From NCBI GenBank assembly GCA_026418415.1, contig JAOABK010000006.1, positions 16,157 to 80,156 of the forward strand: a DNA stretch of 64,000 nt, given 5' to 3'. Below are positions 1-64,000 of the stretch, one piece after another. Source of the stretch: Pseudomonadota bacterium (GTDB taxonomy: Bacteria > CALINM01). Under the pieces are notes generated by a model. The model ran no database searches. It had not been told where the DNA came from and saw nothing but the letters and a program-made list of their open reading frames with translations. Numbering within the stretch: position 1 is the first letter of the stretch; each line of letters begins with the position of its first letter. The position numbers and the translations under genes are program-made.

Positions 1-974
1 TCCTTACCTTTGGTGTAGGATATAGCTCAGTTGATCAGTTTATGGGCTCTTTACAGGTCTCACAAAATAATTTATTTGGCAAGGGACAAAAGTTATCTGC
101 AAAGCTCCAGATAGGTAGTAAAACTCAGGAATATGATGTCAGTTTTTTAGAGCCCTGGCTATTTGGAAAACCAGTATCAGGTGGGATTGATATTTTTAAA
201 GTCAAGAGAAAATATACCGATTATACAAAAGAGAGTACTGGCTTTGGATTAAGAAGTGGTTATAGAATTAGTGATGATTGGAGTGTTACTGGAGGATATA
301 GATTTGAAATTGCAGATGTAACGGATGTAAAAGTAACTGCTTCTCAAATTATTAAAGATCAAATTGGAAAAAGAACTACAAGCTCTATTTATGGAAATCT
401 TATTAGAGATACGAGAAACGATGCCTTTTATCCTACAGATGGTTCAAGTTTTACCTTCTATCTTGAGTTTGCAGGTGGACCTTTGGGCGGTGATAATGAT
501 TATGTAAAAAGTGTGGTTGATTACGCCAAATATTTTTTATTGCCCTGGCAACATACAATTTCTATTCACGGTCAATATGGAATTGTTGAATCTTATGGTA
601 GTAAAAAACTTCCTATATATGAAAGATTCTTTCTTGGGGGTATGTATACCCTTCGTGGTTTTGAAAGTAGAAGCATTGGACCAAAAGACCCAAAGACTGG
701 CGATGTTTTAGGTGGAGATAGAGAATTATTTGGAAATATAGAATATATATTTCCTCTTATAAAGGAAGCAGGAGTTAGAGGTGTTTTATTCTTTGATTTT
801 GGAAATGCCTACAATTCAAATATTTTACCGCCAGAGTTAAGATATAGTGTTGGCGCTGGAATAAGATGGTATTCACCTATGGGACCACTAAGATTAGAAT
901 GGGGTAAGAACCTTAATCCCAAACGTGATGAAAAGAGCAGTAAATGGGAATTTTCAATAGGTACAATATTCTGA
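1..974 (+). CDS. bamA: Outer membrane protein assembly factor BamA, C-terminal part (5' truncated by window edge)
   Basis: Frame is open from the window start (LTFGVGYSSVDQFMGSLQVSQNNLFGKGQ); beta-barrel C-terminus with GGxxTLRGF motif, PLRLEWG and terminal F; next to skp/lpxD as usual. Confidence 0.95.
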   Translation, partial: LTFGVGYSSVDQFMGSLQVSQNNLFGKGQKLSAKLQIGSKTQEYDVSFLEPWLFGKPVSGGIDIFKVKRKYTDYTKESTGFGLRSGYRISDDWSVTGGYRFEIADVTDVKVTASQIIKDQIGKRTTSSIYGNLIRDTRNDAFYPTDGSSFTFYLEFAGGPLGGDNDYVKSVVDYAKYFLLPWQHTISIHGQYGIVESYGSKKLPIYERFFLGGMYTLRGFESRSIGPKDPKTGDVLGGDRELFGNIEYIFPLIKEAGVRGVLFFDFGNAYNSNILPPELRYSVGAGIRWYSPMGPLRLEWGKNLNPKRDEKSSKWEFSIGTIF

Positions 975-1003
975 TATAATAAAAAAAAATTGGAGGAGAT
1001 AGA

Positions 1004-1522
1004 ATGAAAAAAATTTTACTTTTTTTAACCTTTGTTCTTTTATTAATTGGTAGTGCCTTTGCTCAATCTGTAAAAATTGGTATAGTCGATATGCAAAGGG
1101 CACTTAATGAATCTAAAGAGGGAATGGAAGCTAAAAAGGAAATTTCTAAGAAAGCAGAAAACATGCAAAATGAGCTTAAACAATTACAGCAAGAGCTTGA
1201 TAAATTAAAATCAGAAATCGAAAAACAAAGCTCTTTTATGAGCGAGGAAGCAAAAGCGGAAAAAGAAAAGGTTTTTCAGAAAAAACTCAGGGATTTTCAA
1301 AACAAATATAAAGAAGCACAAGAGGAGTTACAACAAAAAGATGCTGAATTAACTAAAAAAATTGTTCAACGTCTTGAGAAGATTTTACAGAAAATAGGAG
1401 AGGATGAAAAATATACAATTATATTGGAAAAAAATTCAGGTGGTATATTTTATTTTGATAAAACTATTGACCTAACAGAAATATTAATTAAAAAGGCAAA
1501 TGAGGAAACCACAAAGAAATGA
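1004..1522 (+). CDS. skp: OmpH/Skp family periplasmic chaperone
   Basis: Signal peptide, [15 protein letters not shown] start and long coiled coil; between bamA and lpxD; SD ggagg upstream. Confidence 0.92.
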
Positions 1523-2535
1523 AAAAATACAAGCTTTCATACATTGCTAATTTATTAAAGGGGAGCTTATTTGGTGAAGATATTGAAATAACAGGAGTGG
1601 CTTCTATACATAATGCAAGAAGGGGAGATATTACATTCCTTTTTAATAAAAAATTCACTGAGTTGGCTGTAAAATCAGATGCTTCAGCTTTTGTTGTTTC
1701 TGAGGGTATCAAACTTGAAAATAAAAACACAATAGTTGTCAAAAATCCATCCTATGCACAGGCTGTAATACTAAATTTGTTTTATCACCTAAGAGAATAT
1801 ACCCCACAAATATCTAATAAAGCTTTTGTAGCTGAGTCTGCAAAAATTGATGAGAAAGTTACAATAATGGATTTTGCTTATATTGATGAAAACGCAACTA
1901 TAGAGAATGGAAGCGTTATTTATCCATTTGTTTATGTGGGTAGGAATGTTAGAATTGGCAAAAATGTAAGGATTTATCCACATGCTGTATTAATGGATGA
2001 TACTATTCTTGGAGATAACGTAATAATTTCACCTGGTGCAGTTATAGGATCTGATGGTTTTGGTTATGCCTTTGATGGAACTAAGTATATTAAAATTCCA
2101 CAGGTAGGCAGGGTAGTTATAGAGGATGATGTTGAAGTAGGTGCCAATACTACGATTGATAGGGCAACTATAGATCAAACTCAAATTGGTAAGGGTACAA
2201 AGATTGATAATCTCGTCATGATCGCTCATAATGTGAATATTGGAGAAAACTGTATTATAGTAGGTCAGGTTGGTATTGCTGGGAGTGCAAAGATTGGAAA
2301 TAATGCTATTTTTGGTGGGCAGGTTGGTATAGCAGATCATGCTGAGATAGGGAATAATGTTATGATAGCTGCGCAATCTGGTGTTTCTGGTAAAGTAGAA
2401 GATGGTGCAAAATTAGCAGGAACCTATGCAATTGATTTTAAAAAATGGTTGAAAATACAAGCGATATTAAATGATCTTCCTGAATTAAAGAAAAAGATAG
2501 AACAAATTTTAAAGGGGAGTCAAAATGGTGATTGA
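1519..2535 (+). CDS. lpxD: UDP-3-O-(3-hydroxyacyl)glucosamine N-acyltransferase LpxD
   Basis: Hexapeptide repeats, GSDGFGYA and NTTIDRAT motifs; 4-nt overlap with skp. Confidence 0.96.
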
Positions 2536-2956
2536 TAGTGTAGAAATTCAGAAAATATTACCCCACCGTTTTCCTTTTTTATTAGTTGATAGAGTAATTT
2601 CTTTCGAGAAAAATAAAAGGGCGGTTGGAATTAAAAATGTTACTATTAATGAGCCATTCTTTGTAGGGCATTTTCCTATGAATCCTGTTATGCCCGGTGT
2701 TTTAATGGTAGAGGCCCTTGCGCAGGTCGCTGGTGTTCTCGTTTTAAAATCTGCAGAAAAATATGGAGTAAATGATATTTTTTTTGCGAGTATTAAAGAT
2801 GTTAGATTTAGAAAAGTAGTGGTACCTGGTGATCAACTTGTAATGGAAGTAGAATTATTAAAACAAAAAAGGAATATTTACCTATTTAGAGGCAAGATAA
2901 CAGTCGATAATGTGATTGCTGTAGAAGCAGAGTTTATGGCAACAACGCAAATGTGA
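2525..2956 (+). CDS. fabZ: 3-hydroxyacyl-ACP dehydratase FabZ
   Basis: [33 protein letters not shown]. Confidence 0.97.
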
Positions 2957-2963
2957 GGTGAAA

Positions 2964-3743
2964 ATGGTTAAAATTGATGATAGAGCAGTGATATGTAAGG
3001 GAGCACAGATCGGTAATGACGTTGAAATTGGTGCTTATGCTTATATAGGGGAAAATGTAATTATCGGGGATAGGTGTAAAATATATCCTCATGCAGTGAT
3101 TGATGGGTGGACAACAATAGGTAATGATTGTAGTATTTTTCCCTTTGCTTCAATAGGTATGGCACCTCAAGATGTTAAATATAAAAATGAGAAAACAGAA
3201 TTGATAATAGGTGATAGAAACACTATAAGAGAATACGTTACAATCAACAGAGGGACTGTTTCGGGTAAAGGAAAAACGGTAATCGGTAATGATAATTTTA
3301 TAATGACCTCGTGCCATGTGGCGCATGATTGTCATCTGGCGAATGGTATAGTTATGGCTAATTTGGCAACGCTTGCAGGTCATGTGGAAGTAGAGGATTA
3401 TGCAGTAATAGGAGGTTTTACTGCGGTGCATCAATTTGTTAGGATTGGGACTCTTGCAATGGTTGGTGGTGCATCCGCTGTTGCTCAAGATGTTGCTCCA
3501 TATACAATAGTTTCGGGAAACAGAGCGAAACTCTATGGGCTAAATCTTGTAGGGATAAAGAGGAGAGGAATTGAAGGGGAAAGACTTGAAGCACTAAAAA
3601 AAGCTTATAGATTAATTTTCAAAAGTAAATTAACAATTGCAGAAGCAAAGGAAGCCATAGAAAAACAAGGTTTATTAAAGGATGAGGTTGAAATACTTCT
3701 GAACTTCATTTTAAAAAGCTCAAGAGGTGTAATACGTTGGTAA
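2964..3743 (+). CDS. lpxA: Acyl-ACP--UDP-N-acetylglucosamine O-acyltransferase LpxA
   Basis: Left-handed beta-helix repeats, VHQFVRIG, GNRAKLYGLNLVGIKRRG; ATG at 2964 preferred to GTG at 2958 (SD gaggtg). Confidence 0.95.
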   Translation: MVKIDDRAVICKGAQIGNDVEIGAYAYIGENVIIGDRCKIYPHAVIDGWTTIGNDCSIFPFASIGMAPQDVKYKNEKTELIIGDRNTIREYVTINRGTVSGKGKTVIGNDNFIMTSCHVAHDCHLANGIVMANLATLAGHVEVEDYAVIGGFTAVHQFVRIGTLAMVGGASAVAQDVAPYTIVSGNRAKLYGLNLVGIKRRGIEGERLEALKKAYRLIFKSKLTIAEAKEAIEKQGLLKDEVEILLNFILKSSRGVIRW

Positions 3744-4636
3744 GGGTTGGGGTGATTGGTGCTGGTTATTTAGGTAAATTTCATATACAAAAACTTACAA
3801 ATATCCCTAATTGTAAATTAACAGCAATTTGTGAAGTAAGTGAGGATATATTAAGTACATATAAAGATCATGGTATTTTTTTAACAACCAATTATAGAGA
3901 ATTATTGGGTTTGGTTGATGCTGTCTCTATTGTAGTTCCTACGACTTATCATTATGAAATAGCTGAGTTTTTTTTGCGAAATGGGGTTCATATTTTTCTT
4001 GAAAAACCAGCAACTTCAACATCTCTTGAATGTGAAAAACTGTTAAACATTCAACCACAGAATTTAATTGTACAAGTTGGGCATATTGAAAGATTTAATC
4101 CAGTGTTTAATTGGATTAAAGGAAGAGCAAATAAACCAATTATGATGAACTTCATTAGGAAATCTCCTTTTACCAATAGAGGAACTGATGTGGACATTGT
4201 ATTTGATTTAATGATACATGACATTGATTTATCGCTTAGTTTTTTTCCTGAACCTGTAAAAATTGAAAATATTATTTCCGTTGGAGCAAAGATTGTTACA
4301 AATAAAAATGATTATATGTTTGCTACAATTAATATTGATGATGTTATTATAAATTATGAATGCTCAAGGGTTTCATCAGAAAAGGAAAGGAAAATTACTA
4401 TAATAGAAAAAGGTCGGGTGTTTGAGGGTGATTTAATAAATTTTTCAGTATTCCAAAGGGAATTTAATAAAGAAGAATTAATTCGGATTGATAATAAAGT
4501 AGATGCTTTAAATGATGAATTAAAGGTTTTTATAAATTGTATAATTGAAAGAAAAAATCCCCCCGTAACTTTAAAAGATGGATTGCGGGCATTAAAATGT
4601 GCCGAAAACATCCTTAAAACAGCTGAAAGGCAATAG
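3737..4636 (+). CDS. Gfo/Idh/MocA family oxidoreductase in lpx operon (possible GnnA-like role)
   Basis: N-terminal Rossmann motif VGVIGAGYLGKFHIQKL, EKPATS motif; between lpxA and lpxB; TTG start. Confidence 0.88.
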   Translation: MVRVGVIGAGYLGKFHIQKLTNIPNCKLTAICEVSEDILSTYKDHGIFLTTNYRELLGLVDAVSIVVPTTYHYEIAEFFLRNGVHIFLEKPATSTSLECEKLLNIQPQNLIVQVGHIERFNPVFNWIKGRANKPIMMNFIRKSPFTNRGTDVDIVFDLMIHDIDLSLSFFPEPVKIENIISVGAKIVTNKNDYMFATINIDDVIINYECSRVSSEKERKITIIEKGRVFEGDLINFSVFQREFNKEELIRIDNKVDALNDELKVFINCIIERKNPPVTLKDGLRALKCAENILKTAERQ

Positions 4637-4640
4637 ATAA

Positions 4641-5774
4641 ATGAAAAAAATTTTTGTTGTTTCTGCTGAACCATCAGCTGAAATGTATGCAAGTTTCATT
4701 ATTAAAGAACTTAAAAAAACAACAGATATAGAAGTTACAGGAATAGGAGATGCTAAACTTGAGGAAATTGGTGTAACACTTATTGGAAGAGCAAGGGAAA
4801 TTGCTGTCGTTGGCGCGATCGAGGTATTAAATCATTTTTTTAAGATTAAGCAAGTATTGAAAAAATCAATAAAATGGATTAAAGATAACTCACCAGAGAT
4901 GGTATTACTATTTGATTTTCCCGATTTTAATTTTTTATTAATTAAAAGGATTAGAAAATTTTACAAAGGGAAGATTGTTTACATAATTAGCCCTCAAATA
5001 TGGGCATGGAGGAAAAAAAGGAAGTATTTCATTAAAAAAAATGTGGATAAAATGATTGTAATTTTGCCATTTGAAAAGGATATTTACAAAGAAATCGGCT
5101 ATGAAGTAGATTATTTGGGGCATCCACTTGTTGACGTTGTTAGAGTAGATAAATCCCCTCAAGATTTTAAATCAGAAATAGGGATTAAATCTGATAAAAA
5201 GCTTATTACTATCTTCCCCGGTAGTAGGATAAAAGAAATTAAAAATCATATGAGCGTCTTAAACGAATCAATTAATTATTTAAAAAAGAAGTATGCCGAC
5301 ATAGAGTTTTTATTCGTTCTTGCAAATGAACATTTTATTGATTATGTAAATAGTTCTCTTACAAATAAATCTAGGGTTCATGTTATAGCAGGTCAAAATT
5401 ATAATGCAATCAATGCTTCTTATCTAATAATTGCTAAATCTGGAACAGTGACATTAGAAACAGCAATACTTGAAAAACCAGCGGTAGTTTTTTATAAGGT
5501 AAGTAAGTTAAGCTACCTCTTTGCCAAACTGTTGGTTGATGTAAAATTTATATCCCTTCCAAATATTTTAATGAATGAGTGTGTTTATCCTGAATTTATT
5601 CAGAATGATTTTAATGTTGGTAATATTACATCATCAGTGGAAAGATTAATCGAAGATACAGATTTTTATATTTCTACTATTGAAAGACTTCAAAAGATAA
5701 AAAGTGTTCTTGGTGAACAGGGGTTTTTCTTAAGAGCTGCAAAAAAAATAGAGGAATGGCTTAATGAAAGGTGA
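4641..5774 (+). CDS. lpxB: Lipid-A-disaccharide synthase LpxB
   Basis: VSAEPSAEMYASFI, ISPQIWAWRKKR, DYLGHPLVD, PGSRIKEI motifs. Confidence 0.96.
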   Translation: MKKIFVVSAEPSAEMYASFIIKELKKTTDIEVTGIGDAKLEEIGVTLIGRAREIAVVGAIEVLNHFFKIKQVLKKSIKWIKDNSPEMVLLFDFPDFNFLLIKRIRKFYKGKIVYIISPQIWAWRKKRKYFIKKNVDKMIVILPFEKDIYKEIGYEVDYLGHPLVDVVRVDKSPQDFKSEIGIKSDKKLITIFPGSRIKEIKNHMSVLNESINYLKKKYADIEFLFVLANEHFIDYVNSSLTNKSRVHVIAGQNYNAINASYLIIAKSGTVTLETAILEKPAVVFYKVSKLSYLFAKLLVDVKFISLPNILMNECVYPEFIQNDFNVGNITSSVERLIEDTDFYISTIERLQKIKSVLGEQGFFLRAAKKIEEWLNER

Positions 5775-7518
5775 ATCAATAGAGATATATAAAAAGGTAT
5801 TGCATTTTGTAAGACCCTATTGGAAATTATTACTAATTTCAATGCTATTTATGTTGGGAGTAGCAGGTTGTACATCTCTTTTAGCCTACTTAGTTAAACC
5901 TGCACTAAACGGTATTTTTTTCCAGAAAAATGCAGAGTTATTAAATCTCCTTCCCCTTGCGATTCTTTTTACTTATGTTTTTAGAGGAATTTTTAATTTT
6001 TCTCAGGATTATTTAATGAATTATGTTGGTCAGAAGGTTATAATGGATATAAGACAAAAGCTCTTTGAGCATATTCAAAAACTTCCACTTTCACATTTTT
6101 TAACACTTCCAGTAGGTGATCTTGTATCAAGGGCTACAAACGATGTTTTTATATTACAATCTTCTGTATCAAGATCTATTACAAGCTTGATAAAAGACTT
6201 TTTTACTGCTTTAGGTTTAATAGGAGTTGTGTTTTACAACGACTATAAGCTGGCAATCATAGCATTTATAGGTATACCTTTTATATTTGTACCCATATTG
6301 AGGTTTGGACTAAAGGCAAAAAAATATAGTTATCGTGGTCAAGGAATAATGGGAAATATGCTCTCCTTTTTAAAGGAATATTTTTCAAGTATGAGAATAG
6401 TAAAAATCTTCAGTCTTGAAAATATGGGAAAAAAGAGATTTTTTGAAGAAAATCAAAGATATTTCAAAAATTATATGAAACAAATTAAGGTGAGAGCAAT
6501 ATCTGCTCCTGTCATAGATTTACTTGCAGCAGTAGCAATATCTTTCATAATCTGGTATGGTGGGAAACAGGTAATTTCAGGTAATAAAACTCCTGGAGAT
6601 TTCTTTTCTTTTATTACAGCACTTGTTTTGATGTATGAACCGATAAAAAAGATAAACGCATCATTAAACTCTATACAAGAAGGAATTGGTGCCTCAAAAA
6701 GAATATTTGAGATTTTAAGCCTACCAGTAGAAGAGCCAAAAGAGGGACAACTAATAGAAATGAAGGGGCTATTTAATGAAATTACCTTTAAAAATGTTTC
6801 CTTTAAATATAATACAAAATATGTTTTAAAGGATATAAGTTTTACTGTTAAAAAGGGAGAGAAGGTAGGAATAGTTGGACATAGTGGAGAGGGTAAAAGC
6901 ACTTTATTAAACCTTATTCCAAGATTCTATGAAATAAATGAAGGTTCAATAATGATTGATGGAATTGATATAAGAAATTTTACCTTAGAGTCGTTAAGAT
7001 CTCATATTGCTATGGTAACTCAAGAAGTAATACTTTTTAATTCAACTATAAAAGAAAACATAAGATATGGAAAACAAAATGCAACTGAAAATGAAATAAT
7101 AGAAGCAGCAAGACATGCCTATGCACACGATTTTATTATGAAAACACCAGAAGGATATGAAACTAATGTTGGAGAAATGGGAGAACTGCTTTCTGGTGGG
7201 GAAAGGCAGAGAATTGCTATAGCGAGAGCATTTATAAAAGATGCTCCTATTTTATTACTTGATGAGGCAACATCTGCACTGGACTCTAAATCGGAAAGGG
7301 AAGTTCAAAATGCTCTAAATGAACTGATGGAAGGAAGAACCTGTTTTATTGTTGCCCATCGTTTATCAACATTATCAAATGTAGATAAATTAATAGTTCT
7401 TAAGAGGGGTAAAATAGTCGAGATGGGTTCACCAAAAGAACTATACGAAAAAAAGGGAGAATATTTCAAACTATGTAAACTTCAACATCAAGGAGTAAAT
7501 TTTGAAGTTTCTGAGTAA
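5764..7518 (+). CDS. msbA: MsbA-type lipid A ABC exporter (permease-ATPase)
   Basis: TM domain plus GHSGEGKS, LSGGERQRIAIARA, LLLDEATSALD; in lpx cluster. Confidence 0.92.
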   Translation: MKGESIEIYKKVLHFVRPYWKLLLISMLFMLGVAGCTSLLAYLVKPALNGIFFQKNAELLNLLPLAILFTYVFRGIFNFSQDYLMNYVGQKVIMDIRQKLFEHIQKLPLSHFLTLPVGDLVSRATNDVFILQSSVSRSITSLIKDFFTALGLIGVVFYNDYKLAIIAFIGIPFIFVPILRFGLKAKKYSYRGQGIMGNMLSFLKEYFSSMRIVKIFSLENMGKKRFFEENQRYFKNYMKQIKVRAISAPVIDLLAAVAISFIIWYGGKQVISGNKTPGDFFSFITALVLMYEPIKKINASLNSIQEGIGASKRIFEILSLPVEEPKEGQLIEMKGLFNEITFKNVSFKYNTKYVLKDISFTVKKGEKVGIVGHSGEGKSTLLNLIPRFYEINEGSIMIDGIDIRNFTLESLRSHIAMVTQEVILFNSTIKENIRYGKQNATENEIIEAARHAYAHDFIMKTPEGYETNVGEMGELLSGGERQRIAIARAFIKDAPILLLDEATSALDSKSEREVQNALNELMEGRTCFIVAHRLSTLSNVDKLIVLKRGKIVEMGSPKELYEKKGEYFKLCKLQHQGVNFEVSE

Positions 7519-8173
7519 GGAAAAAAAAAGGGCTTTAATTATTAGGTTTTTGCCAAATATTCTAAGTAAATTTCAAAAACTTTTATTTAAAACCATATCC
7601 TGGAAAACTGAAGGGTTAGAAGAGGGCAATAAAATCGAGACACCTGTAATAATTGCATTTTTTCATGGTAGAATGATGATGTTACCCTTTTTCTATAAAC
7701 TCTTAAGACCGAATAGAAAGATAAAAATGATAGTCAGCAGTCATTTTGATGGAGACTTAGTAGGCAAAATAGTCTCTTATCATGGAATTGGTACCCTGAA
7801 AGGTTCAAGTACAAGGGGTGGAGTAAAACTTCTAAAAGAAATAATAGGACTAAAAGATTTTGACATAGGTATTACCCCTGATGGACCTAAAGGACCAGCA
7901 GAAAAAGTAAAAGATGGGGTTATATTTATAAGTAAGTTAACAGGCTTTCCCATTCTTCCTGTTACATATAGTGTTAAAAAAAAGAAGATCTTAAATACCT
8001 GGGACAGTTTTATTGTGCCAAAACCTTTCACAAAAGGGTTATTTATTTGTGGTGAACCAATTTATGTTCCAAAAGATATTAGTGATGAAAAATTTAAATA
8101 TATGTCTCAAATGCTTGAAGATAGGTTAAAGGGATTAAATACTTTGGCAGATGAATTGGTAAAAAAAATATGA
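7502..8173 (+). CDS. DUF374 lysophospholipid acyltransferase family protein (candidate LpxJ-like secondary acyltransferase)
   Basis: FFHGRMMMLPFFYKL, SSHFDGDLV, GSSTRGGVKLLKE, TPDGPKGP motifs of DUF374; between msbA and waaA. Confidence 0.88.
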   Translation: MKFLSKEKKRALIIRFLPNILSKFQKLLFKTISWKTEGLEEGNKIETPVIIAFFHGRMMMLPFFYKLLRPNRKIKMIVSSHFDGDLVGKIVSYHGIGTLKGSSTRGGVKLLKEIIGLKDFDIGITPDGPKGPAEKVKDGVIFISKLTGFPILPVTYSVKKKKILNTWDSFIVPKPFTKGLFICGEPIYVPKDISDEKFKYMSQMLEDRLKGLNTLADELVKKI

Positions 8174-9435
8174 TCATAATTTTTTTATATAATTTTCTTT
8201 TGTTATTTTTATGTCCCTTGGTTGTTATTTACTTCTTATTTCAATCTATATTTATTAACAAAAGACGCGGAGGATTGCTTAGAAAATTAGGCTTTTATTC
8301 AAAAAATGATCAGTTTGAAAATACCATAGTTATTCATTGTGTATCGGTTGGTGAAATTTTATCTGCTATCCCTTTTATAAACAAAATTTCACAAATGTTT
8401 AAAAAAAATATTATTTTAACAACCACTACGCAAACAGGTTGGAAGATCGCTAATGAAAAATTGAAAAACACTGTAAAGAAAATAGAATTTTTCCCTTTTG
8501 ATTTTCCCTTTGCTGTTTTAAGTTTTATTAATATATATTCGCCTAGGTGCATTATAATTACAGAAACTGAGTTATGGCCAAATGTAATTTTTTTTTCTAA
8601 ATTAAAAAAAATACCACTTTTTGTAATTAATGGAAGGATATCTGACAGATCATTTCCAAGATATAAAAAATTAAGGTGGTTTTTTAGAAAATTTCTTGAT
8701 TATCCATTCTTTTTAATGCAAGGAGAATTAGACAAAGAGAGAATTATTGAGATAGGCGCTATTCAAGAGAAAGTCATAGTTACTGGTAATATTAAATATG
8801 ATTTTATGCTTGAAGATCAAAAGTTTAAAAGGGAAGATTTTGGATTGTCTAACAACGATTTGGTAGTTATAGCAGGAAGCACTCATAATGGTGAAGAAGA
8901 GATCATATTACAGACTTTTAAAGAGCTTAAAAATAATTTCAAAAACCTGAAATTGATTATAGCTCCTCGTCATCCAGAAAGATTTGGAATAGTAGAGAAT
9001 CTGATGAAAGAGAAAGGCTTTAAATATACATTAAGAATTGAAAATAAATTTACAGAAGAGGTTATGTTATTAAATACTATTGGTGAACTTAAAATTTTCT
9101 ATTCTTTATGCGATATCGCTTTTGTTGGTGGTAGTCTTGTGAATATTGGTGGTCATAATATAATTGAGCCAGCTGTATTTGAAAAACCTGTAATTTTTGG
9201 ACCCTATATGCATAATTTTAGAGACATTTCTGAATCTTTCCTTAAAAATGGTGGAGCCCTTCAAGTTAATGAGGAAACAATTTCAAAAAAATTATTAGAA
9301 CTTTTATCAAATTCTGAATTAAGAAAGGCTATGGGAAAAAAGGCGAAGGAAATAGTTTTAAAAAATTCTGGAAGTTTAGAAAAAACTTTGAACTTTATTT
9401 TGGATAAGTTAGATGTTAGAGAGAATAATCAATAA
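8170..9435 (+). CDS. waaA: 3-deoxy-D-manno-octulosonic acid transferase (Kdo transferase)
   Basis: N-terminal TM, HCVSVGEILSAIPFI, TETELWPN, NGRISDRSF, GGHNIIEPA motifs. Confidence 0.95.
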   Translation: MIIIFLYNFLLLFLCPLVVIYFLFQSIFINKRRGGLLRKLGFYSKNDQFENTIVIHCVSVGEILSAIPFINKISQMFKKNIILTTTTQTGWKIANEKLKNTVKKIEFFPFDFPFAVLSFINIYSPRCIIITETELWPNVIFFSKLKKIPLFVINGRISDRSFPRYKKLRWFFRKFLDYPFFLMQGELDKERIIEIGAIQEKVIVTGNIKYDFMLEDQKFKREDFGLSNNDLVVIAGSTHNGEEEIILQTFKELKNNFKNLKLIIAPRHPERFGIVENLMKEKGFKYTLRIENKFTEEVMLLNTIGELKIFYSLCDIAFVGGSLVNIGGHNIIEPAVFEKPVIFGPYMHNFRDISESFLKNGGALQVNEETISKKLLELLSNSELRKAMGKKAKEIVLKNSGSLEKTLNFILDKLDVRENNQ

Positions 9436-10426
9436 AATTTGGTATAAGAAAGAATACTTTTTCTTATCTATAATTTTATTGCCTCTATCTTTGATTTATT
9501 ACATTTTTTGGAAAATTGCCGATCTTTATTATAACTTTTTACATAAGCCGAAAAAGCTTAACTGTCCAGTAATCAGTGTAGGTAATATATCTCTTGGAGG
9601 GACTGGTAAGACCCCTTTTATAATTTTTTTAATTCAATATTTTTTAAATAAAGGAATTAAGGATTTAACCATACTTACAAGAGGATACAAAGGGAAGAAG
9701 TTAGGTGTTATAGAAGATAAAGAGGGCGAGCCAGATGAGGCAAGATTGTTAAAAAAATTATTTCCAGAAATAGTTGTTTTAGCTAATCCTAAAAGGCATG
9801 AAGCTTTTTTGAATTATTATTCTAATAAGAAGTTACCTCAAATTGTAATTTTAGATGATGGTTTTCAGCATAGAAGGTTGTTTAGAGATTTAGATATTTT
9901 AATGATTGACGGTTATTTAAATTTTGGTAATGGATATTTATTTCCCGCTGGTCCTCTTAGGGAACCTAGAAAATCTATGAAAAGAGCAGACATAATAATA
10001 ATTAAAAGACTTGATGGAGAAGATAAATTAATTTTTGAAAAACCGATGTTTTACTTTAATATTCAGGACGTAATAATTAAAAATAAAGAAGATATAAAAA
10101 TATCAAAGGAGCTACTAAAAAACAAAAAAATTACAGCCTTTTGTGGAATTGCAAATCCAGAAGGTTTCAAGAAGACAATTATAATGACTGAATTATCTAT
10201 TGAAAATTTTTTTGCCTTTCCAGACCATTACAATTATACTAAAAAAGATATTGATACCCTTTTGGGTACTGACTGTGATGCATATATAACAACACAGAAG
10301 GACTGGGTCAAAGTTTCATATCTTTGGCCTGAAAAAAAAGAACTTTATGTTTTAATTCCAGAATTTACTATTAATGATAGAGATGGTTTTGAAAGGATTT
10401 TAAATGAAAAAATATGTTTTTCTTGA
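9413..10426 (+). CDS. lpxK: Tetraacyldisaccharide 4'-kinase
   Basis: ISVGNISLGGTGKTPF, LTRGYKGK, DDGFQHRRLFRDLDI, FPAGPLREP. Confidence 0.96.
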   Translation: MLERIINKIWYKKEYFFLSIILLPLSLIYYIFWKIADLYYNFLHKPKKLNCPVISVGNISLGGTGKTPFIIFLIQYFLNKGIKDLTILTRGYKGKKLGVIEDKEGEPDEARLLKKLFPEIVVLANPKRHEAFLNYYSNKKLPQIVILDDGFQHRRLFRDLDILMIDGYLNFGNGYLFPAGPLREPRKSMKRADIIIIKRLDGEDKLIFEKPMFYFNIQDVIIKNKEDIKISKELLKNKKITAFCGIANPEGFKKTIIMTELSIENFFAFPDHYNYTKKDIDTLLGTDCDAYITTQKDWVKVSYLWPEKKELYVLIPEFTINDRDGFERILNEKICFS

Positions 10427-10961
10427 TAGAGATGGAACTGTTTGTGTAGAAAAAGAGTATTTAGATGATTATAAAAAGATGGAATTTATTGATGGTGTAG
10501 AGAAAGCATTGAAAATGATAAAACAGAAAGGATATTTAGTGATTATAATTACAAACCAGTCTGGGGTTGCAAGAGGTAAATTTTCTATAGAGGAAGCAGA
10601 AAATCAAAAAAGATACTTTATCGATTATTTTCTAAAAAAGGGAATTAAAATAGATGGATATTATTATTGTCCCCATCATCCAGAGGGAATTATAAAGGAG
10701 TTTGCAATAGATTGTGATTGTAGAAAACCTAAAGCTGGGCTCATTTACAAAGCAATATCTGATAATAATATTGACTTATCTAATTCATATGTTGTGGGAG
10801 ATAAGAAAATAGATATAGAGTTGGCGTTAAATATAGGCGCCAAACCAGTTTTAGTGCGAACTGGTTATGGCATTGAGGAGGAAAAAAAAGTTTTAGTGAA
10901 AGACAAAATCCAAATTTTTGATAATCTATACAAATTTGCTTTAAGCCTAAAGGAGGTGTAA
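10404..10961 (+). CDS. gmhB: D-glycero-beta-D-manno-heptose 1,7-bisphosphate 7-phosphatase (HAD family)
   Basis: FLDRDGTV, TNQSGVARG, CDCRKPKAGL, VGDKKIDIE. Confidence 0.9.
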   Translation: MKKYVFLDRDGTVCVEKEYLDDYKKMEFIDGVEKALKMIKQKGYLVIIITNQSGVARGKFSIEEAENQKRYFIDYFLKKGIKIDGYYYCPHHPEGIIKEFAIDCDCRKPKAGLIYKAISDNNIDLSNSYVVGDKKIDIELALNIGAKPVLVRTGYGIEEEKKVLVKDKIQIFDNLYKFALSLKEV

Positions 10962-10967
10962 ATATCT

Positions 10968-11141
10968 ATGAGTTTATCAAAGGAATTATTAGAAATTTTA
11001 GCCTGTCCAAAGTGCAAACAGGAAATAAAGATATCAGATGATGAAAAATGGTTAATTTGTAACTTTTGTAAACTTAAGTATCCAATTAGAGAAGACATTC
11101 CAGTAATGCTTGTGGAAGAGGCTGAAAAATTAGATGAGTAA
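10968..11141 (+). CDS. Trm112/YcaR-like small zinc-ribbon protein (57 aa)
   Basis: Translated by hand: MSLSKELLEILACPKCKQEIKISDDEKWLICNFCKLKYPIREDIPVMLVEEAEKLDE; two CxxC pairs, EDIPVML motif; SD aggaggtg upstream. Below the size cutoff of the supplied ORF track. Confidence 0.9.
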   Translation: MSLSKELLEILACPKCKQEIKISDDEKWLICNFCKLKYPIREDIPVMLVEEAEKLDE

Positions 11142-12141
11142 TAGAATTTTTATAAGATGTCCCAACTGGTTGGGTGACATTATAATGTCAATTCCAGCAA
11201 TAAGTGCTATAAAAAAAATTTTTCCAGATCATAAACTTTATTGTTATGCTAGAAAAGAATATGTCTCAATTCTAAAAAGAGTTGAAAATGTTACTGAAAT
11301 TATTGGCTTTGAAAAAAAAACTGTTCTATCAGAAATTTATAATAATGTTAATAATATTAAAAAATACAACTTTGAAAAAGCGATAGTCTTTCCAAATTCT
11401 TGGACATCAGCATTAATACCCTTTTTAGCACAAATTCCTGAAAGATATGGTTATAATGTGAGAGGTAGAGGAATTTTATTTACTAACTCTATTGAGTTGC
11501 CCCACCATATACATGAACTTCACCATGTTTATTATTATCTTGGATTGGTTAGGGGAATAAAGAATATGGATTTTAATGATATGCCAAAACTAAATGTATC
11601 TGATGAGGAGGTTTATGAATTTAAAAAGGGATTTAGCCTTTTAGATAAGAAAACATGTTGCTTTGTTCCAGGTGCTGCTTATGGACCAGCTAAATGTTGG
11701 TTTAAAGAGAGGTATATGGAATTAGGCAAAAAATTAGTCCAAAGGGGGTATACAATTATTCTTGTTGGAGGTAAAGATGATGAAGTAATTTGTGAGGACA
11801 TAAAAATAGGGATACAGGATTGCGTAATTAGTTTAGCAGGAAAAACTAAAATTGATGAGCTACCGGTTGTTTTAAAAAGCTGTAATTTCACAATCTCAAA
11901 TGATTCAGGGCCAATGCATGTCTCAGCAGCAGTAGGTACTCCAGTAATTGGTATCTTTGGGTCTACCAATCCAAAAACTACATACCCCTTTGGTTATAGA
12001 GATCTTGTCATACATAAAGAGTTAGAGTGCTCCTATTGTTTAGATAGAGAATGTAAATTGAAAGTAAATAGGATGAAGTGTATGGAACTGATTACTGTTA
12101 CAGACGTAATAAATAAATTAGAAGAAAAAGGGCTAATATAG
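11134..12141 (+). CDS. waaF: Lipopolysaccharide heptosyltransferase II family (GT9)
   Basis: CPNWLGDIIMSIPAI, FVPGAAYGPAKCW, SNDSGPMHVSAAVGTPVIGIFGSTNP, CSYCLDRECKL. Confidence 0.93.
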   Translation: MSNRIFIRCPNWLGDIIMSIPAISAIKKIFPDHKLYCYARKEYVSILKRVENVTEIIGFEKKTVLSEIYNNVNNIKKYNFEKAIVFPNSWTSALIPFLAQIPERYGYNVRGRGILFTNSIELPHHIHELHHVYYYLGLVRGIKNMDFNDMPKLNVSDEEVYEFKKGFSLLDKKTCCFVPGAAYGPAKCWFKERYMELGKKLVQRGYTIILVGGKDDEVICEDIKIGIQDCVISLAGKTKIDELPVVLKSCNFTISNDSGPMHVSAAVGTPVIGIFGSTNPKTTYPFGYRDLVIHKELECSYCLDRECKLKVNRMKCMELITVTDVINKLEEKGLI

Positions 12142-14154
12142 ATGTTAGAGATTTTAGATTTGATAAATAAAATTGATTTGAAGTTACTATATTTTTTTAA
12201 TATAACCCTTAAAAATCCAATAACTGATTTTTTGATGCCCCTTTTATCAAGATATGGTTATTTATTTTTTATTCCCTTTTTATTATTAGCTTTCAATGAA
12301 AAAAGAAAAGATCTCAATATTTTTATTTTTTTTGTTTTAACCTTTATTTTTTCAGATTTTATCTCTAATACTCTCAAAAACATAATAATGAGACCCAGAC
12401 CTTTTGTAGAACATGCAATTATAAATTTGGAAGGGAGAGGGCTTTCTTATTCTATGCCATCTAATCATGCTACTAATGCCTTTGCTGTAGCTTTCTTTCT
12501 TAAAAATTATATTAAAAAAATCTTTCCTCTATTCATACTTGCTTCTTTAATTGCTATTAGCAGAGTTATTATAGGAGTTCATTATCCCTCTGATGTTTTA
12601 ATGGGAATTCTTTTAGGTGCCATTGTAGGAATTACTTTTAATAAATTTCTATTGAGTTTTAATAACCTGGTAATAAAGGATAAAAATAAGGCTATCCTGA
12701 TTATTATTTTAGTCTTCCTGTCTATATTCAGAATTTTATATATCAAATACTCTCCTATTGATCTTAGTGGAGATGAAGCCCATTATTGGGAATGGTCAAG
12801 AAATCTTGATATGAGTTATTATTCCAAGGGGCCTTTAATTTCTTATATTATCTTCATAGGAACAAAAATATTTGGAGATACGGAATTAGGGGTCAAATTT
12901 TTTGCTGTATTTTTTTCCTTTTTCTCAAGCCTATTAATGTACGAAATTACTGATATGCTTACTAAAAATAAAAAAACATCTTTTTTTAGTGGACTTACTT
13001 TACAAGTATTACCTCTCTTCTCATATCTTGGCATACTCATGACAATAGATAGCCCGTTTCTTTACTTTTGGCTTTTAGGGCTCTATTTAGTTTGTAAAAT
13101 GACTGTTTTTGATGAGTTTAATTTTTTAAAAAACTGGTTATATCTGGGAGTGGTAGTTGGTTTAGGAATGCTTTCAAAATATACAATGGTATTCTTTTAT
13201 CCTTCCTTAGTACTCTTTATATTTTTAGAAAAAAAATTTTATGTTTTTAAAAAACCAGGATTTTATATTTGTATTTTAACTTCACTTTTGATATTTCTTC
13301 CTGTATTGATATGGAATGATACATATGGGTGGGTCACTCTTAAGCATACAGCTTATCATGCAAGAATAGATAAGGGATTAACATTATCATGGTATGATTT
13401 TTTTGAATTTATAATATCTCAAATAGGATTACTCACGCCTTTTATATTTTTACTAATGATTTATTCCTTTATTAAATTAACGGGTTTCCAAAGAAACTTT
13501 ACAATCAGTTTTTTCATAGTTCTATTTAGCTTTTTTACCTTAAAAAGTATACAGGGCAAAGTAGAGGCAAACTGGCCACTTGTTGCATATCCTTCAGGCA
13601 TTTTATCTATGAATGTTTTTTGGAATGAGAGAAAACCGAACTTTTTAATAATCTCTTTCTTGGTTGCTGGAATAATTACCCTTTTTGGATATTTAACCCC
13701 CTATTTAAATGTTCCTGAAAAATATAACCCCTCTTTAAGAATTTTGGGCTGGCAGGAACTTGGGAAAAAGGTTGATTTATTAAAAAATAGTATGGAAAAT
13801 CCTAAAAAAACAATTATATTTACTGACGACTATCAGTTATCAAGCTTAATTTCCTTTTACAGTAAAGATAAGCCTTTTGTCTTTTGTGTTAATTTTACTG
13901 GAAGAAGAATGAATCAATATGACATATGGGCATATAATGAAAAATTTAATATCAATAATTACCGAAACTACAATGCAATTTTTATAACTAAAAATGACAC
14001 ACCATTTATTGAGTTCCTTATACGTCTTAGTTGTAATTCCTATGAAAAAAATAAGGAAGTGTTTTATAATAGGAAAATAAAGGTAAGAGAAATATCTTTT
14101 TACAGATGCTTTGGACTAAAAAGGATTGTAGAATTGCCAATTAGGAGTTATTGA
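12142..14154 (+). CDS. PAP2 phosphatase - GT39 (ArnT/PMT-like) fusion membrane protein
   Basis: N-terminal PAP2 signature KNIIMRPRP...MPSNHATN...SRVIIGVHYPSD, then GDEAHYWEWSRNLDMSYYSKGPLISY typical of GT39/ArnT-like. Confidence 0.9.
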   Translation: MLEILDLINKIDLKLLYFFNITLKNPITDFLMPLLSRYGYLFFIPFLLLAFNEKRKDLNIFIFFVLTFIFSDFISNTLKNIIMRPRPFVEHAIINLEGRGLSYSMPSNHATNAFAVAFFLKNYIKKIFPLFILASLIAISRVIIGVHYPSDVLMGILLGAIVGITFNKFLLSFNNLVIKDKNKAILIIILVFLSIFRILYIKYSPIDLSGDEAHYWEWSRNLDMSYYSKGPLISYIIFIGTKIFGDTELGVKFFAVFFSFFSSLLMYEITDMLTKNKKTSFFSGLTLQVLPLFSYLGILMTIDSPFLYFWLLGLYLVCKMTVFDEFNFLKNWLYLGVVVGLGMLSKYTMVFFYPSLVLFIFLEKKFYVFKKPGFYICILTSLLIFLPVLIWNDTYGWVTLKHTAYHARIDKGLTLSWYDFFEFIISQIGLLTPFIFLLMIYSFIKLTGFQRNFTISFFIVLFSFFTLKSIQGKVEANWPLVAYPSGILSMNVFWNERKPNFLIISFLVAGIITLFGYLTPYLNVPEKYNPSLRILGWQELGKKVDLLKNSMENPKKTIIFTDDYQLSSLISFYSKDKPFVFCVNFTGRRMNQYDIWAYNEKFNINNYRNYNAIFITKNDTPFIEFLIRLSCNSYEKNKEVFYNRKIKVREISFYRCFGLKRIVELPIRSY

Positions 14155-15104
14155 TGAAAGTATCTATTGTCATTCCTATTTTTAATGAAGAAGAAAATAT
14201 TAATCTGTTATATGAGAGAATAAAATTCGTCATGGATAATACTAAAAATCCTTATGAAATAATATTCGTAGACGATGGAAGTAAAGATAATAGTTTGAAT
14301 ATACTTAAGAAGATACAAGAAAATGATGAAAAAATTATAGTAATATCTTTAAGAAAAAACTTTGGCCAAACCTCTGCCTTTGCTGCAGGGTTTGATTATG
14401 CAACAGGTGATGTGATAATAACAATGGATGGTGATCTACAAAATGATCCGGATGATATTCCAAAGTTGATTGAACTTTCCAAAGAATATGATATTGTAAG
14501 TGGATGGAGAAAGAATAGGAAAGATCCGTTTATATCAAGAAGATTACCATCAATTATTGCTAACTGGCTTATTTCTAAAGTAACAGGAGTTAAATTACAT
14601 GATTATGGATGTAGTTTGAAAGCTTATAGAAGAGATGTTTTGCAAAATATAAATTTATATGGAGAGATGCATAGATTTATTCCAGCGGTTGCCAGTCAGT
14701 ATGGAGTTAAAATTACTGAAGTTGAAACAAAGCACCATCCAAGAAAATACGGTAAATCAAAGTATGGAATTTCAAGAACTTTTAAAGTAATTCTCGATTT
14801 AATAATGATAAAATTCTTTCAATCCTTCTTTTCCAAGCCATTGAGGGCTTTTGGCCCAATTGGGTTAGCAAGTTTTTTTGCAGGATTAATAATATCACTA
14901 AAACTTACTTTTGAGAAGTTCTATTACCATAAGGACATTGGGGGAAGACCTTTATTAATATTAGGTGTAATGCTAATTATAGTTGGCGTTCAGATGCTTG
15001 CTATGGGGATTTTAGGTGAATATCTTGTAAGGATTTATTATGAAACGCAGAAAAAGCCTATTTATTATATAAGAGAAATATATACTTCTAAAAGGGAAAA
15101 CTAA
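14154..15104 (+). CDS. Glycosyltransferase family 2 (undecaprenyl-phosphate sugar / ArnC-GtrB-like)
   Basis: SIVIPIFNEEENINLLYERI, DDGSKDNSL, ITMDGDLQNDPDDIP, RFIPA, two C-terminal TM segments. Confidence 0.93.
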   Translation: MKVSIVIPIFNEEENINLLYERIKFVMDNTKNPYEIIFVDDGSKDNSLNILKKIQENDEKIIVISLRKNFGQTSAFAAGFDYATGDVIITMDGDLQNDPDDIPKLIELSKEYDIVSGWRKNRKDPFISRRLPSIIANWLISKVTGVKLHDYGCSLKAYRRDVLQNINLYGEMHRFIPAVASQYGVKITEVETKHHPRKYGKSKYGISRTFKVILDLIMIKFFQSFFSKPLRAFGPIGLASFFAGLIISLKLTFEKFYYHKDIGGRPLLILGVMLIIVGVQMLAMGILGEYLVRIYYETQKKPIYYIREIYTSKREN

Positions 15105-16013
15105 TTGAAAAGATATATCAAATTTTTAGGAAAGGCATTAATAAGCTTTTTTTTTCTATTTCTTGTTTTTAAAAAACTTGATTTTAATACCATCATCATT
15201 GAACTTAAACAAATAAACATAATAATGCTTTTTTTATCTATTATACTTTATCTAAGCACAATGATTTTTTCTACAATTAGATGGTCTTATTTTGTGAAAA
15301 CAAAAAAATCTATAAAAGAATTATTCCAACTATATATGATTGGCACCTTCTTTAATCTCTTTATGCCTGGTACTGTTGGAGGAGATGTTATAAAAGCATA
15401 TTATTTATACAAAGAAGATAGAAAAAAAACTAATCCCCTTGTCTCTGTTTTTATGGAAAGATATATGGGGCTTTGTGCTCTAATAACCATAGCTTTAATT
15501 GGATTCTTTTTTGGTTATGATTACATTAAAGACAGCTTAATCGACAAATTATTTTATCTAATATGTGCATTATTTATTCTCGGGACACTTTTCGTTTTAT
15601 TTTTTCCCTATGAAAAATTTTATCATAAATTAGATAGAGCTCGAGAATCTATTAAAAATTATATGTTTAATCCCTCAATATTTTTTAGGACCTACATATT
15701 ATCATTAATTGTTCAAGGTATTGGTGTTTTAGTAGTTTATTTCCTTGGAATTGGCTTATCTATTCCTCTCCAATTTAAGTTTTATCTGATTTTTATACCC
15801 ATAATAACTGTCATATCCATGATACCTATATCCCTTTCAGGCTTCGGTGTTAGAGAGTATGGTTTTTTATATCTCTTAAGCATCTTTGGTATATCAAAGG
15901 AGAAAGCAGTAGGACTCTCTTTAATGTGGTTTTTTACTATGCTCATGACAGGCCTTGTTGGAATGTTTTTTTATTTGAATAAAAAAGTTAATACAAATGT
16001 TGACATTAGTTAA
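15105..16013 (+). CDS. Lysylphosphatidylglycerol synthase TM region / YbhN-like (UPF0104) flippase-like protein
   Basis: Multi-TM with MPGTVGGDVIKAYYLYK and ISLSGFGVREYGFLYLL motifs; TTG start. Confidence 0.88.
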   Translation: MKRYIKFLGKALISFFFLFLVFKKLDFNTIIIELKQINIIMLFLSIILYLSTMIFSTIRWSYFVKTKKSIKELFQLYMIGTFFNLFMPGTVGGDVIKAYYLYKEDRKKTNPLVSVFMERYMGLCALITIALIGFFFGYDYIKDSLIDKLFYLICALFILGTLFVLFFPYEKFYHKLDRARESIKNYMFNPSIFFRTYILSLIVQGIGVLVVYFLGIGLSIPLQFKFYLIFIPIITVISMIPISLSGFGVREYGFLYLLSIFGISKEKAVGLSLMWFFTMLMTGLVGMFFYLNKKVNTNVDIS

Positions 16014-16029
16014 TTATATGATTTAATAT
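16000..16029 (+). promoter_or_regulatory. Putative sigma70-type promoter for the major pilin gene
   Basis: TTGACA (16000-16005), 18-nt spacer, TAATAT (16024-16029); SD ggagg and ATG at 16055 downstream. Confidence 0.6.
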
Positions 16030-16054
16030 TATTATAAAAAGTTGGAGGTAAACT

Positions 16055-16495
16055 ATGAAAAATCAAAAAGGTTTTACTCTAATTGAGTTGGTTATTGTTT
16101 TAATTCTTCTTGGTATTTTAGCCGCTGTTGCTGTACCTAAATTTATGAATCTTCAAGAGGAAGCAAAGAAGTCTGGTGTTAAAGGTGCTGTTGCAAGTGT
16201 AAGAAGTGCTATTAATATTTATTATGCTAATGCTAATTTGAAGGGAAAAACAACCGTATTCCCACCAAGTGAAACTGTATTAAAGAATATATTGAATGGT
16301 CCTATCCCAGATAATGCAGCAGTAATAAATCCAGGTGCAGACAAGAAGGCAATAGATGTAACTACAACTGCAACACCACCAGCGGTTACAGCAGCAGACA
16401 GTACAACTGCAACAAAACCAGCATGGAGATATAATTCTAATACAGGGCAGTTCTGGTCAAACTGGGGTGGTGGATTTAAAGCTAATACTTACTAA
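16055..16495 (+). CDS. Type IV major pilin, MshA-like
   Basis: Class III leader MKNQKG^FTLIELVIVLILLGILAAVAVPKFMNLQEEAK and SGVKGAVASVRSAI resemble MshA. Confidence 0.92.
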   Translation: MKNQKGFTLIELVIVLILLGILAAVAVPKFMNLQEEAKKSGVKGAVASVRSAINIYYANANLKGKTTVFPPSETVLKNILNGPIPDNAAVINPGADKKAIDVTTTATPPAVTAADSTTATKPAWRYNSNTGQFWSNWGGGFKANTY

Positions 16496-16498
16496 TTT

Positions 16499-16529
16499 TT
16501 TAAAGGCTGCCAAATCGGCAGCCTTTAAA
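16499..16529. terminator. Inverted repeat after pilin gene (terminator/processing hairpin)
   Basis: TTTAAAGGCTGCC-AAATC-GGCAGCCTTTAAA, perfect 13-bp stem and 5-nt loop directly after the pilin stop. Confidence 0.75.
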
Positions 16530-16571
16530 CTTCAATTTGTTTTATTAATCTATTTTTCCAAGGAATAGGAT

Positions 16572-18533
16572 ATAAAAAATAAAAAAGTTTTATTATCCTT
16601 CATATTAACATTTTCATTCCTATTTTCAATCATCAAGATTAGAAGTTATGATTTATTTATTTATCTTAAAGTTGCTGATTTTGATAGTTTCTTAAATCCT
16701 ATAAAAACTAATCTTTTTTCCTTTTCCCATTCCAATTATGGCTACACAAATTATTCAATCATTTTTTCTGAGATAGCTAATTTACTTAATAATTTGTTTG
16801 GAATTAGCTCTCTTATTTTTTTTCAATCCCTTATAATCTCGGTAAGCTTTGGATTGCTAACGCTCATATATAAAAAGAAAAATAATTACATTTTTATTAT
16901 GATCTTTTTCCTGCTCTCCCTTTTTACTTTGAGAGAGAGACTTTTATTTAGACCCCATAATTTAAGTTATTTATTTTTTGCAATAAATCTATATCTGTTA
17001 GTTAATGACCTGAAAGGTAGATTGTTATTTTTGTTTTTAAATCAGATCTTTTGGGTAAATACTCATAATAGTTTTATATTAGGAATAATTAATCCCTTTT
17101 TATTGTATCCCTTTATACCGAATAGAAGTTACAAAAGTTTATTGTTAGTCTTTGCAACAAGTACCTTAGGAAGTTTATTTTCAATACATTTCTTAAAACC
17201 CTTTATAGAAATTTTTAACCCCTTTTTAGGAGAAACGAAAGAACTCTTTAAAATTCTACCAATACATGAATGGCAAACAATAGATTTAAATTTAATTTTA
17301 TCTTTTTATGGATTACTTGTAATTTTTTCTATTTTGCTAATTTTAAAAACAAGGTTCTACAAAATAATCCCCTTTTTTGCATTTTATTTATTTATATCTA
17401 TAAAATTTGTCAGATTTATAGACTATTTTGCATTGTCAGCTTTTTTTACTATGATTATTTTACTTAACAATAATAGTGAGATAGAAGAAAGTCTTAAATT
17501 TGTAATTTTAAAATATGCTTTGTTTTTCGTGATATTTTTATGGTGTATTATTAGTTATTTTAATAATCCTCTTATACCCTATGGTTTAGGCATGGCTGAC
17601 TTCTTTTATCCCCAAAATGCTATAGATTTTATGAAAAAAAATAAAATAAAGGGAAATATTTATAACAGTTATCCCTTTGGTGGATATATTATTTATAATC
17701 TTTTTCCCGATTCTAAACCAATCATTGATGGCAGGCTTTGTTACCCCTTGGATTTTATAAAATTATATTCAGATTCTCTTGAAGATCCTTATGCATTTAA
17801 AAATCTTTTGATTAAGTATAAACCAGAGATTTTTCTTCTCGATTATAACCACCCTAATATAATAATTTTTCTTGATATTATGAGAGATAGATATAAGCTT
17901 GTATATTTTGATGATAATTCAATGATTTTTTTGGAAAAATCAAATAAGTTTGAGGATATTATAAGAAATCATGAGTATAAGCATATTTCTCCTCAATATG
18001 TAATGGGCATAGATATTGAGAAAAAACATGATATGGAAAGGGTAATTGAAGAAATACAAAGAAATATTAAGGAAACAAATAGTGTGAGAAGCAATATTAT
18101 GTTTGGTAATATTCAACTTAATATGGGAAGAAAAGATAAAGCTAAAGAAATATTCAAACAAGTAATTAAAAGGGAAAGTCCTATTGGCAAAGCAGAGGCT
18201 TATAATAATCTTGGAATATTATATCTTGAAAACAATGATATAAGTAATGCTATTAAAATGTTTAAAAAAGCGATCTTTTTTAACCAAGATTTTGATATAG
18301 CATATTACAATTTAGCTTTAATTTATAGAGAAAGAAATGATTTTGTTAGTTCCTTTTACCATCTATTTAGATATTTAATTATTCAAAAAAGTAAAGGCGA
18401 AGTAAAAGATGATTTAAAGACTGAATTCATTGAGGTATTTAAGCAAGCAATTAAAAGTGTAATTAAGTACACAGGTCTAATGTTGGCTATTTTTGGTATT
18501 CTTTACATATTGTTTATAAAAAAAAGAGGGTAG
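16572..18533 (+). CDS. Polytopic membrane protein with C-terminal TPR domain (start re-assigned, apparently AUA)
   Basis: Supplied ORF starts at TTG 16794, but the frame is open back to a TAG at 16566-16568 and encodes a TM helix (IKNKKVLLSFILTFSFLFSIIKIRSYDLFIY); SD AAGGA about 7 nt upstream of ATA at 16572; C-terminal TPR AEAYNNLGILYLENNDISNAIKMFKKAI. Confidence 0.7.
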   Translation: MKNKKVLLSFILTFSFLFSIIKIRSYDLFIYLKVADFDSFLNPIKTNLFSFSHSNYGYTNYSIIFSEIANLLNNLFGISSLIFFQSLIISVSFGLLTLIYKKKNNYIFIMIFFLLSLFTLRERLLFRPHNLSYLFFAINLYLLVNDLKGRLLFLFLNQIFWVNTHNSFILGIINPFLLYPFIPNRSYKSLLLVFATSTLGSLFSIHFLKPFIEIFNPFLGETKELFKILPIHEWQTIDLNLILSFYGLLVIFSILLILKTRFYKIIPFFAFYLFISIKFVRFIDYFALSAFFTMIILLNNNSEIEESLKFVILKYALFFVIFLWCIISYFNNPLIPYGLGMADFFYPQNAIDFMKKNKIKGNIYNSYPFGGYIIYNLFPDSKPIIDGRLCYPLDFIKLYSDSLEDPYAFKNLLIKYKPEIFLLDYNHPNIIIFLDIMRDRYKLVYFDDNSMIFLEKSNKFEDIIRNHEYKHISPQYVMGIDIEKKHDMERVIEEIQRNIKETNSVRSNIMFGNIQLNMGRKDKAKEIFKQVIKRESPIGKAEAYNNLGILYLENNDISNAIKMFKKAIFFNQDFDIAYYNLALIYRERNDFVSSFYHLFRYLIIQKSKGEVKDDLKTEFIEVFKQAIKSVIKYTGLMLAIFGILYILFIKKRG

Positions 18534-18541
18534 CTCCTTTA

Positions 18542-18569
18542 TTGAATTACCTTTATTTTATGTTAAAAT
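18542..18569 (+). promoter_or_regulatory. Putative promoter giving a leaderless mRNA for the minor prepilin genes
   Basis: TTGAAT, 16-nt spacer, TAAAAT (18564-18569), ATG 7 nt later at 18577; no SD. Confidence 0.55.
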
Positions 18570-18576
18570 AAAGTAG

Positions 18577-19020
18577 ATGAAGGGACTTACATTAATTGAG
18601 TTTGTGATGACACTTATTGTACTGTCAATCATATTCGTAGTAGTCATTTTAGGCATGAGAAAACCTCTTGATGTAAATTTAGACTTAGCAACAAAAAAAG
18701 TTTATGGTGACCTTTCATTTATAAGAGAGAAAGCAATTTCTACAAATAAAAGATATAAAATTTATTTACAAACTCCAGATATATTTATGGCTGGGTTTGG
18801 CAATTATACGCTAATTATTAATCCCGATGATCAATCTAAATTAAGATATAAATTGGGAGATAAATATCCTAAAGTCTCATTTTTCAAAAATTATTCTGTT
18901 GCTTTTGATGGTTTAGGGAGGAATATTTTTAGAACTCAGACTTCGATTATAATCAAGACCAGTACTAATCAAAAGATAATTAAAATAAACCCTGAACATG
19001 GCAGAGTTTATGTATATTAG
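18577..19020 (+). CDS. Minor prepilin (GspH/MshC-like)
   Basis: Very short leader MKG^LTLIEFVMTLIVLSIIFVVV; in-frame TAG directly abuts the ATG. Confidence 0.82.
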   Translation: MKGLTLIEFVMTLIVLSIIFVVVILGMRKPLDVNLDLATKKVYGDLSFIREKAISTNKRYKIYLQTPDIFMAGFGNYTLIINPDDQSKLRYKLGDKYPKVSFFKNYSVAFDGLGRNIFRTQTSIIIKTSTNQKIIKINPEHGRVYVY

Positions 19021-19393
19021 TATTACAAAAGGATTTACATTAATAGAAGTTGTAATTGTAATACTTCTAATAGCAATAGCAGTACCAGCTATTATTTTTC
19101 CTGTTTTTGAATCTTCGAAACAAAGCTATCGAAGTGAAGAATATCTTAACGGCTTGTTTCTAGCAGAAGGAAAAATGGAAGAGATAACACGATTTAAAAA
19201 TATTTCGGGTCTTGATAGAACAATTAATAGAACATTAACCAATAAATTTGATGATACTTTGGTTGGATTTAATAGAAAAGTTACTTATTTCCCATATTCC
19301 AGCTGGAGAGGGGTTTTTACCGTGACTGTTAGTAAGCAAAATGTGGGATCAATTAAAATTACAACATGGTTTACTAGATATTCCTCACTATGA
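18998..19393 (+). CDS. Minor prepilin (PilV/MshD-like)
   Basis: KG^FTLIEVVIVILLIAIAVPAIIFPV; start could be ATG 18998 or 19010. Confidence 0.85.
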   Translation: MAEFMYISITKGFTLIEVVIVILLIAIAVPAIIFPVFESSKQSYRSEEYLNGLFLAEGKMEEITRFKNISGLDRTINRTLTNKFDDTLVGFNRKVTYFPYSSWRGVFTVTVSKQNVGSIKITTWFTRYSSL

Positions 19394-19866
19394 AGAAAGC
19401 TGAAAGAGGTTTTACACTTATTGAAATAGTATTAGCAGTAGTTTTAATAGGTATAATTGCTGGCTTTGTTGGTAGAATATTATTTCAAGAAATAAATTTT
19501 TATAGATTAATATTACCTCGGAAAGAAGTAAAAGTAGAAAACAAGCTTGTTTTTGAGAGAATTATAAAAGAAGCAAAAGATGCATATAAAAATAGTTATA
19601 ATTCAGGAAATAATGTAAGGTTTAAAGTTCCTTATAATACTTTTAAAGGATACACGTCAGTTAGAATTTATCTAAGTAGTAATAAACTATATTTCTCAAC
19701 TGATAGTAAACCAGCCAGTATCATAGGGGAACAAATTGCTTTTTTCAATATAACATCTATTAGATGGATACCTAAAAGGGATTTAATAAAAGTAAAGCTT
19801 ATTTCAAATGTTAATAATACTTTAATTAACCAGGAAACTGAGATTTATTTGAGGAATCAAAGGTGA
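19390..19866 (+). CDS. Minor prepilin (PilW/MshO-like)
   Basis: MKKAERG^FTLIEIVLAVVLIGIIAGFVGRILF. Confidence 0.85.
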   Translation: MKKAERGFTLIEIVLAVVLIGIIAGFVGRILFQEINFYRLILPRKEVKVENKLVFERIIKEAKDAYKNSYNSGNNVRFKVPYNTFKGYTSVRIYLSSNKLYFSTDSKPASIIGEQIAFFNITSIRWIPKRDLIKVKLISNVNNTLINQETEIYLRNQR

Positions 19867-20654
19867 ATAATAGAGGCTTTGCCTTAGTAAATGTGGTTGT
19901 AGCTTTAATAATTATCTCATTAGTTGCTCTACTTTTTACTAATTTAATCTCTATCGAATCAAACATTGCAATGGATAAATTTTTCAGTACTAAAGCTTAC
20001 TATTCTGCCCAATCTGGTATAGAGAATGCTCAAAGAATTTTATCATTAAACTATAATTGGTATTATATGCAAGAGGGAATTTTAGAAAGCAGAAGCGACA
20101 ATTTGGATGGAGCATCATATATTACTAACGTATATCTACCCGCAACTGCATTAAAAAAGGATATAAATAAAAATAAAACAACAATTGATGTTTTTGACAC
20201 ATCAAGGTTTCCATCCTCAAATATACTTCTTCTAATCAATAGTGAGCAAATTCTTTGTTCTGGGAAGACCAGTTCTACATTTACAAATTGTCAAAGAGGA
20301 TATAATGGTACAACCAAAGACAAACATGATGCAGGTTCCTTTGTATTTCAGGTTGCCACCTTGATTTCTGTTGACAATGCAAAAAGAACAATCACAGTTA
20401 ATAATAATGAGAAATTTATAACATCTGGATTACTTTTGATAGATTCAGATCCCACTTTCCCAGATCCAGTTGAAGTAACTTATACTGATAAAAGTAACAA
20501 TATTTTTTGGGGATGTGATGATCTAAGCTGGTATACACCGGGAACTTATTATGTTATAAACTCTGGATTGGATTTAAGAGAACAGATTGAAATTATCTCA
20601 GAAGGTAGATATAAGGGCATAGTAAAGAAAATTAATAGCACAATATTTAGGTAA
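19863..20654 (+). CDS. Minor prepilin (PilX/MshP/GspK-like)
   Basis: MNNRG^FALVNVVVALIIISLVALLF (no Glu at +5), AYYSAQSGIENAQR typical of PilX/GspK. Confidence 0.82.
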   Translation: MNNRGFALVNVVVALIIISLVALLFTNLISIESNIAMDKFFSTKAYYSAQSGIENAQRILSLNYNWYYMQEGILESRSDNLDGASYITNVYLPATALKKDINKNKTTIDVFDTSRFPSSNILLLINSEQILCSGKTSSTFTNCQRGYNGTTKDKHDAGSFVFQVATLISVDNAKRTITVNNNEKFITSGLLLIDSDPTFPDPVEVTYTDKSNNIFWGCDDLSWYTPGTYYVINSGLDLREQIEIISEGRYKGIVKKINSTIFR

Positions 20655-20664
20655 GGGGTTGTTT

Positions 20665-22347
20665 ATGAAAAAATTATTTATAGTGTTATTTATAATCTTT
20701 TTATCATCAACAACTTCATATGCTGCGAGAAGTTTTACAGTTGCTAATTTAGCTGGAGCTACAGTTGATTTTTATATGCGCGATACTGTAGCTATGACCC
20801 TACGTGTTACAAATACGAACACAGGTGCTGATATTAATGATGGTATAAGACAGGTCAGATTTACTTTTCCCGCTGGAATGAAAGTTAACACAACAGGTAA
20901 TATTGCACCATCAGGCTGGACTGTATCAAATGTAGACTCAGTAAGAAATAGGATAACTTTTGATGCAAACAATAGTTCTTATTACTTTACTGCTAATAAT
21001 TATAGGGATTTTATTATTAGTTTGACAGTTCAACCTTCAACTAATGATATTATGTCTGAGAATTTATCATCAGTTCGAGTGGTGTATGCTTCATCAAATA
21101 GGACGACATTAAATAATTTGGGTGTTTCTTGGAATAGGCGAGGACTCAAGATTCAAAGTATAGTTGCCTCTCCAGATCTTCTTGTCTCAGGAGATCCTTT
21201 TACTCTTACAATTACCGTTCAAAATGTTTCCTCTGCAACTCAGACAAATATTACTGCGAACCCAAACCCACCAAGTGAGACTTCAACTGGTGGTTTCAAT
21301 CCATCTACAACAAGTAATCCCGTAATTGGAACTTTAGGATTCCTCCAAACAGGAACACTCGTGTACAACTATACAACCCTAACAACCGATGAAGGTAGTG
21401 TATATTTTTCTTGTAATGTAAGAAATGGAGCAAGCAATACATCAGGCATTTCAGTAAATTCTAATACTGTTTATATCGGAAGATTCACTGCAAGTATAAG
21501 TTACTCTCCAGAATGTCCATTAAGCGGAGAAACAATAAATGTAACCATGACAGTAACAAATAATAATGTCTTTAGCCTTACAAATGTAACACCTACTTTA
21601 ACACCTTCTGGTACTGCAACATTAGTAAAATTGTCTGGACCTACTCCAGCATCAGTTGCTACTTTAAATAGTGGTAGTAGCGCTTCATTTACTTACACTT
21701 ATCAAATAACTGGTGCTTTTGATTCAAATTTCTATTTTTCTGGTTATGCTATAGGAACTAAAAACACGCCTCCAGTTGGTACAAGACAAACGCCTACTTA
21801 TAATACACCAATGAGATATGTTAGGGAATATTCTTTAGATATTTCTCCTGATTTTGTATTAAGTGGAGTGAAAAGTTACTACTTAAAATTTACATTAAAT
21901 AATAGAGTCAATAATGTTTGTGCTACAGATAATAACTATAATATAAAAAGAGTTACAATCACTATGCCTTCGGGATTTAGTTACTCTTTAAGTAATTTCT
22001 CCTATATAATTGGAAATAACATAACAGATATCAATGATCCTAATTATGAATATTACACCGATAATTGGAATATATTGGATAATTCTGGTCAAATATCTTT
22101 TGTGTCAAATAATTCAACCTATGATTTGCCCGTTAAAAGAGATGGTTATTTTTCTTTGTTTATAACGAGTACTCCTGTAGTTTCAACAAATACAATTTAT
22201 ACCTTCCAAACTACTATAGAAAACGTTAAAGGTGGTCTTATAAATTATAGTGGGAGTAATGTACAGCTTAATGTAAGTCCAACACCAGCAGGGATTACTA
22301 ATAAACCAACACCATCTAAAGGGGGGATCAGAGAAAGGCATGAATAA
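20665..22347 (+). CDS. Secreted beta-sandwich repeat protein (DUF11/CARDB-like), possible MshQ-position pilus-associated protein
   Basis: Signal peptide MKKLFIVLFIIFLSSTTSYA; repeated Thr/Asn-rich Ig-like segments (e.g. SPDLLVSGDPFTLTITVQNVSS, SPECPLSGETINVTMTVTNNN). Confidence 0.7.
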   Translation: MKKLFIVLFIIFLSSTTSYAARSFTVANLAGATVDFYMRDTVAMTLRVTNTNTGADINDGIRQVRFTFPAGMKVNTTGNIAPSGWTVSNVDSVRNRITFDANNSSYYFTANNYRDFIISLTVQPSTNDIMSENLSSVRVVYASSNRTTLNNLGVSWNRRGLKIQSIVASPDLLVSGDPFTLTITVQNVSSATQTNITANPNPPSETSTGGFNPSTTSNPVIGTLGFLQTGTLVYNYTTLTTDEGSVYFSCNVRNGASNTSGISVNSNTVYIGRFTASISYSPECPLSGETINVTMTVTNNNVFSLTNVTPTLTPSGTATLVKLSGPTPASVATLNSGSSASFTYTYQITGAFDSNFYFSGYAIGTKNTPPVGTRQTPTYNTPMRYVREYSLDISPDFVLSGVKSYYLKFTLNNRVNNVCATDNNYNIKRVTITMPSGFSYSLSNFSYIIGNNITDINDPNYEYYTDNWNILDNSGQISFVSNNSTYDLPVKRDGYFSLFITSTPVVSTNTIYTFQTTIENVKGGLINYSGSNVQLNVSPTPAGITNKPTPSKGGIRERHE

Positions 22348-22354
22348 ATAAATA

Positions 22355-22384
22355 TTGACTAAGAGGTTTATTTTTAGATATTTT
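22355..22384 (+). promoter_or_regulatory. Putative promoter upstream of ExeA/MshM-like gene
   Basis: TTGACT, 18-nt spacer, TATTTT (22379-22384); ATG 14 nt later at 22399, no SD. Confidence 0.45.
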
Positions 22385-22398
22385 ATTCTAAGCAAAAT

Positions 22399-23262
22399 AT
22401 GAGCAATTTTATAGAATACTTTAAATTAAGAACTGATCCCTTTAGTTTAACACCTAATTTTCATTTTTTTTATGGTTCTAAAAAACATATTGAGGTTTTA
22501 AAATCTCTATATGGAGGCATAATTAATAACAAAGGAGTTTTTGTCCTTACAGGTGAAGTGGGTACTGGAAAAACAATTACAAGTAGGGTCCTAATAGAAA
22601 AGCTGATAAATTATTATAATATTGCTTATATAGTGAATCCCTTCTTATCAAAAGAAGGCATCGTAAAACAGATAGCAGAAGAATTCAAAATTCCATCAAC
22701 AAATAAGAGATATGATGCATTAATAACTGATATACACATGTTTTTAATTGAACAGTTAAAAAAGGGTAGGGGAGCGCTTGTTTTTATAGATGAAGCGCAA
22801 CATTTATCTGATGATACATTAGAAATGGTTAGAATGCTTTCTAATTTAGAAACGAAACAGACAAAACTTTTACAGTTCATTCTAATTGGTCAACAGGAAT
22901 TAATAAAAAAACTATCAAAAAGAAATTTGAGGCAGATCGCTCAAAGAGTGTCGATTAAGTGTGAGTTAACGCCATTAAATCATATAGAAACCCATAATTA
23001 TATTCTTCATCGTCTGAAAATAGCTGGTGGGCTTGGTAAGGTAGAATTTAGCAAACTTGCAATTTATAATATTTATAAGCTAACAAAGGGCTTTCCAAGA
23101 ACTTTGAATATTTTAATGTATCACATACTTTCTAAAGCAGCTGAAAAAGAACAACATATTATTGACGTAAATTTAGTCAAGGAAGCCTATAAAAATACTC
23201 TTCCTCTTCCCCTTAGGGTTTTGCCTTTTTCTTTAGCTAAAGCAATTAGAGGTTGGTTATGA
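22399..23262 (+). CDS. ExeA/MshM-like AAA ATPase
   Basis: PFSLTPNFHFFYGSKKHIEVLKSLYGGI, TGEVGTGKT Walker A, FIDEAQHLSDDTLEMVRMLSNLET. Confidence 0.92.
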   Translation: MSNFIEYFKLRTDPFSLTPNFHFFYGSKKHIEVLKSLYGGIINNKGVFVLTGEVGTGKTITSRVLIEKLINYYNIAYIVNPFLSKEGIVKQIAEEFKIPSTNKRYDALITDIHMFLIEQLKKGRGALVFIDEAQHLSDDTLEMVRMLSNLETKQTKLLQFILIGQQELIKKLSKRNLRQIAQRVSIKCELTPLNHIETHNYILHRLKIAGGLGKVEFSKLAIYNIYKLTKGFPRTLNILMYHILSKAAEKEQHIIDVNLVKEAYKNTLPLPLRVLPFSLAKAIRGWL

Positions 23263-23981
23263 GCAAAACCTATGAAGAAATCAAAGATATAGAAATTAAT
23301 CATAATAAGAATGGCGAAGAAGAATTAGATGAGATTGATATAATTGATGGTAAAGAAGAAAAAAAACCCTTATATTCTAAAACAGTTAAGGTCCTTATTT
23401 TATTAATTGCATTAATTGCCGCAATTTATGTGGGTTATTATTTGGGCGGGCTTTATAAAAAGAGAGCCAATATTTCAATCAAACAAGAATCTGGCTTAAT
23501 AACTAATTTTAAAAAAGATGAAGAAATGAAGCATATAACTAAATTTGAATTTATAGCTATTGAAGGGACAAAGAGAGAGTTAGAAAAAAAATTAGAAGAA
23601 CTAATTAGTATAAAAAACAAAGATAATTTAACAAATAACAATATAGCTTTGATTTTAGCTGAATTAGGAAACTATAATGAAGCTCTTACCTACGCTGAAA
23701 AATTAATTATTACAGAACCCAATAATCCCTATTTTTGGAACACCTTCGGTATTATTTTAACCTATCTAAATCTATTTGATGATGCTGAGAAATCATTTAA
23801 AAAAGCAATAAACTTAAAGGGTGATGAAGGTGTTTTTTACTATAATTTAGGCAATCTTTATGAAAGAGAAGGCAAATATGATTTAGCTAAAGAGCAGTAT
23901 TTATATTATCTTTCAAAAGGTGATAAATATAATTCAAATAATGAAAGAAGAATTAAACAAAAAATTTCAAAGGGAATATGA
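23259..23981 (+). CDS. TM + TPR protein (MshN-like)
   Basis: Single N-terminal TM (VKVLILLIALIAAIYVGYYLGG) and TPRs; overlaps upstream stop (ATGA). Confidence 0.75.
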   Translation: MSKTYEEIKDIEINHNKNGEEELDEIDIIDGKEEKKPLYSKTVKVLILLIALIAAIYVGYYLGGLYKKRANISIKQESGLITNFKKDEEMKHITKFEFIAIEGTKRELEKKLEELISIKNKDNLTNNNIALILAELGNYNEALTYAEKLIITEPNNPYFWNTFGIILTYLNLFDDAEKSFKKAINLKGDEGVFYYNLGNLYEREGKYDLAKEQYLYYLSKGDKYNSNNERRIKQKISKGI

Positions 23982-24955
23982 AATTTTTCATGAAAAGAAA
24001 AGTAACTGGAATTGATTTTGGAAGCAAGACCATAAAAATTGTTTCCACTAAATTTATTAAAAATAGAATTTCTGTAGATAAAGCCCTAATAATTGAAAAA
24101 CCAAAGCAAATTGGAAATGAAAAAGATTATAAAGTAAACTTTAGTTTAGTAAATGAATCTGCTCGTAGAAAAGGTATTTCTCTGAATAATGTTGCTATTT
24201 GTTGTCCTAATAACTTGTATACCTCAGTAAATTTAGTATTACCAAAAATGAAAAAACAACAAGATATTAAATCTGCCATATTGTGGGAATTAAAAGATAG
24301 ATATGGAATGGAACCTACAGAAATAAATTTTGATTACTTTATTAATGATATATCTGAAGATCAAAAGATAGAGTATCAAATATATTTTGTAGACAAGAAA
24401 TCTATTGAAGAAATTCAAAAGGAGGCCCAAAAATTTAACATAAATATCAAGTATATAAATATCGATCATGTAGCATATGCTATATGTTTTAACAATTTGT
24501 ATACACAGGATGAGAATATAAAAGTTTTACTTGATATAGGATACCAAAAAAGTATTATTATTTTTCTATCCAAAGATAAAATTTTGTTCATGCGCGAACT
24601 TGGATTGGGATTAATAAATATAATAAATCAACTAACTGAAGAAGAAATTAGAAATATGAAGATAAAAGGAATATCAGGTTATGATAATGAAAACATAAAA
24701 AATTATATTACAGAGGTTTTATTTGAAATATCAAAAACTATAGATTATTTCATAAATGGACTTAAATATCCTGGACCAACTTCGATATTTTGTAATGGTG
24801 GTTTTTTTTCAATACCAGGCATTTTTCAGTTTTTTAAAGATAATTTGCCTTATCCAGTAATTTTGAATAATGTTTTAAAACTTGCAAATTACGAAGGTGA
24901 ATATAAAAATTTTGGATATATTTTTCATTTAGCATTAGGTGTTTCTATTTTATGA
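23978..24955 (+). CDS. pilM: PilM/MshI-like actin-fold pilus assembly protein
   Basis: VTGIDFGSKTIKIVS; CNGGFFSIPGIFQFF; precedes PilN/PilO-like genes. Confidence 0.82.
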   Translation: MKFFMKRKVTGIDFGSKTIKIVSTKFIKNRISVDKALIIEKPKQIGNEKDYKVNFSLVNESARRKGISLNNVAICCPNNLYTSVNLVLPKMKKQQDIKSAILWELKDRYGMEPTEINFDYFINDISEDQKIEYQIYFVDKKSIEEIQKEAQKFNINIKYINIDHVAYAICFNNLYTQDENIKVLLDIGYQKSIIIFLSKDKILFMRELGLGLINIINQLTEEEIRNMKIKGISGYDNENIKNYITEVLFEISKTIDYFINGLKYPGPTSIFCNGGFFSIPGIFQFFKDNLPYPVILNNVLKLANYEGEYKNFGYIFHLALGVSIL

Positions 24956-25482
24956 GACCTATAAATCTTGCAACTAAACCAAAATTATATCCCTTAACCC
25001 AAAAAATTCAATCAAGGCTTTCTGTATTGATTTTTTTGCTACTGATTGTATATTTCTCTTTAAAAATTTTATTCCTAAACTATAAACAAAAAGAGCTGGC
25101 AAAAGATATAGATTTAATTAATAAAGAGTTAATACAAATTAGAGAAATGATTAGTCAAAGACAACAGGTTTTAGAATTAAAAAAAAGTATTGAAAAAGAA
25201 TTTTCTATTAACATAGATAAAAATATGATTACCAATAATTCATTTATATCCCAATTATTTAACTCTCTTTCACAAATTACCCCAGAAAACATTTGGATTA
25301 CTTCTTTAGAATTGAAATATGGAGATGAAAAGTTTATCAGGATTTCAGGGAAGAGTAAAATCAAAGGTGATATTTTTATCTTTATGGATAATTTAAAAAA
25401 GATATACAGGGATGTTAATTTAATTAGTATGCAGAATACAGAGAATAGTATATACAATTTCCAATTGAGGCTCGACATCTGA
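24952..25482 (+). CDS. pilN: PilN-like pilus assembly protein
   Basis: INLATKPKLY start, one TM, coiled coil; NIWITSLELK. Confidence 0.8.
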   Translation: MRPINLATKPKLYPLTQKIQSRLSVLIFLLLIVYFSLKILFLNYKQKELAKDIDLINKELIQIREMISQRQQVLELKKSIEKEFSINIDKNMITNNSFISQLFNSLSQITPENIWITSLELKYGDEKFIRISGKSKIKGDIFIFMDNLKKIYRDVNLISMQNTENSIYNFQLRLDI

Positions 25483-26027
25483 TGAAAAAATATTTAGATT
25501 TTATAAAAAATCATAGAATATTAATTTACTCAATCTTGTTAGGAGGTTTTTTATTTTTTGCAATAAACAAATTTTATATCAATAAAATTGAAGAAAAGAA
25601 TATTAAAATGCTTACAGAAAGAGAAAATCTAATTAAACAAAAAAATGAATTACTTAATTTAATTGCCAGTTTGAAAAAAGAAAATGAAGCATTAGAAAAA
25701 GAAAATATAACATTAAAGGATATTTTACTATTTAAAACAAAAATTTTAGATATGAAAAACAAGGCTATTTTTTTTAATCACATAAGTAATTTTAATGGTA
25801 TATTACTCGAAAGCATAGTGCCAGGAAACATAGATAAAAGTTCTCCAAATTTATTCAAGTGGACAATTAATATAAGTATAAGAGGTAGCTATAGAGAAAT
25901 AAAAAATTACATTGATTATTTAAATAAACTTCCCTATTTAATTATTATTAACAGATTAGAAATGAGCAAAAACCCCCAAAAGCCAATAAATTCTGCTCAA
26001 ATAACACTGGAGGTGTTATGCAGATAA
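25482..26027 (+). CDS. PilO/MshJ-like pilus assembly protein
   Basis: One TM, coiled coil, ISIRGSYREIKNYIDYLNKLPYLIIINRLEM typical of PilO. Confidence 0.78.
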   Translation: MKKYLDFIKNHRILIYSILLGGFLFFAINKFYINKIEEKNIKMLTERENLIKQKNELLNLIASLKKENEALEKENITLKDILLFKTKILDMKNKAIFFNHISNFNGILLESIVPGNIDKSSPNLFKWTINISIRGSYREIKNYIDYLNKLPYLIIINRLEMSKNPQKPINSAQITLEVLCR

Positions 26028-26386
26028 AAAAATTATCTTTCCTTATCATAATAATGATTTTATATCCCTATTTACTTAGGAGCGAGAATAGAGTTATGTA
26101 TATTGGTTACTTAAAACCCTATGAGAGAGGAGAGGCGAAAAAGAGTTTTCGGTTAGATCCAACGGAGGAACCCAAGATAAAAATTGGTATAGAAAAGGAA
26201 CCCATTAAGCCAGATAATCTCGATTTAAAGGGGATATTATATAATCCAAAGGAAAAAAGAGCTTTTATTAATGAAGAGCTTTATAAAGAAGGTGAAATAG
26301 TAGAGGGTTATAGGGTTAATAAGATACTTCCAGACAAAGTTATAATGATTAAAAATAATACCCAATTTGAACTTAAAATTGAATAA
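26018..26386 (+). CDS. PilP/MshK-like periplasmic protein
   Basis: Signal peptide; LDLKGILYNPKEKRAFINEELYKEGEIVEGYRVNKILPDKVIM resembles PilP/MshK/GspC HR domain; precedes secretin. Confidence 0.7.
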   Translation: MQIKKLSFLIIIMILYPYLLRSENRVMYIGYLKPYERGEAKKSFRLDPTEEPKIKIGIEKEPIKPDNLDLKGILYNPKEKRAFINEELYKEGEIVEGYRVNKILPDKVIMIKNNTQFELKIE

Positions 26387-26399
26387 AAGGGGCTTTTTC

Positions 26400-27695
26400 A
26401 TGAAAAGGTTAATTATAATTTTTTTAATTATAACAAGCATAAACCAATCATTAGCTAACACAGATACCAATACTATACTTAATGAAACAGAAAAAAAATA
26501 CACACTCAACTTCAAAACTCAACCCATATCAGAGGTTTTGAGAGCATTGGCAAAGCAAGCGTCATTAAATATCATATTACCAGATAACATGCCAGAAAAT
26601 ATTAGTATTTCTCTTAACAATGTAACTTTAAAAAGCGCTATTGAGTCAATTCTTTTGTCAAGAGGTTATAATTACAAAATAGAAAACAACATCTTGAGAG
26701 TTTATAAAGATGAATATAAACCAAAAGTTGTCATGGAAGTTATTAATTTGCAGTATGCAAATGCTAATACAATAGCAGGAACCCTTTCAAAAATGTTTAG
26801 CTCAGCTTCCATACAACATGATGTCTCTACAAACTCCTTAATAATTAAAGATGAGGAGAGTGTTGTTTCTGAGATAAAAAAAATTATACAAAGACTTGAT
26901 GTTAGAACAAAACAGGTTCTAATAGAAGCAAAGATAGTAAATGCTACTGAATCCTTTAGTAGAGATTTGGGGATTCAGTGGGGTGGTTTTTTTAGTAATA
27001 GCTCTCAGTCAAATAAAATTTTTGGGATAAGTCCGAACACCTCAGGCACCACAACAACCTTTGGAACTTCGAATCCGGGAGATAATTTCGTTATAAATGC
27101 TCCAATACAAACAACTCCAATAGGAAACTTAGGGATTATTATAGGAAGCCTACATAAAAACTTAAGAATAGACCTGGCTCTACAGTTAGCGGAACAAAAA
27201 GGACAGGCAAAGATTGTATCTTCGCCAAAGATACTAACGCTTGATAATAAAAGAGCAACTATCCGAAGTGGGGCAACCCTTAGAATTCGTTCTATACCAC
27301 TCGGATCTTCCGTAACATCAGGTGTAACAGCTACAGTTGAGACAATTAATACTGGTGTAGAGTTAGGTGTTACTCCACAAATAACAGGAGATGATAACAT
27401 TACTCTAACAGTTGATGTAGGACAAAGCGAACCCAATTTTGATAGAAAGGTTGAAAATATTCCAGAGGTCCAGGATCAAAGAGCCTCAACATCTATACTC
27501 CTTAAAGATGGAGAAACAGTAGTAATAGGTGGACTATATAGAGTTATAGAAGGAGAAACAGTTACAGGAATCCCATTCCTTTCTGATTTGCCTTTTATTG
27601 GTTGGTTATTTAAATCTAAAAGCAAAGAAAAAAGAAATGAGGAGTTAATGATTTTCTTGACTCCTAGAATTATCAAAGAAACAGCAAAAAATTAA
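26400..27695 (+). CDS. Type IV pilus secretin (PilQ/MshL/GspD family)
   Basis: STN/secretin N0 NFKTQPISEVLRALAKQASLNIILPD; VLIEAKIVNATESFSRDLGIQW; DGETVVIGGLYR...IPFLSDLPFIGWLFK. Confidence 0.95.
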   Translation: MKRLIIIFLIITSINQSLANTDTNTILNETEKKYTLNFKTQPISEVLRALAKQASLNIILPDNMPENISISLNNVTLKSAIESILLSRGYNYKIENNILRVYKDEYKPKVVMEVINLQYANANTIAGTLSKMFSSASIQHDVSTNSLIIKDEESVVSEIKKIIQRLDVRTKQVLIEAKIVNATESFSRDLGIQWGGFFSNSSQSNKIFGISPNTSGTTTTFGTSNPGDNFVINAPIQTTPIGNLGIIIGSLHKNLRIDLALQLAEQKGQAKIVSSPKILTLDNKRATIRSGATLRIRSIPLGSSVTSGVTATVETINTGVELGVTPQITGDDNITLTVDVGQSEPNFDRKVENIPEVQDQRASTSILLKDGETVVIGGLYRVIEGETVTGIPFLSDLPFIGWLFKSKSKEKRNEELMIFLTPRIIKETAKN

Positions 27696-28411
27696 CCGCC
27701 AAGGTAGGCTTTTATAATTTGAGGATCATTTTCTATCTGTTCTGATTCACCACTTAAAACTATTTTTCCTGTTTCCATGACGAATGCTTTATTTGAATAT
27801 TTAAGAGCTAATTTTGCATTTTGTTCAACTAGAATAATGGTAATCTTTTTATCATTATTTATGTTTTTTATTAATTCAAAGATTTCATTAGTTATTTTAG
27901 GAGATAGCCCCATGGATGGTTCGTCAAGAAGAAGTAATTTAGGATTACTCATAAGTGCACGTCCTATTGCTAACATCTGCTGCTCACCACCAGAAAGTGT
28001 ACCTGCAAATTGTTTTATGCGTTCTTTTAACCTTGGAAAAAGTTTTAAAACAAAGTCATAAAGTTCAGAAAATATTTTTTTATTTTTCAATGAATATCCA
28101 CCAATATCCAAATTTTCTTTAACCGTGAGATTGGGAAAGATTCTTCTACCTTCGGGAACCATAGTTATTCCATGCTTAACTATTAAATCAGTAGATAGTC
28201 TAAGCAAATTAATACCTTTAAAATTAATTTTCCCTTTCAAAGGTTTTATAAAACCACATATAGTTTTTAATAATGTACTTTTCCCTGCACCATTTGCACC
28301 AATAAGGGAAATAATCTCTCCCTCTGTTGCGCTTAAGGATATATCTTCAAGTGCTTTTATTGCTCCATAATTAACGTATAGATTTCTTACTTCAAAGAAT
28401 TTCTCAGACAT
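27692..28411 (-). CDS. livF: Branched-chain amino acid ABC transporter ATP-binding protein LivF
   Basis: GANGAGKST, LSGGEQQMLAIGRALM, LLLDEPSMGLSP. Confidence 0.95.
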   Translation of the reverse strand: MSEKFFEVRNLYVNYGAIKALEDISLSATEGEIISLIGANGAGKSTLLKTICGFIKPLKGKINFKGINLLRLSTDLIVKHGITMVPEGRRIFPNLTVKENLDIGGYSLKNKKIFSELYDFVLKLFPRLKERIKQFAGTLSGGEQQMLAIGRALMSNPKLLLLDEPSMGLSPKITNEIFELIKNINNDKKITIILVEQNAKLALKYSNKAFVMETGKIVLSGESEQIENDPQIIKAYLGG

Positions 28412-29172
28412 TATAGAGCTCCTAAGTAAGCTTCTATTACTTTAGGGTTACTTTTAATTTCTTTAGGAGTACCCTCTGCAATTTTCTCACCAAAGTCCAT
28501 AACAATAATCCTTTCTGAAATATTCATAACAAGTTCCATTTGATGTTCAATAAGCAATATAGTAATGTCAAAAGTATTTCTTATTTTCTTTAAAGTCTCC
28601 ATTAGATCGTTTATTTCTGTTAGATTCATACCCGCCGCTGGTTCATCAATAAGTAATATTTTTGGTTCAGTTGCAAGTGCTCTTGCAAGTTCTAATTTTC
28701 TTTGTTCACCATAGGGTAGATTACCAGCATAAAAATGTTCTTTATTTAATAGGCCAAAAAAATCAAGAAAACCTCTGGCGCTTTCTTTTGCTTTTTTTGT
28801 GATTTCTGCGTATTTTCTTGTTCTAAATACGCTATCAATGATTCCATATTCATGCTTGCTCAAAAAGGCAACTATTACATTTTCTAAAACTGTTAAATTT
28901 TTAAAAAGTCTTAAATTTTGAAAGGTCCTACCAATGCCTAATCTGCTTAATTTATGAGACTTAAAACCAGTTATATCTTGACTATTAAAAAATATTTTTC
29001 CCTCATTGGGTATATAAAATCCAGAAATCAGGTTAAAAACTGTTGTTTTACCTGCGCCATTTGGACCTATAATACTTAGAATTTCTCCTTTTTTTACAAT
29101 AAAAGATAAATTATTTACTGCCTTAATACCACCGAAATACTTTGAGACATTTTTTAGCTCTAATAAATTCAC
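28411..29172 (-). CDS. livG: Branched-chain amino acid ABC transporter ATP-binding protein LivG
   Basis: [39 protein letters not shown]. Confidence 0.95.
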
Positions 29173-29173
29173 A

Positions 29174-30115
29174 TTAGTATCCTTCTTTTTTTACCATTAA
29201 ACCATATGGTCTTATCATCATAATTAAAATCAAAATTATTGGTATTAAGACCCATCTATATTCGAGAATTTCTGAAGGCAGAATTATCCTTAAACCTTCT
29301 ATGAAGAAAACCCAAAAAAGTCCTGCTATGATAGTACCACTAATACTACCCATGCCACCTATAATAACTATTATCAAAAAATCTATTGACTTTAAAATAT
29401 CAAAATTAGAGGGATGTAAAAAAGTATAAAGATGAGCATACAAACCACCTGCAATACCTGCAAGAAAACAGCCATAAATAAAGGCAATTAGTTTTGCAAT
29501 AAATGTATTAACTCCAATACTACTTGCAGCGAGCTCATCATTTTTAATGGCTCTCCAAAAAAGCCCAAAACGAGAGTCTATAAGATTTTTTGTAATAATT
29601 ATAAAAAAAACTGTTATGAAAAAAGATAATTCTAAATTCGTGATTTTGTTTATTCCTACAAATCCCCGAGAGCCACCGAGTACTTCAGAAATTCTGTCAG
29701 AATTATCTAATATAACCCTTACAAGTATTCCAAAACCTAAAGTCGCAATGGCTAAAAAATCATCCTTAAGCCTTAAAATAGGACCACCAATAATATAAGC
29801 AATAAATGCAGTAAAAATTCCAGCTAAGAATATAACTGGTATCAAACCATAATAACTTTCAATTTCTAAAACTTTTGATAGGTAAGCAGAAGTGTATGCA
29901 CCTATGCCATAAAAAGCTGCATGCCCTAATGAAAACTGCCCTGTAAAGCCATATATTACATTTAGTCCTAAAGAACTTAGAACAATTATAAAAGAGTATA
30001 GAGTTATTTGAATCATGTAATCGGTTGGTAGCCCAGAAAAAATAACAAGTTTTATAATTAAATAAATAAAAAGAGCCAGAAAAATTAATTTTCTTAATTC
30101 TAAAAAAAATCTCAT
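29174..30115 (-). CDS. livM: Branched-chain amino acid ABC transporter permease LivM
   Basis: [39 protein letters not shown]. Confidence 0.95.
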
Positions 30116-31002
30116 ACTTTCTCTATATTTTTCCCAAATATTCCATTTGGTCGGAATAATAGAAAAATAAATAAAATTATAAAAATAACTCCATCACGAT
30201 AAGTAGAAGATAAAAAAGCAGAAACAAATACCTCTGATATTCCAATAATAAATCCCCCAAGTACAGCACCATGTATGATACCAATGCCACCTAATACTGC
30301 GGCAATAAAAGATTTTATCCCTGGCATGATGCCCATAAAAACATTTATTTGAGGATAAGCCATTGAATAAAGTAGCCCACCTATTCCAGCTAATGCACCG
30401 CCGATACCAAAAGTGAAAGAAATTATATTATCCGTCCTAATTCCCATCAGGCGTGTAATTTCTAAGTCGTGAGATGCAGCTCTCATGGCTATTCCATACT
30501 TTGATTTATAAATTAACAGATAAAGAAGGGCAAGTGAGATTATAGTAACAGAAAATATTATAAGATGAATATTATTTATTGAAAACATACCAATATCATA
30601 GCTTCTAATCTCAAAGGGACGCGGAAATCCTATATAATTGGGAGTGAAAAAAGCATTTAGGCTCAAAGTATATTCAAGAAAAAGTGAAACACCTACAGCA
30701 GTAATAAGAAGAGAAATTTTTGGTGCATTTCTTAACGGCTTATAAGCTATCTTCTCAATCAGTATTGCTATAACAGCAGTTAAAAGGGAGGTGCTTAAAA
30801 TTAGGATAGGAAAGGGAAGATTAAATTTTGTAATACCATAATAAGATATAAATGCACCTAACATGAAAATATCGCCATGGGCAAAGTTAATCATTCTTAA
30901 GACACCATAAACCATAGTATAACCCAAAGCAATAAGGGCATAAACAGCGCCTAATTGTATCCCATTTATAAATTGTTGGGTTAGATATATTAAAATTTCC
31001 AT
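30112..31002 (-). CDS. livH: Branched-chain amino acid ABC transporter permease LivH
   Basis: NGIQLGAVYALIALGYTMVYGVLRMINFAHGDIFMLGAF; ATG 31002 preferred because the longer ORF runs through a terminator-like hairpin. Confidence 0.93.
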   Translation of the reverse strand: MEILIYLTQQFINGIQLGAVYALIALGYTMVYGVLRMINFAHGDIFMLGAFISYYGITKFNLPFPILILSTSLLTAVIAILIEKIAYKPLRNAPKISLLITAVGVSLFLEYTLSLNAFFTPNYIGFPRPFEIRSYDIGMFSINNIHLIIFSVTIISLALLYLLIYKSKYGIAMRAASHDLEITRLMGIRTDNIISFTFGIGGALAGIGGLLYSMAYPQINVFMGIMPGIKSFIAAVLGGIGIIHGAVLGGFIIGISEVFVSAFLSSTYRDGVIFIILFIFLLFRPNGIFGKNIEKV

Positions 31003-31017
31003 ATTTAAAATTAAAAA

Positions 31018-31039
31018 GGGAAGGGGATAGACCCTTCCC
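31018..31039 (-). terminator. Rho-independent-type attenuator between livK and livH
   Basis: Minus strand GGGAAGGG-TCTATC-CCCTTCCC followed by TTTTTAATTTTA. Confidence 0.8.
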
Positions 31040-31044
31040 AATTT

Positions 31045-32166
31045 TCATGGATTAACAGTAGTAATGTATTTTGGGCCAGTTTTTTCGATCTTTATAATGA
31101 CTGTTGATTTTACTGCATCTCCATTATTGTCAAAGCTAATTGTTCCTGTTGCTCCCTTGTGATTTTTTGTTTTTTCTATTTCTTTTAAAATTTCTTCGGG
31201 AGTAGGCTTTACAGCTCTATCAAGAGCATTTAATAAAATCCATGTTGCATCATAAGCAAGAGCTCCTAAAGCATCGGGAACGTTTCCGTGTTTTTGCTTA
31301 TACTTTTGAATAAATGAATCAGCAATGGGATCTTTTCTATCTGGAGAATAGTGGTTTGTGAAATAGCTACCTACTACTGCATCACCACCAATCTTTAAAA
31401 GTTCTGGAGAATCCCAGCCATCTCCACCAAGTAATGTAGATTTTAAACCTTTCTCTCTAATTTGTTTAGCTATCAAAGCAACCTTATTATAGTAATCGGG
31501 AATAAAGATTACATCAGGCTTTTTAATTGCAATTTTTGTTATTAAAGCAGAAAAGTCTACATCATCTTTCTGATAGGATTCGAAAGCGACTATTGTTCCT
31601 TTATTTTTTTCGAAGGTGTTTTTGAAAAATTCAGCCAAACCTTTTGAATAGTCATTCCCCACATCATAAAGAACTGCTGCAGTTTTTGCCTTGAGATCTT
31701 TTAAAGCAAAATTGGCTGCAACTTGACCTTGAAAGGGATCTATAAAACATGCCCTAAATACATATTTTTTTCTTTTGCCATCACTGACAGTTACTTTTGG
31801 ATTTGTAGCAGTTCCAGTTATCATTGGAATTTTATTTGTATTTACTAATTCACTTACTGGAATAGCTACCTTTGATGTTAGAGGACCGATAATTGCAACA
31901 ACCTTATCTTGAGTTACAAGCTTTAATGCGGCATTTGTTCCTTCTGTAGGATCATTTTTGTCATCAGCTATTATAGGCTTAATTTCATATTTACCTTTTT
32001 TTGCATATTCTTCTAAAGCAATGAAAAATGAATTTTTTGTAGATTCACCAAAAGTTTTAATGTCGCCGGTCAAAGGGGTTATTAGTCCAATTTTAACAAC
32101 TTCCTTTGAAAATAATTGAGTTGAGTAAAGAAGTAGGAAACATAAAATCAAAGATATCTTTTTCAT
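31045..32166 (-). CDS. livK: Branched-chain amino acid ABC transporter substrate-binding protein LivK
   Basis: Signal peptide, VKIGLITPLTGDIKTFGESTKNSFFIALEEYAKKG; LGALAYDATWILLNAL. Confidence 0.94.
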   Translation of the reverse strand: MKKISLILCFLLLYSTQLFSKEVVKIGLITPLTGDIKTFGESTKNSFFIALEEYAKKGKYEIKPIIADDKNDPTEGTNAALKLVTQDKVVAIIGPLTSKVAIPVSELVNTNKIPMITGTATNPKVTVSDGKRKKYVFRACFIDPFQGQVAANFALKDLKAKTAAVLYDVGNDYSKGLAEFFKNTFEKNKGTIVAFESYQKDDVDFSALITKIAIKKPDVIFIPDYYNKVALIAKQIREKGLKSTLLGGDGWDSPELLKIGGDAVVGSYFTNHYSPDRKDPIADSFIQKYKQKHGNVPDALGALAYDATWILLNALDRAVKPTPEEILKEIEKTKNHKGATGTISFDNNGDAVKSTVIIKIEKTGPKYITTVNP

Positions 32167-32180
32167 ATTTACCTCCTACT

Positions 32181-33923
32181 TTAAAATTTTTTATATATTT
32201 TATTAACTGCAGCCTTAAAAATAAAGAATAGAATTTTAAAAAATTTAAACTTATAAAAACTTACAGGCCAGTTCAGCTCTTCTTTATAACAAATAGTATG
32301 AATATTGATATCAGATATTTCAGGGGTTATTTTTTCTAATTCTTTTTTTCCTTCCTCACCTAACTTTAAAATCTCATCAATTTTTTCCATGTACTTAATT
32401 GCAGTTTTTGCTCTTTTTTCGACGAGTTTTGCAGTTTTTTCTGGTATTAAACCATATTTAAGCTTTAATTCATTAAGACGTATGCCAGCTTCATATGTAC
32501 TCATAACTATTTCATGTCGGGACATCCAATTTGTTTCATAATCAAGAAAATATTTCCAACTTAAGGCATTTTCCATCATTTGTCGATGCTCTTCGAGGGT
32601 TCTTGCAAAAAGTTTATATCCATGTGCATCTGGATTTTCAAATACCTCACTGCCAGGATCAACGAAAGGTGCCAATGGAGATATAAATGGATATACAGTT
32701 TTATCTTTACCAAATTTTTTCAAGATATAATCACAGTATTCTATTGTTTCCATAACCGATTTATATGTTTGCTTAGGAAGACCTGTCATAAAGAATAAAT
32801 CTACTCTACGGCAGTTATTTTTTACACATGCATCAATCGCTCTTTCTAACTGTTCATTGTCAAAGGGCCTTCCAAAGGCTCTTCTAACAACCTCGTCATG
32901 TGATTCAGGGGACATCTCAACATTATATTTATTAAAAGAATTTTTTAACTTTTTTATAAAATCTTCACTTGGTGGAACAAAAAATTCAAAGGCTATATCA
33001 TTTTTAAAATTAACTTTACTCATCTCATCAACAACATGGTAAGCATATTCTTTTCCGTTTTGTAAAATATCACCTATTATGAATGCTGGACCATTTATAT
33101 ATTTATCAATATTCCTCAACTCTTCAGCCACTTTTTGTGGAGACTTACAAGCTAATTTTTTTCTGTTAAAGGTATTTTCACATGTAAATTTCGAACCACC
33201 GCAGGTCCTACAGCTATGGATGCATCCTCTATAAAGAAAAATTGCTGTTACAGGATACTTCATCCAGGTTTGAAAAGGTATATATCCATTCAAATCAAAA
33301 TATTTTACAGTTTTCTTTATTGGTAATGTGTATTCGGTCAAAACATGATCAGTAGTATCAGGAACATAGGTAATTGGGTTAACGTTAACCTTACCATTTT
33401 TATCTTTATAGGTCAAATTGGGAATATTGTCAAAATTACCATTTTCTTTTATAGCCTTTATTAACATTACCATTGGAAGTTCTGTGGAATCTCCCTTTAA
33501 AACAAAATCAACGAAAGGATAATTAATAAGCTCTTCGTGGAAATAGGTTGATGAATAACCACCAAAAATTACAGGTATATTAGGATGATGTTTTTTCACA
33601 ATCTCAGCTATTTTAAGGCTACCTTGAACATGTGGAAGCCAATGCAGATCAATTGCAAAAGCAAGGGGTTTAAGCCTTTTTATCTCTTCTTCGGGATTGT
33701 ATGATAGCGAATTTAACATTTTATTTGCTATGTTGATAATTCTTGTTGAAACCCCCGCTTTTTCTAAATGGCCCGATAAGCTAAGAAAACCAACTGGATA
33801 CATTTCAAAAATCGGTCCAGAAGGGACAACATCACTTATGGGCCCGTGGATAACAGGCTTCTTTCTGAAATCATAAATACTTGGGGCATGTAAAAAAATT
33901 ACATCAGCATTTTTAATAAACAT
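32181..33923 (-). CDS. B12-binding domain / radical SAM protein (resembles the Ta0216/TIGR04190-type family)
   Basis: FLHAPSIYDFRKKPVIHGPISDVVPSGPIFEMYPVGFLSLSGHLEKAG; CIHSCRTC (CxxxCxxC). ATG 33923 chosen over 34046, which would overlap lptC. Confidence 0.85.
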   Translation of the reverse strand: MFIKNADVIFLHAPSIYDFRKKPVIHGPISDVVPSGPIFEMYPVGFLSLSGHLEKAGVSTRIINIANKMLNSLSYNPEEEIKRLKPLAFAIDLHWLPHVQGSLKIAEIVKKHHPNIPVIFGGYSSTYFHEELINYPFVDFVLKGDSTELPMVMLIKAIKENGNFDNIPNLTYKDKNGKVNVNPITYVPDTTDHVLTEYTLPIKKTVKYFDLNGYIPFQTWMKYPVTAIFLYRGCIHSCRTCGGSKFTCENTFNRKKLACKSPQKVAEELRNIDKYINGPAFIIGDILQNGKEYAYHVVDEMSKVNFKNDIAFEFFVPPSEDFIKKLKNSFNKYNVEMSPESHDEVVRRAFGRPFDNEQLERAIDACVKNNCRRVDLFFMTGLPKQTYKSVMETIEYCDYILKKFGKDKTVYPFISPLAPFVDPGSEVFENPDAHGYKLFARTLEEHRQMMENALSWKYFLDYETNWMSRHEIVMSTYEAGIRLNELKLKYGLIPEKTAKLVEKRAKTAIKYMEKIDEILKLGEEGKKELEKITPEISDINIHTICYKEELNWPVSFYKFKFFKILFFIFKAAVNKIYKKF

Positions 33924-33936
33924 ATACAATTTGGAT

Positions 33937-33964
33937 ATATTATCATAAAGAAATAAAAACTCAA
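33937..33964 (-). promoter_or_regulatory. Putative promoter for the radical SAM-liv operon
   Basis: Minus strand TTGAGT, 16-nt spacer, TAATAT; ATG 13 nt downstream at 33923, no SD. Confidence 0.4.
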
Positions 33965-33970
33965 AGAAGA

Positions 33971-33999
33971 TTGTATTTTCAATAATTCTATGATATATT
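33971..33999 (+). promoter_or_regulatory. Putative promoter for lptC-lptA-lptB-rpoN
   Basis: TTGTAT, 17-nt spacer, TATATT (33994-33999); ATG 9 nt downstream, no SD. Confidence 0.5.
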
Positions 34000-34008
34000 T
34001 TTATTGGT

Positions 34009-34536
34009 ATGAAAAATGCTAATGTTTTTATTGCTTTTATTCTCATAATTTTTTTGATATATCCAATATCGGTCTATTCTTATAACAAATCTAAACAGAA
34101 TAACCTTGCGTATTTCCCGGTGATTATAAATGGCTTTTCTTATAAAATCATTAGCGACAATGGAGATGAGATTTTTTTTGAGGGAGATAGCTTGATAAAG
34201 CAAATTGATAAAATAACTATTGAAAATCCTAAAGGTTATCATATTAATAAAGAAAACAGAAAGATATCTTTTATGGCTAATACAGCAATTAGTAGCTCAG
34301 CTGACGAATCAATTGAATTGACTGACAATATTAAAATCTCTCAGAATAATACTTATATTGAAGCTAAAAGAATAATTTATAATAGAAAACAAAAGAAATT
34401 ATTTTCTCCTGATAGAATCAGAATCAATTTTAATGACAGTTTAATTGAAGGAATAGATTTAGTTTATGATTTAGAAGAGAAAAGGGCAGTCTTAAAAAAC
34501 ATTAGAGGAAGATTATGGCTATCAAACATCTTTTAA
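34009..34536 (+). CDS. lptC: LPS export protein LptC
   Basis: N-terminal TM anchor then KISFMANTAISSSADESIELTDNIKISQNNTYIEAKRIIYN; followed by lptA and lptB. Confidence 0.8.
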   Translation: MKNANVFIAFILIIFLIYPISVYSYNKSKQNNLAYFPVIINGFSYKIISDNGDEIFFEGDSLIKQIDKITIENPKGYHINKENRKISFMANTAISSSADESIELTDNIKISQNNTYIEAKRIIYNRKQKKLFSPDRIRINFNDSLIEGIDLVYDLEEKRAVLKNIRGRLWLSNIF

Positions 34537-34985
34537 TTCTTATTTTTTGTTTATTATTAACAAATAATTCCTTCTCACAGGATAAAAACATTGTTGACAT
34601 TAATGCAAATTTAATGGAGTTGATGGAAGACAAAAAAATGATAATTTTCACTGGTGATGTTGTTGCAAAAAAAGCTGATATGACTTTATACTGCTCAAAG
34701 TTAGAAGTTTTTTATAAAGAGGATGAAAAGACAAAGAAAAAAGACATTGATTATATGATTGCCAAAGGCGATGTAAAGGTTGTGCAAAAGGATAGAGTTG
34801 CTAAGGGAGACATAGGTAAATACTTGCATAGAGAAGATATAGTTATTTTGGAGGGTAATCCCGTAACTGTCACAGAAAGGGGAGAAAATCAAATTACAGC
34901 AAATAAAATAACCTTTTACATGAAAGAAAATAAAAGTGTAGTTGAAGGTAATAGACCAAGAGTTATTTTTAAGTTGGGGGAGTAA
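34515..34985 (+). CDS. lptA: LPS transport periplasmic protein LptA (OstA-like)
   Basis: Signal peptide; MIIFTGDVVAKKADMTLYCSKLEVFY; GDIGKYLHREDIVILEGNPVTVTERGENQITANKITFYMKENKSVVEG. Confidence 0.9.
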   Translation: MAIKHLLILIFCLLLTNNSFSQDKNIVDINANLMELMEDKKMIIFTGDVVAKKADMTLYCSKLEVFYKEDEKTKKKDIDYMIAKGDVKVVQKDRVAKGDIGKYLHREDIVILEGNPVTVTERGENQITANKITFYMKENKSVVEGNRPRVIFKLGE

Positions 34986-35702
34986 TTGTTAAAAATTGAG
35001 AATATCGAAAAAAATTATGGCAAAAAAAAAGCAGTTGATAACATAACTTTATATGTCAATTCAGGAGAAATAGTCGGATTATTAGGACCAAATGGCGCAG
35101 GGAAAACAACAACTTTTTATATAATCGCAGGAATTATAAATGCAGATAGCGGAAAGGTTTTATTAGATCAAGAAGAAATAACAAAATTTCCAATACATAT
35201 GCGTGCAAAAAAAGGAATTGCCTATCTTTCACAAGAACAATCAATCTTTAGACATCTTACGGTAGAGGATAATATTAAGCTGGTACTTGAAGAAAATAAT
35301 TATTCGAGAGATGAGATTGAAACAATAACAAACCAACTGCTTAAAGAATTTCAGATTGAAAATTTAAGAAATCAACGGGCATCTTTGTTATCTGGTGGTG
35401 AAAAAAGGAGGCTTGAAATAGCACGGACTCTCAGTTTATCTCCAAGGTTTATTTTATTAGATGAACCATTTGCAGGTGTTGATCCAATACTTGTTGCCGA
35501 TATACAAAACATGATTATAAAGCTTAAAGAAAAGGGTATAGGTATTATAATTACAGACCATAATGTTCGAGAAGCATTAAGAATATGCGATAGAGCTTAT
35601 GTAATAAGCAATGGTAAAATACTATCTCAAGGGACTCCAGATGAAATAGCTAAAGACGAATTAGTAATAAAATCATATCTTGGTGAGAGGTATGTTATAT
35701 AA
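34986..35702 (+). CDS. lptB: LPS export ABC transporter ATP-binding protein LptB
   Basis: [65 protein letters not shown]. Confidence 0.95.
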   Translation: MLKIENIEKNYGKKKAVDNITLYVNSGEIVGLLGPNGAGKTTTFYIIAGIINADSGKVLLDQEEITKFPIHMRAKKGIAYLSQEQSIFRHLTVEDNIKLVLEENNYSRDEIETITNQLLKEFQIENLRNQRASLLSGGEKRRLEIARTLSLSPRFILLDEPFAGVDPILVADIQNMIIKLKEKGIGIIITDHNVREALRICDRAYVISNGKILSQGTPDEIAKDELVIKSYLGERYVI

Positions 35703-37108
35703 TGTCGATTAATCTGAAATTACAAACTAAATTGACACAACAGCTTGTTTTAACACCACAACTACAGCTTTCTATAAAAGTACTTCAGTTAAATCACCTT
35801 GAACTCAAAGAATCAATAGAGCTTGAGGTTCAAGAAAATCCGGTTTTAGAAATTGATGAAAAAAATACTGAGAATGAATTGTTTGAAACATCAAATGATG
35901 TAGATGTAGAAAAAATATTAGAAAATTATTCAAAATTAAGAGAAGACTTTGAGTCTAAAAATAGAACTTACCAACAAAAAAAATATGATGAAGACGATGA
36001 GAATCTTTGGGAAAACTTTGCCACAAAAAAACCAGGACTTTATGATCATCTTTTGTGGCAACTTAATCTGAGTCATCTATCACCAGAAGAGCTTAGAATT
36101 GGTGAAGAAATAATTGGAGATATAGATCCTGACGGTTATTTAAGAGTAACTATTGAGGAAATTGCTCAAAAACTAAATGTTACAACAGATAAAGTAGAGA
36201 GTGTCTTGAAGCAAATTCAACAGTTTGATCCAATAGGTGTTGGTTCAAGAACTTTATCTGAATGTTTACTTGTTCAAGTAGAGGTTTTTGATGGAGAAAA
36301 AAAGGATTTACTAAGAAGCATTATAACAAATCATTTAGAAGACCTATCTAAGAAAAATTTTAAAAAAATAGCTCAGTGTTTATCTGTATCAATTGAAGAA
36401 GTAGAATATGCATTTGAAATTATTAAAACTCTTAATCCTAAGCCTGGACAGGGATTTGGGTTTTCTGAATATGATAATCAGTACATAGAACCAGATGTAT
36501 TTGTTTTCAAAGATGGAGATGAATATAAGGTAGTCTTAAATAGGGAAGGGATCCCTTCTTTAAAAATAAATAGGCAATATGAAATAATGCTAAAAAATAA
36601 ACAATTAGATGAAAATACAAGGAATTTTCTCCAGGAAAAGATAAAAAACGCCCACTGGTTTGTAAAGAGTATTCACCAAAGGGGGAGCACGATTCTAAGG
36701 GTTGCTAAAGCCATAGTTGAATATCAAAGAGATTTCTTTGATAAAGGTATAAACTATATGAAACCTCTTACTTTAAAAGATCTTTCATCAATGTTAGACC
36801 TGCATGAATCAACAATTAGTAGAGTAACAAGCAATAAATATATGTTAACACCTAATGGATTATTTGAGATGAAATACTTTTTTAGTACTGGTATTAGAAA
36901 AGTTGGCTCAGAAGATGTTGCATCAATAAGTGTAAAACAGATTATAAAAGAGCTTATTGACAATGAAGATCCAAAGTCACCATTAAGTGATCAGGAAATA
37001 TCAGATATTCTAAAAGCAAAGGGATATAATATTGCTCGAAGAACAGTAACAAAATACAGAGAAAGTCTGGGCATTCTCTCTTCAAGTATGAGAAAAACTC
37101 ACAAATAA
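35702..37108 (+). CDS. rpoN: RNA polymerase sigma-54 factor
   Basis: Glutamine-rich region I (LTQQLVLTPQLQLSIKVLQLNHLEL), HESTISRVTSNKYMLTPNGLFEMKYFFSTG, RpoN box ARRTVTKYRESLGI. Confidence 0.97.
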   Translation: MSINLKLQTKLTQQLVLTPQLQLSIKVLQLNHLELKESIELEVQENPVLEIDEKNTENELFETSNDVDVEKILENYSKLREDFESKNRTYQQKKYDEDDENLWENFATKKPGLYDHLLWQLNLSHLSPEELRIGEEIIGDIDPDGYLRVTIEEIAQKLNVTTDKVESVLKQIQQFDPIGVGSRTLSECLLVQVEVFDGEKKDLLRSIITNHLEDLSKKNFKKIAQCLSVSIEEVEYAFEIIKTLNPKPGQGFGFSEYDNQYIEPDVFVFKDGDEYKVVLNREGIPSLKINRQYEIMLKNKQLDENTRNFLQEKIKNAHWFVKSIHQRGSTILRVAKAIVEYQRDFFDKGINYMKPLTLKDLSSMLDLHESTISRVTSNKYMLTPNGLFEMKYFFSTGIRKVGSEDVASISVKQIIKELIDNEDPKSPLSDQEISDILKAKGYNIARRTVTKYRESLGILSSSMRKTHK

Positions 37109-37120
37109 AAAAATTTTTAT

Positions 37121-37158
37121 AGGGGCAAGAGTTAAGATTAACTTAATCTCTTACCCCT
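37121..37158. terminator. Bidirectional terminator hairpin between convergent rpoN and ppdK
   Basis: AGGGGCAAGAGTTAAG...CTTAATCTCTTACCCCT near-perfect inverted repeat in the convergent gap. Confidence 0.75.
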
Positions 37159-37170
37159 ATTACATTATCT

Positions 37171-39894
37171 CTATTTTTTTCTTGGGAATTTTATTGCAGC
37201 CTGTGCTGCAGCAAGTCTTGCAACTGGAACTCTATAGGGTGAGCAACTTACATAATCCATACCTGCCTTATGGCAGAATTCTATAGATTTTGGCTCTCCG
37301 CCATGTTCACCGCAAATGCCAACTTTAAGATTTGGCCTTGTTTTTCTACCCCTTTCTATACCTATTGTTATCAATTCACCAATACCTTCTTGATCCAAGG
37401 TCTGAAAAGGGTCAGCTGGTAGTATCTTATTATCAAGATAATCTGCTAAGAAAGAACCTATATCATCTCTTGAGAAGCCAAATCCCATCTGAGTTAGGTC
37501 ATTAGTACCAAAGGAGAAAAATTCAGCGGTCTCAGCCAACTTATTAGCTGTCAATGCTGCTCTTGGTATTTCAATCATAGTGCCAAACAGATAATCGATC
37601 TTTTTAATCTTATACTTTTTGCAAACCTCATTATAAACCCTATCAACAATGGTCTTTTGTTGATCTAATTCATTTTTTGTAACTACTACGGGAATCATAA
37701 TTTCAGGGATAACATTTTTACCTACTTTATTAAGCTCAGCTGTTGCTTCAAGAATTGCTCTAACCTGCATTTCTGTTATTTCAGGATAGGTAATTCCTAA
37801 GCGTACACCTCTATGACCCATCATGGGATTAGTTTCATGTAGTTCATCTGCTCTTTTATTAAATTCTTCCAAAGAGATATTTAAGCTTTTTGCTAATTTT
37901 TTTCTTTCTTCAGGATTATTTGGAACAAACTCATGCAAGGGTGGATCAAGAAGCCTTATCGTAACTGGTAATCCCTTCATTACTGATAGAGTATCTTTTA
38001 TATCTTTTTTAACATAGGGGAATAACTCATTTAGTGCTTTTCTTCTCTCAGTTTCATTAGTAGCAACAATCATTTTTCTTAAATAAAATAGGGGTTTTTC
38101 TGAGTTTTTACCATAAAACATATGTTCTGTTCTAAAAAGTCCAATTCCTTCCGCTCCAAACTCAAGAGCTGTTTTAGCATCTTCTGGAGTATCAGCATTT
38201 GTCCTGACTTTTAGAGTCCTATATTTATCAACAAGCTTCATGAAGGATTTGAATCTTGGGTTTTCAGTAGAATCTACCATTTTTACCTTACCTTCATAAA
38301 CGTAACCTTTGGTTCCATTTAGCGTTAAATAATCACCTTCTTTAAATATTTTATCGCCTACTTTAAGCTGTTTTTTTGCTACATCAATCTTAAGTGCGCT
38401 ACAACCTACTATACAGCATTTTCCCCAGCCCCTTGCTACCAGCGCTGCATGGCTTGTCATACCACCACGAGCAGTCAGTATTCCAACTGCTGCTCTCATA
38501 CCCTCAACATCTTCAGGATTTGTCTCTTCCCTTACAAGAATTACATGTTTACCCTTCTTGGTTTCTTCAACCGCATCTTTAGCAGTAAATACGATAGAGC
38601 CACATGCTCCACCAGGTCCAGCAGGAAGTCCTTTAGCTAAGGGAGTCAAATTTTTCTCAGCATCTGGATCAACTATAGGATGGAGGAGTTCATCTAACTG
38701 GGTTGGAGAAACTCTTAAAATTGCCTCTTTTTCTGTAATAAGTTTCTCTTTGAGCATGTCCATTGCCATATTTAGTGCAGCTGTACCTGTTCTTTTTCCT
38801 ACTCGACATTGAAGCATCCATAACCTACCTTCTTGAATCGTAAATTCAATGTCCTGCATATCTCTATAGTGTTTTTCTAAAGTTTCTCTTATTTTTAATA
38901 GTTCTTTATAAACCTTAGGCATTGCCTTTTCTAAAGAGGGTAGGTGTTTATTATGTTCATTTTTTGTGGCTTCATTAAGGGGATTGGGTGTACGAATTCC
39001 AGCAACAACATCTTCACCCTGTGCATTGGGTAGCCACTCACCATAAAATACATTTTCTCCAGTAGCTGGATTTCTTGTAAATGCTACACCAGTGGCAGAA
39101 GTATCTCCCATATTCCCAAATACCATTGCTTGAACATTAACTGCCGTTCCCCAGTCATCGGGAATTCCCTCTATTCTTCTATAAGATACCGCTCTTTTTC
39201 CATTCCAAGATGCAAAAACTGCACCTATACCACCCCATAATTGTTCATAGGCATCGTCTGGAAATGGCTTCTTTAATACATCTTTTACTTTTTTCTTAAA
39301 CTTTTCACAAAGTTCCTTCAATTCTTCTGCAGTGAGATCAGCATCGCTTTTGTAATTTTTTTTATGTTTCAACTCTTCAAGCATTCTATCAAGTTGCATT
39401 CTTATCCCATGGCCATCTTTTGGTTCTATACCAGCAGCCTTCTCCATTACCACATCTGAATACATCATTATTAATCTTCTGTATGCATCATAAACAAAGC
39501 GGGGATTGTTAGTTTTCTTTATTAAACCAGGAATGGTTTTAGAACATAGACCTATGTTTAAAACTGTCTCCATCATACCTGGCATGGAGCTTCTTGCACC
39601 TGAACGAACTGATACAAGTAGTGGATTTTCTGGATCACCAAATTTCATCTTCATGATCTTTTCAACCTTTGATAAAGCCTCTTTAACTTGCTTCTCCAAT
39701 TCTTTAGGATAGGTACGTCCATGTTTGTAATAGTATGTACATACCTCTGTAGTAATTGTAAATCCAGGTGGAACAGGAATCTTTAAGTGGCACATCTCTG
39801 CTAAGTTGGCTCCTTTACCTCCCAAAAGCTCTTTCATGTCAGCTTTTCCATCTGCTTTGCCTTCACCAAAAAAATAAACATATTTCTTGCTCAT
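37171..39894 (-). CDS. ppdK: Pyruvate, phosphate dikinase
   Basis: FGEGKADGKADMKELLGGKGANLAEM; GGMTSHAALVARGWGKCCIVGC; GICGEHGGEPKSIEFCHKAGMDYVSCSPYRVPVARLAAAQA. Confidence 0.97.
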   Translation of the reverse strand: MSKKYVYFFGEGKADGKADMKELLGGKGANLAEMCHLKIPVPPGFTITTEVCTYYYKHGRTYPKELEKQVKEALSKVEKIMKMKFGDPENPLLVSVRSGARSSMPGMMETVLNIGLCSKTIPGLIKKTNNPRFVYDAYRRLIMMYSDVVMEKAAGIEPKDGHGIRMQLDRMLEELKHKKNYKSDADLTAEELKELCEKFKKKVKDVLKKPFPDDAYEQLWGGIGAVFASWNGKRAVSYRRIEGIPDDWGTAVNVQAMVFGNMGDTSATGVAFTRNPATGENVFYGEWLPNAQGEDVVAGIRTPNPLNEATKNEHNKHLPSLEKAMPKVYKELLKIRETLEKHYRDMQDIEFTIQEGRLWMLQCRVGKRTGTAALNMAMDMLKEKLITEKEAILRVSPTQLDELLHPIVDPDAEKNLTPLAKGLPAGPGGACGSIVFTAKDAVEETKKGKHVILVREETNPEDVEGMRAAVGILTARGGMTSHAALVARGWGKCCIVGCSALKIDVAKKQLKVGDKIFKEGDYLTLNGTKGYVYEGKVKMVDSTENPRFKSFMKLVDKYRTLKVRTNADTPEDAKTALEFGAEGIGLFRTEHMFYGKNSEKPLFYLRKMIVATNETERRKALNELFPYVKKDIKDTLSVMKGLPVTIRLLDPPLHEFVPNNPEERKKLAKSLNISLEEFNKRADELHETNPMMGHRGVRLGITYPEITEMQVRAILEATAELNKVGKNVIPEIMIPVVVTKNELDQQKTIVDRVYNEVCKKYKIKKIDYLFGTMIEIPRAALTANKLAETAEFFSFGTNDLTQMGFGFSRDDIGSFLADYLDNKILPADPFQTLDQEGIGELITIGIERGRKTRPNLKVGICGEHGGEPKSIEFCHKAGMDYVSCSPYRVPVARLAAAQAAIKFPRKK

Positions 39895-39908
39895 TTTACC
39901 TCCATCTA

Positions 39909-41978
39909 TTATTGCTGAATTTTAGTAAAATCCATAAGTTCACTAAAAACTTTTCTTAATGCCACTAAGAATGCAAGCCTATTGTTTTTAACAATCTCGT
40001 CTTTATCCATTACAAGAACACTTTCAAAATACTCATCAATGACTGGTTTTAAATTAGCTAAGACAACTGGAATTTCGTCAAATAATTTCTTTTCTATAAT
40101 TTTATTTATTGATTCCTTAGCCTTTAAGTAACTGTTATATAATTTGTTTTCTACCTCTTCTTTGAATAAAGAAACATCAAATTTTTCGTTTTCCATACCC
40201 CTTGTAATGTTTGCGACTCTTTTAAAACCTAAAATTAGGTCATTAAAAAGCTCGGAGCGGGATTCTTTATCCATTACTTCAATAATTTTCTTTGCATTAC
40301 AAAGATCTACAGGATGTGTAGAAATTACACTCTCTACGATATCAACTCTATAACCAGAAAGTTGCATTTGGTAATAAAATCTATTTTCGATAAACTCAAT
40401 GAGATTTTTTATTATTTCATCATAACCCTTTGTTAACTTACTTTTTAGATTTTCATATGCGAACCTGATTATTTGTGTGTAGTCAATATTGACATCCATT
40501 TCTGTGATTAATCTGATTATTCCAATAGCCATTCTTCTTAACCCATAGGGATCTGATGCTCCTTTGGGCATTATTCCCAAACCAAAAAAACCTGTTAGAC
40601 TATCGACTTTATCTGCTAAACTTAAAATTCTGCCTACTGGGTTTAAAGGTATTGGATCATCTGGTGACTGTGGTAGATAATGCTCATATATTGCTACTGC
40701 CACATCGGGATCTTCATTTTGAAGTCTTGCAAGCTCACCTCCAATTATGCCTTGTAACGCAGGGAACTCATAAACCATACCGGTTACTAAATCAGCTTTG
40801 CTTAATAATGCTGATCTTTTTGCTTTATCTTTTAAACTTGGATCTATCATTGATGTAAGAAAATCACATAACTCTATCAGTCTTTGTGTTTTCTCAAAAT
40901 AGGTGCCTAATTTTTCTTGGAACATAACATTTTTTAAACTTTCTACTCTTGAAACTAATGGGATTTTTTTATCCTTTTCAAAGTAATACTCAGCATCTGA
41001 AAATCTTGCTTTTATAACTTTACTATTACCATCTATAATTGTTTTTGGATTATTCACCATTGTATTAGATACTATAATAAAATGAGGTAAAAGCTCCCCT
41101 TTATTATTAAAAATAGGAATATATTTTTGATGTTTTTTCATTGTTGTTATAAGGATTTCTTTTGGAAGTGATAGAAATTTACTGTCAAAAGAACCAAGCA
41201 TTGGGAATGGATATTCACATAGATTTGCTACTGTTTCTATAAGTTCCATATCTTCATCAATAATTCCATTCACTTCATCGGCAATTTTTTTTGCTTCTCT
41301 TAAAATTAGCTCAATCCTTTGATCAATATCGATCATTACAAAGCTATCTGTTAGTTTCTTTTTATATTCATCAAACGAATTAACAATTATTTTATTATAA
41401 GCCATGAAGCGGTGCCCAACAGTATAATTAGAAGAATTAATACCTGTAATACTAAAAGGAATTACCTCACTTCCAAACAATGCTAATATCCAATGAATAG
41501 GTCTAACAAATTTAATTTCACCAGATGCCCATCTCATGCTCTTCGGGAAGGGAAGTGAAAGAATTAGATCTGGCAAATAGTTACTTAATAGAGTCGCTGT
41601 TTTTTCACCATCCTTTTTTCTGTTAAAACCAATATATTCTTTTTTATCTTTCGTTATAATCTTTAATTCATCAATTGAAACATTTTGTGAAGTTGCAAAC
41701 CCTATAGCAGACTTCGTATAGTTTCCATTTTCATCAATAGCAACCTTTTTTGGAGGACCTAATACTTCTTCATCAATATCAGGTTGCTTGACATCGACTG
41801 CTTCTATATATATTGTCATTCTTCGTGGGGTTCCAAAAACTTTCACTTCCGAATGTTCTATCTTTAATTCTCCAAAAAGTGTTACAAGCCTATCTTTTAA
41901 GGCTTCTAAAGCAGGTCTTAAGAATCCAGCAGGAATCTCTTCTGTACCTATTTCAATTAAAAGCTCTTTTTTCATCAT
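39909..41978 (-). CDS. glyS: Glycine--tRNA ligase beta subunit
   Basis: [62 protein letters not shown]. Confidence 0.97.
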
Positions 41979-42853
41979 ATTTTTTCCTTTTTAAGTAGTG
42001 GATACCCTAACTCTTCGCGTTGTTTAAGGTAAATTTCTGCACACCCCTTTGCTAAAACTCTTATTCTTGATATTAATCCTGCTCTTTCTGCAACTGAGAT
42101 AGCATTTCTTGCGTCAAGTAGATTAAAAGTATGAGAGCATTTTAGACAATAATCATAAGCAGGCAAAACCAAACCTTTTTCTATTAGTCTTAATGATTCT
42201 TTTTCATAAAGGTCAAACATTTTATATAAAGAATCGATATCTGCAATTTCAAAATTGTAGTGTGACCATTCGACTTCTCCTTTGTAATGAACATCACCAT
42301 ATGTGACTGTCTCGTTCCATTTTAAATCATAGACACTTTCTACACCTTGAAGATACATTGCTATTCTTTCCAATCCATAAGTGATTTCACCGGAGATAGG
42401 CTTTAAATCTATTCCACCAGCTTGCTGGAAGTATGTAAATTGTGTTATCTCCATCCCATCAAGCCAAACCTCCCACCCAAGTCCCCAGGCACCTAAAGTA
42501 GGCGATTCCCAATCATCTTCAACAAACCTTATATCATGTTCTAAGGGATTAATACCAATGTATCTTAAACTATCCAAATAAATATCCTGAATATCAATTG
42601 GAGATGGTTTAAGAATTACTTGAAATTGATAATAATGTTGTAAACGATTAGGATTTTCACCATATCTGCCATCAGTTGGCCTCCTCGATGGTTCAACATA
42701 AGCAACATTCCATGGTTCAGGCCCTAAAACTCTAAGAAAAGTATGAGGATTTGAAGTTCCCGCACCCACTTCAATGTCATAGGGTTGACCAATCACACAA
42801 CCCCTTTCTGCCCAGAAATTTTGTAGTTTTAAAATTAAATCCTGAAATGTCAT
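41975..42853 (-). CDS. glyQ: Glycine--tRNA ligase alpha subunit
   Basis: [73 protein letters not shown] 42853 with a G-rich SD. Confidence 0.98.
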
Positions 42854-42876
42854 ATAACCCCCTGAAAAGTGTAAGA

Positions 42877-42906
42877 AAAATACCATAAAAAAACAAGAAA
42901 AGTCAA
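42877..42906 (-). promoter_or_regulatory. Putative sigma70-type promoter for glyQ-glyS-ppdK
   Basis: Minus strand TTGACT, 18-nt spacer, TATTTT in the recO-glyQ gap. Confidence 0.45.
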
Positions 42907-42936
42907 GTATTTGCTTAAAATTAGTTTAAATTTTGT

Positions 42937-43644
42937 TTATATTTCCTTTAAAGGGATTCTAAAATTATCGATAATATAGAGGAGCAATTTCTTCTCTATT
43001 TGTTTATATATAGAATTGTCATAATTTGTTTTTTCGAACCCCTTGCTTCCTTCAATACATATTCTCACAAATTCTGCTTCTTCATCCATAAGTGGAATAG
43101 AATTATCATCTTCACATTTTTGACATAAAAAATAGATTAGCTCTTTAATCATCATGAATTTTATATTTCTGTTATCACATGAAAAACATTTAAATGGTGC
43201 TAATAATCCTTCTTTTTTTAAAAAATATAAAAGAAAAAAAATATAATATTTAAAAAAATCTGAATTTACGTGTTCTTCTAATTTAAACAATAGTTTATAA
43301 AGAGCTCTATATATATTTTTAGAAATATTCATCGAAGTCTTGGTTAATAACATGGAAATATTTAATAGTATATTTATGGTTTGTATATTTTTTTTTATCT
43401 CTGAAAAAATATTTCTCACCGATACTTCTTTTAAATAATATCCATTTCTATTTTCTTGAATTTCAAAAAATGAAATATTGAAGGGGTCCAAATTCCCACC
43501 AAATCTTCTTTTACTTCTTTTTGCGCCAAAAGCAACAACTGAAATGACTCCATTATTCGCAAGAAATATAATCAATTTCTTATCATATTCTCTAAAGTTT
43601 TCGACTTTTAAAATTATGCCTTCATCTTTTATGTTACTTAACAT
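42937..43644 (-). CDS. recO: DNA repair protein RecO
   Basis: DEGIILKVENFREYDKKLIIFLANNGVISVVAFGAKRSKRRFGGNLDPF; CFSC...CQKC zinc motif. Confidence 0.9.
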   Translation of the reverse strand: MLSNIKDEGIILKVENFREYDKKLIIFLANNGVISVVAFGAKRSKRRFGGNLDPFNISFFEIQENRNGYYLKEVSVRNIFSEIKKNIQTINILLNISMLLTKTSMNISKNIYRALYKLLFKLEEHVNSDFFKYYIFFLLYFLKKEGLLAPFKCFSCDNRNIKFMMIKELIYFLCQKCEDDNSIPLMDEEAEFVRICIEGSKGFEKTNYDNSIYKQIEKKLLLYIIDNFRIPLKEI

Positions 43645-44890
43645 ACTTATCTAAAGAAAACATTTTAATCATTTTTGAGAGATACCTTTCAGACACACCT
43701 ATGATTTCAGAAGTTTTTTTTATGTTTCCTGATGTCTCAATTAGCTTGTATTTTATGAATTCTCTCTCAAATGTCCTTTTTGCTTCTTTTAAGAGATTAT
43801 GATGAAAAAGTTGATCTAATATTATGCTCAATTTACCATTCATTAAAATATATTCAGGTAGATCTTTCTGTAATATTGTATTTGTTTTAGAAGTCATATA
43901 CATTTGTTCAACGAAATTTTTTAGTTCTTTAATGTTTCCAGGCCAGCTGTATTTCTCAAGAGTTTCAAGACTTTGTCTTGAAAAATTGAGCCTCTTATTA
44001 TAATTTTCTGAAAAGTATTCAACAAAATGGATCAATAGCGGTTTTATATCTTCTTTTCTTTCCCTTAGAGGAGGTATGTTTAGAATAATATTACTAACAT
44101 TATGTAGTATTTTTATTGGAGTATTTTTAGGATTTACATGAAAATCTGTACAAGAAAGAATCAGCCTTAAATCATCTATATGATTAAGTATTATCTCTTG
44201 AGCCTCTTGTGTTAAATTTTTGAAATCTTTTATATATAATGTTCCATTTTTAGCAAGATATATCTTTTCCATAAGATTATTTGGTTTAAGATGCCACTGA
44301 TTAAAACAATTTATTTCTACAAAATTCCCCTCTCTTTTAGAAGCATTATGAACCATTTTAGCCAAGAATTCCTTGCCTGTTCCTTCTTCTCCTAAAAATA
44401 CAATGGTCAAGTTTGTGTTAATTATGGAATTTAATTCATCTAAAAGTTTTTTCATCTTTGGAGATTCGGCTATTATGATGAAATCTTTCTTTAATTGTTC
44501 TTTTAAATACCTGTTTTCGTAAAGCAGTTTTTGATATTTAATTGCATTTTCTATTAATAATGTTAGCCTGTCTAAAGAAATTGGTTTTTCGATAAAATCA
44601 TATGACCCAATCTTTGTTGTTTTAACAGCTGTTTCAATCGTGCCATGCCCTGACATCATAATTACAGGTATCTGAGGTAGTTCATCCTTTATTTCTTTTA
44701 AAGCTTCAACCCCATCCTTGCCAGGCATCCAAATATCCAAAAGAACTACATCAGGGATAACTTCTCTAACTAATTTAACTCCACTTATCCCATCTTCAGC
44801 AGTATATACCTGATAGCCTTCATCTTCGAGAACGCCCTTTAAAGAATCCCTAATTGGTTTTTCATCATCAATAACCAAAACTTTATACAT
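43634..44890 (-). CDS. NtrX-like response regulator with degenerate AAA+ domain
   Basis: Receiver VLVIDDEKPIRDSL...VVLLDIWMPGKDG; GEEGTGKE Walker A; Fis-type HTH at C-terminus; GAFTGA absent. Confidence 0.92.
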   Translation of the reverse strand: MYKVLVIDDEKPIRDSLKGVLEDEGYQVYTAEDGISGVKLVREVIPDVVLLDIWMPGKDGVEALKEIKDELPQIPVIMMSGHGTIETAVKTTKIGSYDFIEKPISLDRLTLLIENAIKYQKLLYENRYLKEQLKKDFIIIAESPKMKKLLDELNSIINTNLTIVFLGEEGTGKEFLAKMVHNASKREGNFVEINCFNQWHLKPNNLMEKIYLAKNGTLYIKDFKNLTQEAQEIILNHIDDLRLILSCTDFHVNPKNTPIKILHNVSNIILNIPPLRERKEDIKPLLIHFVEYFSENYNKRLNFSRQSLETLEKYSWPGNIKELKNFVEQMYMTSKTNTILQKDLPEYILMNGKLSIILDQLFHHNLLKEAKRTFEREFIKYKLIETSGNIKKTSEIIGVSERYLSKMIKMFSLDKYVK

Positions 44891-47060
44891 CCTTTCCCCT
44901 TTCTATAGGTAAATATATAATAAACTCGCTTCCTTTTGGTTTGACATCGCTTACTTTAATGAAGCCACCGTGTTCGGTTACTATATTATTGACAATATAA
45001 AGACCTAATCCAGTGCCACCCTGTTTTCTTGAAAAATAGGGTTCGAAAAGTCTTTCCTTATACTCATCTTTTATACCCTTTCCATTGTCTGATATTGAAA
45101 TTAAAACTCGCTTTTCGTTCTCATCAAAATATGTTTTTATTACAATTTTTCCATCATTAGATTGTTCAATGGCTTCAACAGCATTTTTCATTATGTTAAT
45201 AAATGCCCTTTTTAATTGTTCTCTATCACAATAAACCTCTGGCAAGGCCTCATCAGGAAAAAACTTTATATCTACATTTTTATGAGCTTCCTTGAAAAGC
45301 AAATAGACTTCATTTAGTATGTTGTTTATATTTTCATTGTTAAATTTCAAAACTGGCATTCTACCAAAATTAGAGAACTCATTTATAAGGTTTTTAATAT
45401 CTTCAACTTGGGTAATTATCACGTCAATACAATCATTAAAGGTTTTTCTTTCCTCTTCATTGGGAATTAATTTTTCATATTTTTTCTTTAATCTATTTGC
45501 TGATAGTTGGATTGGTGTTAAAGGGTTTTTAATCTCATGGGCAACTTTTCTTGCTACCTCTCTCCATGCTAACATTTTTTGAAATCTTATATTTTCAGTA
45601 ATATCATCAAATACTCCAACGATACTCAAAAGTCTTTGTTGTTCATCATACATTGGGTATATATCCACCTTGAGATATTTTTCTTTTCCCTTAAGGTTAA
45701 AAGTAAGTATCCTTTCAAAATAGTGACCTTTCAACGCCTCTGAAAATATTTTTATTAATTCAAGAGAATTATCTATGTTTGAGAAAATAGTTTTTAGATC
45801 TGAAGGAACATTATCTTTGATTTCGAAAATATTTTTAAAAGCCTCATTAATAGTTAACACTTTGAAATCAGGAGAGAATGAAATTATACCGGTGGAAACT
45901 TTATTCATCAATATTCTCAAATAATTTGATTGAGACTCTATAATTTCATTTTTTTGCTTAAGGTCTGCAAGCATTTTATTAAATGCCATTGCCAATTGTC
46001 CAATTTCATCTTTTGTTGTAACTGGAACTTGTATACTTAAATTTCCCGAGGAGACATTAATAGAAGCTTCTGTCATATAATCAAGGGGTTCTATGATACG
46101 GTTTGCCATATGTATACCAAAGGAAATAGAAATAAAAATTACAATTAAAGTTGTAATTAATAGCATCACGACTAAGCCAGATTTAAGAGGTTTTTTAAAC
46201 ATAAGCAATTTAGAATACTTTTCATAGGTTTCTGTAATAAATTGCATCTTACTAACCATACTATGGGGAATGTAATAACTAACTACCACTACTCCTACTG
46301 GTTCGTTCGTCATAAATGTGGAATATATAGGTACAGATGCCCTTATTATGTCTCCAGTAGCGGATTCCTCAACCATTATTGTTTCCTTATTGTTTAAAGC
46401 ATCTTGAATTATGCTTGATTGTGGATCTGTTGGTTTTGCAAAATCTGGTATCTCTTTAACTAATGGCTCTTTTAGTGAAGAAAAAACTTCAACAGATTCT
46501 AAGTTGTATTCTCTTTTTTTATTACCCACATATTTAGCAAGAAACCTTAAATTTTCTTGATTAAGCAATTTGTTTTCTTTAATAAAATTGCTTAAACTTC
46601 TTGCATAAAAAAGTGCATTATCTGAAGAATTTTTATAAAAAGTTTTTGCTACTTTTAAAGATTCATCAAGTGATTTTTCTAATTGAATATTAAACCACCT
46701 TTCAATACTTGTAGTAATAAATGTCGATGCTATTGTAAAGAGGAGGAATCCTGGAAGTATTGAAAGAATTAAGTTTGAAAGAACAAGCTTATATTTTATT
46801 TTAGAACCAATGCCTTTATATTCGAAAAGAACTTTCAAAAAATTTCGAATTATTAAATAAACAAGCACTAGTAAAAGAATTAGGTTAATGTTAATTAGCA
46901 CCACTACTACAATTTCAGCAGGAAAGGGTAGAACACCAGTTTGTCGCGAAATTACCAACTGTAAAGAGAATAAGATTATTAGCAGAACCGCTACTATTAA
47001 AATATATATTCTTTCCCTTTTTCTTTTTCTTTCTTCATATATTTTTTTGTTTTCTAACAT
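44883..47060 (-). CDS. NtrY-like sensor histidine kinase (HAMP-PAS-HisKA-HATPase)
   Basis: N-terminal TMs, HAMP, VAHEIKNPLTPIQLSANRLKKKY, GTGLGLYIVNNIV. ATG 47060 (MLENKK) or 47078. Confidence 0.92.
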   Translation of the reverse strand: MLENKKIYEERKRKRERIYILIVAVLLIILFSLQLVISRQTGVLPFPAEIVVVVLININLILLLVLVYLIIRNFLKVLFEYKGIGSKIKYKLVLSNLILSILPGFLLFTIASTFITTSIERWFNIQLEKSLDESLKVAKTFYKNSSDNALFYARSLSNFIKENKLLNQENLRFLAKYVGNKKREYNLESVEVFSSLKEPLVKEIPDFAKPTDPQSSIIQDALNNKETIMVEESATGDIIRASVPIYSTFMTNEPVGVVVVSYYIPHSMVSKMQFITETYEKYSKLLMFKKPLKSGLVVMLLITTLIVIFISISFGIHMANRIIEPLDYMTEASINVSSGNLSIQVPVTTKDEIGQLAMAFNKMLADLKQKNEIIESQSNYLRILMNKVSTGIISFSPDFKVLTINEAFKNIFEIKDNVPSDLKTIFSNIDNSLELIKIFSEALKGHYFERILTFNLKGKEKYLKVDIYPMYDEQQRLLSIVGVFDDITENIRFQKMLAWREVARKVAHEIKNPLTPIQLSANRLKKKYEKLIPNEEERKTFNDCIDVIITQVEDIKNLINEFSNFGRMPVLKFNNENINNILNEVYLLFKEAHKNVDIKFFPDEALPEVYCDREQLKRAFINIMKNAVEAIEQSNDGKIVIKTYFDENEKRVLISISDNGKGIKDEYKERLFEPYFSRKQGGTGLGLYIVNNIVTEHGGFIKVSDVKPKGSEFIIYLPIERGKDV

Positions 47061-47069
47061 TGTAGTTTT

Positions 47070-47098
47070 ATGATACATTTTTTTAAAAACACAAACAA
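47070..47098 (-). promoter_or_regulatory. Putative promoter for the ntrY-like gene
   Basis: Minus strand TTGTTT, 17-nt spacer, TATCAT; ATG (47060) 9 nt downstream, no SD. Confidence 0.35.
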
Positions 47099-47105
47099 CA
47101 CAAAC

Positions 47106-48488
47106 ATGAGGATAATTGCATACGGTGCAGTCGAAGGTGTAACTGGTTCTTGCTTTTTATTAGAGCATGAAGAATGTAAGATTCTCGTAGATTGCGGCCT
47201 TTTTCAGGGAGATTTTGATAGTACAGATCAAGAATTTCCTTTTAATGCCAGTAAAATAGATTTTGTTATTATCACACACGCACATTTAGACCATATTGGC
47301 AGAATACCCCTTCTCATTAAAAGAGGCTTTAAAGGTAAAATAATCTGTACAAAAGCAACTTTTGAGTTAGGCAGGCTTATGCTAATTGATGCTGCAAAAG
47401 TAATGTATGAAGATTATTTGGTAAAATCAAGAAAAGCTGAAAGAAGAGGGGAATCTGTCAATCCACCTTTATATACAGAAGATGATATTATTGAAAGTTA
47501 CGATTATTTTAAAACTGTTGAGTATAAAGAAACCATGCGCTTAAATAAAAACATTACCTTTACATTGAAAGATGCTGGACATATACTTGGTTCATCTTAT
47601 ATTCAGTTTTCAATCCATGAAGGAGGTAAAGAAAAGAAAATAATTTTCTCAGGTGATCTTGGTAACAGAAATAAACCCATTGTTAGAAATCCTTCACCAC
47701 CTGATGATGGAGAAACAGTTTTTATCGAAGCAACTTATGGAGATAGAGAACATAAGAAATTTGACGAATCTAAAAGAGAGCTTAAGGAAGCTATAGATTA
47801 TGCTTTTAAAAATAATGGAAATGTGATAATTCCTACTTTTGCGCTTGAAAGGGCTCAAGAGCTTTTATATCTCTTAAGAGAAATGTACGAAGAAAAACTA
47901 TTACCCCCTTGTAAGGTTTTTTTAGATAGCCCTCTTGCAATATCTGCAACAGAACTTTTTAAAAGACACATAGAATATTTTGATAAAGAAGCCTGTGATA
48001 TGATTAAGAAGGGTAGGGATCCATTTTCTTTTCCCTATCTTATATATACAAGAAGTGTTGAAGAATCAAAATCGATTAACTACTATAGAGGAAATTCTAT
48101 AATAATTGCTGGCTCAGGAATGTGTAATGGTGGAAGAATATTACATCATCTAAAACACAACCTATGGAATCCAAATAATAGTATTGTTTTTATAGGGTTT
48201 CAAGCAAAAGGAACTTTAGGACGTAAGATTGTTGACGGTGAAAGGTTTGTGAACATTTATGGTGAGCAAATCAAAGTAAATGCCCGTGTATTTACAATAA
48301 ATGGTTTTTCTTCTCACGCTGATAAGTTAATACTAAAAAACTGGTTATCACAAATAAAATCATTGAAGAATATATATCTGATACACGGAGAAAAGGATAT
48401 TATGGAAAAATTTTCACAGTATTTAAAGGAAAGTTTTTCTGAAGTTAATGTTTGTATACCAAAATTTGGAGAAGCAATTGAAATCTGA
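47106..48488 (+). CDS. MBL-fold RNA-processing exonuclease (beta-CASP/RMMBL, CPSF-like)
   Basis: THAHLDHIGRIPLL; GDLGNRNKPIVRNPSPP; IIAGSGMCNGGRILHHLKHNL; INGFSSHADK. ATG 47106 preferred. Confidence 0.93.
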   Translation: MRIIAYGAVEGVTGSCFLLEHEECKILVDCGLFQGDFDSTDQEFPFNASKIDFVIITHAHLDHIGRIPLLIKRGFKGKIICTKATFELGRLMLIDAAKVMYEDYLVKSRKAERRGESVNPPLYTEDDIIESYDYFKTVEYKETMRLNKNITFTLKDAGHILGSSYIQFSIHEGGKEKKIIFSGDLGNRNKPIVRNPSPPDDGETVFIEATYGDREHKKFDESKRELKEAIDYAFKNNGNVIIPTFALERAQELLYLLREMYEEKLLPPCKVFLDSPLAISATELFKRHIEYFDKEACDMIKKGRDPFSFPYLIYTRSVEESKSINYYRGNSIIIAGSGMCNGGRILHHLKHNLWNPNNSIVFIGFQAKGTLGRKIVDGERFVNIYGEQIKVNARVFTINGFSSHADKLILKNWLSQIKSLKNIYLIHGEKDIMEKFSQYLKESFSEVNVCIPKFGEAIEI

Positions 48489-48531
48489 CGCTTAGTTAAT
48501 TAATAAAATTAAAGTTTTTGGATAGTTAATC

Positions 48532-49617
48532 ATGATAAAAAGAAAAATTACAAAAAAGATATGGTTGGGTAATGTTGCAATTGGTGGAGGTGAACCTGTA
48601 ATTATTCAGTCAATGACTAACACATTGACAAAGGATGTAAAATCTACGATAAGACAGATAAAAGCTCTTTGGAAGTTAGGTTGTGAAGTAATTAGAGTAG
48701 CCATACCTGATGAAGAATCAACATACAGTTTAAAAGAAATTACAAAAAAAAGCCCTATGCCTGTCATTGCTGACATTCATTTTGATTACAAATTAGCCAT
48801 AGAATCAATAAAACAAGGCGCCCATGGTATTAGAATAAACCCTGGCAACATAAAAAATAGAGAAAAAATTAAAGAAATACTAAATATTGCAAAAGAATAT
48901 AATACATGTATAAGAATTGGTGTTAATTCTGGTTCATTAGATTATGATTTAAGAAGAAAATATAAAGAAAATATCCATTTGGGACTTGTTGAAAGTGCTA
49001 TCAATTACATTAAATTTTTTGAAGATAATGATTTCACTAATATAAAAGTTTCATTAAAATCAGCTGATGTTATAACAACTATACTTGCATACGAAAAATT
49101 TTCCGAAATAAGTGACTACCCCTTACATTTAGGTATAACTGAAGCAGGTACTGAACTACCTGGTACAATTCGTTCATCAATTGGTATAGGTTATCTTTTA
49201 TTAAAAGGTATTGGTGATACAATAAGAGTATCCTTAACCGCTCCTCCATCAAAAGAGATAATAGTGGCAAAAGAAATACTAAAAAATGTTGGTCTTAGAA
49301 AATTAGGTCCAATATTAATATCATGTCCTACTTGTGCTAGAAGAGATATAGATGTAATTTTGCTTGCCCATAAAGTAGAAAAACTATTATCATTTGTTAA
49401 ATCCCCTATTAAGGTTGCTGTTATGGGATGTGCAGTAAACGGACCTGGTGAAGCGATGGATGCAGATATTGGCATAGCAGGATCAAAGGAAGGCGGTATA
49501 ATCTTTAAAAAAGGCAGGGTATTTAAAAAAATAAAAAATGATAACGAACTTTTAAAAGAATTTTTAAAGGAGATCAAAATGTTAGATAAGGAATGGCAAA
49601 ATAAGGAGGAGTCGTAA
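48532..49617 (+). CDS. ispG: 4-hydroxy-3-methylbut-2-en-1-yl diphosphate synthase
   Basis: VIIQSMTNTLTKDV; ISCPTCARRDIDVI; VAVMGCAVNGPGEAMDADIGIAG. Confidence 0.97.
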   Translation: MIKRKITKKIWLGNVAIGGGEPVIIQSMTNTLTKDVKSTIRQIKALWKLGCEVIRVAIPDEESTYSLKEITKKSPMPVIADIHFDYKLAIESIKQGAHGIRINPGNIKNREKIKEILNIAKEYNTCIRIGVNSGSLDYDLRRKYKENIHLGLVESAINYIKFFEDNDFTNIKVSLKSADVITTILAYEKFSEISDYPLHLGITEAGTELPGTIRSSIGIGYLLLKGIGDTIRVSLTAPPSKEIIVAKEILKNVGLRKLGPILISCPTCARRDIDVILLAHKVEKLLSFVKSPIKVAVMGCAVNGPGEAMDADIGIAGSKEGGIIFKKGRVFKKIKNDNELLKEFLKEIKMLDKEWQNKEES

Positions 49618-49619
49618 CT

Positions 49620-51326
49620 ATGAAATTATCTGAATATTTTTTGCCCACATTAAAAGAAGATCCTTCTGATGCAGAAGTTGTTAGTCATAAATTGATGATT
49701 AGAGCTGGCATGATAAGAAAACTTGCCAGTGGGATATATAGCTACTTACCTTATGGACTAAAGGCTATACAGAAAGTTGAAAAAATAATAAGAGAAGAAA
49801 TGGAGAAAGCAGGGGCAATAGAAGTACTAATGCCATCAGTTCAACCTAAGGAATTATGGGAAGAAAGTGGCAGATGGAACTATTATGGCAAAGAATTACT
49901 GAGGTTTGTTGATAGGGCAGGGCGAGAGTTTTGTTATGGTCCTACCCATGAAGAAGTAATAACTGATCTGGTAAGAAATAATATAAGGTCTTACCGTGAC
50001 TTACCTAAAAATCTATTTCAAATACAAACAAAATTTAGAGACGAAATAAGACCGCGTTTTGGAGTTATGAGAGCAAGAGAATTTATAATGAAAGACGGTT
50101 ATAGCTTTGACATTGACGAAGAAAGTGCAGAGAGAACATACATGAAAATGTATGAAGCCTATTGTAATATTTTTAAAAGGTGTGATCTTGACTTTAGGGC
50201 TGTGGAAGCAGATACTGGTAATATTGGTGGTAGTTTTTCCCATGAGTTTATGGTTATTGCCGAAAGTGGCGAAGATACAATATTTTTATGTAGACATTGC
50301 AACTACTCTGCAAACAAAGAAAAAACTGAGGTAGGAGAAAAGGTCTGTAATATAAATATTAATGAAGAATTAAAACCCTTAGAAAAAATTCACACACCCA
50401 ATAAAAAAACAATAGAAGAAGTATCGGGTTTTCTAAATGTACCACCTACAAAATTAGTTAAAACAGTTATTTATTTAGTTGACTCAGTCTTGCACATGGT
50501 ACTAATACGAGGAGATAGAGAAGCAAATGAGATAAAAGTGAAAAATTATCTTAAAGCAAATGAAATTAGACTGGCTACAAATGAGGAGATTGAAAATACC
50601 TTGGGTATACCTGTCGGTTTTATGGGACCCTATAAATTAAAAAATATTCGAATTATTGCTGATATATCACTTAAAGGTTTAAAAAATTTTGTTACAGGAG
50701 CAAATGAGACTGATTACCATTTAGTTAATGCAAACTTTGAAAGGGATATTCATGTTAATGAGTATGCTGATATTTCAGAAGCAAAAGATGGAGACCCCTG
50801 CCCAAGATGTGATAATGGGGAGTTATATAGCAAAAAAGGAATTGAAGTTGGACATATATTCAAGTTAGGTACAAAATATAGCCTTGCTATGAATGCTTTC
50901 TATCTTGATGAAAAGGGGCAAGAAAAACCAATGATTATGGGTTGTTATGGAATAGGGGTAGGAAGAACGGTTGCAGCATCAATTGAACAAAATCATGATC
51001 AAGATGGAATTATTTTTCCAATTCCCTTGGCTCCTTTTCAAGTTATAATTGTACCTTTAGACATTAAAAATCATGAAATTATTGAAGTTTCAAATAACTT
51101 ATATAAAAAATTTAGAGAAATTGGTATCGAAGTTCTAATTGATGATCGAGATGAAAGACCTGGGGTTAAATTTAAAGATGCAGACCTTATTGGAGTTCCT
51201 TTTAGAATAAATATAGGTAATACTTACAAAAAGGAAAACAAATTAGAAGTGTTTTATAGAAAAACTAAAGAGAAAAATTTGATGAATTTTCAAGAAGTTA
51301 TAGAGTTTTTTAAAAATAAATTTTAA
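49620..51326 (+). CDS. proS: Proline--tRNA ligase (bacterial type with editing insertion)
   Basis: MRAREFIMKDGYSFD; GPTHEEVITDLVRNNIRSYRDLP; MGCYGIGVGRTVAASIEQNHD. Confidence 0.97.
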   Translation: MKLSEYFLPTLKEDPSDAEVVSHKLMIRAGMIRKLASGIYSYLPYGLKAIQKVEKIIREEMEKAGAIEVLMPSVQPKELWEESGRWNYYGKELLRFVDRAGREFCYGPTHEEVITDLVRNNIRSYRDLPKNLFQIQTKFRDEIRPRFGVMRAREFIMKDGYSFDIDEESAERTYMKMYEAYCNIFKRCDLDFRAVEADTGNIGGSFSHEFMVIAESGEDTIFLCRHCNYSANKEKTEVGEKVCNININEELKPLEKIHTPNKKTIEEVSGFLNVPPTKLVKTVIYLVDSVLHMVLIRGDREANEIKVKNYLKANEIRLATNEEIENTLGIPVGFMGPYKLKNIRIIADISLKGLKNFVTGANETDYHLVNANFERDIHVNEYADISEAKDGDPCPRCDNGELYSKKGIEVGHIFKLGTKYSLAMNAFYLDEKGQEKPMIMGCYGIGVGRTVAASIEQNHDQDGIIFPIPLAPFQVIIVPLDIKNHEIIEVSNNLYKKFREIGIEVLIDDRDERPGVKFKDADLIGVPFRINIGNTYKKENKLEVFYRKTKEKNLMNFQEVIEFFKNKF

Positions 51327-51361
51327 AAATATTTTATAAGTAATTAAAATTTAAGGACAAA

Positions 51362-52042
51362 ATGAAAAAATATTCAAAAAAAGTTATCTTAGCATTAGAT
51401 ACAACGGATACTCAAAAAATTAATTTTCTATTTAAAGAGCTTAGCGGTATCATCGAAATTATAAAAATAGGTTATCAATCTTTTATCCATTTTGGACCAG
51501 ATATTGTACAAAAGGCAATAGGTGCTGGATTTAAAGTTTTTTTAGACTTGAAACTACATGACATACCAAACACCATCGAAAAGGCTATAGAATCATGCAT
51601 TAAGCACAGAATTCATATGGTTACTCTCCACGTCTCTGGTGGAAGGGAAATGATAGAAAAGGCAATTTCAGCAAAGCAACAGTTCAAAAGTGATATAAAG
51701 CTTTTAGGTGTAACAGTTTTAACATCCTTCGATGATATCGGTTTTAAAGAATTAAATTATAGATTACCTCTTAAGGAAATGGTTAAATTTTTTGCAGTTA
51801 AAGCAAAAATGTGGGGAATGGATGGAATAATATGCTCTCCTATGGAGATAAAAGATTTAAGACAGGAGATCGGTAAGAATTTATTAATTATTACACCGGG
51901 TATAAGATTTGATAAAGGACAAGATGATCAAAAAAGAACTTTGTCTCCAAATGAAGCTTTTGAAGCTGGTGCGGACTATATTGTTGTCGGTAGGCCCATT
52001 TTAAAATCAGACAATCCAAAAAATTTTTTTGAAAATATATAA
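51362..52042 (+). CDS. pyrF: Orotidine 5'-phosphate decarboxylase
   Basis: VFLDLKLHDIPNTIEKA; TPGIRFDKGQDDQKRTLSPNEAFEAGADYIVVGRPIL. Confidence 0.95.
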   Translation: MKKYSKKVILALDTTDTQKINFLFKELSGIIEIIKIGYQSFIHFGPDIVQKAIGAGFKVFLDLKLHDIPNTIEKAIESCIKHRIHMVTLHVSGGREMIEKAISAKQQFKSDIKLLGVTVLTSFDDIGFKELNYRLPLKEMVKFFAVKAKMWGMDGIICSPMEIKDLRQEIGKNLLIITPGIRFDKGQDDQKRTLSPNEAFEAGADYIVVGRPILKSDNPKNFFENI

Positions 52043-52045
52043 TTT

Positions 52046-52741
52046 ATGCTTATATATGGTCTGCATCCTGTAATTAATTTTTTGAAATATAAAAAAAATG
52101 TTGTAAAAAAAGTTTACTGCAATAGTGATGTCTATAAAAAATATGTAAGAGATCTTTGGTCACAACCAATAATCCTTGAAAATAGAGAATTAAGAAAGCT
52201 TCTAAACATTGATGAACACCAAGGTATAGTTGCTGATATTAGTCACTTTCCTTATGTTAATTTTGAAGAGGCATCTAAAAAATCTAAAATTATATGTATT
52301 TTAGATCATATTGAAGATCCGAGAAATTTAGGAGCGATAATTAGGAATGCCCTTGCTTTTAATATAGATTTATTAGTTATACCTAATAAGAGAGCCTGTG
52401 AGGTAAATAGTACAGTAATTAAAACATCTGCTGGAGCATCTGCAATAGTTCCAGTTTCAATGGTTCCTAATATAAATAATGCTATAAGGGATCTTAAAAA
52501 TAATGGTTTCTGGATATATGGATTAGAATCTCAAGGTAGTATAGCATTAAAGGATATAAAGTTTGATGGTAAAGTAGTAATAGTTTTAGGAAGTGAAGGA
52601 AAAGGTATCCATAATCTTACAAAAAAACTTTGTGATTATTTAGTTTATATTGAAACCGATAAAAAAGTCTCATCGTTAAATGTATCTTCAGCATCAGCCA
52701 TTGCTTTCTATAAAATATATTCTGAACTTTACGTCGCATAA
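52046..52741 (+). CDS. rlmB: TrmH-family rRNA methyltransferase (RlmB-like)
   Basis: LIYGLHPVINFL; LDHIEDPRNLGAIIRNALAF; VLGSEGKGIHNLTKKLCD; SSLNVSSASAIAFY. Confidence 0.92.
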   Translation: MLIYGLHPVINFLKYKKNVVKKVYCNSDVYKKYVRDLWSQPIILENRELRKLLNIDEHQGIVADISHFPYVNFEEASKKSKIICILDHIEDPRNLGAIIRNALAFNIDLLVIPNKRACEVNSTVIKTSAGASAIVPVSMVPNINNAIRDLKNNGFWIYGLESQGSIALKDIKFDGKVVIVLGSEGKGIHNLTKKLCDYLVYIETDKKVSSLNVSSASAIAFYKIYSELYVA

Positions 52742-52767
52742 GATATATTATGTAAACAAACATATAC

Positions 52768-52796
52768 TTGAGATTTTTGCATCTTGAGTTTAGAAT
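52768..52796 (+). promoter_or_regulatory. Putative leaderless promoter for the membrane protein/cytochrome pair
   Basis: TTGAGA, 17-nt spacer, TAGAAT (52791-52796), ATG 6 nt later at 52803; no SD. Confidence 0.6.
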
Positions 52797-52802
52797 TATA
52801 AC

Positions 52803-53114
52803 ATGAATTTTAACATTGCTGATTTCATAGAGTTTATAAAAAGTATTCTATTCAAATTTCCAACAAATACAGAGCAGTTAAAAGAAAATCCATTACCACC
52901 TTTTATAGCTATTATTCTGTTGTATCTTCTTTTAAGAAGAAAGTTTAAAAAATTTCTTAATGTAATTTTTATTTTGTTTATATTTTTATTTGGCTATTTT
53001 TATGGCATAGTACATCCTCTTGAAAATGAGACGGTAAGTATTGCTATTTTTGCATTTTCTTCCCTTATTTCCTTAGTACTTTTAATATTTTATTTTTTTG
53101 TAAAGGATGAATAA
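52803..53114 (+). CDS. Small membrane protein of unknown function (103 aa)
   Basis: Hydrophobic helices; 1-nt overlap with the downstream cytochrome CDS. Confidence 0.7.
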   Translation: MNFNIADFIEFIKSILFKFPTNTEQLKENPLPPFIAIILLYLLLRRKFKKFLNVIFILFIFLFGYFYGIVHPLENETVSIAIFAFSSLISLVLLIFYFFVKDE

Positions 53115-53347
53115 TGAAATTAAAAAAATGGGACTTATTATTTATAATTATTGGTGTTTTAGTGGTTTTTGTGTTAGCAGTTGCTCCGAGACAGACAACA
53201 CCACGTATACCATTAGATGAAATTCATTCAAATCTTACTGATGAGAAGACCTGTAAAAATTGCCACGGTCCTGGAACAGATAGACCTTTACCTCCAAAAC
53301 ATCCAAATAAAGAAAGGTGCTTATTGTGTCATAAAAGGAAGAAATAA
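53114..53347 (+). CDS. Small membrane-anchored diheme c-type cytochrome (77 aa)
   Basis: N-terminal TM then two CxxCH motifs: CKNCH and CLLCH; SD aaagga. Confidence 0.8.
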   Translation: MKLKKWDLLFIIIGVLVVFVLAVAPRQTTPRIPLDEIHSNLTDEKTCKNCHGPGTDRPLPPKHPNKERCLLCHKRKK

Positions 53348-53354
53348 TAGTAGT

Positions 53355-54122
53355 TTAGGATTGCATATTTTTCCAAATTTCTTCAAGGGCTAATCTTAAA
53401 GATTCAGACATGTCGTATGCAGATTTACCTACTTTATCTGACTCTATTATAAGAGGATCATAGGGCATAAATCCAAGAATTTTAAAATCCGCAAGTTCCT
53501 TTTTAATTAACTCTTTATCATTTTCATTTTGTATTTTATTACCAACAACCCAGACATCTTTAATTAATAATTCGTTGGCTAATTCTTTTATCTGTCTCGC
53601 AGTTTGAAAACTTCTTAATCCTGGTTCCACAACAACTATAAACTTATTAACATAACCAGTAGTACCACGACCTAAATGTTCAAGACCAGCTTCCATATCT
53701 ACAATTACAACTTCATTCCTCGCTACAAATAAATGCCTAAGCAAAGCTTTTAATAATGCATTTTCTGGACAAAAACATCCACTGCCAGCTGATTGAAAGG
53801 TTCCTAATAACATAAATTTAACACCTTTATATTCGATGCTAAATTTTTCTGGTATATCATCAACCTTTGGATTTAATATGAACATTCCTCCATAAGTTCC
53901 TGGTTGTACACCTGTTCTTTCAGCGATTAAATCTTTCATTTCTGATATAGGTTTCAATTGATCAATCAGCTCTTTTGGAGCACCTATAGCAGAAGCTAAG
54001 TTTGCATCAGGATCTGCATCTATTGCTAAAACTTTGAAATTCCTATCTGCCAAAAATCTTGCTAAAGTACCCGCTAATGTTGTTTTTCCAACTCCGCCTT
54101 TACCTGTTATTGCAATTTTCAT
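53355..54122 (-). CDS. cooC: CooC-family Ni-insertion ATPase (MinD/SIMIBI type)
   Basis: MKIAITGKGGVGKTTLAGTLARFLADR; GSGCFCPENALLKALLRHL; VVIVDMEAGLEHLGRGT. Confidence 0.92.
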   Translation of the reverse strand: MKIAITGKGGVGKTTLAGTLARFLADRNFKVLAIDADPDANLASAIGAPKELIDQLKPISEMKDLIAERTGVQPGTYGGMFILNPKVDDIPEKFSIEYKGVKFMLLGTFQSAGSGCFCPENALLKALLRHLFVARNEVVIVDMEAGLEHLGRGTTGYVNKFIVVVEPGLRSFQTARQIKELANELLIKDVWVVGNKIQNENDKELIKKELADFKILGFMPYDPLIIESDKVGKSAYDMSESLRLALEEIWKNMQS

Positions 54123-54145
54123 TTTAAACACCTCTAATATAAAAA

Positions 54146-54165
54146 GAGCCCTCGAATGAGGGCTC
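54146..54165 (-). terminator. Rho-independent terminator after rpoC
   Basis: Minus strand GAGCCCTC-ATTC-GAGGGCTC followed by TTTTTATATT. Confidence 0.9.
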
Positions 54166-54172
54166 CTAATTT

Positions 54173-57100
54173 TTATGCAGTTTTTAGATTACTACTATTA
54201 TGTTCCTCACCTTCTATTTCAAAATCAATATTTCTATATCTTGGTAAACCAGTACCAGCAGGTATTAATCTTCCAACTATAACATTTTCTTTTAAACCTC
54301 TTAAGAAATCAATTTTCCCTTCTACTGCTGCCTGTGTTAATACTTTAGTTGTTTCCTGGAATGAGGCGGCGGAAATAAAGCTGTCTGTACTTAAAGATGC
54401 TTTAGTAATACCATAAAATACAGGTTCAGCTGTTGCAGGTTTACCACCTTTCTCAATAACTTTAAAGTTTTCTTCTTTAAACACAAATTTATCAACAATA
54501 TCTCCCTCAAGGAACTTAGTATCGCCAGGATTTTTAATTTTAACTTTTCTTAACATTTGACGTACAATTATTTCAAAATGTTTGTCATTAATTTTAACAC
54601 CCTGTAATCTATAAACATTCTGTATCTCATCAACTAAAAACTTTGCTAAAGCTTCAATACCCAAAACTCTTAAAATATCATGAGGGTTTGGAGATCCTTC
54701 TATCAACTTTTCACCAGCCTTTATAAATTCTCCTTCACGAACTATAATATATTTACCCTTTGGTATAATATATTCCCTTGGTTCTCCTACCTCTGGTGTT
54801 ATAATGACCTTTCTTTTACCTTTGCTATCCTTTCCAAAGGAAACAAATCCATCGATCTCAGAGATAATCGCATATTTCTTTGGTTTTCTTGCCTCAAAAA
54901 GTTCGGCAACCCTTGGTAGACCTCCTGTGATGTCATGCTGTTTAGAGATTTCTCTTGGAAATTTAGCAATTATATCACCCGCTTTTACTTCCTGGCCCTC
55001 AACAACAGTTATCATTGCCTCAACTGGCAGATGATACCTCGCTTCCATGTTACTGCCAGGTATTTTTAATGTTTTGCCACCCGGGCCTTTTATAGAAATT
55101 CTTGGTCTTAAATTAGTATCTTTGTGTTCGAGAATTATTTTTTGTGACATACCTGTAACTTCATCAACCTGCTCTTTCATTGTAACGCCTTCAATTATAT
55201 CACCAAACTTAACAATACCTGATACCTCAGTAATTATTGGTATGAAATAGGGATCCCATTCTGCTACCTTCTGATTTGCAGAAACACTGTCTCCATCTTT
55301 TACAAGGAGTTTAGCTCCATAGATTATAGAGTATTTCTCACGTTCTCTACCAAACTTATCTAAAACCGCTATTTCACCATGTCGATTAATTACAACAAGA
55401 TTCCCTTCACTATCTGTTACTGTAGATACGTTATAAAACTTTATTTTACCCTCATTTCTTACTTCTAATGTATTTTTCTCAGCTTTAGCACCTGCAGTAC
55501 CACCAAGGTGGAATGTTCTCATTGTAAGCTGAGTACCAGGCTCACCAATAGATTGTGCTGCTATAATTCCTACAGCTTCACCAATATTAACTAAATGCCC
55601 CCTTGCTAAATCGCGTCCATAACATTTTACACATAACCCCCTCTTAGCATTGCAAGTAAGAGGTGATCTAACCTTAACTCTATCAAAACCAGCCTCTTCT
55701 ATCTTTTGTGCTATACTTTCAGTTATTTCTTGACCAGATTTAACAATAATTGTACCATCGTATGGATCGTAAAGGTCTTCAATAATAACTCTTCCAAGGA
55801 TACGTTCAGAAAGTCTCTCTTCAATTTCTCCAGCAGCGTTTATTAAATGTGTTACATATATTCCGTCTAACGTTCCACAATCTTCCATCGTTATAGTAAC
55901 ATCTTGAGCAACATCAACAAGCCTCCTTGTAAGATAACCTGCGTTAGAGGTTTTCAAAGCTGTATCTGCTAAACCTTTTCTAGCACCGTGAGTAGAAATA
56001 AAGTATTGTAAAACTGATAGTCCCTCTTTAAAGTTCGCAGTAATAGGTGTTTCAATAACCTGACCAGATGGTTTTGACATCAAACCTCTCATACCAGCAA
56101 GCTGTCTTATCTGCTGTGTACTTCCTCTTGCTCCTGAATCTGCCATTATATAAATTGAATTAAAGCTTTCTGTCTCGACCCTTTTACCATTTCTTTCAAT
56201 CGTCTCTTTTCTTAATTCATTCATCATCTCTTTAGTTATTTTCTCTGTCACACTCTGCCACAGGTCGAGTTTTTTATTGTATTTTTCACCTGCAGTAATA
56301 TGACCATGCGCGTACTGAGAGTCAATTTCTAAATCCTTTTTCATTCCATCTTCTATAATTTTACTTTTTTTGCTTGGTATCTTTAAATCATCAATACATA
56401 TTGATATTCCAGCCCTTTTTGCCATTTTGAAACCTAAATCTTTTAATCTATCTGCAAGAAGTACTGTAGCTTTCTGTCCGCAGTGTCTATAACAATAATC
56501 AATAAGATTGTTCAACTCTTTCTTGCCTAATACCTTATTCACTTGTGAGAATGGAATCTCGTTAGGAACAATTTCATATACCAAAACTCTTCCTACTGTA
56601 GTATCAATTAATTCATTGTTTATTCTAAGTTTTATTTTAGCATGTAAGTCAACTTCACCTGAATCGTAAGCAATTCTTACTTCTTCTACGTTAGCAAATA
56701 TCTTACCTTCTCCTCTTTCAAGAGGCCTTTCCCTTGTCATGTAATAAAGACCAAGAACTATATCCTGAGTCGGACCAATTATTGGTTTACCATTTGCTGG
56801 TGAAAGTATATTATTGGTAGACATCATTAAACAACGGGCTTCCGTTTGAGCTTCAATTGATAGAGGAATATGAACTGCCATCTGGTCCCCATCAAAATCT
56901 GCATTAAAAGCGGTACAGACAAGAGGATGTAGCTGAATTGCTTTACCTTCAATTAATATGGGTTCAAAAGCCTGAATTCCCAAGCGATGGAGGGTTGGTG
57001 CTCTGTTTAATAAAACTGGATGTTCGCGGGTAACTTCTTCTAAGGCATCCCAGACTTCAGGTCTTTCCTTCTCAACGATTTTTCTTATTGCCTTGATTGT

Positions 57101-58276
57101 TGAAGCAACACCCTTTTGCTCTAATTTCCAAAAGATAAAGGGTTTGAATAATTCAAGAGCCATTACTTTTGGCAATCCACACTGGTGCATCCTTAAATGT
57201 GGACCAACAACAATAACAGAACGTCCTGAATAATCAACTCTTTTACCAAGTAGATTTTGTCTAAATCTACCCTGCTTTCCTCTTATCATATCACTTAAAG
57301 ATTTTAGGGGTCTTTTATTACTGCCCTGAGCTGCTCTACCCCTCTTACCATTATCAAACAGAGTATCTACTGCTTCTTGAAGGATCCTTTTGTCATTTCT
57401 AATAACAATCTCTGGAGCATCTATTTCAATTAACTTCTTTAGTCTATTGTTTCTATTGATTACCCTTCTATAAAGCTCATTTAAATCAGAAGAACCAAAT
57501 CTACCACCATCAAGTTGTACAAGTGGTCTTAAATCAGGTGGCAAAACTGGTATAACGTCAAGTATCATCCATTCTGGTTTATTGCCAGAATTAATAAAAG
57601 CTTCTACCAACTTTAATCTTTTTGCAATTTTTTTTCTTTTTAGTTCAGATGGATCTTCCATCTCTGCTCTTAATTGTTTTGCTAATTCTTCAAGATCTAT
57701 TCTTTTTAATAGTTCTTTTATAGCTTCCGCACCCATACGAGCATCAAATGCCCCCTCGCCATAATCTTCAATCTTCATCCTATACTGTTCTTCTGTTAAC
57801 AATTCACCTTTTACAAGATCTGTATTTTTAGGGTCTATAACAACATAGGACTCGAAATATAAAATCTTTTCGAGTTGTTTTAACTGCATATCAAGCAACA
57901 AACCAATTCTACTGGGAAGACTTCTTAAAAACCATATATGTGCTACAGGTGCTGCGAGCTCAATATGTCCCATCCTTTCACGTCTAACCCTTGATTGAAT
58001 AACTTCTACACCACATCTTTCGCAAACAAGATTATGATGTTTTCTTCTTTTGTACTTACCGCAAATGCATTCATAATCCTTTATTGGGCCAAAAATCTTA
58101 GCGCAAAAAAGCCCATCCTTTTCTGGTTTTAAGGTTCGATAATTTAAAGTTTCTGGCTTTTTAACCTCTCCATATGACCATTCTCTAATCTTATCCGGAG
58201 AAGCTAACGATATCTTTATTGCATTAAAATCTTTTCTTTCTTCTTTGCTATCAGTAAAACTATAAATTGTATCCAC
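54173..58276 (-). CDS. rpoC: DNA-directed RNA polymerase subunit beta'
   Basis: [50 protein letters not shown]. Confidence 0.99.
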
Positions 58277-58290
58277 AGATTGCCTCCTTA

Positions 58291-61200
58291 TTAATCTTCT
58301 TCTTTATCTTCTATCTTTAATAATTCAACATCAAGAGCGAGGCTTCTTAGTTCTTTAATCAACACATTAAAAGATTCAGGTATATTAGGCTCAGGAATAT
58401 TGTCGCCTTTCACAATAGCATTATAGACGTTTGCTCTACCCGTAATATCATCTGACTTAACAGTTAAGAACTCCTGTAATGTATATGCTGCTCCATATGC
58501 CTCTAATGCCCATACTTCCATTTCTCCCAATCTCTGTCCACCAAAGTGAGCCTTACCACCAAGTGGTTGCTGAGTAACGAGTGAGTAGGGTCCAATAGAA
58601 CGAGCATGTACTTTATCATCTACAAGATGGTGGAGCTTTAACATGTACATATAACCTACTGTGACTTTCTGATGAAAGGGTTCTCCTGTCTTACCGTCAT
58701 AAAGGGTTATCTGTCCTGATTCAGGTAATCCAGCATTAACTAACATACTTTTTATTTCATTTTCGTTTGCACCTTCGAATACTGGCGTTGATACAAAAAA
58801 ACCTTTTTCAGTTAGTTCTCTCGCCACATTGTAAAGGGAATCCTCATCAATCTCATCAATAATTTTTGACATTCTTGGTGAATCATAAAGCTTTTTCAAT
58901 TCTTCTCTTAGTTTCTTTGGAGTTTCTGTCAGGAAATCTTTTATTTTTTTACCTAACTCTTTAGCAGCCCAACCTAAATGGCACTCAAGGATCTGTCCCA
59001 CATTCATACGAGAAGGAACACCAAGGGGGTTTAGAACCATATCTATAGGTGTACCATCACTAAGGAAAGGCATATCTTCTTCAGGCACAATAATAGAAAC
59101 AACACCCTTATTTCCATGTCTTCCCGCCATTTTATCACCTGGGGCTAATTTTCTTTTTATTGCAACATATACTTTTACTTGTTTTAGCACACCAGGTGGT
59201 AATTCATCACTTTTTTTCATCTTATTAATTTTTTCTCTAAACATCATCTCAACGGATTCAATTTTATCCTTTAACTTGTCAAACAACTCTTTTACCAATC
59301 TTTCGTATTCTGCGTTTTGTTGAAGTGAAATATTTTCCCATTCTTCTGGAGCAAGCTTATTTAATACCTCCTCGGTTATCTCCTTACCCTTTTGAAGTAT
59401 TACATTATCATTTGCATCTGTTAATTTATGAGCCACTTTCTTACCAATCAATAACTTCTTTACCTTTTCATAACACTGCTCTTTTAAAACCCTTATTTCA
59501 TCTTCTTTATCTCTCATTAATCTTTCTAATTCTTTATCTTCTATATCTTTTGTTCTTTCGTCTTTTTCTACATTCTTTCTTGAAAAGACTTTGGTATCAA
59601 TCACAATTCCCTCTATTCCTGGAGGAACCCTCAAAGATGTATCTTTCATGTCATTAGCTTTTTCACCAAATATCGCCTTAAGAAGCTTTTCTTCTGGAGA
59701 CAATTGAGTCTCGCCTTTAGGAGTTACCTTACCAACAAGAATATCACCTGGTTTAACTTCAGCACCTATTTTAATAATTCCATCATTATCAAGATTTTTT
59801 AAAGCATCTTCACCAGCATTGGGGATATCTCTTGTTATCTCTTCTTTACCTACTTTAACATCTCTTGCACTTACCTCAAATTCTTCTATATGTATAGAAG
59901 TATAAACATCATCTTTAACAAGTCTTTCACTAATAACAATTGAGTCTTCAAAGTTATACCCTTCCCAGGGCATGAAAGCAACCAATATATTTCTTCCTAA
60001 TGCAAGCTCAGGACCATCTGTTGCAAATCCATAAGCGATAACTTGACCCTTTTTAACTTTTTGTCCCTTGTTTACCATGGGTCTCTGGTTTATACATGTA
60101 TTTTGATTTGTTTTTCTAAACTTTATTAAGTTATAAATATCGATATTAGAATCACTGTTATTAGCATTCTCAGTAGACTTTATAACAATTCTTGTAGCAT
60201 CAACACTTTCTACTATGCCATCTCTTTTTGCAATAACCACTGCACCAGAGTCTTTTGCAACAATATATTCCATTCCTGTTCCTACTAATGGCGCTTCTGG
60301 ATTTATTAATGGTACAGCTTGTCTTTGCATATTAGAACCCATTAACGCCCTATTTGCATCATCGTGCTCTAAAAAGGGTATTAGTGAGGCAGCAACACTT
60401 ACAACCTGTTTAGGAGAAACGTCCATATAAGATATTTCTTCAGGTTTTTTAGTAACAAATTCTCCGGAAAGTCTTGCTAATACAAGATCTGTTGCAAATC
60501 TACCCTCTTCATCAAGTGGTGCATTTGCTTGTGCTATTACATGTTTCTCTTCTTCTAATGCAGATAAATACTTAACTTCATTTGTAACTACTCCATCCTT
60601 CACAACCCTATAGGGAGTTTCGATAAAGCCAAAGTCATTAACCCTTGCATACGTGCTAAGTGATGTTATTAATCCAATATTAGGACCTTCTGGAGTTTCA
60701 ATCGGACAGATTCTACCATAATGAGTAGGATGAACATCTCTAACCTCAAATCCTGCTCGTTCTCTTGATAGACCACCTGGACCAAGAGCACTTAATCTTC
60801 TTTTATGTGTTACCTCTGACAGAGGATTGGTTTGATCCATAAACTGTGAAAGCTGACTGCTACCAAAAAATTCCTTTAAGATTGCTGTAACTGGTTTTGC
60901 ATTTATTAATTCTTGAGGCATAGCAGTTTCTATATCTGGATGGAGACTCATTTTTTCCTTTACTTGTTTTTCTAATCTTACCAATCCCATTCTAAATTGA
61001 TTTTCAACCAGCTCTCCTACAGTTTTGACACGTCTATTTCCTAAATGATCAATATCATCTGCTGAACCCTTTCCATTCTTTAGATTTAATAAATGCTCTA
61101 CTATTTTAATAATATCATCATTTGTTAAAACACAATGATCAAGAGGAACATCAAGTTTAAACTTATAATTAAATTTCAGTCTACCAACGGGAGATAAATC

Positions 61201-62400
61201 ATATCTATCGGGATCAAAAAAAAGTGATTGGAAATATTGTTTAGCAACTTCTTCAGTGACAGGCTCGTTAGGTTTAAGTTTTCTATAAATTTCAACTAAA
61301 GCATCCTTTTGTGTTAAGTTTTTATCTTGAAGCAAAGTATCTCTTATTGAAGCACTAACATTTACTCCATCGATGTATATAATTGAGAACTCGTTTATAC
61401 CCGATTGTATTATTTTATCATAGATATCTTCAGTTAACATTTCATTACATAATGCTATTATTTCGCCTGTTTTGGGATTCTTTATGTCATAAGCAACAAC
61501 TTTATTTAGTAATTCTTCTTTTGTTATTTCAATTTCTTTCAAACCAGATGTTATAATTCTTTTAAGATTTCCCTTAGTAAATTTTCCACCCTTTTTAATG
61601 ATTATTTCACCTTTTGGAGAGACAATATCTTGCAATACTCTTTGACCTTCTAATACGTCTGGCTGAATTTCTTTATAAATCTTTCCATCTCTTATTGTTA
61701 TTTTCTCAGCTTTGTAAAAGGTGTTTAAAATGTTTTCGTTTGATAATCCAAGAGCTTTTAAAAATGTAGTTACATAAAATCTTTTTTTCCTATCTATTCT
61801 AACAAAAAGAAGGTCTTTCTGATCGAACTCAAAGTCAAGCCATGATCCCCTAATAGGAATTACCCTAGCAGTATATTGTTTCCTTCCTGTTACTTGATTT
61901 TTTTGTTTCTCCTCTTCGAAAAAAACACCGGGAGAACGATGAAGTTGATTTATAATTACCCTTTCTGTACCATTTATTATAAAAGTTCCATTCTCTGTCA
62001 TTAAAGGAATTTCACCAAAATAAATTTCTTGTTCTTTAAAAGTTTTTATATCACCCGGTTTTCCATCATTGTCTTCTCTGATAAGCAACCTTACTGTAAT
62101 TTTTAACGTAGCTGAATAAGAAAGTCCCTTTATTCTTGCTTCTTCTTCTGAGTATTTAGGTTCTTCTAATTTGTAGTCTACAAATTCAATAGTATATTTA
62201 CCAGTAATATCGTGTATTGGAAAGACACTTAGAAAGGCTCCAAGTAACCCCTTTTTTCTTGCTGAATTAGAAGTATCTTTCTCAAGAAAATTTTTATAAG
62301 ATGTTTTTTGTATATCCAATAAATAAGGTACATCTAAAACTACTGGGATTTTTGAAAAATCCTTTCTTAATCTCCCATAAAAGTTTGTTTGTTTAATCAT
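58291..62400 (-). CDS. rpoB: DNA-directed RNA polymerase subunit beta
   Basis: [64 protein letters not shown]. Confidence 0.99.
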
Positions 62401-62472
62401 AAGCGAGGATTCTCCTTGTGATTTTTTGGAGGTTTATATTGTTTATTACGATATTTCTAATCATATGAAAAA

Positions 62473-62500
62473 GCTTCGGGAGTTTTGAAGCTCCCGAAAC
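62473..62500 (-). terminator. Attenuator hairpin between rplL and rpoB
   Basis: Minus strand TTCGGGAG-CTTCAAAA-CTCCCGAA then GCTTTTTCAT. Confidence 0.75.
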
Positions 62501-62513
62501 TAATTTAAGAATA

Positions 62514-62903
62514 CTATTTAACTTCAGCTTTAGCACCAACTTCTTCTAACTTTTTCTTTCCAGCTAATGCTTCATCTTTTGGAACGCCAGTTTTAACAAC
62601 CTTAGGTGCTCCTTCAACTAAGTCTTTTGCTTCTTTTAGACCCAAGTTTGTTAACTCTCTAACTACCTTAATTACTTTGATCTTATCAGCACCTGCATCT
62701 GTAAGTATCAAATCAAACTCTGTTTTTTCTTCTTCCTGGGCAGCAGGTGCAGCTGCTCCGGGAGCAGCAGTAACAGCTGCAACAGCAACAGGCGCTGCTG
62801 CAGATACACCAAACTTCTCTTCTAATTCTTTTACAAACTCCGCTAATTCTAAAACTGACATGTTTTCAATAAACTTAATTACATCTTCTTTTGTAATTGA
62901 CAT
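62514..62903 (-). CDS. rplL: 50S ribosomal protein L7/L12
   Basis: [58 protein letters not shown]. Confidence 0.99.
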
Positions 62904-62922
62904 TTAACATCTCCTCCTATTT

Positions 62923-63441
62923 TTAACTTGATTTTTTTTCTTTAATTGCATTAAGAACGTTTAGAAAACTTCTCGGTACTCCTGCTAAAACATTAACCAA
63001 TCCGTTCATCGGTGATTTTAAACTACCAAGCATTTTAGCAAGCAACTCTTCTCTTGAAGGTAAAGTAGCTAAAACATTTAAATCCTTATCAGAGATAATT
63101 TTTTCCTTAATAGCTCCTGCAACAAACTCTGCTTTCTGCTGTTCCTTAAGAAAGGAACTCAACATCTTAGCAGGCACGACGGGATCATTATAAGCCCATA
63201 GAGTCACAATTGGTCCTTCAAAATAGTTAGTAAGATTTGAGTAAGGAGTTTCTTTTACAGCAATTTTAGATAAAGTATTCTTAGCTACTTTTACTTCAAC
63301 ATTAACTGATTTCATTTTTTTTCTCAAATCAGTCATCTCAGCTACTGTCAAGCCCTTATTTTTCAATAAGATTGAAAGGGTTGCTTTTTCATAGCGAGAT
63401 TTTAAATTCTGAACAATTATTGGTTTGATTTCCTTCTTCAA
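62923..63441 (-). CDS. rplJ: 50S ribosomal protein L10
   Basis: TVAEMTDLRKKMKSVNVEVKVAKNTLSKIA; TTG start at 63441 behind SD GGGAGGTGA fits better than the longer ATG ORF, which runs into the leader RNA. Confidence 0.95.
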   Translation of the reverse strand: MKKEIKPIIVQNLKSRYEKATLSILLKNKGLTVAEMTDLRKKMKSVNVEVKVAKNTLSKIAVKETPYSNLTNYFEGPIVTLWAYNDPVVPAKMLSSFLKEQQKAEFVAGAIKEKIISDKDLNVLATLPSREELLAKMLGSLKSPMNGLVNVLAGVPRSFLNVLNAIKEKKSS

Positions 63442-63499
63442 TCTGATTTCACCTCCCTTTATAAATTTTTTGAAGACGGGAGGAAATTTATGTACTTTC

Positions 63500-63565
63500 A
63501 ATCCCGTCTCAGCAGGCCCTTTCGATTAAACACCTAAATGGTGTACCTGCTATCTCTGACAAAGA
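63500..63565 (-). ncRNA. Ribosomal protein L10 leader RNA
   Basis: Minus strand GTCAGAGATAGCAGGTACACCATTTAGGTGTTTAATCGAAAGGGCCTGCTGAGAC: AGCAGG/CCTGCT stem, ACACC/GGTGT hairpin and L10-leader-like sequence between rplA and rplJ. Confidence 0.85.
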
Positions 63566-63571
63566 CCAAAG

Positions 63572-64000
63572 TTATTTAAACATAGTCCTTAATGAAACTG
63601 TGTCTATTTTAATACCTGGCCCCATTGTGCTACTGATTGCACATTTTCTAAGATAAATACCTTTACTTGTGGACGGTTTTAACTTAATAACCGTATCTAA
63701 CAGAGCTAAAAAATTTTCTTTTATTTTTTCCTTTCCAAAGGAAACCTTTCCAATGGGTGCGTGAATTATACCAGCTTTATCAACCTTAAACTCTATTTTT
63801 CCAGCCTTTAACTCTTTTACAGCCTTTGCAACATCAAATGTTACGGTTCCAACTTTAGGATTTGGCATTAATCCTCTTGGACCTAATATCTTACCTAACT
63901 TTCCTACTAATCCCATTATATCTGGTGTGGCAACAGTTTTATCAAATTCAAGCCAGCCTTGTTGAATTTTTTCAACTAAATCTTCTGCACCTACATAATC
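63572..64000 (-). CDS. rplA: 50S ribosomal protein L1 (5' truncated by window edge)
   Basis: Frame open to window end ([30 protein letters not shown]), then [24 protein letters not shown]. Confidence 0.98.

Follow-up and report, generated by a model that had tools for sequence, protein, structure and literature searches.

A single open reading frame in the window, the 64,000-nucleotide stretch of contig JAOABK010000006.1 analysed here, encodes a 670-residue protein in which a PAP2 phosphatase is joined to an ArnT-like GT39 glycosyltransferase, followed by genes for a GT2 enzyme and a YbhN-like membrane protein. The chance that this cassette performs a phosphate-for-sugar swap on lipid A or a phosphorylated LPS inner core was judged to be about even. 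It is also proposed tentatively, at somewhat under even chance, that Nitrospirota commonly have here one bifunctional enzyme that takes a phosphate off lipid A and then caps the vacated position from an Und-P-sugar. The features concerned were as follows.

42..10961, + strand: lipid A/LPS operon upstream, given as context, with BamA (partial ORF), OmpH, LpxD, FabZ, LpxA, GFO/IDH (GnnA-like), LpxB, MsbA-like, DUF374, WaaA, LpxK and GmhB
11134..12141, + strand: LPS heptosyltransferase II (HepII), immediately upstream, context only and outside the cassette (TIGR02195, 222 bits, cut-off 134.6)
12142..14154, + strand: PAP2–GT39 fusion protein, 670 aa (ORF list, Pfam, AlphaFold2 model, alignment)
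12142..12678, + strand: PAP2 half, residues 1–179, with K79X6RP, PSNH106–109 and S140RX5HX3D151 (Pfam, structure matches, alignment, tree)
12682..14151, + strand: GT39/ArnT-like GT-C half, residues 181–670, with a predicted periplasmic D211-E212 motif and ArnT fold
14151..15104, + strand: ArnC/GtrB-like GT2, polyprenyl-phosphate sugar synthase type (NCBIfam, structure profiles)
15105..16013, + strand: YbhN/LPG_synthase_TM-like membrane protein, candidate sugar-lipid flippase (Pfam, TIGR00374)

The lipid A/LPS operon is complete and lies on the same strand, with the cassette at its 3' end; the operon also includes a Trm112-like gene, listed between GmhB and HepII, and its MsbA-like gene encodes an ABC transporter. 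The HepII stop codon (12139–12141) abuts the ATG of the fusion at 12142, the last 4 bp of the fusion gene also belong to the GT2 gene, and the GT2 stop codon abuts the TTG start of the YbhN-like gene. This arrangement agrees with the initial annotation, which had placed the cassette directly after LPS core genes. In a profile search against solved structures the GT2 matched ArnC structures best (E 1e-79), but against the ArnC equivalog PRK10714 it scored 245 bits, below the cut-off of 529; by these scores it is nearest to ArnC among solved structures and not a member of the ArnC family. The product of 15105–16013 scored 74.2 bits against the flippase-like model TIGR00374, above its cut-off of 43.2. 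Pfam and NCBIfam matches thus confirmed both of the gene types that had been proposed to follow the fusion.

The frame at 12142–14154 is intact, single and 670 codons long. Pfam matches were found to PAP2 at residues 63–167 (E 3.8e-22) and to PMT_2 at residues 229–391 (E 4e-30); PF01569 scored 78.9 bits on the PAP2 half against a cut-off of 27.2 and matched 63/63 fused homologues, and PF13231 scored 105.6 bits on the GT39 half against a cut-off of 26.1. The PAP2 motifs proposed at first reading are all present as K79-X6-R86P87, P106SNH109 and S140R141-X5-H147-X3-D151. Among the 63 aligned fused homologues, K79, R86, P87, P106, S107, H109, R141, H147 and D151 are invariant and S140 is kept in 62, the single exception being S140T. 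In the acidic motif of the GT39 half, E212 is invariant and D211 is kept in 61 of the 63. In 56 of these aligned fusions, D151 of the PAP2 half and E212 of the GT39 half are spaced exactly 61 residues apart.

An AlphaFold2 model of the fusion, built with 63 sequences, had a pLDDT of 92.2 and a pTM of 0.89. In the model the last PAP2 helix (149–179) is separated by a one-residue break from the first GT39 helix (181–203). The top Foldseek match overall was 5f15, an ArnT structure that includes undecaprenyl phosphate; PMT and PglB ranked lower. For the PAP2 half it was Aquifex LpxE (6ebu), with a TM score of 0.76 by target and an rmsd of 3.0 Å over 163 columns. Lys/Arg-rich loops at 54–57, 121–127, around 180 and 363–371 suggest that in the predicted topology both active sites lie on the same, periplasmic, side.

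To determine the distribution of the cassette, 84,980 species genomes were scanned with the fused alignment as query. The best 80 public loci were nearly all from Nitrospirota MAGs; the genome of Thermodesulfovibrio sp. N1 was also among their sources. The fused ORF was present in 76 of these 80 loci, and the GT2 and YbhN genes lay directly downstream in 62 of the 76; eight fused loci had no nearby GT2/YbhN although the contig has room. Full-length fused matches, 36–42 % identical to the window protein, were also found in 4 of 386 surveyed genomes, all four with GT2 and YbhN homologues next. In the phylum of genome G263, assigned to Nitrospirota by tree placement, at least 61 of 246 genomes carry the fused gene, counted as 50 single matches across both halves and 11 two-piece matches in one frame. 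The fusion is thus widespread in Nitrospirota, a distribution absent from the initial annotation, and these three sets of fused homologues rule out a sequencing or joining artefact, which had been raised as a possible refutation.

The survey of fused and split homologues that had been suggested as a check also identified split forms, with one gene for PAP2 and a neighbouring one for GT39 (L069 of genome G172, L124, L162 and L163). The split versions are packed operon-like, and several sit within LPS-core operons. The order in L069, where each of the three LPS genes exceeds its NCBIfam cut-off, is HepII-GmhB-HepI-PAP2-GT39-GT2-YbhN, and in L162 it is LpxK-x-x-HepII-GmhB-HepII-PAP2-GT39-GT2-YbhN. 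In L070/L071 the two genes are separate within one cluster, in a different order, with LpxK and two heptosyltransferases near. Fused or split cassettes are present across several unrelated genomes. LpxC was found in 10/10 genomes tested, comprising that of the window, two relatives and seven further genomes with a fused or split cassette. As a side observation on a related theme, GT39 genes of Rhizobium plasmids and of one Martelella, 23–31 % identical, adjoin a GT2 gene, with a separate PAP2 gene in L190.

In the GT39 tree the split forms fell outside a large fused clade, except for two split rows nested within it, in which the fusion appears to have been lost later. The window sequence was placed inside the fused clade (Nitrospirota plus L157) with support of 100 and 99 in two trees. 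Constraining all fused GT39 halves to one clade gave a p-AU of 0.060, at which one and two fusion events cannot be separated. Genome G002, of the window's family, has the same lipid A operon as far as GmhB, and HepII and the cassette are absent behind it on that contig. We infer that the window's lineage acquired the cassette from a Nitrospirota-like donor, with loss in G002 as the alternative. In G001, of the same genus, the cassette is absent, but the LpxK match is absent too, so this absence is uninformative.

A mechanism can be proposed from these gene types. The GT2 would transfer a sugar from a nucleotide sugar to undecaprenyl phosphate on the cytoplasmic side, and the YbhN-like protein may aid passage of the sugar-lipid to the periplasmic leaflet. 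At the periplasmic face the PAP2 half would take a phosphate off lipid A, most likely at the 1-position by analogy with LpxE, and the GT39 half would transfer the sugar onto the freed position. Fusion would make the two steps one committed reaction.

The closest parallel is in rhizobia. According to sections of three papers (PMC5644692, PMC7663294, PMC6581854), LpxE takes the 1-phosphate off lipid A, GalA is added by RgtF, an alpha-(1,1)-GalA transferase, and the polyprenyl-P-GalA donor (Und-P-GalA) is the product of RgtE; Mesorhizobium loti has lpxE, rgtF and rgtE in a cluster, and in Aquifex lipid A GalA replaces both phosphates. The M. loti system shares with the cassette the PAP2, transferase and GT2 types and their clustering, and its acceptor is lipid A. 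There, the enzymes are separate proteins, whereas here two are fused and accompanied by a YbhN-like gene, of which none is described for M. loti in those sections. The likeness of the GT39 half to RgtF/RgtD is one of enzyme type and not of sequence comparison. ArnT (GT83/PMT_2, Cupriavidus 5ezm/5f15), which works with ArnC, has the same GT-C fold, but it lacks a phosphatase domain and attaches Ara4N to a phosphate already present on lipid A. In sequence the GT39 half is weakly similar to ArnT (E 0.033), and it scored 35.9 bits against the ArnT equivalog PRK13279, below its cut-off of 567. Aquifex aeolicus LpxE belongs to the same PAP2 lipid phosphatase family as the PAP2 half, but it is a stand-alone protein, is 28 % identical in the Foldseek alignment and has PSGD where the window protein has PSNH. 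The nearest described fusion in the open-licence literature searched is PAP2-MCR of Sutterella (PMC8296556), in which an N-terminal PAP2 domain and a periplasmic lipid A-modifying transferase share one ORF, as here; its partner is a phosphoethanolamine transferase rather than a glycosyltransferase, and its role is likewise putative.

The best reading of the fusion, by this analogy, would be a one-protein version of the LpxE, RgtF and RgtE logic. The function favoured in the initial annotation, phosphate removal coupled to sugar transfer from a polyprenyl carrier, is retained as to the coupling, which fits the cassette, the predicted topology, the LpxE and ArnT matches, the LPS context and the lpxE-rgtF-rgtE parallel; the substrate we still infer. 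Two observations pull against a lipid A swap beyond the PAP2 scores and the O-antigen-like neighbours considered below: most Nitrospirota carry the cassette away from LPS genes, among unrelated neighbours such as gidA/gidB or hemD, and there are the eight fused loci lacking GT2/YbhN.

Our best guess for the donor sugar is a uronic acid, hinted at by a UDP-glucose 6-dehydrogenase-like gene directly after the fusion or GT39 gene in five loci of one lineage (L168, L169, L170, L172 and L173). Genome content was uninformative on the sugar, as UDP-sugar dehydrogenases were found in 21/21 genomes tested and also in 14/14 control genomes. A GMP/PMI match was absent in the split-cassette genome G172 and marginal in the one-contig genome G263, a pattern that argues weakly against mannose.

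The specificity of the PAP2 half is the weak point of the lipid A reading. In profile searches against solved structures the best match was Aquifex LpxE (6ebu, E 1.3e-23), followed by YodM (3.8e-18) and PgpB (1.8e-8), in a family in which few lipid phosphatases have solved structures. Curated sequence models instead favour undecaprenyl-diphosphatases: among NCBIfam models, all scoring far below cut-off, the Und-PP phosphatase models SepP and PRK11837 matched 63/63 fused PAP2 halves and the LpxE model only 11/63, and the window's PAP2 half scored 21.2 bits against the LpxE equivalog PRK09597, below its cut-off of 177. By profile score, then, the PAP2 half appears to be at least as close to undecaprenyl-diphosphatases as to LpxE, and the PAP2 tree, with few well-supported branches, did not settle its affinity to LpxE or UppP. 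Known LpxE enzymes hydrolyse Und-PP as well (PMC6581854). The PAP2 half could accordingly be an undecaprenyl-diphosphatase that supplies or regenerates local Und-P for the GT2, with the GT39 half glycosylating LPS or another surface glycan and the fusion serving carrier supply rather than acceptor preparation. We regard this as unlikely, though it deserves weight. The window's genome already encodes a BacA-type UppP and a DgkA-PAP2 protein, and the partner of PAP2 in the fusion is the acceptor-side transferase rather than the GT2. By established GT-C chemistry the lipid that a GT39 releases is Und-P and not Und-PP, which leaves no Und-PP for recycling; because of this, and because the genome has BacA, the logic of the fusion favours acceptor preparation. 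The lipid-carrier recycling suggested earlier as an alternative thus fits poorly.

It is improbable, but conceivable, that the same enzymology acts on another phosphorylated acceptor: the LPS inner core (heptose/Kdo phosphate), an O-antigen component, or a phospholipid (PGP/PG converted to a glycosylated phospholipid). The LPS genes closest to the cassette encode heptosyltransferases in the window, L069 and L162, and YodM, which the PAP2 half resembles as well, is a PGP phosphatase. Genes adjoining the cassette in the UDP-glucose dehydrogenase lineage are O-antigen-like (Wzt, glycosyltransferases), so the acceptor could lie elsewhere on LPS. A YbhN-family gene occurs in the Pseudomonas glucosaminyl-PG operon (PMC12713373), but the enzyme there is a cytoplasmic GT4, not a GT39, and the known acceptor-preparing PAP2 enzymes for polyprenyl-P-sugar transferases (LpxE/LpxF) act on lipid A. 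An earlier alternative, in which the GT39 half glycosylates a protein such as a pilin and PAP2 is incidental to this, has in its favour the PMT-family domain name and a prepilin-like gene at 16055, 41 bp downstream of the cassette; it was rejected as highly implausible, since a prepilin-like gene occurs in the flanks of 0/80 carrier loci, the cassette is conserved without one, and the overall fold match is ArnT before PMT and PglB.

The open-licence literature searched yielded no lipid A structure for any carrier organism and no experiment on any member of the PAP2–GT39 fusion family; within it, the lipid A of Nitrospirota appears uncharacterised. A text search likewise found no description of such a fusion, which, being confined to open-licence papers, is weak evidence of absence.

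If the lipid A reading is true, Nitrospirota with the cassette would make a glycosylated lipid A low in phosphate, by a single committed reaction that may be channelled. The cassette predicts a specific lipid A for Nitrospirota, with one phosphate gone and a sugar in its place. The fused enzyme would show how phosphatase and glycosyltransferase steps couple, a link that in rhizobia is so far known from separate enzymes and that has been inferred for Aquifex and Caulobacter, and the gene pair would be a ready metagenome marker for low-charge lipid A.

Besides the PAP2-GT39 fusion, the sole PAP2 protein found in the genome was itself a joined protein, combining a kinase and a phosphatase of lipid carriers.
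L079:8842-9534 (G000:C71), DgkA-PAP2 fusion, 230 aa.

Among related loci, a variant cassette was found in one lineage (L168, L169, L170, L172 and L173), in which PAP2-GT39 or a lone GT39 is followed by a UDP-glucose 6-dehydrogenase-like gene in place of the GT2 and YbhN-like genes. Wzt-like or heptosyltransferase genes adjoin the variant cassette in some of these loci, and in L168 a multidomain protein lies directly upstream of the fusion, with a 1852-aa ORF at the matching position in L169.
L168:10430-15997, 1855-aa protein with GT2, pyruvyl-transferase, GT9 and GT2 domains.

In the Rhizobium plasmid loci, phosphatase genes adjoin GT39 and GT2 genes; the phosphatase is a PAP2 in L190 and of the dual-specificity type in L188 and L189, and mprF is close to these genes in L188.

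Further features were noted in the window.
3737-4636, GnnA-like GFO/IDH oxidoreductase, between lpxA and lpxB.
10968-11141, Trm112-like small ORF (57 aa), between gmhB and hepII; too short to appear in the ORF list.
16055-20654, run of prepilin-like genes.
16794-18533, membrane protein with a TPR region at its C-terminal end, adjoining this run; its N-terminal part matched no curated family.

The oxidoreductase was assigned to the UDP-GlcNAc 3-dehydrogenase family with a score below the equivalog cut-off, and the gene likewise occupies the lpxA-lpxB interval of the lipid A operon in G002 (locus L167), a genome from the same taxonomic family as the window's. Diaminoglucose (GlcN3N) lipid A is a frequent companion of GalA substitution on lipid A. 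The presence of this GnnA-like gene in the operon may indicate a lipid A containing diaminoglucose.
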